Positions 1 to 32,533 of a stretch of 32,533 nucleotides of DNA are shown piece by piece. A program made the translations under genes and the position numbers. Origin of the DNA: a virus; IMG/VR virus record IMGVR_UViG_3300032737_000070, positions 1-32,533 of that record; one strand, given 5' to 3'. Below the pieces are notes generated by a model. The model worked only from the letters and a program-made list of their open reading frames with translations. It was not told the DNA's origin and did no database searches. Position 1 is the stretch's first letter; every line of letters starts with the position of its first letter.

Positions 1-254
1 GGATCTGGTTGTACCATAGCATTTCTAAATCGCTCGGTTGCTTCCTGATTACCTTCAAGCAGACCAAGAACAGCCCAATTAAAATCAAAAGTCCATAGAT
101 CAATGCAGTTCTTTTTAATCTCTTTCTTCTGAGGATTTTCCCTGTTCGAGACAGCCATTTCAATCCAACATGGGCACCCAGAGGTATTATCCCATACCTT
201 TTGAGGGCAGCCTTTCTTGAATCGATCTAAATTTCTAATGCAAGGCGGATTCAT
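1..254 (-). CDS. Partial Cys-rich phage protein of unknown function (3' end outside window)
   Basis: The reading frame starts at ATG 254 and stays open to the window edge, giving 84 residues with no stop. It begins MNPPCIRNLDRF and has a cysteine cluster (C5, C16, and GCPCW near residue 28-32) followed by a basic stretch. The start overlaps the stop of the upstream gene as ATGA, so the two are probably translationally coupled. The position directly after the tail-fibre chaperone suggests another late-operon gene. I do not recognise the family. The clustered cysteines could bind a metal or form a small fold, but this is inference. Confidence 0.7.
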   Translation of the reverse strand, partial: MNPPCIRNLDRFKKGCPQKVWDNTSGCPCWIEMAVSNRENPQKKEIKKNCIDLWTFDFNWAVLGLLEGNQEATERFRNAMVQPD

Positions 255-715
255 TCCGGTTCCTTTGGAAATTTCTTTTCCTTAAAATCTTTTGTATCTT
301 TATACTTAGTTAAATCCTCACTGACATGAGTTTGTGGCACATCTCGCAGCCCTTGCCTATAAGTTACCCATTCTAATTGCTTAGCAGCATCAACAGGAGC
401 GTCAAGGAGTTGTGTCCAGTCGGAATCTTGTAAATCAGTATCCCTAACTCCCCTTATCTTATCCCATGTCAATTTAGCGGCTTCGATTGCTTCTGCTTCC
501 AGCCTTGCTATCTCAGCATCATAAATGTCTATGATTGATTGATATGGTGAAAGATTATTAATGGCTTCATTAGGAGAGCCGTCAAGGTATTCTACTTCTC
601 CTTTATTTCCATACCACTGAACTGCATGGACATTTTCAAGAATGAAGTTCAATCCCAGTAAAGCTAAACCATCTTTAATAACTACTTTGTCACTTGGAAT
701 TATTGTTAGTTTCAT
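251..715 (-). CDS. Tail fibre assembly chaperone-like protein
   Basis: This 154-residue protein has the C-terminal pattern of phage tail (fibre) assembly chaperones: a long helix rich in E and A, then WDKIRGVRD, then DSDWTQLLDAPVD, W, and YRQGLRDVP. The order 'IR..RD..L..SDWTQ..DAP....W..YR..LRDVP' is characteristic of the Caudo_TAP/PF16778-type family. These proteins assist folding or trimerisation of the adjacent fibre and are usually encoded just downstream of it. Here the fibre gene (1392-2078) lies upstream, separated only by an HNH nuclease gene. The ATG overlaps the nuclease stop as ATGA, and its ribosome binding site GGAGGT lies inside the nuclease gene's last codons. Specificity for the fibre is inferred from position. 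Confidence 0.8.
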   Translation of the reverse strand: MKLTIIPSDKVVIKDGLALLGLNFILENVHAVQWYGNKGEVEYLDGSPNEAINNLSPYQSIIDIYDAEIARLEAEAIEAAKLTWDKIRGVRDTDLQDSDWTQLLDAPVDAAKQLEWVTYRQGLRDVPQTHVSEDLTKYKDTKDFKEKKFPKEPE

Positions 716-1377
716 TTTAAACCTCCATTTAATTCTCTATTTTGCTTTAATAATGGCCCTACGATTCCTTTCATTTGTTCATAAGTAAGTACATCGTTTT
801 TTACAACATTACATTTCATACAGCATAATACACAATTAGATTCTGAATAAGGGCCACTATAGTTTTTTCGGTCTATAGATATAGAATCTCTTCGAGGACC
901 AACTTTACCCACATGTCTTATGATTTTTATACCACAATAATGACATATTTTTTCTTGGGTTAAATACCAATTAATGAAATTATCTTTATTAAATTCAAAG
1001 CCAGCTCCTTTCCCTTTTGCTTTAGATTTTATTCTTGTGTAAATATAATTGGGGTCATCATTGGCCTGCAATTTTTTTCTTCGATTATTTTCATATTCTC
1101 TGGTTCCTGATAAACCATGTATATAATGACCAGCATTTTTGCCACTTAACTGGGGAAGTTTCAACCCTTTGTTCCAAGCTACTTGAACGCCTTTTTTATC
1201 TTTATTCCAAGCAACCTTTTCTTTCTTCACCTCGCTCATTTTTTTTCTCGTTTCATCACTCCTACATCTATGATGATGATGTGGCATATAATCAGGAACC
1301 CCTTGATATTTATGCCAAGGTTTTTTATCAATGTTTCCCCCACATCCACATTTACATTTATGACTATAATATTCCAT
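712..1377 (-). CDS. HNH homing endonuclease with NUMOD3-like repeats
   Basis: A 221-residue basic protein of the mobile HNH type. The N-terminus has a Cys/His cluster (CKCGCGG, then HHHH and C near residues 8-38). Next come two copies of a NUMOD3-like DNA-binding motif (VAWNKDKKG and VAWNKGLK, about residues 55-75). The C-terminal nuclease part has CHYCG, SIDRKN and a CxxCN motif (CCMKCN, about residues 140-190), the usual HNH-with-zinc arrangement. Such genes are free-standing homing nucleases that cut intron- or insert-free alleles. It sits between the fibre gene and its assembly chaperone, and its last codons supply the GGAGGT binding site for the chaperone. This looks like a precise insertion that kept downstream expression. 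Catalytic activity is not provable from sequence alone. Confidence 0.88.
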   Translation of the reverse strand: MEYYSHKCKCGCGGNIDKKPWHKYQGVPDYMPHHHHRCRSDETRKKMSEVKKEKVAWNKDKKGVQVAWNKGLKLPQLSGKNAGHYIHGLSGTREYENNRRKKLQANDDPNYIYTRIKSKAKGKGAGFEFNKDNFINWYLTQEKICHYCGIKIIRHVGKVGPRRDSISIDRKNYSGPYSESNCVLCCMKCNVVKNDVLTYEQMKGIVGPLLKQNRELNGGLK

Positions 1378-1391
1378 AAGTTATTGATATA

Positions 1392-2078
1392 TCAGTCCTT
1401 TACACAGGCTATCACTGAAATGTAATACGGAGCTGAATTGGCTGTATGCTGATGAGAACCACCACCTCCAGTGTTATTTATAGCATTTGAGTTTGACCCA
1501 GAAACAGTATACTGTAATGGTGTAACCGGAGTACCAGCGCCCTCTGAGCCTCCAGTATTCACTGAATGTTCATGAGCAGGTATTCTTGTCGTATCCAACG
1601 TAAACGCTGCGTGCTGATGAGCCGCCTTTGCATCAACCGCACCGCCCTGAGCAATATTGCCAGTGGTGTAAACAATCATTGATTGATCTTGCCAGTCTAC
1701 CTTTTTCGTCCAGCCGGTAGGTGCAGCACTCTGACCGAATAGCATGACAGTTGTTGCTGGAATGATAGTCTCAATCTTATCATATACTGCATTCTTAGAT
1801 GGAGCTATAGTTGTTACTCCATTCCATGAGGCAGCGTAGGCAGTGTTGGAAATATATCCAGGTAATAATATCCATCTACCTGTACCGCTATCAGGGGCGA
1901 TGACGTTTGGGCTATCCTCTGCTAATACTGAATCGTCATCATACCAATATACGTATGACGCAGTCCCATCATCTCCTATAGCCATATCCTTATCAGTAAG
2001 TACAGTATGGCTTATTGCATCCAGTGCCCCTGCCGCTCCACCTGTTAATGCTTGAAATACAAAGTATTTTATTGCCAT
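1392..2078 (-). CDS. Tail fibre / tail collar-domain protein
   Basis: A 228-residue protein. The N-terminal half (about residues 1-105) has an alternating beta-rich pattern ending in SKNAVYDKIE, as found in phage fibre shafts. From residue 111 it reads VMLFGQSAAPTGWTK, the classic start of a phage tail-collar domain (PF07484-like). Three HxH motifs follow (HQH 154-156, HEH 169-171, HQH 209-211) in a Gly/Ser/Asn-rich tail; such histidine pairs bind iron along trimeric fibre tips in T4 gp12/gp37. It is probably the receptor-contacting fibre. It is short for a fibre, so it may be a small tip protein or an adaptor. The downstream chaperone gene fits the fibre role. Confidence 0.8.
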   Translation of the reverse strand: MAIKYFVFQALTGGAAGALDAISHTVLTDKDMAIGDDGTASYVYWYDDDSVLAEDSPNVIAPDSGTGRWILLPGYISNTAYAASWNGVTTIAPSKNAVYDKIETIIPATTVMLFGQSAAPTGWTKKVDWQDQSMIVYTTGNIAQGGAVDAKAAHQHAAFTLDTTRIPAHEHSVNTGGSEGAGTPVTPLQYTVSGSNSNAINNTGGGGSHQHTANSAPYYISVIACVKD

Positions 2079-2079
2079 T

Positions 2080-2877
2080 TTATATCACCTCTGTAATGCT
2101 AATCCCTACTATTGAATCTTCTGGATAGTCATGACTTCCGCTTGGCATTGCATCTGGCCTGGCATAAACTATCCATTGAAAGTCAGTCAAAGCAGAACTT
2201 AATCTATAAGCCAAAGGATTTGAGCCATTTTGCCTATAGATTACGTCCATAAAATCATAGAAGTCGTCGTCCCTGGTAACAAAGAAATTCAAACCAAATG
2301 TTCTAACAACATCACGCTTTTTTACATACATTGCGCCATTGGATAATTCTTTAATTAGAGAATAATCACGTAATCCTTCTGTAATGCCATATTGAGGATC
2401 ATTGAATTCTTTTATAGCTCCCGCTTTCGCAACTCCAACTTCGATTGTAGCGGAACCAGTCAACTCAATTTTTATAGTATGCTGTATAGACATTTCAGTA
2501 TAATCAATCCACAACGCACCTAATCCAGTTTCGTTTAAGTCATAAGTAGTTGTAACCTCAGAGAATTCCGACACCGCCCAACTAACTCCAATATGACCAT
2601 CTCCTGTAGCTCCCCATGCTCCTCCAATATTGCCATCTCCTGCTGCTGCCCATGCTCCGTCTAATCCAGTTAAGATAGTAACTGAAACAGACGAAGCATT
2701 ACATCCAAATAACGCAGCTCCTTTTCCAGACGAAACCACTAATGTCAACACGGCATCAACAGAGGTTGCTTTCCAAACTTCTTTGATGTAGTCAGTTTGA
2801 ACATTAACAGCAAGAAAGTTAGCATTTTCTTCATCCGCTGAAACAGAAGTTATATTATCTGGATATATTATCTTCAC
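2080..2877 (-). CDS. Putative distal tail protein
   Basis: A 265-residue protein between the hub-like gene and the fibre gene, with a start overlapping the upstream stop (ATGA). It begins with a beta-rich region and has a short internal Gly/Trp repeat around residues 74-103 (GAWAAAGDGN, GAWGATGDGH, VSWA). The second half contains FVTRDDDFYDFMDVIYRQNG and ends in ISITEVI. That C-terminal part resembles the organisation of tail-tip/distal tail proteins of siphoviruses, where a domain measures a deviation against local coordinates. I cannot assign a family with certainty. Virion location is inferred from position and from the conserved tail-tip gene order after the tape measure protein. Confidence 0.5.
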   Translation of the reverse strand: MKIIYPDNITSVSADEENANFLAVNVQTDYIKEVWKATSVDAVLTLVVSSGKGAALFGCNASSVSVTILTGLDGAWAAAGDGNIGGAWGATGDGHIGVSWAVSEFSEVTTTYDLNETGLGALWIDYTEMSIQHTIKIELTGSATIEVGVAKAGAIKEFNDPQYGITEGLRDYSLIKELSNGAMYVKKRDVVRTFGLNFFVTRDDDFYDFMDVIYRQNGSNPLAYRLSSALTDFQWIVYARPDAMPSGSHDYPEDSIVGISITEVI

Positions 2878-3848
2878 GCTAAAACACCATCACCTTTTAA
2901 AATAATTTCATCTCTATCTGGATTAAATTCATAAGTAATATTTCTGACATACATCGTAACTCCAAGATCGGTTCCCTGTGATTCGTCTGTCCAAGTTCTT
3001 TTTGCACCAGGAGTTGGAACACTCCCCAGAAATGGTGTGGATATTTCAACTCTTGGCCGATTCATTATCGTTATGATGTTGTTAAGGCAAACATTCACAT
3101 TGGCCTCAGTATTGTGATATTGAGCTACCGAAAGTTCTTTCCCGTAGGCGTAAGCAGAAGTTTGTGAAAAATCTCCCGATCTTGCCAGGGAAATAGGTGA
3201 ATTGTATGGATACTTTGCGGGGCCAAAATCAAACTCATCCAAAGCTGATGTTCCGCTATCTCCAAGCATATCAATCAAATAAGCAGTAGTTCCATCCACA
3301 TAAAATAAGTGTGTATAAAAAGCCGCAATAGAAGAAGCAAGGTCAATACTTAGTTTTAATCCACTCGTGGTATGTAGAACATTCGGTGATATTGCTCTGG
3401 CATCGTCAGTATTAAGAGTAGTTATTTCCGCTATACCTTCCAAGATTGTAGCTAATATAACATTAAGCGTGTTATTATAAGCTGTTGCATCTGCAATTGT
3501 TTCATCGAAATTCGATCCGTATAATCCATAAGTTATACTGCTTCTATCTATTCCTTCAAGATGAGCAGTGCCAACAAATAATGTCTCAGCCGCCCCTTCC
3601 GTAGTGGCGGTATATTTTATTGTTATCGCTCCAGTTATCGGAGGAGGCCAATCGCTATCAAACAGATCAGGAAAGAATGAAATAGAACCATAACCCATCT
3701 CGCAATACCCACCATAATCATAAGGCAACTTCCTTTGTGGAGGATCAAAGTTACTTATCCTGCCTCGCCATTGATGGGTTAGACTATTAATATACTCAAC
3801 AGAGAGATAATTCACGACTGCATTTATTGTAAATTCAACAAGTAACAT
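2874..3848 (-). CDS. Putative tail hub/baseplate protein
   Basis: A 324-residue protein encoded directly after the tape measure gene and overlapping it. It is beta-rich, with a middle section built as 'Y..LFYVDGTTAYLIDMLGD...LDEFDFGPAKYPY..PIS', and ends in a strand-rich part (VRNITYEFNPDRDEIILKGDG). The pattern of a helical domain that reads a structured loop and then a 'DFDFG.......I' strand set is common in central tail hub proteins of the gp27 fold class. Gene order (tape measure, tip or hub, distal protein, fibre) supports a tail-tip role. No enzymatic motif is visible. The hub call is inference, and other tail-tip subunits are possible. Confidence 0.5.
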   Translation of the reverse strand: MLLVEFTINAVVNYLSVEYINSLTHQWRGRISNFDPPQRKLPYDYGGYCEMGYGSISFFPDLFDSDWPPPITGAITIKYTATTEGAAETLFVGTAHLEGIDRSSITYGLYGSNFDETIADATAYNNTLNVILATILEGIAEITTLNTDDARAISPNVLHTTSGLKLSIDLASSIAAFYTHLFYVDGTTAYLIDMLGDSGTSALDEFDFGPAKYPYNSPISLARSGDFSQTSAYAYGKELSVAQYHNTEANVNVCLNNIITIMNRPRVEISTPFLGSVPTPGAKRTWTDESQGTDLGVTMYVRNITYEFNPDRDEIILKGDGVLA

Positions 3849-6800
3849 TAATTATATATCCTATTTTCTCCAACCTCTCGTTTCAAAGCACTTACACGAA
3901 CACCATCCGATACTGATTTAATTTTATATTCAAGAGTTTTTCCATCAAGCTCCAGCACAAGATTAAGATTGAGCGGCCCTGAACCTCCACTATCTCCATG
4001 CCCACCACCACTCACAGGAGTTATCCTTTCAGTTCCGTGTAATATTACAGGGTAACCACTCATTGGCCCTGATGCTACGCCGCCATGTTGGAAGCCTGGA
4101 ATATCACCACCTTCACTACTATATTTATAAAGTATATCAACTACCTTTGAGGATGGAGACCAGCTATCAACGGTATCTGCAAGAGTGATAAAAGTATTCG
4201 AGGCTATGTCAATAGAATCGGTCATTGAATCTGTCACTTCTTCCAATGTTATACCAAAACCTTGTGCCATATCGGAAAGTCCAGATGAAGCACTATCACT
4301 AAAATCCGCTACACTATCATCAAGACTGGTAATTACATCTACTCCGCTGGATTCTAAATCTTCAAAACCTGTAGTCATCTCCGCAAGTGCATTAGTAAGA
4401 CTATCAGAAGAAGAATCTGCCATAGTTGTAAAACTATCAGAGACAGTATCCGTCATCTCCTCTGCGGCGGCAATACCAGTTTCAACTAAGCTATTGATAG
4501 CATCCTCTGCGGCTGTAGTTGCAGATTCAAAATAGCCTGTGCCATTTTCATAAAGTTCTGCAAGCTCAGGATAAAGCGATCCTAAATATTCTTGGATCGT
4601 GCTTAGTGAGTTATCAGCATATTCGTTAATAACCGAAAGAGACGTCTCATAGTCCCCTCTATATTTTTCAAGGAACGAGCTGGATAGTGCCGTTGCACCT
4701 TCATAATATTCAGTTATTGTGCCAAGTGCGCTTTGTGCCCATGCCTGCTCTGCCTCAGTCAGCATGTTATAACTATTGACTTGAGACTCATAAAAAGCCT
4801 GTGCCGTCGCAGTGCCTTCAGTAGTTAGCGACTCATAATCACTTAGCGCAGTTAATACCCAGGCTTGCTCTACTTCTGTGAGTGCCCTGTAGCTTTCCTC
4901 CGCCGAATCGAAAAAAGTTTGAGACATAGTTGTGCGGGAATTTGTCGAATCAGTCCAAACTTCAAGCATTGCAGTTACATAATCCTGTTCAGAGGTGGAC
5001 AAATCCTGCATCTTGCTTTTCATGTTATCGATATATCTTTCTGCAGAGGCAACCGCCGCATCATAATACTCGTCCATATCCATTGTTGCAGATGGACCTT
5101 CAGTTATAGTCTTCAAGTCGTTTGTTGTTTTCAGAGCAGCTGCTGAAATTTCATCAAGATTTCCTACATCCCACTCAAGTGTCAACTTTAATATATTGGC
5201 TTCACTAACTGCCGTCTCTGTCCCCCAAAGTGCTTCTTGAATTAGTTCTCCTGCTTCTAATGACGTGGCAACTCTCCCAAACTCATCTACATGATATCCA
5301 AAGTCTTTCATTGCCTCGCCAAGATTCTCATATCGAGCCGTTACTGCTTCGACAGATTCACCATGTATCTTAGCTAACTCTTCATACTCTCCAGCAGACG
5401 CCTTTAATGAAACCGCCTGGGCCAAAAAGTAACCAGCGGAAGCGTCGCCTACTAATTCAAACATACTTGTCTGCGATTCGCTAAAAGTAGCCGCTGCCTG
5501 TTCCGAGGATTCAAGGGTGGCGTAATAATCGTCAAATTGCTGTTTCATATCTTCCAACATACTCCGTCTCTTCCTCATGTCCTCTATATTGATGAGGGCC
5601 GATATAGCCATAGCCGCAAATCCGGCCACGGCTCCAGCAGCTCCCGCCCCTGCTCCAGTAGTAGCACCTTGTTGTGCTGCTTGAGCTCCACCGACAGCCC
5701 ACATCTCTCCAGTAGCCTGACCAAGTTGAATTCCTGAAGCTAATTGTGATGCCGACGAAACTGCTCCACCTGCTGCATAGCCAGATTGAATTGCTGTACC
5801 ATAAGAGAAAGAACCTAACATCGACTGATACTCTGCTGGAGTTAAGTTTCCAAGATTCTGCAAAGCTCCGATAGATTGAGTTCCGTATCCCCCTACTTGA
5901 TAAGCTCCAGCGTATCCACCTATCGCCGACTGATAAGCAGCGGGGCCACCCGCAATCCCTTGCAAGCTGCCTATTGTGGCAGTTCCGGTTGTGGCACCTG
6001 TTCCTAATAAGCCAGAAAAATAACTCGTTATACCAGTTTTATCTCCAATATAACTGGCGATTTTACCAAGGATTGTGGTTGCAATACTGTCTCCTCCGCC
6101 TCCACCGCTATCAGTAAGGCCAACAAGGTCTCCAAGCCAGCCAAGTATCTTTGTCTTAGCCCATTCAACAAGTATCTTAGCTACCCAATCAGCAAACGAA
6201 CTTAACATGTCGTCAAGTATAGCATCCCAGAAGTCGCTTAGGCTGGAAATCTCGCCGGTAATAAAATCAGAGATGTTAGACCTAAAGCTATTTCCTATTT
6301 CTTTGAACATATCATTGGCCGATACAGCCATGTAGTTGCCCCAGGAGATCCAATCGTTTTGATCCTCTAATCGGTAACCTTTGAGGACGTCGAAAAAGTT
6401 TTCAGAGTTTTTAAGCATCTTAATATAAGATTTTTCATTCGCATCTGCTAACCAGCCATCTATTCCTTTCACTAAATCGGCATATTCTTGTGTATCTACA
6501 TATTTCTCATCAAGAAACTTCTTATATTCTTTTGCCTTCTTATCATTTAGAGCGAGTTCGTATGCATAGCTTTCCTTTGTCATGCGTTTCATATCATTAT
6601 ATAAAGAATTTAAGGTCTCAATAACGTCAGAACTGAATTCCTTATAAGTTTTTACTTTTTTAGCATTAGCTTCTTTAGTTGTATCAATAAGACCTCGTTC
6701 CATTCTCATAAAATAGGACTCAAAATCAGCTCCTAATGCAGAAACGCTTTGCCAATAAATAACTTCTGCCTTATATCTATCATCTAAAGCTACACCATGA

Positions 6801-8449
6801 ATATTGACAAGACCTCTTTCCATTTGCATAAATCGAGTGCTATAATCATCGCCAAGAGCCGCCCAACTTTCAAAACCCTCTGCAGTAGTTGTTTCAATAG
6901 CTTTAACGGTATCAACTACAGTCTTTTTGACTTCATCAAATCCTTTTGTTACTTCTTTTGTAGCTTCTGGGAAAGCCTTCATCTTTTCTAACCAAGAATC
7001 AGTTGCATCTCTTGTATCATCAATTTTCATAGTAACTTTATTTACGTTTCCTGCTAATCCTTCCCAACGTTCACCTGCGATAGTTGCATCAATTATTTCA
7101 TTTAAATCTTGAAAGCTCTCCTTCATACTACCCCAACTTCCCACCCCAATCTTGGCTAATTGTTCATTGAGTAATATCAATGCGCCAACTGCAAGACCAA
7201 TTGGAGTACTTCCGGTGAGTATTCTTCCTATAATACCACCAAAAGCTGCACCAGTAATGCCAGCCGGTAATGAATTGTAAGCACCAATTATTCCTTCAAT
7301 AGCATTCTTCACCTTATCAATATATTCAGGTACTTTCTGCTTTATTAGGTCTTCGTTTGCTTTCACCCAATAAGCCATTTGAGTGATAACATCTTTCAGG
7401 ACGGGTATTAATGCATCACCTATAATAACAAGAACTTTTTCTTTTACTGATTTCCAGACTTGAACAAATGCTTCGGTAGTTTTCGTCCATCTCTTAAATG
7501 CTTCCTCTGCTTTACCAGCCCTATCTTGCAGGTTCACCATTGTAGTATTGAAAGCCTTAGCACCATCAGCAGCAATCACAAGCGCACCAGTTGTCGCCTC
7601 TACTCTACCAATCAGCTTAATCATTTCAGTGCCACTTGATTCAGAATATTCCTTTAGTTTCTGTAAAGTACCAGCAAAGCCCCAGGCTTTAATTGCTGCT
7701 TTACTGCCACTAACTCCGAGCTTTTCCCAAGCTATAGTCAAATCAGCATTGCCCCTTTGTAATGCAGCCAATATCCCCTGATATGATGTGGCGGCTTCTG
7801 ATGTACTTCCAAAGACCTTCGATAATGTGGCAAGTGCAGCTCCCATTTCATTGGCTGTAACACCAGCCTCTTTTGATATGGTTGCAAGACCACCAATAAG
7901 CGGGATTAACTCAGCAACAGAAGTTTGACCTTCTTTTTCAATAGCGAACAGTAAATCAGCAGCATCAGAAGTGGTTTTAAGTTCATCCCCATAACCTGCC
8001 ATGATCTTAGTCAAACCCTTGATAGCTTCAGCTTGATCTACATGAGCAGTCTTGGCAAGTTTAGAAGCAGTCGTTAATAACTCCAATGCTGCTTTAGGTT
8101 CTGTAACGCCAGCGGATATGACCTGATAATAACCTTTCATCAATTCTGTCGACGTGCCAAGCACAGGGTCAAGAGATTCTACAGCTTTTTTAATTACATC
8201 AAATGATTGGTTAGTTACCTTACCCATATCAACTAATGCAGTTTCGTATTTAGTGGCTACGCTAATAGCTTCTTTACCTATTTTAGATAAGGCATAAGTA
8301 GCCGCTGTAGCCGCTGCGGTTGCTGCAAGGGCTATCCTTTTAAAAGAGGTCGTGAAAGCAGTTTGAGCTTTCGCCATGTCCCCTTTTATATATTTAGAAT
8401 CAGCCCTTACATTTATATATGCATTCCCTACATTTACGCCAGTTGCCAT
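3848..8449 (-). CDS. Phage tail tape measure protein
   Basis: A protein of 1533 residues, the longest in the window, encoded after the G/GT chaperones as expected for the tape measure protein. Such proteins set tail length and leave with the DNA. Residues about 70-330 match the TP901 tape-measure core (for example YETALVDMGKVTNQSFD, LGTSTELMKGYYQVISAGV, AGVTANEMGAALATLSKVFG). Hydrophobic, membrane-compatible stretches occur near residues 395-430 (GGIIGRILTG...VGALILL) and in a long Gly/Ala region around 840-920. Residues about 1090-1400 are helical and acidic with related segments (LTEVEQAWVLTALSDYESLT and LTEAEQAWAQSALGTITEYY). The C-terminus has GFQHGGVASGPMSGYPVILH, a common ending of this family. 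By the usual rule of about 1.5 Angstrom per residue, the tail would be roughly 0.2 micrometre long. The ATG overlaps the upstream stop (TAATG). Confidence 0.95.
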   Translation of the reverse strand: MATGVNVGNAYINVRADSKYIKGDMAKAQTAFTTSFKRIALAATAAATAATYALSKIGKEAISVATKYETALVDMGKVTNQSFDVIKKAVESLDPVLGTSTELMKGYYQVISAGVTEPKAALELLTTASKLAKTAHVDQAEAIKGLTKIMAGYGDELKTTSDAADLLFAIEKEGQTSVAELIPLIGGLATISKEAGVTANEMGAALATLSKVFGSTSEAATSYQGILAALQRGNADLTIAWEKLGVSGSKAAIKAWGFAGTLQKLKEYSESSGTEMIKLIGRVEATTGALVIAADGAKAFNTTMVNLQDRAGKAEEAFKRWTKTTEAFVQVWKSVKEKVLVIIGDALIPVLKDVITQMAYWVKANEDLIKQKVPEYIDKVKNAIEGIIGAYNSLPAGITGAAFGGIIGRILTGSTPIGLAVGALILLNEQLAKIGVGSWGSMKESFQDLNEIIDATIAGERWEGLAGNVNKVTMKIDDTRDATDSWLEKMKAFPEATKEVTKGFDEVKKTVVDTVKAIETTTAEGFESWAALGDDYSTRFMQMERGLVNIHGVALDDRYKAEVIYWQSVSALGADFESYFMRMERGLIDTTKEANAKKVKTYKEFSSDVIETLNSLYNDMKRMTKESYAYELALNDKKAKEYKKFLDEKYVDTQEYADLVKGIDGWLADANEKSYIKMLKNSENFFDVLKGYRLEDQNDWISWGNYMAVSANDMFKEIGNSFRSNISDFITGEISSLSDFWDAILDDMLSSFADWVAKILVEWAKTKILGWLGDLVGLTDSGGGGGDSIATTILGKIASYIGDKTGITSYFSGLLGTGATTGTATIGSLQGIAGGPAAYQSAIGGYAGAYQVGGYGTQSIGALQNLGNLTPAEYQSMLGSFSYGTAIQSGYAAGGAVSSASQLASGIQLGQATGEMWAVGGAQAAQQGATTGAGAGAAGAVAGFAAMAISALINIEDMRKRRSMLEDMKQQFDDYYATLESSEQAAATFSESQTSMFELVGDASAGYFLAQAVSLKASAGEYEELAKIHGESVEAVTARYENLGEAMKDFGYHVDEFGRVATSLEAGELIQEALWGTETAVSEANILKLTLEWDVGNLDEISAAALKTTNDLKTITEGPSATMDMDEYYDAAVASAERYIDNMKSKMQDLSTSEQDYVTAMLEVWTDSTNSRTTMSQTFFDSAEESYRALTEVEQAWVLTALSDYESLTTEGTATAQAFYESQVNSYNMLTEAEQAWAQSALGTITEYYEGATALSSSFLEKYRGDYETSLSVINEYADNSLSTIQEYLGSLYPELAELYENGTGYFESATTAAEDAINSLVETGIAAAEEMTDTVSDSFTTMADSSSDSLTNALAEMTTGFEDLESSGVDVITSLDDSVADFSDSASSGLSDMAQGFGITLEEVTDSMTDSIDIASNTFITLADTVDSWSPSSKVVDILYKYSSEGGDIPGFQHGGVASGPMSGYPVILHGTERITPVSGGGHGDSGGSGPLNLNLVLELDGKTLEYKIKSVSDGVRVSALKREVGENRIYN

Positions 8450-9215
8450 TATCGCCTCGGTCTTTTTACCTTAGATTTATTTTCCAGTTGCTTCATTTTA
8501 TAATCCTGATTCATGTCATTGATTATACTGCGTGCTGTCCTTACGACTCGTTCAAAACAATCAAGTCTATTGTCTATGTTTAATAAATCAATAACATCAA
8601 TAACAGCACTCATGTTAATATCAATAGGAGGCCCAGCACTACTCATAATATACTGTCCTTGACAATACTGATATACCTCCCAAGCATCCTGATTATTAGG
8701 ATGTAAGTCCGGCATACATGCTTCACAGTCTGGTAGTCTGCCTTTAGACTCATGTAATTTCTTGCAAGTCTCGCAGGACGGCTTCTCTTTTACTCGCTCT
8801 GCGAGTTCGATGAGTTTTTTATTTCTGCTTCCTTCGGTGGCTCTGCCTGATCAGTATTTAATTGTTCAAGACAATTACCAATAAAAAGGGCAAACCACGA
8901 CCACTCCCGCATAAACTTAGTTTTATTCAAGCTATTGCAGGGGATAGGTTTGCCCTTAGTATCTTCTATACCATTCCAGTCAACTATACATCTGTCCCAT
9001 AAAAGCTCCAGTTGCTTTTCTTCATCAACCTTGTCAGATACTTCGTATCTTATACCTCTGCGATATTCTGGAGGCGTCTTTTTGGTACATAGTTTAGTGA
9101 CTTCTTTTAATTGTGCGACATTTAATGCCTGTAATAATACATGCCCACCTTCCGGCTTATCTTCATCGAAGAAGAACTTTGTAGCCGGATTTAGATTTCC
9201 AATATCTACTCTCAT
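8449..9215 (-). CDS. Tail assembly chaperone fusion GT, made by -1 frameshift
   Basis: A -1 slip at A-AAA-AAC (8820-8814) joins the upstream chaperone frame (9215-8814) to a second frame (8814-8449), giving a predicted 255-residue fusion. The added part begins KLIELAERVKEKPSCETC, has two CxxC pairs spaced about 14 residues apart (CETC and CEAC, zinc-finger-like), and then a DUF1799-like (PF08809) segment (PNNQDAWEVYQYCQGQY, GPPIDINMSAVIDVIDLL). In lambda and many siphoviruses, G and GT chaperone the tape measure protein and recruit tail tube subunits. The T part could also start alone at ATG 8715, but no good ribosome binding site precedes it. The frame, slippery site, gene order and position before the tape measure gene all agree. 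Confidence 0.85.
8790..9215 (-). CDS. Tail assembly chaperone G
   Basis: A 141-residue protein encoded between the tail tube gene and the tape measure gene. It starts at ATG 9215 behind the strong ribosome binding site GAAAGGAG. It begins MRVDIGNLNPATKFFFDEDK and has an acidic, Ser/Asn-rich C-terminal tail (QAEPPKEAEIKNSSNSQSE). Position and the -1 slippery heptamer 24 bases ahead of its stop identify it as the short (G) product of the G/GT pair. The rare frameshift makes the longer GT form, and the G:GT ratio matters for tail assembly in lambda. It overlaps the GT entry because both come from one start codon. Confidence 0.85.
   Translation of the reverse strand: MRVDIGNLNPATKFFFDEDKPEGGHVLLQALNVAQLKEVTKLCTKKTPPEYRRGIRYEVSDKVDEEKQLELLWDRCIVDWNGIEDTKGKPIPCNSLNKTKFMREWSWFALFIGNCLEQLNTDQAEPPKEAEIKNSSNSQSE
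8814..8820 (-). promoter_or_regulatory. Programmed -1 ribosomal frameshift site A-AAA-AAC
   Basis: Frame 0 reads GAA ATA AAA AAC TCA TCG, and the heptamer A-AAA-AAC fits the X-XXY-YYZ rule exactly. Slipping back one base gives AAA AAA CTC ATC, which leads without a stop into the DUF1799-like frame. The frame 0 stop (TAA 8792-8790) follows 24 bases later, as usual for G/GT genes. A palindrome-like CTCGCAGAGCGAG lies about 10 bases downstream and could form a small stimulatory hairpin. Confidence 0.85.
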
Positions 9216-9272
9216 TTTAAAACTCCTTTCATCCTGGATATGACAGTCCAGGGCATTAAAAGGTTAATCGGA

Positions 9273-9734
9273 TTATACTAATACCATACAACCACTTACA
9301 CGACATGAGAAATCAGTTACTATAAGCCCGCTCTTGTCAGAACTAATATTATAAGCAGTCACATTTACATGAGACAATACAGTAGCATTCCCTGTAGTAT
9401 CTGATGGACTCCAGTAATAAGTTGTCTGACATGCCTCATAATAAGAAGTATTATCAACATACAATCTCAAATTCGTAATATCCGTATTATCAAGATTGGC
9501 TGCCTTCAATACGTCTTGCCCTGTAGTATCAGCAGGATCACATAGTCCACTAAATGTTACAGTCCCGCCATCTTTCAATCCAAATTTATAACTCTTCCAG
9601 CTATCACCAAATTCCGTGGTTTCAAGTTCATCAGAAGTAATACCATTCAACGCCCAAGTACCCATTCCGACTACTTCACCAGTAGCACGAGCTCCTAAGG
9701 AGACCATGCAGTCCTTCCCGATCCGTGTGGCCAT
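9273..9734 (-). CDS. Major tail (tube) protein
   Basis: A 153-residue beta-rich protein starting MATRIGKDCMVSLG, followed by GMGTWALNGITSDELETTEFGDSW and YKFGLKDGGTVTFSGLCDP. 'GTW.....SDELETT.FGD.W..Y..GL.D.G...FSG..D' is typical of major tail tube proteins of siphoviruses (the lambda V / TP901-like tube family). These form stacked hexameric rings around the tape measure protein. A GGAGG binding site sits 8 bases before ATG 9734, consistent with high expression. A terminator-like hairpin lies just upstream, so this gene may begin a separately transcribed tail unit. The length is typical for the family. Confidence 0.88.
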   Translation of the reverse strand: MATRIGKDCMVSLGARATGEVVGMGTWALNGITSDELETTEFGDSWKSYKFGLKDGGTVTFSGLCDPADTTGQDVLKAANLDNTDITNLRLYVDNTSYYEACQTTYYWSPSDTTGNATVLSHVNVTAYNISSDKSGLIVTDFSCRVSGCMVLV

Positions 9735-9766
9735 CTTTCAACCTCCATTTTTAATTAAAATGTTAA

Positions 9767-9814
9767 TAAAAAAAGCCCTATCAATGCATTGCAAAGCAAC
9801 ACATCAATAGAGCT
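9767..9814 (-). terminator. Rho-independent terminator before the tail tube gene
   Basis: On the minus strand, AGCTCTAT(TG)ATG(TG)TTGC-TTT-GCAA(TG)CAT(TG)ATAGGGCT forms a long interrupted hairpin of about 15 pairs. It is followed at once by seven T residues. It lies after the HNH gene and 33 bases before the tail tube ATG, so it would end or attenuate transcription from the head/glycosylation part ahead of the tail genes. No promoter after it is obvious. Confidence 0.75.
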
Positions 9815-9841
9815 TCAGTTTGTCTGAGTATCTCTATTTAA

Positions 9842-9860
9842 TAATTAGACCATCTAATTA
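9842..9860. repeat. Dyad TAATTAGA-N3-TCTAATTA at the HNH stop codon
   Basis: A perfect inverted repeat with 8-base arms and a 3-base spacer, beginning at the HNH gene's stop codon. Its core (TTAGA..TCTAA) resembles the two dyads at 31472 and 31769, although the spacer is one base longer. It could be a protein-binding operator or a short hairpin. Its role is unknown. Confidence 0.4.
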
Positions 9861-10829
9861 ACTACATTTTAAATCATGATACTTACAACCCTCCTGAGAA
9901 TGTATCCAACTATGGCAATCTTCACAAAATGTAATCACATTCCAGAGATCATTTGCTATCATTTTATTCTGTGTAACTCCATTAATATGATGAACATGAA
10001 GTGCTACATCGTTTATGTGTTTGCCACATCTTTGACATTCATAGTCATCTCTTTCGAGAGCAAGTTGTCTTAATTCAGGAACAACTTCAGTATTTCTTTT
10101 TTTACCATAACCTTCCGGCCATTTTTCTTTTCTATAAATAGAACATGAACCCTTACATCCTTGTGAACAATATAGACGTGATTCACCTGGCATTTGACCT
10201 TTAAGAGTTTTCACTCTATTTGCAACTGTAATCCTTGTTGGGTGAAAATAACGCCCACAATATGTACATTTGACAAGAAGCAATCCCTGTTCATCTGATT
10301 CAGGACATTCTTCAATAGTTAATTGGTGTGTGTATGTTTCAAATAACACTGGATTTTGTCTATATATTTTGTTATGTTTTATAATAGTATCTCTATATTT
10401 CTTGTAGTGTTTTTCATTGAAATCACCAATGCAGTTTTCATCTCTCCATTTCTTTCTGTATTTAAGTGCCTGTTCTCTGTTTTTCCAATAGTATGCTATT
10501 GCACGTTCTTTGATTATGTCCTTATGTTTATTATATTTAGTTGCTCCATATTTACGATACTTGTCAGGGTTCGACTTTCTATCAAGTTTTATTCGTGCAT
10601 TAACCTTAACTTTATTTTTATTGTAATAAGATAATCCACATTTCTTTGCATATTCTGGATTGAGCTTATAGTTATCTCTTCTTATCTTATTAAAACATTC
10701 TCTACATTTGCCTCTAAAATTTCCATTGTCACTACGGACAGTAAAATATTCTATTGTCTTTGGTAGCCATTCCCCACAAACAGAACAGGTTTTATATTCT
10801 TCATTAAATTTCAAGTTGGTTTTAGACAT
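9858..10829 (-). CDS. HNH homing endonuclease with N-terminal zinc finger and lysine-rich repeats
   Basis: A 323-residue basic protein. Residues 14-46 form a CxxC...CxxC zinc-binding module (CSVCGEWLPK, CRECFNK). Residues about 50-160 are a run of short Lys/Tyr/Asn repeats (YYNKNK, YNKHKD, YYWKNREQALKYRKKW, HYKKYRD, HNKIYRQNP) typical of DNA-contacting arrays in phage HNH proteins. A second CTYCG...C cluster follows. The C-terminal HNH domain reads CQRCG, HVHHING, NVITFCEDCHSWIH. There is no RuvC-like segment. Upstream lies a 247-nt structured segment and downstream a terminator, so the set may be one mobile cassette inserted between the glycan genes and the tail tube gene. The ATG is preceded only by a weak AAGAG site, suggesting low expression. 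Confidence 0.88.
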   Translation of the reverse strand: MSKTNLKFNEEYKTCSVCGEWLPKTIEYFTVRSDNGNFRGKCRECFNKIRRDNYKLNPEYAKKCGLSYYNKNKVKVNARIKLDRKSNPDKYRKYGATKYNKHKDIIKERAIAYYWKNREQALKYRKKWRDENCIGDFNEKHYKKYRDTIIKHNKIYRQNPVLFETYTHQLTIEECPESDEQGLLLVKCTYCGRYFHPTRITVANRVKTLKGQMPGESRLYCSQGCKGSCSIYRKEKWPEGYGKKRNTEVVPELRQLALERDDYECQRCGKHINDVALHVHHINGVTQNKMIANDLWNVITFCEDCHSWIHSQEGCKYHDLKCS

Positions 10830-10853
10830 TTAATTTACTCTTATGTTTATAAT

Positions 10854-11100
10854 ATGCTGGCAGATTAAGAATAAGACAATTTTCCGATATTTCCTTATAT
10901 GTCATATAGAGCGCTAACCCCTGACATATAAGCGATTTAGGGGAGTGACCCAGGGACTGTGTCCTCCTGGTATGACCCTCGACGGTCTCTCGCCTTGGTG
11001 GACTATTCCAAAGCTCATGTCTTTATTACCACCTCGGTGGGTTATAGATAAATCGAGATGTTAACATCTCACCTTTATCATTATTCCCATCTGCCAGCAT
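10854..11100 (-). ncRNA. Highly structured 247-nt segment upstream of HNH gene, ends in 12-base inverted repeat
   Basis: No gene is seen between 10830 and 11129. On the minus strand the segment starts ATGCTGGCAGAT (11100-11089) and ends with its perfect complement ATCTGCCAGCAT (10865-10854). Inside are several hairpins. GAGATGTTAACATCTC (11070-11055) is enclosed by GATAAA/TTTATC; CCACC-GA-GGTGG is at 11040-11029. CCAGG with inner GGAC-ACA-GTCC and CCTGG is at 10970-10950, and an 11-pair stem CTTATATGTCA/TGACATATAAG is at 10932-10894. The number and length of stems exceed chance and suggest a folded RNA or a mobile element end structure. I cannot match it to a known class. It lacks a clear group I P7 pair. 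Confidence 0.55.
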
Positions 11101-11129
11101 TTATTATTTAGCATCCTTTCTATCTTTTG

Positions 11130-11447
11130 TCAAGCCTTTTTCTCTTTCTTTTTATCTGCTTTCCAATTCAATGTTTCTTTTACAATAATATCATTTATTT
11201 TACCTTCATCACATACTATATTAATATTACCATATTTTTCTTCCATTAAAAAACTCTTCAATTCTTTCATTACATCAGTATATTCGTAATATTTAGTCGT
11301 ATCAATTGCTAAAGGATGTCGACGTTTTTCAATGTTAATATTTGATATTCCACCACCAGCACAATTCACTTGAATAAAGCCAATTTTTTTCTTAATAAGA
11401 AAATCTTTTATATAGTTTAATGTTCTATAGAAATCGTTCTCTGCCAT
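11130..11447 (-). CDS. Small protein with two YezD/DUF2292-like repeats
   Basis: A 105-residue protein that contains the same unit twice. Residues about 12-42 read IKDFLIKKKIGFIQVNCAGG then GISNINIEK; residues about 64-94 read LKSFLMEEKYGNINIVCDEG then KINDIIVKE. The pattern 'L..FL..+K.G.I.+.C..G.I..I...' resembles the DUF2292 (YezD) family of small proteins, whose function is unknown. The C-terminus is very lysine-rich (KADKKKEKKA). It is the last gene of the glycan cassette before the structured segment. It starts ATGGCAGAGAA, like the gene at 11756, with no strong ribosome binding site. Confidence 0.6.
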   Translation of the reverse strand: MAENDFYRTLNYIKDFLIKKKIGFIQVNCAGGGISNINIEKRRHPLAIDTTKYYEYTDVMKELKSFLMEEKYGNINIVCDEGKINDIIVKETLNWKADKKKEKKA

Positions 11448-11449
11448 TA

Positions 11450-11617
11450 TTAATCCTTTAGATATCTATTTCGACCAATAATTATATAAATAAATGACCC
11501 AATTATTACTATGCCTATACCTAAATAATTTCTATTTATGATATTAGACATTAAGCAAAATGGGAATATAAAGGCTGGCAATAATTTATATGAAAAATCA
11601 TTATATGTTATTTTCAT
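11450..11617 (-). CDS. Small two-helix membrane protein
   Basis: A 55-residue protein starting at ATG 11617 and ending at TAA 11452-11450, five bases after the previous stop. Two hydrophobic helices are visible: residues about 12-26 (LLPAFIFPFCLMSNI) and 32-48 (LGIGIVIIGSFIYIIIG), joined by the short polar loop NRNY. The C-terminus is positive (RNRYLKD). Size and topology would fit a small holin-like or envelope protein, but its place in a glycan gene cassette does not point to lysis. No family is recognised. Confidence 0.55.
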   Translation of the reverse strand: MKITYNDFSYKLLPAFIFPFCLMSNIINRNYLGIGIVIIGSFIYIIIGRNRYLKD

Positions 11618-11621
11618 TATA

Positions 11622-11756
11622 TTAATGTAATAAAATATAAGGTTCTTTTAACACCCCGTCATCTTCAAAAGCATGAATATTATTATCAGTAAATATCACA
11701 TTTACTTGATCTTCTAATGTATGATTGATAATCCATAATTTTTGTTTCTCTGCCAT
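11622..11756 (-). CDS. Short protein of unknown function
   Basis: A 44-residue frame starting MAEKQKLWIINHTLEDQVNV and ending EPYILLH. Its ATG overlaps the TAA of the large glycosyltransferase gene upstream (TAATG), which favours translation by re-initiation. It has no signal or membrane segment and is not recognised. The next gene starts four bases after its stop. It is supported mainly by tight packing and the in-line start. Confidence 0.5.
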   Translation of the reverse strand: MAEKQKLWIINHTLEDQVNVIFTDNNIHAFEDDGVLKEPYILLH

Positions 11757-12979
11757 TATGCTTCCCTATACTGGAAGTTATTGAGTTTCTTATATAATTC
11801 ATAAGTTGATCTATTGACTTCATAGGTAGTTAGGTGTCCTATTTCAATGCTTGTATCTACATAAATATCAATATCATTATCCCTAAGTTTAGCACAAAGA
11901 CCAATATCCTCACCAATAGTTTTACCTTCTTCATTGATAGTTGTTTGAAACCACGGCATCTGAATATCAAAGAATATACTTGTATTGAGCATCAAGCATC
12001 CACAACCAGTCGCATCTATCTTTACAAGATCCCCTGAATAGCATTCCTTATCTGGCACATGAGTATAAGCCCCTGGCTTACCACGATAAAGAATTGGATC
12101 AAAAGGTGGCCATCGTCTATGAACTGGTGTACCTATAACATCCTTATCGTGGCTTAATAGTTTTTCAATGCAATCCTGTGGATATATCTGGTCTGTGTCC
12201 ATAAGAATTAAATGAGTACAATCTTCCTCTAATGCCTGAGTTACAAGGTTGTTTCTAATCGCATCAATATGACCTGGGAACTTAGGCAATAGTAACGTAT
12301 AGTCTGGCTTACTCATAATCACAAAAGACGTGAAGAATTGTGTATAAATTTTCTCGTCAGTGAGAGGTAATCCTATCGCTATCTTTCTACGGCCCATTTC
12401 GACCTTACGTTTAAAGAATAATTTCATGTCATGTCGTTTGTTTTCATCTGAATAAATATGATCATAGTCTTTATCAGAAATTCCATTAATAACAGGATTA
12501 TCATGTTCAATTTTCGCATCTTTAGCCCATACATATCTGCCCAATTCAATACAACGTTCTGTTAATTCATTATCGCAACGGAGATGTTTGTATCCTGTAT
12601 GAAAGAATTCACCATCCAGATAAGGCAATAATTTCTTACTTGCCATCCAGTGAGTAGCTAATTTGTTGCCATCATGATGATTGTCGTTTAATCCAACTAA
12701 TCCAACTTTATCAGGAAATGTTGTTATAGCAGCTAAAGCATTTTTTAAGAAATCCTTTTGTGGAATGGTATCGTCTCCAAGGAACATCACAAGTTCGTGT
12801 TTCGCTTTTTCAACTAATCGTTTCACCATAACAGGACAACCAACTTTTTCATGGTCAATTTCAGTTATAATTTCATATTGGCTTTCTGATACACCTGCAT
12901 TTTTCTTTATAGCTTCAATGCACCGTTTAGCCTTAATAGGTCTTATAACTGGAATTATGATTGAGACTTTATTATCCAT
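11756..12979 (-). CDS. Two-domain GT-A (GT2-like) glycosyltransferase
   Basis: A 407-residue protein with two GT-A nucleotide-sugar domains in tandem. The first starts KVSIIIPVIRP (residues 4-14), has the acidic metal motif MFLGDDTIP (65-73), and continues to about residue 190. The second starts around 198 (KIAIGLPLTDEKIYTQFF), has LILMDTDQIYP (about 259-269) as its DxD motif, and ends with GEDIGLCAKLRDNDIDIYVD, the usual acceptor-side ED motif of GT2 proteins. It is cytoplasmic with no membrane helix. It probably adds two sugars or makes a disaccharide; the acceptor is unknown. The gene overlaps the upstream methyltransferase gene by 8 bases, placing it in the same cassette. Confidence 0.85.
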   Translation of the reverse strand: MDNKVSIIIPVIRPIKAKRCIEAIKKNAGVSESQYEIITEIDHEKVGCPVMVKRLVEKAKHELVMFLGDDTIPQKDFLKNALAAITTFPDKVGLVGLNDNHHDGNKLATHWMASKKLLPYLDGEFFHTGYKHLRCDNELTERCIELGRYVWAKDAKIEHDNPVINGISDKDYDHIYSDENKRHDMKLFFKRKVEMGRRKIAIGLPLTDEKIYTQFFTSFVIMSKPDYTLLLPKFPGHIDAIRNNLVTQALEEDCTHLILMDTDQIYPQDCIEKLLSHDKDVIGTPVHRRWPPFDPILYRGKPGAYTHVPDKECYSGDLVKIDATGCGCLMLNTSIFFDIQMPWFQTTINEEGKTIGEDIGLCAKLRDNDIDIYVDTSIEIGHLTTYEVNRSTYELYKKLNNFQYREA

Positions 12980-13526
12980 TCTTTACAGCCTTACACCAAA
13001 TATCGCTCTTTGTTTTGCCTTCAACAATTTCACCTTCATCTAATTCACCAGAAGCAAGTCGTCTATCTAATTGGGGAGTTCTTGCAGTAACTTCTCTACA
13101 TTCTAATATTGTAAAGGCCGCCTCAGTGAGATATCTTTTTAGAATATCAAGAGTAAAAAGGTTGTGATGATAATATTCAGGCCCTCTTGTTACAGACCCT
13201 AAGATTCCAACCAATATATCAGGATTTGAATACCTTTGTTCATCTGTAGCATCAAGCCATTTCTGAATCCAAAAAAGCGCATTTGGGCATCGTATAGTTA
13301 GAGTGCCACCAGGCTTTAGAATATGATACCACTTCAGCAATGCTTCCTTGAATTCTTGTGGCAATAAATGTTCAACAGTATGACTTGTATAAATTTCATC
13401 AACATTATTGTAGCCTGATAAAGATACAATATCAGCTTTTACATCAGCATGGTCATTATACTTATCTATATTAATCCAATTAGGCAACTTCTTAATGCCA
13501 CATCCAAGATGTAATTTAATGCTCAT
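12972..13526 (-). CDS. Class I SAM-dependent methyltransferase (Methyltransf_11-like)
   Basis: A 184-residue methyltransferase of the small-molecule/sugar type. SAM motif I is KLHLGCGIKKLPNWINID (residues 4-21), the acidic end of strand 2 is NIDKYN, the catalytic-side motif is SHTVEHL (about 48-54), and strand 5 is HILKPGGTLTIRCPN (about 68-82). It ends after TKSDIWCKAVKNG. This short form, with D/N at the end of strand 2 and a VEHL motif, is frequent in polysaccharide and phage glycan clusters, where it O-methylates sugars or reads SAM for related reactions. It overlaps its neighbours (ATGA with the glycosyltransferase upstream). The substrate cannot be read from the sequence. Confidence 0.85.
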   Translation of the reverse strand: MSIKLHLGCGIKKLPNWINIDKYNDHADVKADIVSLSGYNNVDEIYTSHTVEHLLPQEFKEALLKWYHILKPGGTLTIRCPNALFWIQKWLDATDEQRYSNPDILVGILGSVTRGPEYYHHNLFTLDILKRYLTEAAFTILECREVTARTPQLDRRLASGELDEGEIVEGKTKSDIWCKAVKNG

Positions 13527-15655
13527 ATTTCAATACCTTTCTGTAAAGTTAAAATCATAGCTTTCTGTCCTGGCGTGACAGTAAGATATTCCCCAGGTTT
13601 ATGACCTCTCCATTCAGATGTTAATTTTATATTTCCCCCTGTGGAAGTTGCCTTGTACCCAGGACTACTAATCGGGAAAATTGCTTTATAATCAGGCCCA
13701 CTGAATAATTTACCTTCATTTTTGATTCTGTAAGCATGGTAAACATATAAGCCCTTTATGACATATCTTTTGTATCCAGCCTTATCAATTTTATAAGAAT
13801 AATCATTATCAACCCCATAAAAACCATCTATAACGCCTCCAACATCTTTCCATGCTCTCTTATGGGTTAGTATAAATAACCCACTGAACGGTGGTGCTGA
13901 TGGAGGGATTTCTTCTAATGTAATATCGAATTCGTTCCATGCTTGTTCTGCAAACCTAAAATGTTCTTGAATATCATCTGTATCATTAGGGATAGAATAA
14001 CTTTGCATAGGATTTCCTATCCTATTAGTAACACAAGTTATAAAACCAGCATCATGACCAACCTCCCTTATTGCTTGTTGGCAAATTTCATACCATTGAG
14101 AGTTACACCTAACAAGAACATCATGATCTAATAATAATGCCCAATCTTCTACTGTTTCCATTGCCCTATTATATGCTTTACCAAGATGTGGCCCAGGCTC
14201 ATAAGGTATCCTTACATCAATAAAAGGATCAGATTGACTTATAATTTCCTTATCCACAGCTTTGATTTGATGTGCATTTAACACATGTATTTTAGTCCAA
14301 TCACTTGATTCAATTTCGCTTATAGGATAATCTTTAAACACTACAGGAAAACTAAGTTGATCTCTTCTGCTAAATTTATATACATGCTTCCACCATGTTT
14401 CGCTTAAAACAATTAGTTGTTCGTCTTTATGCGCCCTTGCTATTATTCCAGTAGCGTATAAACCAGCATTTTCAGGATATTCTTCATCACGATATGTATT
14501 AAGTTGTCTCTCAATTATATCAGGATCGTCTTTAGGTATTTTTTGACACATCTTGCCCTCAGCATAAATACAATCCCTTGCATAATGTTTCATTAATGCA
14601 ATAGTTTTATCATTCAGTGAGGCTTTAACGTCTGGTATAATCTTAATAGTCATATTTCCATCAACCCATAGACTGTAATCGTATTCATCTAAAAATCTAT
14701 GAGGACAGATTTTTACTAATCTTGCTGATCTAACTGGATCGCCATAAACCAAAGGCTTCATTAATCTGATTTGCCAAATATTAGATGATAATTTAGGGTT
14801 ATCCGTAAAGCAGATATAATCAATATCTTCACTATATACAGTTGGATCTCTCAATTCATCATACTTACCAAATATAGCAGTATAAATAACGGTATTATTC
14901 TTTTTGCTATCTATAAAAAATTCATTAACTTCTTTGCCCTTCATTTCCCAACAAGTTCTTGTCTTAAACCTATTATCTATTGGGTCAACAATACTTCCAA
15001 AATCAAGACAATGAACATCAGCATCTAAGTTCCATAACCGCTTTGCAATTACACGAGATGCCTGTCCTGTACAGGCCAGTACTACCTTAATGTTTTTATA
15101 GTTCTGCTCTATCTCAGGCCACCATTCATCTATTGTACCATAAGAGTTTGTTGAAGGTGTTTCTATATATATGTCTATTTTGCCAAAAAACTTTTCCATG
15201 TTCTCATGGCTACAACAACCGATGAACATTTTGGGCTGGTCTTCAATGTACTTTGTGATGAAATGCCTCAATATCATCGGTTTGAACACGCCTAAATAAT
15301 GGAAAAGAACGGGACTAAAAAACGTCCCTGTATCTGTCCGCTGCTCTAATATTTTGTTCAAATCGTCTTTATTGGAAAAGGAAGCGAATAAACCATCTAC
15401 CATCCCAGGCTCGGTTTCATATATACCACTAACGCCCCTCATATATAGCGGGTCGTCTATCCGCAGGCCTTCACGTAACTCCAGCATAAGTTTGGGCGTA
15501 CTGACTATTCTATCTTTCCCAAGAGGCCTCTTATACTCAATATCTTCAGTTAAAAGAATATCCACATCACCAAAACGTACATAGTATGCTTTAGGAGATG
15601 AATCTAAAACAGATTCTAATTGTGATAATGATTCAGATGTAGTTAATATTTTCAT
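13523..15655 (-). CDS. Three-domain glycosyltransferase (GT-D-like, DUF616-like, GT2-like) with C-terminal VTPGQK module
   Basis: A 710-residue fusion. Residues 1-250 look like a GT-D fold (SP_1767-like) enzyme, with YYVRFGDVDI near 24-33 and a later LACTGQASRVIAKRLW...LDFGS part (193-221). Residues about 253-450 match DUF616/TOD1-like glycosyltransferases: VIYTAIFGKYDELRDP, ICFTDNP, DYSLWVDGNM (326-335). Residues about 451-670 are GT2-like, with LGKAYNRAME and the DxD-type LLLDHDVLV (507-515). Residues 675-710 form a short module (IKLTSEWRG...VTPGQKAMILTLQKGIEI) shared with the small protein at 17169-17513. Three transferase domains in one chain suggest that it builds a short glycan stepwise. 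No membrane segments are visible. Domain assignments rest on motifs and spacing. Confidence 0.75.
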   Translation of the reverse strand: MKILTTSESLSQLESVLDSSPKAYYVRFGDVDILLTEDIEYKRPLGKDRIVSTPKLMLELREGLRIDDPLYMRGVSGIYETEPGMVDGLFASFSNKDDLNKILEQRTDTGTFFSPVLFHYLGVFKPMILRHFITKYIEDQPKMFIGCCSHENMEKFFGKIDIYIETPSTNSYGTIDEWWPEIEQNYKNIKVVLACTGQASRVIAKRLWNLDADVHCLDFGSIVDPIDNRFKTRTCWEMKGKEVNEFFIDSKKNNTVIYTAIFGKYDELRDPTVYSEDIDYICFTDNPKLSSNIWQIRLMKPLVYGDPVRSARLVKICPHRFLDEYDYSLWVDGNMTIKIIPDVKASLNDKTIALMKHYARDCIYAEGKMCQKIPKDDPDIIERQLNTYRDEEYPENAGLYATGIIARAHKDEQLIVLSETWWKHVYKFSRRDQLSFPVVFKDYPISEIESSDWTKIHVLNAHQIKAVDKEIISQSDPFIDVRIPYEPGPHLGKAYNRAMETVEDWALLLDHDVLVRCNSQWYEICQQAIREVGHDAGFITCVTNRIGNPMQSYSIPNDTDDIQEHFRFAEQAWNEFDITLEEIPPSAPPFSGLFILTHKRAWKDVGGVIDGFYGVDNDYSYKIDKAGYKRYVIKGLYVYHAYRIKNEGKLFSGPDYKAIFPISSPGYKATSTGGNIKLTSEWRGHKPGEYLTVTPGQKAMILTLQKGIEI

Positions 15656-16164
15656 ATTATATCTTTTATGAATAAGAAGTCTCCTGTCAGAGAAGCATAA
15701 TAATCGAATTTTTCTTCCAATCCATCTGGCAATTTTCCCATGTGTCCCTGTATTCGTTCAGGAGTATTATTGCGATAGGCGAGAAGTCCATCAGGCCTTC
15801 TGTCATTATTACTCTCAATATCTGCTACCCAATAACCTCTTTCTAATAGGGCATCATAAGTCCCATTAGATATTCTATAACCAGGTGCTTTAAAGCCTTT
15901 CGTTAACTCATAAGGTTCAATTTTATCTAAATATTCAAGAGCTTCTTGCTTTGTCCAAAACTCACACTCTGGCCCATCGTGATTCCAGCCATGAGGAATC
16001 ATATCAATCCAAGATATCTGTTTTATTTTGGCTATCCATTCTAATGAACACTTTCCAAGGATAGTAAACAGGTTGACCTTCAGTTGTGGTATTCTTATTT
16101 TCAGTTCAAACAATAAATCATACCTGGGGCAATCTTCATAAAAATCATCAAAGCTCAGGATCAT
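15652..16164 (-). CDS. Polysaccharide deacetylase-like (NodB homology) enzyme
   Basis: A 170-residue protein with the metal and catalytic motifs of the NodB/CE4 fold, which removes acetyl or formyl groups from amino sugars. Motif 1 is ILSFDDF (D6, D7), motif 2 is MIPHGWNHD (H58 and H62 bind the metal), motif 3 is KAPGYRIS, and a late IQGHMGKLPDG supplies the last histidine. It is shorter than typical 200-residue family members and carries no signal peptide, so it would act in the cytosol on a sugar precursor, similar to ArnD- or WbmS-like forms. It overlaps both neighbours by four bases (ATGA). The adjacent acetyltransferase gene suggests the two exchange N-acyl groups on one sugar. Confidence 0.75.
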   Translation of the reverse strand: MILSFDDFYEDCPRYDLLFELKIRIPQLKVNLFTILGKCSLEWIAKIKQISWIDMIPHGWNHDGPECEFWTKQEALEYLDKIEPYELTKGFKAPGYRISNGTYDALLERGYWVADIESNNDRRPDGLLAYRNNTPERIQGHMGKLPDGLEEKFDYYASLTGDFLFIKDII

Positions 16165-16598
16165 TTCACTTTCACTCCCCTCGTGAAACCCAATGAATCA
16201 TAGAACGGCCATAAAAATTGTTTTGATGTAATTGCTATCACGGTATTTACACCCCTCGCCTTCATCATAATAAAACTTTTCAGCATCAGATATTTATAAA
16301 AGCCTTTTCCCCTATGCTCTTCTTCACAGAAAGCTACATGAGGTTCACCTATGCCTATCTCGATTGTAAAGAAAGAAGTAGCAACAACTTCACCCTTATA
16401 AGTAATGAAAAGTACATGAGAATCTTTTTTCACGTCCCACTTTCGCCCTAATAAGGTTTCCCATTGGGATCTATATTCTATCGGAACATCTGCTTCATCG
16501 AAGGATATGAATTTGTATCCCTCTGGAATAATGGAAGGCATTATGTCTAAGTCATCCATATCAATCCCTAAATGGTTCCAATATTTATTTGACTGCAT
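16161..16598 (-). CDS. GNAT N-acetyltransferase
   Basis: A GNAT-fold acyltransferase. The acetyl-CoA loop is CEEEHRGKGFYKYLMLKSF, preceded by a beta-bulge strand HVLFITYKGEVVATSFFTIE and followed by GVNTVIAITSKQFLWPFYDSLGF, the normal motif B. I choose ATG 16598 (145 residues, MQSNKYWNHLG), with AGGTGA five bases before it, over an upstream ATG at 16637 buried in the methyltransferase gene. It overlaps the upstream methyltransferase gene by 14 bases and the deacetylase gene by 4. In sugar clusters such enzymes N-acetylate amino sugars; here the substrate is unknown. Confidence 0.8.
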   Translation of the reverse strand: MQSNKYWNHLGIDMDDLDIMPSIIPEGYKFISFDEADVPIEYRSQWETLLGRKWDVKKDSHVLFITYKGEVVATSFFTIEIGIGEPHVAFCEEEHRGKGFYKYLMLKSFIMMKARGVNTVIAITSKQFLWPFYDSLGFTRGVKVK

Positions 16599-17037
16599 AT
16601 AATTCACCTTTAGTATGGACAACTTTGTTTTGCTCATAAGAATTGTTTACAACGTCCTGTAAATGACCTGTGAACTTAGCCTTAATTCCATAAAGATTTC
16701 TATGTGCATCATCCATATAATAAAGCCAACTATTTTGATTCCAGAATGATACGTGCGTAGGATCTTGAAAAGCGCCCCTACCCTCTGTTGAAGGAACAAA
16801 TACAGACAGCCTACCTTCTGGTTTTAAAACTCTATATATTTCCTCAATCGCCTCAACTGTTTTACCTAAATGAATATGCTCTAAAACGTCAAATGCCATA
16901 ACAACATCAAGACAGTTATCTTTAAAAGGCAACCCTTCCTCAATATTACATACTATATCAGGATTAACCTCTGGTCTAATGTCAAGATTAATATGGTCAG
17001 GTTGTGGCCTAAAACCACTACCTAAATTTAATTTCAT
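16585..17037 (-). CDS. Class I SAM-dependent methyltransferase
   Basis: A 150-residue methyltransferase, shorter than usual. The SAM loop is KLNLGSGFRPQPDHINLDIR (2-21), the acidic motif of strand 4 is MAFDVLEHIHLGKT (about 47-60), and strand 5 is VLKPEGRLSVFVPS (about 70-83). A conserved DPTHVSFWN motif (about 92-100) follows; this is frequent in glycan-cluster methyltransferases. It is the paralogue-like partner of the gene at 12972-13526, but the two differ enough to act on different sites. The ATG overlaps the stop of the upstream 41-residue gene. Confidence 0.83.
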   Translation of the reverse strand: MKLNLGSGFRPQPDHINLDIRPEVNPDIVCNIEEGLPFKDNCLDVVMAFDVLEHIHLGKTVEAIEEIYRVLKPEGRLSVFVPSTEGRGAFQDPTHVSFWNQNSWLYYMDDAHRNLYGIKAKFTGHLQDVVNNSYEQNKVVHTKGELYAVK

Positions 17038-17159
17038 TTTGTCGAACCACCAATAGCCACTATCCTCTCTTCAAGTGCAAGTATAAGGCTTTCAATCCAG
17101 AAGTCCTTATCCTTTTTAAATTTCTCTAATTTGTTTCGGAACCAATCTTCTGTTTTCAT
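17034..17159 (-). CDS. Very small protein of unknown function
   Basis: A 41-residue frame from ATG 17159 to TGA 17034, overlapping the methyltransferase start as ATGA. It is charged and helical (DWFRNKLEKFKKDKDFWIESL, then ILALEERIVAIGGSTK). Similar charged short helices occur in small phage helper proteins. A TGGATAA stretch precedes the start, with GGTGG as a weak binding site. I cannot name it; support is packing and coupling. Confidence 0.5.
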   Translation of the reverse strand: MKTEDWFRNKLEKFKKDKDFWIESLILALEERIVAIGGSTK

Positions 17160-17168
17160 TTATCCACC

Positions 17169-17513
17169 TTATATGCTTTTCCTCTTGGTTTTTCGTGGTT
17201 TATATTTCCTTTTAGGCTTTTCAACTACAGGCTTAATCACTTCTGGCTCTTCAACAATAGGCTCAACTGATAAATTGTCATACCAGTCATTAGTTTCCTG
17301 TACTTCCGGCTTCTCTATAATAGGTTCAATCACTTCAGGTTCGTCTACAATAATAATAACTTCAACTTCAGGCTCCTTAACAACAGGTTCAGGTTCTATA
17401 TATTCGATACCCTTGCATAATGTCAGGAGCAGAGTCTTTTGACCAGGAGTTACATCAATGATTTCCCTTGCCTTATACCATCTCCAGCTTTCTGTAAGCA
17501 TTATCTTTGCCAT
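17169..17513 (-). CDS. Small virion-like protein with VTPGQK module and Pro/Glu/Val-rich tail
   Basis: A 114-residue protein, read from ATG 17513, which follows TTGGAGAAATAAAA. Residues 1-36 are the module MAKIMLTESWRWYKAREIID then VTPGQKTLLLTLCKGIE, the same unit as at the C-terminus of the 710-residue glycosyltransferase. The pattern '..W..YKA.E...VTPGQ...L...G' resembles small SH3-like domains in phage head-completion or accessory proteins. Residues about 37-95 are a repeat-like acidic stretch of EPE, EVI and VVE units with prolines. The end is strongly basic (KPKRKYKPRKTKRKS). It lies directly after the tail completion gene (stop 17516). It may be a virion protein and possibly a docking partner for the transferase, which is inference. 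Confidence 0.55.
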   Translation of the reverse strand: MAKIMLTESWRWYKAREIIDVTPGQKTLLLTLCKGIEYIEPEPVVKEPEVEVIIIVDEPEVIEPIIEKPEVQETNDWYDNLSVEPIVEEPEVIKPVVEKPKRKYKPRKTKRKSI

Positions 17514-17515
17514 TT

Positions 17516-17926
17516 TTATTTCTCCAATAATACGGTATATTCTACTGGTTGATGCCAAACACCATCCTCTGCATCCCTCATTAATGGTAATACAAAACTA
17601 CGCTCAAATTTTAAACCAGGATAACCAGTAATTGATATAATATGATCATCAAAATATGCAGATAGGTATGTATAGATCGTTAGTGCCTCAGAAGATGATG
17701 GGCTACTTGAAAAGATGGAAAATTGAAGCGTAAAGGTTTCATGTATCATATCCCCAAACCAATATTCCGGTATCTCTGACACCATGCTATAAACAATATA
17801 TGGCAGTGTAGCACCTTGTGGAGCTTCGGTTAAATAGAACCGCCCACCAACTGAAGTGTAAAGGCTGCCAGCCGGGCCCCCCGCTGCAAAGTATGTATAT
17901 ATCGCTGTGAATAATAGTTTAATCAT
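17516..17926 (-). CDS. Tail completion/terminator protein (DUF3168-like)
   Basis: A 136-residue protein at the usual place of the tail terminator, after the gp10-like gene. It begins MIKLLFTAIYTYFAAGGPAGSLYTSVGGRFYLTEAPQGATLPYIVYSMVS. The sequence '...GRFY...APQGA.LPYIVY....' with the later TFTLQFSIFS and the C-terminal DGVWHQPVEYTVLLEK matches DUF3168/gpU-like tail terminators. These cap the tail tube at the head-proximal end and join it to the neck. It overlaps the gp10-like gene by four bases. Confidence 0.85.
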   Translation of the reverse strand: MIKLLFTAIYTYFAAGGPAGSLYTSVGGRFYLTEAPQGATLPYIVYSMVSEIPEYWFGDMIHETFTLQFSIFSSSPSSSEALTIYTYLSAYFDDHIISITGYPGLKFERSFVLPLMRDAEDGVWHQPVEYTVLLEK

Positions 17927-18285
17927 CTTTCATATTTAGCAAAAGCTCGGTCATATTCTATAGGCAATTCTGGCCTATGCTTATTTGCGGCTGGTCTGAG
18001 GAATGGCCGTGCAGCCATGTGTCTTGTTTTGTTCAATCCTAATTCAACAAAAGTTGCGTAATACTTACCAGCCGATTTATCACCGTAAGCATTTACCCTA
18101 TAACCACCGACCTTACCTCCTATTTTCTTGACTTCAATACTATTCGCTAATGCACCAGTCTTTTTAGGGCAATAATTCTTTGCACTGGCAGCTATCTTTT
18201 CAGCAATTACCTTACATGCTGCATCATTTGCCCCAGTAACAGCCGCTTCCAATGGGTAATCATTCCATATTATTGTCGGTTGCAT
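17923..18285 (-). CDS. HK97 gp10-like neck/tail protein
   Basis: A 120-residue protein with the HK97 gp10 (PF04883) pattern: AEKIAASAKNYCPKKTGALANSIEVKK, G..Y.V...., YATFVELGLNKTRHMAARPFLRPAANKHRPE. The segment 'KTG.L..SI' with 'VE.G...... ARPFLRPA' is diagnostic. Proteins of this family sit at the neck or top of the tail in many siphoviruses and are encoded between the head-tail closure and tail terminator genes, exactly as here. It overlaps the upstream gene at position 18285 (stop/start overlap). Confidence 0.9.
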   Translation of the reverse strand: MQPTIIWNDYPLEAAVTGANDAACKVIAEKIAASAKNYCPKKTGALANSIEVKKIGGKVGGYRVNAYGDKSAGKYYATFVELGLNKTRHMAARPFLRPAANKHRPELPIEYDRAFAKYER

Positions 18286-18623
18286 TAAATCTCTTCCTCT
18301 GCTAAGAACTCTAACATAATTCCACGCTCATCATTGTTAATTATACTTCTGATATTGAAATACCTTGCACCAGCCGGATCATTAAACTTAATCCGCATAG
18401 CAGCCGTTATGCCAGTTCTATATCTAATGCGTATGCGGTGAGTTACGGTTAATTCGAGCTTCATGGCTTCGAGGCGTTCAGTAGCACGTAATGGCCATAT
18501 TGAAGCACGCACACCAGCGCCGTCAGTTATCGCTGCCCATACCTTTGTTACGCCACCCATGCCGTCGCTTGTATCAGTAGCTTCCTGAATATCTATCGAA
18601 TTTCTTAGACTACCCGCACGCAT
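18285..18623 (-). CDS. Head-tail adaptor/closure protein (SPP1 gp16-like)
   Basis: A 112-residue protein of the phage head-tail joining family (PF05521). The family pattern is visible: MRAGSLRNSIDIQEATDTSDGMGGVTKVWAA, then VRASIWPLRATERLEAMKLELTVTHRIRIRYRTGI, then MRIKFNDPAGARYFNIRSIINNDERG and MLEFLAEEE. These proteins form a ring under the connector and close the head until DNA ejection. The gene lies between the connector gene and the gp10-like gene, as expected. Confidence 0.92.
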   Translation of the reverse strand: MRAGSLRNSIDIQEATDTSDGMGGVTKVWAAITDGAGVRASIWPLRATERLEAMKLELTVTHRIRIRYRTGITAAMRIKFNDPAGARYFNIRSIINNDERGIMLEFLAEEEI

Positions 18624-18643
18624 CTAATCTCCCAGTGGCTGCG

Positions 18644-19447
18644 CTAAAATCCAAACAACCTGTGTGGATATAATAAATTATTAACTGTCTTTAGTGATGT
18701 CGTTACAGTCATACCGACAATATTTTCTTCTCGATTTTCATAAAGATCTGAAACTAAAATTTTAATCGCCTGCCTAATAGCTTCCGGTACGCTGATTTCA
18801 GTTGATGTCCCCAAGGTCGTATAGGCCGCATTTCCTGCTGACCCCAGGAGCTTGAACGTATCAACATCGACCTTTTCGATCACCCAGGTTCCGTTGGCGT
18901 TCGTATTGCCTCCAACATCAATGACCACAACCCTATCACCTGATACATATAAATGTCCTACAATCGTAATGACAATAGGCGTAGCGTTAGTGGCCCCTGT
19001 GATATTTTGCGGAGTATGCGCACCATATCCACAGATGAATTGAGTTTCTATTGGATTCTCTGCGGCCAATGTATCACCAGGCCAGACCTCGCCATATTTA
19101 AGAACCACTCGTCCAGGATCGCTGTCAGTATCAGAAGTCCATTCGTCGTCTTCATCAAAGGTCGTCTGGACTGTATCATCTGAATCAGTAAACTTAATAT
19201 GAGTAACTGATTGCAGTTGACCGTACGGCAATTCAAAATAGTTGCCATCAGGCCAGTTATCCATGAACAATTTCCAGGTCTGAGTTATCAGTTTACGCCT
19301 TAGAACTTCTTCAACATAAGACGTAGCCGCTATGATTAGACCTTGGATATAACCGTCATCTAATGTGACGGTAACTCTCATGTGGTCTTTTGCCTCGTCT
19401 AAGGACACGGGCAATTGTGCAGGCGCCGTTACGATTGTGGTTATCAT
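18644..19447 (-). CDS. Head-tail connector (gp6-like) with E1-FCCH-like insert
   Basis: A 267-residue gp6/YqbG-like connector. The N-terminal four-helix part is PVSLDEAKDHMRVTVTLDDGY and IQGLIIAATSYVEEVLRRKLITQTW; the C-terminal part is VPEAIRQAIKILVSDLYENREENIVG and LLYPHRLFGF. Normal gp6-like proteins are 100-200 residues long. The extra section (about residues 145-210) reads ATNATPIVITIVGHLYVSGD, then VGGNTNANGTWVIEK, then VDTFKLLGSAGNAAYT. This matches the 'ubiquitin-activating E1 FCCH' domain seen in other phage structural proteins. It is probably a surface-exposed loop domain. The connector ring sits at the portal and binds the adaptor. Confidence 0.85.
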   Translation of the reverse strand: MITTIVTAPAQLPVSLDEAKDHMRVTVTLDDGYIQGLIIAATSYVEEVLRRKLITQTWKLFMDNWPDGNYFELPYGQLQSVTHIKFTDSDDTVQTTFDEDDEWTSDTDSDPGRVVLKYGEVWPGDTLAAENPIETQFICGYGAHTPQNITGATNATPIVITIVGHLYVSGDRVVVIDVGGNTNANGTWVIEKVDVDTFKLLGSAGNAAYTTLGTSTEISVPEAIRQAIKILVSDLYENREENIVGMTVTTSLKTVNNLLYPHRLFGF

Positions 19448-19451
19448 GATT

Positions 19452-20030
19452 TTATTCCCTTTGCTCTACATAGCCATGAACACAAATTCTAAAGTATAGT
19501 AATTGACTGAAATCGTCTTCTACACTTATTACTATTTTATCTAAATCTTCTGCTTTTAATACACAAGGGATAGGTTCATCTTGACTAATAGTCATCATGG
19601 TATTGCCATCTGATACAATAGTGCCTAACTTGCTGCCTGGACGGCTCATTAAATCCATGAGGTTCAATATTCTGTATTGATGTATAGGGTCTGTCTTTTC
19701 TTCTGAATATCTTTTATTCACATATCCAGTAGTTGGTATCATAGCAACTATTTTGTTATATGAAATAGCAGGCACGCTGGCATCTGCACTATTGGCATCA
19801 TAAACATCTACAAATAAGGTCTGATAGCTCATAATATGAAACCATGTTCCCTGGTCTGGTTCAACAGTATATTTTAACGCTGCGCCAGATGCTCTAAACT
19901 CAATTTCATCTATCCAGAATTTTGGACTCTTGGCTCCTTCCCTACTTTCATTCTGTATTCTAAAAGCGTCTATCGTCTCTGTTGTTAACCCTGAATAGTT
20001 ATGAATAAAACTTTCAATATAGTAGCCCAT
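19452..20030 (-). CDS. Virion protein of unknown function
   Basis: A 192-residue protein between the 212-residue gene and the connector gene. It begins MGYYIESFIHNYSGLTTETI and carries TWFHIMSYQTLFVDVYDANS, IVAMIPTTGYVNKRY and ILNLMDLMSRPGSKLGTIV. It is beta-rich with no signal peptide or enzyme motif. The ATG overlaps the upstream stop. It may be a head decoration or fibre-like protein, because the region between capsid and connector genes is used for such proteins, but no family is recognised. Confidence 0.55.
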   Translation of the reverse strand: MGYYIESFIHNYSGLTTETIDAFRIQNESREGAKSPKFWIDEIEFRASGAALKYTVEPDQGTWFHIMSYQTLFVDVYDANSADASVPAISYNKIVAMIPTTGYVNKRYSEEKTDPIHQYRILNLMDLMSRPGSKLGTIVSDGNTMMTISQDEPIPCVLKAEDLDKIVISVEDDFSQLLYFRICVHGYVEQRE

Positions 20031-20668
20031 TAATACGCCGCCGTAACTGTAACCCCACGAGCTAATGGTTTATATCTCATATTGATAGTCCATGTGCCAG
20101 TAGTCGAACCAGTACCTACCGTTAAGGCTATAATACCAACCGGTACTACAATCTTTCCAGCTTGCGATATGGCTGTTCCTGTTGTTGTGATGACTGCACC
20201 AGTCGCTAATGTACCAGTTATGTTTACAATATTTCCAGCCGCTAAGCTTGCTAAAGTACCTGAAGCAGCACATAAATCAGTAGCCGCTCCATCTGTGGGA
20301 TCTGCATAGAATAGCAATGTCGAAGCAGTCGCATCGTTTCCAGTAACACAAACAGCCAATATATTTAAAAGCTCAATCGGCCCACCGGCAATCGTGAATA
20401 CTGTTAAGGCATCTGACATAACCGCAGCACTTGTCGCCACAGCTTTCTCTCCTTGATCGTATGCTTCCCTTAATACTTCGACCATTGATATACCAGCCGC
20501 CGGTAATGCTGATGCAGGAAAAGTGGTTGGAATACCGTTCGCACCGGCAAGAATATCATACAAGGAAACATTGCTTGGTAGTTTTGTGCCAGTAACATAG
20601 TCTCCGTCACCATCAACAAGGTACTGACTTAATTGGTCTACCCTATCTCTATCTTTAATATTTGACAT
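20030..20668 (-). CDS. Virion protein of unknown function, Ala/Thr/Gly-rich
   Basis: A 212-residue protein. The first third has charged/helical stretches (MSNIKDRDRVDQLSQYLVDG, ISMVEVLREAYDQGEKAV), followed by a beta-rich, Ala/Thr/Gly-rich part (LTVFTIAGGPIELLNILAVC, VITTTGTAISQAGKIVVPVG). It ends in a strand-rich stretch (WTINMRYKPLARGVTV). Low-charge, small-residue-rich proteins like this are typical of phage decoration or scaffold-type structural proteins. No known family is recognised. The stop at 20030 overlaps the start of the following gene (ATGG). Confidence 0.55.
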   Translation of the reverse strand: MSNIKDRDRVDQLSQYLVDGDGDYVTGTKLPSNVSLYDILAGANGIPTTFPASALPAAGISMVEVLREAYDQGEKAVATSAAVMSDALTVFTIAGGPIELLNILAVCVTGNDATASTLLFYADPTDGAATDLCAASGTLASLAAGNIVNITGTLATGAVITTTGTAISQAGKIVVPVGIIALTVGTGSTTGTWTINMRYKPLARGVTVTAAY

Positions 20669-20680
20669 TAGATTCTCCTT

Positions 20681-21511
20681 TTATATTATTTCTTCATACC
20701 AGGCCTTGATATTCCCGATGTTCAACCCGACCGCTGCCGCTGCTTCTGCTCTCGTGCCAAACACAAGATATTGAGCAACATCAGGCTGTGAAGCTGCATT
20801 AGTTAAAGCAGTCTGATCAGTTCCATTTAGCGAGAAAGTAATGCTGGCTGCCTCTACCGTGATCTTGAATTTATTCCAGTTAGTCAAAGTTGCTGTAATA
20901 GCGCCAGTCAATCCACCTGTTTCAGTTCCGGCCTTGTCGCATTTTCCATATAACACATCAGCAACTAACTGAAATCCAATTACGTTTTGCTGTGTAATAT
21001 CGTTTGACTTTGCAGATGACAGCCCCATGAAGAAGTGAGTATTATCATGGCTTGTAATTGCCGTGACCGCTTGCGCTTCCCATTCCAAGACGAACCGCTC
21101 AATCATAGTATTTGAATCGCCAAAAATCCCTGGTCTAATCTGCCAGCGGTACTTAGAATTGATAAAGACATCGTTATCTCCAACTGCGTCAGTGTCTATA
21201 TCGTAATACATGTACCCACCAGCGGTTCCAAAAGCCTCAGTTCCTGCTCCGTCAATAGTTGTTTCCCAGGTAGTCGCTACAAGAGATTCACCCTCCCAGA
21301 ACTCCGTCAGGTAAGGCATGTCCCGACTGATAGCAGTATTCACCTGGCCAAGTTCAAACTTGTACTTCGACCAGAGAGTGCCATCGTAATTCACGTACAA
21401 AAGTTTAGAATCGTACTCGAGGAAAGTAGAGCCAACGGCCACACCAGTCGGTTTTGTGTCGGTAGATAGCCCTACCCAATTTTGAATTGTTGAAATTAGT
21501 TTAACGGCCAT
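20681..21511 (-). CDS. Virion protein with concanavalin-like beta-sandwich appearance
   Basis: A 276-residue protein with GGAG before ATG 21511. The N-terminal module (about 1-55: MAVKLISTIQNWVGLSTDTK, GVAVGSTFLEYDSKLLYVNY) is a short adaptor shared with the 52-residue gene at 21702. The rest (about 60-276) has the order of a LamG/concanavalin-like sandwich (WEGESLVATTWETTIDGAG, MIERFVLEWEAQAV, TNWNKFKITVEAASITFSLNG, NIGNIKAWYEEI), seen also in the genes at 21913 and 22669. Such proteins are candidates for capsid decoration or glycan-binding proteins. The exact role is unknown. Confidence 0.55.
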   Translation of the reverse strand: MAVKLISTIQNWVGLSTDTKPTGVAVGSTFLEYDSKLLYVNYDGTLWSKYKFELGQVNTAISRDMPYLTEFWEGESLVATTWETTIDGAGTEAFGTAGGYMYYDIDTDAVGDNDVFINSKYRWQIRPGIFGDSNTMIERFVLEWEAQAVTAITSHDNTHFFMGLSSAKSNDITQQNVIGFQLVADVLYGKCDKAGTETGGLTGAITATLTNWNKFKITVEAASITFSLNGTDQTALTNAASQPDVAQYLVFGTRAEAAAAVGLNIGNIKAWYEEII

Positions 21512-21523
21512 TTCGCTCTCCTT

Positions 21524-21694
21524 TTAAGGTTCTATGAATTTACCATTTGTAATTATACCCAGCTTGCCATTTTCCTTTATTAAAAGTTCATCTACCATTT
21601 CCTCTATTACATTTGATAAATTATATAAGTTGTAATAGCTTTCGTTGATAGCGTTTAATGCTTTTATATATTCTTCGTTGATTACTAAATTCAT
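21524..21694 (-). CDS. Small protein of unknown function
   Basis: A 56-residue protein from ATG 21694 to TAA 21526-21524. It is an amphipathic helix (INEEYIKALNAINESYYNLY, NVIEEMVDELLI) ending ENGKLGIITNGKFIEP. Starting seven bases after the preceding stop (AGGTTGCT spacing) and ending 12 bases before the next ATG, it is packed as a real gene. It may be a helical linker or chaperone for its neighbours. No family is recognised. Confidence 0.55.
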   Translation of the reverse strand: MNLVINEEYIKALNAINESYYNLYNLSNVIEEMVDELLIKENGKLGIITNGKFIEP

Positions 21695-21701
21695 AGCAAC
21701 C

Positions 21702-21860
21702 TCACTCGATTATTTTAGTCCAGTTAGTTCCATCGTAAGTGATATAACGGTCTTTGGTATTGTACTCGAAGAATTCTGCCCCTACTTCCACACCAGTTGG
21801 TTTAGTGTCAGTGGATAGACCGATATATCTTCTAATAGAATCTATTAATTTGACTGCCAT
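21702..21860 (-). CDS. Free-standing copy of the 50-residue N-terminal adaptor module
   Basis: A 52-residue protein starting MAVKLIDSIRRYIGLSTDTK and ending TNWTKIIE. It matches the first 53 residues of the neighbouring 276-residue protein (MAVKLISTIQNWVGLSTDTK), including GV.VG..F.EY....Y..YDGT.W.K. The module is complete and has a normal stop, so it is either a separate small virion protein or a shortened duplicate of the larger gene. AGAGGTTGAAC precedes its ATG. A similar segment with the 'YDGT' pattern starts the lectin-like proteins. Confidence 0.65.
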   Translation of the reverse strand: MAVKLIDSIRRYIGLSTDTKPTGVEVGAEFFEYNTKDRYITYDGTNWTKIIE

Positions 21861-21912
21861 GTTCAACCTCTAAAGGAGAGGGTTGTTAACCCTCCCCTGT
21901 TTAGTTAACTTA

Positions 21913-22653
21913 TTATCTGGTCGCCTGCCACATCCTGATATAATCCCAATTAATTGTCCCTACCGCCGAAGTCGTGGCATCCGAGGCTTTATATACCGCA
22001 ATCCAGGGCTGAACCATCAGATTTGCACCAGCGCTCATATCAAAAGTGGTGCCTGTCGCTACTCCAACACCGTCAATATAAAACAAAACATTAGACGGGT
22101 CTGTAAAGTCCATCCGGTAAACATTATGTGTACCTAAAGCTACGGTGGTTGCAGTAGTTATGATCCCACTGTCTGACGTTCCATCATCGGTTCTGATTAC
22201 AGCCGTAAGTCCTGTTCCAACGGTTAGGTAAAATCCGAAAAAAGCGTATTTGGCTATTTCATCGGCAAGCAAAAACCGCATACTCGCTGCACCATAGGAA
22301 TCGTTCATCACCCCGAATCCGACCTCTGTGGTCAATGTGGGGGCAACTGCGAGCGCCATACGGCATTCAAAAATAAAACCCTTGTCAAGATTCCACGGCT
22401 TATCGTCTTTCCCGTAAAGTCCGGCTGCGGCGTTTTCATTAACGGCACCAATTGAAGCAGCCCCAACACTGGCAGCGGGGACAGTTAATGTTGCGCTATT
22501 AAGGTCAAGCGCTGTCCATATATCCGTATTATACACCGTCCCTAAAAAGTCATCATACAGGATAGTTGGGGCCAGTGGCTTAACTATCTCGAAAGTTGAT
22601 CCGTCATAGAAGGCCAACTGTCCATTTCTCCATGTTGATTTTGTGTTTCCCAT
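21913..22653 (-). CDS. Lectin-like virion protein, paralogue B
   Basis: A 246-residue protein starting MGNTKSTWRNGQLAFYDGST and ending WDYIRMWQATR. The body has DDFLGTVYNTDIWTALDLNS, GKDDKPWNLDKGFIFECRMA, TTEVGFGVMNDSYG, GTHNVYRMDFTDPSNVLFYI and DGVGVATGTTFDMSAGANLM, in the strand order of LamG/concanavalin-type sandwiches with a bound-ligand face. It is about 60% identical by eye to the next gene in many stretches. Two tandem paralogues suggest stacked or alternating copies on the capsid or fibre. A glycan or host-surface binding role is inference. Confidence 0.6.
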   Translation of the reverse strand: MGNTKSTWRNGQLAFYDGSTFEIVKPLAPTILYDDFLGTVYNTDIWTALDLNSATLTVPAASVGAASIGAVNENAAAGLYGKDDKPWNLDKGFIFECRMALAVAPTLTTEVGFGVMNDSYGAASMRFLLADEIAKYAFFGFYLTVGTGLTAVIRTDDGTSDSGIITTATTVALGTHNVYRMDFTDPSNVLFYIDGVGVATGTTFDMSAGANLMVQPWIAVYKASDATTSAVGTINWDYIRMWQATR

Positions 22654-22668
22654 CTTATTTATCCTCCC

Positions 22669-23400
22669 TTATCTCGTTGGCTGCCACATACGGACATAAT
22701 CCAATGCAAAAGTTGTAAGCCCTGCGTCAACGCCTACCTTCTGGGCAAGGACAATTGGCTGAAACATTATGTTTGCCCCATTCGACATATCGAAGGTCGT
22801 GGTAGTCGCAACTCCGGCACCATCAATGTAAAATAAAACATTGGCCGCATCGGTGAAATCCATCCTGAAAACCTGATATGTACCAAGAACTGAGGTGACA
22901 CCCGATGTTATAATTCCGCTGTCAGCGCTGTTGTCGTCCGTGTGAATCTGTGCCACCAATCCGGCTCCGACGGTCGTGTAAAAACCGAATGCCGTAAATA
23001 TGGTAAGTTCATCGGCTATAAAAACACGGTTCGCGCCTGTCGCATAACTGTCGTTTTGAACGCCAAACATAATTTCCGCCCCGATAGTGGGCGCTTGCGT
23101 AACTGCTAACCGGCATTCAAATATAAAACCTTTATCGGCGTTCCAGGCTTTGTCGTCTTTCTGGTAAATCCCGTTTTCATCCGTCGCACCTGCGACAACT
23201 ACATCGCATGTCAAATTACTGGTAGCGTGTGCAGTTGATCCACCCCCTGCATTTGCTAATGTCCAAAGGTCGGTGTTGAGTGCGGTTCCCAGAAAGTCGT
23301 CCATCATAACGACAGGGGCCATTGGTTTGACTGTCTCGAAAGTTGATCCATCGTAAAAGGTAAGCTGTCCATTTCTCCATGTTGCTTTTGTCTCTCCCAT
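22669..23400 (-). CDS. Lectin-like virion protein, paralogue A
   Basis: A 243-residue paralogue of the gene at 21913, starting MGETKATWRNGQLTFYDGST and ending YVRMWQPTR. It has the same framework: DDFLGTALNTDLWTLANAGG, QKDDKAWNADKGFIFECRLA, PTIGAEIMFGVQNDSYATGA, GTYQVFRMDFTDAANVLFYI, DGAGVATTTTFDMSNGANIM. It begins a block whose GC content is visibly higher than in the nuclease and glycosyltransferase genes. Its 5' region, 23401-23554, carries the compact multi-stem element. Possibly a decoration or receptor-type protein. Confidence 0.6.
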   Translation of the reverse strand: MGETKATWRNGQLTFYDGSTFETVKPMAPVVMMDDFLGTALNTDLWTLANAGGGSTAHATSNLTCDVVVAGATDENGIYQKDDKAWNADKGFIFECRLAVTQAPTIGAEIMFGVQNDSYATGANRVFIADELTIFTAFGFYTTVGAGLVAQIHTDDNSADSGIITSGVTSVLGTYQVFRMDFTDAANVLFYIDGAGVATTTTFDMSNGANIMFQPIVLAQKVGVDAGLTTFALDYVRMWQPTR

Positions 23401-23429
23401 TTTAAATCCTCCTATTTCACTGGCTCATG

Positions 23430-23493
23430 GGCGAGTCGCAGTGCTGCCATCGCAACCTTTCGGTTGTAGCTTTGTGCTACGGGGCAGATCGCC
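23430..23493 (-). promoter_or_regulatory. Compact multi-stem RNA-like element in the 5' region of the lectin-like genes
   Basis: The 154-base gap 23401-23554 has no gene. On the minus strand it contains nested pairs GGCGA/TCGCC (23493-23489 with 23434-23430) and CTGCC/GGCAG (23487-23483 with 23448-23444). These enclose two hairpins, GTAGC-ACAAA-GCTAC and CAACC-GAAA-GGTTG. The GAAA tetraloop, four helices and location 30 bases before a gene with GGAGG suggest a folded leader RNA or a repeat-type element. I cannot name its class. It could equally be read on the plus strand. Confidence 0.5.
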
Positions 23494-23554
23494 AAAGGTT
23501 AAAATCCTGTGACAGTTAGAACAAATATTATTTATGTCCAGATCGGTTTTATTG

Positions 23555-24358
23555 TTATTGGTTAGCTTTCTTCTTTTCAGGCTCTTTCTTTTCATCTGCT
23601 AAATGATGATATGTAACTAAAGCAGGATATAATGGTTTACCATCAAGATATTCGTAAACCGTAGTATCACCCCATTCATAAGCCTTTTCAATCCATAGTT
23701 GGTGTACATGATCTTTAGCATGAGGAGTTTGGCTAACATACGGAACATCCGTCACTATCAACTCATCAATAAGTGCTTCAAATTGCTTTTGTTCCTCAGT
23801 AATCACCCATTTATCGCTCGGCCCTACACCATGTTCCATTTCAGTACAAGCACGTTTCAAGATAATTGCAACATCAGGGCCAAGTTCTTTATCTTCATCA
23901 ACTGCTTGCCGTACAATCTTATAACACTGTATCCCTTCATCAAGACCACGATTATAAAAGTAGCCGCCATAAAGACCGAAAACTCGTGGCCTGATTTCAA
24001 TGCCGCACTTGCTTGCAAGGTCTAAACGTCTTTGAAGCTCTTCTAATGCGAAAAGTTGTTTTAGGGTTTTAGGTCTGACAACTACCTTGTAACAATTCTG
24101 ACAGCCAGATGGTACAAAGCGCATTTCTTGAGGAAGAACAGTCATCACGATATTTTCAAATATTATATCCTTCCAAATATAACAGTTAGACCTATACGAT
24201 GATCTTTGATGTGACCACGGGGTTTCCCATGTGTTCTTTATAGCTGCTGGAAATAGCTTTCCGTCAGAAAAACGTAATTCTAATATTCCCTGTCTCAATA
24301 AATGCTTAGTTGCACCAATGATATTTCGGCCTTTAAGTATCTCGTAATATGATAACAT
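23555..24358 (-). CDS. Conserved-looking phage protein of unknown function
   Basis: A 267-residue protein starting MLSYYEILKGRNIIGATKHL. Notable segments are MRFVPSGCQNCYKVVVRPKT (a CxxC pair in a basic loop, about residues 80-98), a helical part LKQLFALEELQRRLDLASKC, IEIRPRVFGLYGGYFYNRGL, and a lysine/glutamate-rich end (EKKEPEKKKANQ). No membrane segment or enzyme motif is clear. It lies between two capsid-region genes, with a hairpin just upstream, so a head-associated or morphogenesis role is possible but not shown. Confidence 0.5.
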   Translation of the reverse strand: MLSYYEILKGRNIIGATKHLLRQGILELRFSDGKLFPAAIKNTWETPWSHQRSSYRSNCYIWKDIIFENIVMTVLPQEMRFVPSGCQNCYKVVVRPKTLKQLFALEELQRRLDLASKCGIEIRPRVFGLYGGYFYNRGLDEGIQCYKIVRQAVDEDKELGPDVAIILKRACTEMEHGVGPSDKWVITEEQKQFEALIDELIVTDVPYVSQTPHAKDHVHQLWIEKAYEWGDTTVYEYLDGKPLYPALVTYHHLADEKKEPEKKKANQ

Positions 24359-24390
24359 AACTTATCCTTTCGATTAGGGTTTAAGTTATT

Positions 24391-24414
24391 GGGTCGCCCA
24401 ATTAAGAGCGACCC
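24391..24414. other. Stable hairpin after the 159-residue gene
   Basis: GGGTCGC-N10-GCGACCC forms a 7-pair stem (up to 10 with flanking pairs) in the 64-base gap between the 24423 and 24358 genes. On the minus strand it is followed by AATAACTTA rather than a T run, so it is a weak terminator candidate. It could be an mRNA stabilising or processing structure. Confidence 0.45.
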
Positions 24415-24422
24415 AGTTAAAA

Positions 24423-24902
24423 CTATATAGTAGCACTTAACGAACGGTTATTAGTATATCTTGGCTCTAAAATCGCAACCGCATGGGTGATTCCAGACGT
24501 ACCAGCTGAACTAATCACTGGCGTTAACCATTCCTCACCATTTGCGATGTTCATAGCAGAGGCATTAATCTCAAATACCATCATCTTGCTTGAGAAAGTC
24601 GCTGAAGCTAAGGCCAATCCAGATGCAGCAGTTACAGCCGTGGTCGCTGATAGATAATCAGCACTTGCGGCAGCAATAGCACCACCACCATAAGCATAAC
24701 TGAAATCAACAGCCGAAGATGTTCCAGCGTCTGCAGCACCGCTATAAATCTTTAAAACAGCACTACCAGAAGTTACCCCATTCGTGAAAACAAGGGTCAT
24801 CCGATGATAGTTTTTCATATTGACTGATTCCAATGACACGCCAGCACCAGTATTGGCACTTGCTAACATTGGAACAATCTTTTTTTCTTCTGCAAGTCTC
24901 AT
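24423..24902 (-). CDS. Probable capsid-associated virion protein
   Basis: A 159-residue protein directly after the major capsid gene, with the strong site AAAGGAG before ATG 24902. It begins MRLAEEKKIVPMLASANTGA and is low in charge and rich in Ala, Ser, Gly and Thr (GGGAIAAASADYLSATTAVT, ASGLALASATFSS). It ends with TNNRSLSATI. A gene in this position, with its composition and strong ribosome binding site, usually encodes a head decoration or minor capsid protein. No family is recognised. Both sides of the gene carry stable hairpins, which would fit abundant mRNA. Confidence 0.6.
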   Translation of the reverse strand: MRLAEEKKIVPMLASANTGAGVSLESVNMKNYHRMTLVFTNGVTSGSAVLKIYSGAADAGTSSAVDFSYAYGGGAIAAASADYLSATTAVTAASGLALASATFSSKMMVFEINASAMNIANGEEWLTPVISSAGTSGITHAVAILEPRYTNNRSLSATI

Positions 24903-24922
24903 AATGTTTCTCCTTTGGTTGA

Positions 24923-24940
24923 AGCCCCCCGAAGGGGGCT
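24923..24940. other. UUCG-tetraloop hairpin between capsid gene and next gene
   Basis: On the minus strand AGCCCCC-TTCG-GGGGGCT makes a 7-pair stem with a C(UUCG)G loop, among the most stable RNA hairpins. It lies 30 bases after the capsid stop and about 20 before the next ATG. It has no following T run, so it is more likely an mRNA-stability or insulating element than a normal terminator. Confidence 0.5.
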
Positions 24941-24970
24941 ATTATTGTTAACTACTTTTAATATTACTCA

Positions 24971-27016
24971 CTAACTTCTGGCCTGGAGAGTGATAAAATG
25001 TGATTGCGTATGACTTGCGGTACCCTTATAAGGCGTTAAAGCTGTTTGCCTTACGGGCTGCCCATCAAGCCGCATCACAAATCTAAACACGCTCTCGTCC
25101 TCGACGAACTGGACGTGGATTGACATGTCTGCTTTTACTCCACCCTTTTCTGCTAACAGATACCCGTTAGTGAAGTCGCCAAGATAAATGTCGCCCAAAG
25201 TTCCAAGCGTCTGGCATTGTTCAATCGCCATAACGGGACGACCAAAAAGCGTTCCATAAGGTAGCGCACTCAGACCACCAGCAGGCATATAAACAGGGAT
25301 TCCACCCGTACCAACTGCAATACTCATCGTATGCAACTGAGGCTCAATGTTCTGGTTTATCATCCATACAGCGTTTGGCCTACTTGATGCAAACAGTCTA
25401 CTCCACATCTTGATCACGTTTTGTGCTACGATGGTTGCAGCCACTTGACCAGTTTCCTTACCCTGAGTTACAAGACACCCAGCATTAAGAATACCAAGAG
25501 GCTGGCCTGCGCCACTCCCATTAATTATGGCATCATCAATCATAAATCCAAACTCTGACTTAAAACCGTTTCTGATAATGCCTTCAAGTGCAGCAGCATC
25601 GTCGAGTAATTCATCAGTGGCATAGCAAAGTCCAACCAGCTTGTTAAGCTCAAGCGTGATTTGCCTGAACGTAGGTTTGCTTTTTGTTTTAGCGGCTGCT
25701 TCGTCTTTCCAATAACCCCTGATTCCACCTTGTCGTGATCCAGCGACCCTGCTTGTCTCATCAACACCATTAATCTTGATCGAGTTAGCATTGCCTGAAA
25801 TCTGAATCTTGCGACACAATGCCGCCAAACGACCTGTTGCAAATAATCAGCTAAAAGTTCTGTGGTAAAATCGGTCTGCACTAAGACAGTTATCCCAAAG
25901 CTTTCGCAGAGGGCTGGACCATATCATCAGAATCTTTACGTGAACAAAATCGACCGGTGTCTTTATCTCTCCGGCTCTCCATTTTGAGTTTAAGAAATCG
26001 ACTTTGTTCCAATTCTGCCTTGCGTATGGCCTCTGAGGCGCCTCGTTTTTGCAATGGTAAACAGGTATCAATAATTTCTAACTCTCTATCATTATAGAAA
26101 TTCTTGGTATGGCTACCGTGTATATAGTTTTTCATTCTTAATTCGCAAAATTCCAATACTAACTCCGCTCTTTTCTTTTTATTTCCAGTTAGATATTGTA
26201 AAACTGGTTTCAAAAGACGAATCATAAGAGCCATTCTATGCACAACAACTACGTAAACAATTTTCTTGCTACTTTTCTTTAGTGCAGTTTTATCAATTTT
26301 TAAATAAGGATTGATGCCTATTTTCTTTATAATAGAAACAGCTTTTAAACAAATTTCCTCATCTGTATTTGATATCTGCATTCCTACTGTTGCTCTTCGT
26401 GCTATAGAATGTTTTCGTATTCTTTCTAATTGAATCCCTATATACCCTTCACCATCGATTATACCTGCAAGCCATGCAAGTTCTTCACGAGTTGCCTGCT
26501 GATTGTCCAATCCTGTACTCTGTCCCCTAAGAAGGCGCACAGGCTCTAAAGGAGTTTCCAGCATATAGCAAGGTTTAACGTGGGCTCTTGGCATTATGCT
26601 AACCCACCGTCACTAGGAATCGACTCACCCATACCAGTCGCTCTTGCCTGATACAGTCTCGGATCAACACGCCTTTCAGGTAGCCCAGCGTTCATAACGG
26701 CTATAAGTTGTTCACCGAAAGAACCAAAGCTGTCCCGCCGTCCCTGATCAGGCATAGTGATACTTGATCTATTTTCATTCACTTCTGGTTTGATAGGATC
26801 ATGAACTGGTTTCTCTAAATCAGTCTTTAAACTCTGCTCACGTTCCATACTGTTAACGATAACACGGACCTTTTTTACACGATCCATAATCTCATTTCTC
26901 AATCTTGTTTCCTCATCTGAGGGATCTCGGTTCTCATGAATAAGCACCGTATTCAAATCCTCAAGCTTACGCATAAGTTCCCCGATATCGCTTTGATACT
27001 CAGTTATTGTCTTCAT
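24971..27016 (-). CDS. HK97-fold major capsid protein, split by a group I intron and with a frame break
   Basis: Exon 1 (27016-26602) encodes a coiled-coil N-terminal delta region (residues about 1-110; MKTITEYQSDIGELMRKLED) ending GMGESIPSDGG. Exon 2 (25886-24971) continues FLVQTDFTTELLA and, in the next frame, LFATGRLAALCRKIQISGNA, DETSRVAGSR, GGIRGYW and NGSGAGQPLGIL, all hallmarks of HK97-type capsid proteins. Splicing at 26602/25886 gives GGFLVQTDF exactly. A missing base near GCTGATTATTTGC (25851-25839) puts the rest in another frame, so about 443 residues are made only if it is corrected. Expected protein: the shell subunit, cleaved by the U35 protease near the end of the delta region. 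The break could be a sequencing error. Confidence 0.85.
25887..26601 (-). other. Group I intron in the major capsid gene
   Basis: A 715-base intron. The 5' exon end GTGGGT pairs with intron GCCCAC (P1, with the T-G pair at the splice site). AAGA just before that guide pairs with the 3' exon start TCTT (P10). P3 is TGCTG (in ATGCTGGAAACTCC) with CAGCA, and P7 is GGAC-A-ATC with GAT-ATG-GTCC (near 25920). The intron ends in G (25887). Splicing rebuilds the capsid motif GGFLVQTDF. These elements match the core of LAGLIDADG-carrying group I introns. Confidence 0.9.
25890..26594 (-). CDS. LAGLIDADG homing endonuclease encoded inside the capsid intron
   Basis: A 234-residue frame with one LAGLIDADG-type motif, LAWLAGIIDGEGYIGI (about 39-54), then VGMQISNTDEEICLKAVSII, KKIGINPYLKIDK, VVVVHRMALMIRLLKPVLQY, NKKKRAELVLEFCELRMK. 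One motif per chain implies a homodimer. The frame is open across the intron core at both ends: residues 1-38 translate the P1-P3-P7 region and the last 12 translate the P7 3' strand to P9. The true start may therefore be an internal ATG or TTG closer to the nuclease. ATG 26594 overlaps the exon-frame stop (TAATG), allowing re-initiation on unspliced RNA. The enzyme would cut intron-free capsid genes. Confidence 0.9.
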   Translation of the reverse strand: MPRAHVKPCYMLETPLEPVRLLRGQSTGLDNQQATREELAWLAGIIDGEGYIGIQLERIRKHSIARRATVGMQISNTDEEICLKAVSIIKKIGINPYLKIDKTALKKSSKKIVYVVVVHRMALMIRLLKPVLQYLTGNKKKRAELVLEFCELRMKNYIHGSHTKNFYNDRELEIIDTCLPLQKRGASEAIRKAELEQSRFLKLKMESRRDKDTGRFCSRKDSDDMVQPSAKALG

Positions 27017-28013
27017 CTTGAAATAACCTCCATTTATTAGTTTTTGGTTTTACCTTCTCAGGTTGTTTAGGGGCAATCCTTTCAGCTTTAATTAATAGCT
27101 CGCTGGTAGGATCTACCTTTACTTCTATGTTGATATCCTCATCACGCTCCATGTCGCCTGAGTGTACGCTTCCCGGCTCCTCTTTAGGAGTGGCCACGGA
27201 CGGCTCATCATCAGAGTGGACTTCGTCCGGCTCTGTGGTTGCGTTATCAGATATTGGTGCATATCTCTTTAGTATTTCCCAATCTTCTTCATTTAGTGTT
27301 TCGCCAGACCTCAGCTTGTCTAATACATCAATCAGCCTGGGATCTATTGCCTGTTGAGCTTCCTGTCTTTCAAATAATGCCCTTACCTCTGCGGTAGTTT
27401 CAGGATAAGCAGGAAATGTTACAACACTGACATCAAATAAGTTGACTTCAAGTAACCTGCGAGTATTCTTGTTGTAGTCGTCATCAGATTTAACAACATT
27501 GAACCCAAAAGACATTTGACTGACATCTCCACGCTTCATAGAACGCATTAAATCGTTGCCCCAATTAGTTTCAGCCGGAGTTATTTCGACAGCCAAGCCT
27601 TTATTATCTTCATTGAGATTTAAAGTGCCAGCCTTGTTTCTACCAAGTACATAATTAGGATCGTGATTCCAGAGGGCCCTGATGTCTGCCTCCCCAATAG
27701 TCTTTTTAAATGCTCCTGGCTCTATAGATTCCTTGAAGTAACCAAGGTCTGTCCACTTGTTAAATACAGCGGCATAGCCTTCAATCATTGGAAATTCGTC
27801 ACTTGCAATCCTTATTTCGGCTTCCGGCATACACCGGCGTTCTATATTGTTCATTTTACTACCCCCTCTGTTCTTTGATTTATCCCAAATGCTATTACAT
27901 ACAGCATAGCGTTGTTTATTATCTGGATAGTCCTTGTTCATAATGTCTGATGATAAACACCTGTCCATAAACTTTTTCTTAGATTCACCCTTGACAACTT
28001 TAGGCAGTGGCAT
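27000..28013 (-). CDS. Prohead protease (HK97 gp4 / U35 family)
   Basis: A 337-residue protein. Residues about 58-215 are a U35 protease: IEGYAAVFNKW, YFKESIEPGAF, ALWNHDPNYVLGR (H117), MKRGDVSQMSFGF (S168), LFDVSVVTFPAYPETTAEVR. It cleaves capsid and scaffold parts during head maturation. Residues 1-48 form a separate small basic module with FMDRCLSSDIM, YPDNKQRYAVCNSIWDK, often seen in phage head genes. The C-terminal part (about 220-337) is acidic and disordered-looking. A second in-frame start, ATG 27854 (M54), has GGGGGTAGTAAA before it and would yield the protease without the extra module. The stop overlaps the capsid start (27016). Confidence 0.92.
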   Translation of the reverse strand: MPLPKVVKGESKKKFMDRCLSSDIMNKDYPDNKQRYAVCNSIWDKSKNRGGSKMNNIERRCMPEAEIRIASDEFPMIEGYAAVFNKWTDLGYFKESIEPGAFKKTIGEADIRALWNHDPNYVLGRNKAGTLNLNEDNKGLAVEITPAETNWGNDLMRSMKRGDVSQMSFGFNVVKSDDDYNKNTRRLLEVNLFDVSVVTFPAYPETTAEVRALFERQEAQQAIDPRLIDVLDKLRSGETLNEEDWEILKRYAPISDNATTEPDEVHSDDEPSVATPKEEPGSVHSGDMERDEDINIEVKVDPTSELLIKAERIAPKQPEKVKPKTNKWRLFQDEDNN

Positions 28014-28173
28014 CTCTTGTCTCGTAATCCTTCGCTAATGAGTATTCTTTGTTCTTGATTATCTTGTCAGTCAGTTTCAGTACCGATAGTGCTTCATTGC
28101 TTGACAGATTCTTTTTCTTTAAGTACATAACTAACCCAAAAGCAACATCGTGTAGTTTTGTTTGTGAGTTCAT
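28000..28173 (-). CDS. Small protein of unknown function between portal and protease
   Basis: A 57-residue protein, MNSQTKLHDVAFGLVMYLKK ... SLAKDYETRDATA, with the stop inside the protease gene (overlap of 14 bases). AAGGA precedes its ATG by six bases. It is helical, basic-acidic mixed, and contains an amphipathic segment ALSVLKLTDKIIKNKEYSLA. Small proteins here sometimes act as head-assembly helpers. No family is recognised. Confidence 0.65.
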   Translation of the reverse strand: MNSQTKLHDVAFGLVMYLKKKNLSSNEALSVLKLTDKIIKNKEYSLAKDYETRDATA

Positions 28174-28186
28174 AAGCTATTCCTTT

Positions 28187-30214
28187 CTAAGCTGCTGATA
28201 TTCCACAAATACATCCTTGATGCAGGGGTGGCGCAAAGTGTGGCCCTCTTATTTTCATGGAACCGTCTGCACCTTTAGGATTAAATAAACCTTCACCTAT
28301 AAATGGATATTCAACTCCCACTATTTTTCCATTAAGGTTTTGGCAATATGGGCACGACTTTGACCCTTGTGTTACCCACATCAATCTTGTAATACCTCCA
28401 GCTACAAATACAAACTTAGTTACAGCATTATTTGCCCTAACTGTTTCGTTTGAAGCGGTTTTTTCTGGAGATTTTTCTTGCCACTCACCAACCCTTGTAT
28501 CAATAGCGTCCCTCATTTCGTCCGGTTCAGTGTCCCTTAATATGGCCTGTAGTTGACCAAGTGATGAACTGGTATGTCTTAACGAAAATGTCTCATTATA
28601 CTGCCTAACAAACTCTGCTAATTCAGGAGTCATTTCCGGTTTAACGCCTATCTCATTATTGGCTGCTCGTTCAATATCTTCAGCATACGTCATAAGTAGA
28701 GGGAACATGTCTTTTTCAATCGTTTTGCCAAAGGTTTCGTAATAATTCTCCAGCCATTTACTGAATTGTGCTTTTGTTCGTTGCGTCAAGAGCTTATTGG
28801 CTGCTACTTTGATTGCCTTAGTTTCTTTTTCAATGAATCGTTGCGATGTAGATACAAATAGTTTATGGTAGCTTTTCTGTATGCTGTTACGTTCACGTAT
28901 TGAACGATATCCAGGTATAGAACGTTCCTCTTCTTTTATGATTTCCTCTGCTCCTTCTTCTGGTTTTGGTTCATTCCCGACGTCGGGAATAGGTGGAGGT
29001 GGAGGAGGTAGTGTTAAAACCATACTTAATGGTACCATATTCATTGGGAACCAAAGTTCATCTGCCAAAGGATTCGGGTTTGGATTTTGGTCTTCTAACG
29101 CTCTAATCTCATTTGGCGTTATAGACCCGATCATAAACCGTTGACTGTAGAATTTGCCTCTTGATTCAGAATCACCCCTTAATAGTCCTTCAACTATGTG
29201 TTTAAAGTAAAATTTATGGTTGCGTTCCTTTGGCGAAAGTAATTGCAGGTCATATCCCTGCTCAAATCTAACAAGCCAAGGGACAATGGAATCAGTAACA
29301 AACTCAATGGATTGACTTTCAATATTTGAGTAAGTCGAATGAGACATTTCTTTGATTTTATGGGGTGGTACATTGAACCAACGTGCTACTTCGTTGACTG
29401 AGAATACCCTTGACTGGAGGAATTGAGCGTCTTCTGGTGGGATACCTATATTATTTATTTTCATACCTTCTTCAAGTATGAGCAGTTTATGAGATTTTCC
29501 TAAACCAGAATATTGTTCTGTTAAGGATTTCTTTAAATTGTCGTATGCTTCTCCACCTAACTTACCTGGATGCTCTGCAACTGCCCCAGGATGCGTACCG
29601 GCTCCAAAAAACCTTGCTCCAAACTCCTCCATTGCCAGACCAAGACCAATTGTTTCCCTGGCATACGAAATAACTGAATATCCCTGGATACCGTCAAACC
29701 CCAATCCTGGAATATGTAACATTCGATCTCGTGGAAGTGATATAGTTTCAGATCCTACTTTGACTTCGTATATTAATTCACCCCTGATTCTTCTAATTAC
29801 AACCCTGTTTGGAGGGATAGGCCATAATGCTGTTACTTCTCCCATACCATTACGCTGGATCTCTGCATAACAGTTACCCCAGCCAAGCACATGAGCAGTC
29901 ATTGTTTCTCTGAATGTCATGGCAGACATTTCGGAATTAGGAGAAAAGTGGAGCAACTGATGTAAAGGTCGCCTATCTTCTACAACATTTCCCTGATTGG
30001 CTTTCTTTCGATATAAATTAAGTGGCAATCCGCCTATCGTGCCAGATAAAAGAGCGATTGCGTTAAATACCGCTGAATAACTAAGGGCTTTATCGTAAGT
30101 TACGTTCACGCCTGCGCTGGATTGTGCCCCGATTAAGTTCCAATAAGAAGTATCCCATGCCTTTTTGTCAGTTAGGCTAAGGTTGCGTTTGAAAATATTA
30201 GTCAGTAACCCCAT
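28187..30214 (-). CDS. HK97-type portal protein fused to a MuF-like head morphogenesis domain
   Basis: A 675-residue protein. Residues about 1-385 match the HK97 portal family (PF04860): YSAVFNAIALLSGTIGGLPL, MLHIPGLGFDGIQGYSVISY, EEFGARFFGAGTHPGAVAEH, NEVARWFNVPPHKIKEMSHS, PNEIRALEDQNPNP. A proline-rich linker (PPPPPPIPDVGNEPKPEEG, about 395-415) follows. Residues about 440-675 look like the SPP1 gp7/Mu gpF head-morphogenesis domain, ending with the Cys/His motif CPYCQNLNGKIVG ... HFAPPLHQGCICG. The portal ring packages DNA; the MuF part is often a small internal head protein. The upstream stop TAA touches its ATG. Confidence 0.93.
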   Translation of the reverse strand: MGLLTNIFKRNLSLTDKKAWDTSYWNLIGAQSSAGVNVTYDKALSYSAVFNAIALLSGTIGGLPLNLYRKKANQGNVVEDRRPLHQLLHFSPNSEMSAMTFRETMTAHVLGWGNCYAEIQRNGMGEVTALWPIPPNRVVIRRIRGELIYEVKVGSETISLPRDRMLHIPGLGFDGIQGYSVISYARETIGLGLAMEEFGARFFGAGTHPGAVAEHPGKLGGEAYDNLKKSLTEQYSGLGKSHKLLILEEGMKINNIGIPPEDAQFLQSRVFSVNEVARWFNVPPHKIKEMSHSTYSNIESQSIEFVTDSIVPWLVRFEQGYDLQLLSPKERNHKFYFKHIVEGLLRGDSESRGKFYSQRFMIGSITPNEIRALEDQNPNPNPLADELWFPMNMVPLSMVLTLPPPPPPIPDVGNEPKPEEGAEEIIKEEERSIPGYRSIRERNSIQKSYHKLFVSTSQRFIEKETKAIKVAANKLLTQRTKAQFSKWLENYYETFGKTIEKDMFPLLMTYAEDIERAANNEIGVKPEMTPELAEFVRQYNETFSLRHTSSSLGQLQAILRDTEPDEMRDAIDTRVGEWQEKSPEKTASNETVRANNAVTKFVFVAGGITRLMWVTQGSKSCPYCQNLNGKIVGVEYPFIGEGLFNPKGADGSMKIRGPHFAPPLHQGCICGISAA

Positions 30215-30376
30215 TTAGTTTCTCCCAAAGATTACGCTAACAATGCCAATAAAAAATAATAGGGCACCGATTATTATTAAGGTGGTGTTAAGGCCAAACG
30301 ATAGGTAAAGGCCAGCACTTAGACATGCCAAACCTGTGAAGGACAAAATGTCGGATAAATCTATTTTTTTGATCAT
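30215..30376 (-). CDS. Small two-helix membrane protein
   Basis: A 53-residue protein starting MIKKIDLSDILSFTGLACLS. Two hydrophobic segments are visible: residues about 11-29 (LSFTGLACLSAGLYLSFGL) and 32-50 (TLIIIGALLFFIGIVSVIF), with a basic N-terminus and a short end GRN. Its stop touches the portal ATG (TAA ATG). Size and topology are compatible with a holin-like or small envelope protein, but no lysis gene is seen in this window, so the role stays open. There is a GGTAG-like weak binding site before ATG 30376. Confidence 0.6.
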   Translation of the reverse strand: MIKKIDLSDILSFTGLACLSAGLYLSFGLNTTLIIIGALLFFIGIVSVIFGRN

Positions 30377-30418
30377 ATAATTTAGGTAGGTTTTGGTTGC
30401 GCCGGCTTATTGAATCAA

Positions 30419-30439
30419 GCGGGAGTTCCGACTTCCCGC
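30419..30439. other. Hairpin in the 140-base gap before the membrane-protein gene
   Basis: GCGGG(A)GT-TCCG-AC(T)TCCCGC forms a 6-pair stem in the gap 30377-30516. On the minus strand it is followed by TTGATTC and not by a T run. It may separate the HTH gene from the head operon, but evidence for termination is weak. Nothing else is seen in the gap. Confidence 0.35.
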
Positions 30440-30516
30440 ATTAAAAAGAGCTTTAGCCCTTATAAATGTAAGACCTTTAGATAGGATTTAGTAATTTCAA
30501 GCGGTTATGTCATTTT

Positions 30517-30816
30517 TTAGTTGTCACTCTTAGTTATTTTGGCAATATATTGCTGACTACATAGTAGGTGGTAAGCAATTTCACGAGTTGATAATCCATC
30601 TTGATGTAGTAATAGAATTAAATTCTTTAAAGATGCAGAAGATAGTTTAGAAAAGTCTAAGTGGTCAAAACAAGACTCGTTGTTAGGAAAATTATCTATC
30701 ATACCATTTGATAGAATATATTCACCCTGAGATACATAATCTTGATTGGCGTAAGTTTCTTCTTCTTTACTGAGTGCTTGATGTGTACTTTGTATTGTAG
30801 ATTTTGAATATGACAT
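30517..30816 (-). CDS. Small HTH DNA-binding protein
   Basis: A 99-residue protein read from ATG 30816, which has GGAGG eight bases before it; an earlier ATG (30831) lacks such a site. The N-terminal 50 residues are polar (SKSTIQSTHQALSKEEETYA). The C-terminal 35 residues form a helix-turn-helix: LKNLILLLHQDGLSTREIAY HLLCSQQYIAKI, in which GLSTREIA..L..SQQYI is the turn and recognition helix. It could be a late regulator or a DNA-end-recognition protein. Placement just upstream of the head operon would suit either, but without the terminase in view the role is undetermined. Confidence 0.7.
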   Translation of the reverse strand: MSYSKSTIQSTHQALSKEEETYANQDYVSQGEYILSNGMIDNFPNNESCFDHLDFSKLSSASLKNLILLLHQDGLSTREIAYHLLCSQQYIAKITKSDN

Positions 30817-30924
30817 GAAAACGACCTCCATTGAACCGAGGCCGTCTATGTATAGGTGGGTCTGGTTTCAGTTGTTGCCAACCGTCCGTGTTTGGGTAGG
30901 TGTTTTTGGCAGGTTATAGATTTT

Positions 30925-31254
30925 CTATCTTACTATTTTCCACGATACGACCTTTCCTCCTCTGAAGAATATGTAGGTACATTTGAGATGCAAAACTCTA
31001 TATACCCACATCTCTCTACCATCGCTTGATATATGCCTACGTGTTGGTTCTCTCCATGAGAACAATATCTCTTGTTCTGTCATTCCAATTTCCAACCTGC
31101 GATCAGGTGGCTTATAGTTCCTGATGCGTTCACTGCTCTCTTGCTGCATTTTAATGAATTCTCTATGGGTTCTTCTCGTATTTTCTATAGCAGCACATCC
31201 TATTAATGATAGACATACTGCAATAACCAATAAACTTAATATTATCTTTTTAAT
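30925..31254 (-). CDS. Probable SmpA/BamE-like lipoprotein, unusual ATT start
   Basis: In the frame that continues through KKIILSLLVIAVCLSLIGCA, the last residues before C20 (LIG-C) form a lipobox after a K-K charged N-terminus, a typical type II signal peptide. No ATG, GTG or TTG lies before that charged part; ATT at 31254 stands six bases after AAGGAG, so an ATT start is the best fit (109 residues). A TTG at 31230 would remove the positive charges. Residues about 55-109 read LEIGMTEQEILFSWREPTRR, GREMWVYR, YIFFRGGKVVSWKIV, the pattern of SmpA/OmlA/BamE-like domains. This supports a Gram-negative host. The phage role may be envelope-related or superinfection exclusion, which is inference. 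Confidence 0.65.
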   Translation of the reverse strand: MKKIILSLLVIAVCLSLIGCAAIENTRRTHREFIKMQQESSERIRNYKPPDRRLEIGMTEQEILFSWREPTRRHISSDGREMWVYRVLHLKCTYIFFRGGKVVSWKIVR

Positions 31255-31276
31255 AATATACTCCTTACATTATAGA

Positions 31277-31456
31277 TTATTCAGGTATCTTCTGACTTAA
31301 TAGCTTATCTAACTCCTCTTTTGCTGACTGTAATTGCTTCTCAGTACCTTTTAAGGTAGCCTCCAGTTGCTTAATCCTGACCATCATGTCTATCACTTCG
31401 CCCATCGCTTCGTATTTTAGCTTAATGTCATCGGTAAATAATTCCTTGTATAGCAT
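31277..31456 (-). CDS. Small coiled-coil protein
   Basis: A 59-residue protein with AAAAGGAG six bases before ATG 31456. It begins MLYKELFTDDIKLKYEAMGE and continues as a helix with a heptad pattern (VRIKQLEATLKGTEKQLQSA, KEELDKLLSQ), suggesting a coiled-coil dimer. Its stop lies 23 bases before the lipoprotein's ATT start, so the two are probably co-transcribed. The 14-base dyad ATTAGACATCTAAT sits just upstream. No family is recognised. Confidence 0.65.
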   Translation of the reverse strand: MLYKELFTDDIKLKYEAMGEVIDMMVRIKQLEATLKGTEKQLQSAKEELDKLLSQKIPE

Positions 31457-31471
31457 GGTTAATCTCCTTTT

Positions 31472-31485
31472 ATTAGATGTCTAAT
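31472..31485. repeat. Dyad ATTAGA-N2-TCTAAT, copy 1
   Basis: Minus-strand ATTAGACATCTAAT followed by A-rich bases and AGGAG. The same block recurs at 31769-31782, so about 25 bases of intergenic junction are duplicated. It overlaps the stop codon of the 88-residue gene and lies ahead of the next gene's binding site. It may be an operator. Confidence 0.5.
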
Positions 31486-31747
31486 TCTTTTCCTTGCTTT
31501 CGATATTCAGATTATAATGATCCGAATAATAGCACAAAATCTTTTTCTCAATTCTCATATTTGGGCCGTCCTCACTGCTCGACCTTACATAATATTCCCA
31601 GCCCTCAATATCTTCATTAAGCCAATCTTCATCAATATAATTATATTGCCATTGTCTAATCTGTTTTTGAGCATGTACAATATCTTGAAATAGTTCAATT
31701 TGAATATCAATGTGTCGATCTTCTAAAATTGCTAAATATATATCCAT
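31481..31747 (-). CDS. Small acidic protein of unknown function
   Basis: An 88-residue protein starting MDIYLAILEDRHIDIQIELF and continuing VHAQKQIRQWQYNYI, then DEDWLNEDIEGWEYYVRSSS. The N-terminal 'YL...EDRH.D......F.D...A.....' pattern occurs in small phage and bacterial accessory proteins, but I cannot assign a function. It is rich in acidic and aromatic residues (W, Y). AAAGGAG precedes its ATG; its stop TAG lies within the dyad copy 1. Confidence 0.6.
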   Translation of the reverse strand: MDIYLAILEDRHIDIQIELFQDIVHAQKQIRQWQYNYIDEDWLNEDIEGWEYYVRSSSEDGPNMRIEKKILCYYSDHYNLNIESKEKN

Positions 31748-31768
31748 GATTTGATTATTCTCCTTTAT

Positions 31769-31782
31769 ATTAGATGTCTAAT
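31769..31782. repeat. Dyad ATTAGA-N2-TCTAAT, copy 2
   Basis: Identical to the dyad at 31472-31485 with near-identical flanks (A-rich, then AAGGAG). It sits just after the TAA of the 63-residue gene and before the binding site of the 88-residue gene. The repetition at two consecutive gene junctions suggests either a regulator site or a small duplicated spacer. Confidence 0.5.
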
Positions 31783-31974
31783 TTATTTAGTTAACTGAAA
31801 TACACAATACTCGTCAGTCTTGGTTTCGATCTTTTTACACACACCATCAGGAGAAAGGTGCCCCCAAATGTCCACACCACGAGCCTTTATCTTGCCACCA
31901 GCAAAATTGATAGGCAATGGCTGGCTTTCAAATAGTTCCTTGTAGGTTTTTAGTTCAGGTTCAGTGAGGTACAT
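31783..31974 (-). CDS. Small protein of unknown function
   Basis: A 63-residue protein starting MYLTEPELKTYKELFESQPL and ending CVFQLTK. The middle has a glycine-rich basic turn (FAGGKIKARGVDIWGHLSPD) followed by KKIETKTDEY, compatible with a small beta-rich fold. Its ATG is one base from the upstream stop, so it is translated with the zinc-finger-like protein. No family is recognised. Confidence 0.55.
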   Translation of the reverse strand: MYLTEPELKTYKELFESQPLPINFAGGKIKARGVDIWGHLSPDGVCKKIETKTDEYCVFQLTK

Positions 31975-31975
31975 T

Positions 31976-32266
31976 TTATTCTTTTATTCTTGATGATGGT
32001 TTAAAGCAAAATTCCTTTTGCTTTTCTTTTACATAATCTAATCTCGCTTTTAGCATCTTTAATTTTTTCAGGTGTGTTTGATTCAACCATCTCTTATGTT
32101 TTAAATAATTATGTTTTGCATTGCTCAATTCATGTTCAAGTAGACATTCCATACAGTAATCTTCGCCTTCGTAATATGTCTCTGGTTCATAATCGAAATC
32201 ACTATCTTTATCCTCTATTGGTAGATGACATATATCACATTCATAAGTTGCTTTTATTATTGCCAT
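31976..32266 (-). CDS. Small zinc-ribbon-like protein
   Basis: A 96-residue protein with a probable zinc-binding fold: CDICHLPIEDKDSDFDYEPE, then YCMEC, so CxxC pairs are spaced about 25 residues apart (residues about 10-40). The second half is helical and basic (HNYLKHKRWLNQTHLKKLKM, LKARLDYVKEKQKEF). GGAG precedes the ATG (AAATGGAGATTTGAA). It may bind nucleic acid or serve as an adaptor, but this is inference. Confidence 0.65.
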   Translation of the reverse strand: MAIIKATYECDICHLPIEDKDSDFDYEPETYYEGEDYCMECLLEHELSNAKHNYLKHKRWLNQTHLKKLKMLKARLDYVKEKQKEFCFKPSSRIKE

Positions 32267-32279
32267 TTCAAATCTCCAT

Positions 32280-32533
32280 TTATTTAACTACTTTCAAGAT
32301 AATAGTGTTCACCATTGTACCAGATATTTTAAAAGCTCCAGGAGGAAGGTTAATTGTCTCAAACTTATATTCCTTGACCTTATCCCAAAACGCCAACGTC
32401 TTCTTGTTCTGCCGAAACATAACTCCTAACGACATTACAGATACAAGAATACCACCTTCCTTTAAATGGAGTAAGGCTTTTTGGACATGCGAAATATCTT
32501 GCTGCAGGACGAAAGGGGGATTCATGACAATAC
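32280..32533 (-). CDS. C-terminal part of an N6-adenine-type DNA methyltransferase (5' end outside window)
   Basis: The frame enters from the right edge. The first readable residues are IVMNPPFVLQQDISHVQKAL, containing the NPPF motif (motif IV) of amino-methyltransferases of class I fold. It is followed by LKEGGILVSVMSLGVMF (motif V-like strand) and a C-terminal KISGTMVNTIILKVVK. The internal ATG before NPPF is not a start, because motif IV lies well inside such proteins. The target base and the upstream motif I lie outside the window. Phages use such enzymes to protect their DNA from restriction. Confidence 0.75.
   Translation of the reverse strand, partial: IVMNPPFVLQQDISHVQKALLHLKEGGILVSVMSLGVMFRQNKKTLAFWDKVKEYKFETINLPPGAFKISGTMVNTIILKVVK

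Follow-up and report, generated by a model that had tools for sequence, protein, structure and literature searches.

Here we report that a 32.5-kb viral contig very probably carries a mobile group I intron whose P6 loop holds the gene for a LAGLIDADG homing endonuclease and which is inserted after the first base of the phenylalanine codon in the GG-F motif of an HK97-type major capsid protein (MCP) gene. The first-pass annotation of this DNA had placed a group I intron at that motif, and its reading is well upheld: a close relative is empty at exactly this site, base changes compensate each other in P3, P5, P7 and P8, P1 and P10 pair canonically, the intron ends in G, and sister introns share the nucleotide position. 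The annotation had missed both the LAGLIDADG open reading frame (ORF) and a break in the reading frame of exon 2.

The contig, which as a whole we call the window, bears portal, prohead protease and MCP genes on its minus strand (Table 1), the last identified as HK97 type by matches to TIGR01554 (193 bits) and PF05065 (163 bits). Elsewhere in the window, glycosyltransferase-like and methyltransferase-like genes lie among the virion genes (11756-15655; PF04765, PF03452/PF00535 and PF08241, some of them below cut-off), and a 323-aa protein encoded close to the tail genes has a C-terminal HNH nuclease domain (9858-10829; PF01844).

Intron boundaries and the empty site

The originally proposed coordinates of the intron, 25887-26601 (715 nt, minus strand), are correct: a collinear relative lacks exactly that segment. 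This closest viral-contig relative (G001/L002) is about 90% identical to the window over long stretches, largely collinear with it, and 84-87% identical in the intron flanks. Window positions 25085-25886 and 26601-27867 align to the adjacent G001 segments 15038-15839 and 15840-17112, and the flanks are contiguous there, the insertion point in this alignment being ambiguous by one base owing to a shared T. Comparison with intronless capsid homologues, suggested earlier as a check, gives the same picture: GG-F is uninterrupted in 37 viral-contig loci found with the MCP as query, and G001 is a precise empty site. Joining GGT GGG T to TC TTA GTG CAG yields GGFLVQTDF, the motif that had been predicted for the junction, and the ligated exon sequence expected there is GGTGGGT followed by TCTTAGTG.

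Inteins commonly hold LAGLIDADG endonucleases, and the insert might on that account be taken for an in-frame protein element rather than an RNA intron. The reading frames rule this out, and we regard its chance as negligible: the exon-1 frame reaches a stop soon after the two glycines (GGLA, then stop), the 715 nt of the insert do not make up a whole number of codons, and the endonuclease ORF begins at a start codon of its own in another frame.

The capsid gene has been hit at two sites, because the L002 MCP, which is free of the window's intron, carries a different group I intron near its 3' end (3731-3981, and likewise in L003). This second intron is about 250 nt long, has no large ORF and scores 109.3 bits against RF00028. 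G001 also holds a 1.8-kb cargo (17112-18914), which the window lacks. It has a small upstream reading frame on one side and the start of the protease gene on the other, and it contains SGGVDSA, a motif known from ATP-pyrophosphatases and asparagine synthetases.

Table 1. Features of the capsid region of the window, in window coordinates
Feature	Position	Strand	Basis
Portal gene	28187-30214	minus	
Prohead protease gene	27000-28013	minus	
MCP exon 1 (N-terminal/delta region; ends GGT GGG T)	26602-27016	minus	Aligns to viral-contig MCPs; 82.7% aa identity to L002
P1 5' strand GUGGGU (exon 1), last U paired with G	26602-26607	minus	
Group I intron, 715 nt, terminal G at 25887	25887-26601	minus	Empty site in G001; RF00028 26.4 bits, E 1.4e-6; covariation
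LAGLIDADG homing endonuclease ORF, 234 aa	25890-26594	minus	PF14528 23.4 bits (cut-off 22.5); phrog_5046 E 6.8e-13; dN/dS 0.107 against L163
P10 guide AAGA, pairs with exon 2 UCUU (25883-25886)	26586-26589	minus	
P1 3' strand GCCCAC (internal guide)	26580-26585	minus	
P3 5' strand CCUUGC	26568-26573	minus	5/6 pairs changed on both sides in 9 introns
P4 5' strand UGCUG	26559-26563	minus	Pairs invariant in 9 introns; MFE fold
P5 and extension (UCC/GGA, CCUGUGC/GUACAGG)	26506-26553	minus	Compensatory changes in 2/3 P5 pairs; fold
P4 3' strand CAGCA	26497-26501	minus	Fold; covariation set
P6 (AGGC/GCCU and CUCGU/ACGAG), endonuclease ORF in loop	26036-26497	minus	Reproduced by fold without ORF loop
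P7 5' strand GGCCAU	26026-26031	minus	U-A to C-G double change against sister introns
P3 3' strand GCAAGG	26018-26023	minus	Covariation
P8 CAGAAU/AUUCUG, extended 12 bp by GAACAAAGUCGA/UCGAUUUUGUUC	25928-26017	minus	6/6 counted pairs (CAGAAU/AUUCUG) changed on both sides; fold
P7 3' strand AUGGUC	25917-25922	minus	Covariation
P9 hairpin CCC..GC-GAAA-GC..GGG, three pyrimidine mismatches	25894-25913	minus	Sequence; 7/8 pairs in sister intron L163
MCP exon 2 (starts TC TTA GTG CAG; one-base frame break near 25846)	24971-25886	minus	PF05065/TIGR01554 on 24971-25828; break relative to G001

Ribozyme fold and covariation

The P1 and P10 pairings first read from the sequence are confirmed; a U.G pair marks the 5' splice site, and the intron ends in G. 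Two other helices have to be corrected, because the related introns, once lined up, show the canonical fold. The TGCTG/CAGCA pairing that had been called P3 is P4, the true P3 being CCUUGC/GCAAGG, and the GGAC-A-ATC/GAT-ATG-GTCC pairing that had been called P7 is not a core helix, the true P7 being GGCCAU/AUGGUC. Folding of the intron without its ORF loop recovers P1, P4, P5, P6, P7 and P8 (z -2.37), to which the centroid structure adds part of P9. P3 is a pseudoknot and hence lies outside the nested fold; its covariation is independent of the folding program.

Conservation of the core was scored by pair counts on related introns, using 26 core pairs in nine related capsid introns, eight of them at the identical position and one (L172) 4 nt upstream. 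The pairs are formed in 97.9% of cells, whereas shuffles give 82.2% and partners displaced by one to three columns give 29-41%; the 97.9% is favoured by our having chosen the helix strands by eye on the same sequences. Double changes are the stronger evidence: they occur in 41 cells of 14 pairs, compared with 11.2 cells (sd 2.8) of 7.9 pairs in shuffles, and none of 500 shuffles reaches 41. The helices that covary across the nine introns are P3, P5, P7 and P8.

A covariance-model search, also suggested with the initial reading, bears it out in part. A default Rfam search returned no match in the window at the RF00028 gathering cut-off of 50 bits, while a permissive search matched the intron at 26.4 bits (E 1.4e-6 for this genome). 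The gathering cut-off is a curation threshold rather than a biological feature, and a low score is to be expected of a core that is split by an ORF, as here within P6; the 5' half of this match is misaligned. An over-specific pattern for the 5' core gave no matches, and a relaxed version matched at least 119 stretches of phage contigs, most of which proved on inspection to be introns of this class.

The low Rfam score, together with an ORF that covers nearly the whole insert, could be taken to mean that a free-standing LAGLIDADG gene has split the MCP gene without any ribozyme, the two halves of the protein being made separately. Such an arrangement is very improbable and was rejected on the covariation, as the compensatory changes are long-range ones in P3, P5, P7 and P8. 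It would also leave aside the P1/P10 guide, the exact junction that rebuilds GGF, and the identical architecture found at the identical position in divergent MCPs.

The endonuclease frame and the proposed mechanism

The endonuclease carries the LAGLIDADG motif LAWLAGIIDGEG and passes the Pfam cut-off for LAGLIDADG_3. Its ORF fills the P6 loop and then runs on through P7, P3, P8 and P9, so that the greater part of the ribozyme is also coding sequence; the ATG shares bases with the stop codon of the exon-1 frame (TAATG) within the P1 loop. Compared with the endonuclease of L163, 82% identical over the full length, the ORF has a dN/dS of 0.107, or 0.045 for the loop part, where dS is saturated; these ratios mark strong purifying selection. 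Where the ORF overlaps the ribozyme core, dS is only 0.23 and 0.40, as expected if the bases are constrained both as RNA and as protein. Searches with the endonuclease as a lone query gave no match in IMG/VR, GTDB contigs or the phage collection, and a DNA search gave only short, probably chance matches. Matches of the endonuclease to I-CreI and I-OnuI in the PDB are weak, and PDB matches to recA were rejected as sums of repeats of one non-significant match.

This arrangement suggests a scheme of splicing, endonuclease activity, homing and translational coupling. P1 would pair the Gly-Gly codons of exon 1 with the guide sequence, the ribozyme would cut after the U, P10 would align exon 2, and the exons would be ligated into MCP mRNA. 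We infer that the endonuclease is made from unspliced RNA, because the exon-1 frame stops at the TAA overlapping the endonuclease ATG, and that folding for splicing competes with translation of the endonuclease, because its start codon lies in the P1 loop. In a coinfection the enzyme would cleave the conserved site in the intronless MCP gene of the other phage, and repair of the break would then insert a copy of the intron.

The deposited allele, even if spliced, would not yield a full-length MCP, because exon 2 loses its frame at about 25846 when compared with G001 and other relatives, which hold intact copies. This could mark either a dead allele or an assembly error; our search found other copies of the region only in the contigs of L002 and L003. 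A dead allele would fit an intron that is group I by descent but now decaying, its P9 weak and its MCP frame broken, so that the capsid gene it sits in would no longer be a functional one. The three mismatches in P9 lend themselves to this account, as does the break itself, since other stretches of about 90% identity contain few indels that disrupt the frame of a gene, and the G001 copy is intact. We nevertheless consider decay unlikely, as P1, P3-P8, P10 and the ORF show no damage, the comparison with L163 reveals strong purifying selection on the endonuclease, and a single-base error in assembly explains the break just as simply.

A lineage tied to one capsid codon and its known counterparts

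A search with an alignment of eight such endonucleases found 80 viral loci. Those nearest to the window's enzyme (L163-L172) all adjoin MCP genes, and the window shares its exact insertion position, after GGN GGN T, with L163, L164/165, L166, L167, L168/169, L170, L171 (=L129) and L192. At least nine distinct introns with related endonucleases therefore occupy one nucleotide position, in MCPs as low as 20-25% identical. Like the window, the same-site IMG/VR introns of L163, L164, L166, L167, L168, L170 and L171 combine this position with the same core and a related LAGLIDADG ORF, 29-84% identical; all are on uncharacterised contigs, and L163 is the nearest. The endonucleases of the same-site introns fall in one supported set in our tree (99/85; 100/99 for the window with L163), in which the bootstrap had not fully converged. 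The same set also holds L187, from another capsid gene, and L250, from an archaeal contig, neither of them placed at the GG-F/Y site. With these two elsewhere and the L172 intron 4 nt from the common site, insertion specificity is, to judge from the positions, not absolute.

Relationships among the introns disagree with those among their host genes, and alleles with and without the intron both exist, as expected of a mobile intron. Several pairs have endonucleases 38-48% identical in MCPs only 21-27% identical (47% against 26% for L167 and L170). L002 lacks the intron at 90% identity in MCP exon 2; L163 has it, with exons 1 and 2 only 45% and 78% identical to those of the window. Because the two sets of identities disagree and L002 is without the intron, we conclude from these comparisons that it has moved between phages repeatedly, for the most part to this GG-F/Y site.

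A second family of major head proteins (L043, L063 and L075; MAGQLWGTNTLGG, then Y, phrog_1357) likewise has introns of the same class, at a GG-Y codon. In L140, an insert of about 1 kb and of the same class lies elsewhere in the MCP gene (about 11990-12986) and has a long reading frame rich in Cys pairs.

Based on these observations, we somewhat favour the view that LAGLIDADG group I introns include a dedicated lineage whose homing target is a single nucleotide position, in the GG-F/Y codon of HK97-type MCP genes, across phages with barely similar capsid proteins, that its class reaches the GG-Y codon of the other head family as well, and that folding of P1 would make splicing and endonuclease translation mutually exclusive. 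The breadth of this site-tied lineage may be new; we found no description of it in the literature searched, a search that most subscription papers fall outside.

No protein of the virion is more abundant than the MCP, and an intron in its gene must therefore splice efficiently or the phage pays. A set of related introns on one codon of a hallmark gene suggests that a homing endonuclease can track a conserved capsid motif from phage to phage, and introns tied to a site in this way can serve as natural markers of genes passing between distant phages. Annotation pipelines also miss MCP genes that carry such introns, since the ORF is in two pieces and the ribozyme scores below the Rfam cut-off.

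The kind of element is already known, and the window adds one member to it. Insertion in a capsid gene, described at first as less usual, is less exceptional than that wording implies, as capsid-gene group I introns have been described in LittleE, Tuc2009 and crAss-like phages. MCP genes of crAss-like phages have repeatedly received group I introns with endonuclease domains (Yutin et al. 2021, PMC7886860), and there too intron and endonuclease interrupt the MCPs of metagenomic phages, although of a different phage group. Introns of Bastillevirinae likewise give partial Rfam matches and have ORFs that overlap the core (PMC11878797), and a further report (PMC11620839) describes an intron endonuclease with a demonstrated role in competition between phages. 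The lactococcal phage Tuc2009 (AF109874) resembles the window in having a group I intron with an ORF in its major head protein gene, but at another position, after GNTLKFPAW.

RT-PCR and the N-terminal sequence of the protein have shown that the capsid intron of mycobacteriophage LittleE (JF937101) is spliced in infected cells (Pope et al. 2013, PMC3706429). This group I-like intron interrupts the gene of an HK97-fold MCP at precisely the nucleotide position that the intron occupies in the window (GGT GGT T/AC in LittleE, in a GG-Y motif), and it resembles the latter in other ways too, with a U ending exon 1, a terminal G and a LAGLIDADG endonuclease of phrog_5046. Its RF00028 score of 30.7 bits is below the cut-off, as is the 26.4 bits of the window's intron. 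The two endonucleases are 22% identical over 115 aa, and they differ in placement: that of LittleE is encoded on the opposite strand, outside the core, whereas that of the window lies in P6.
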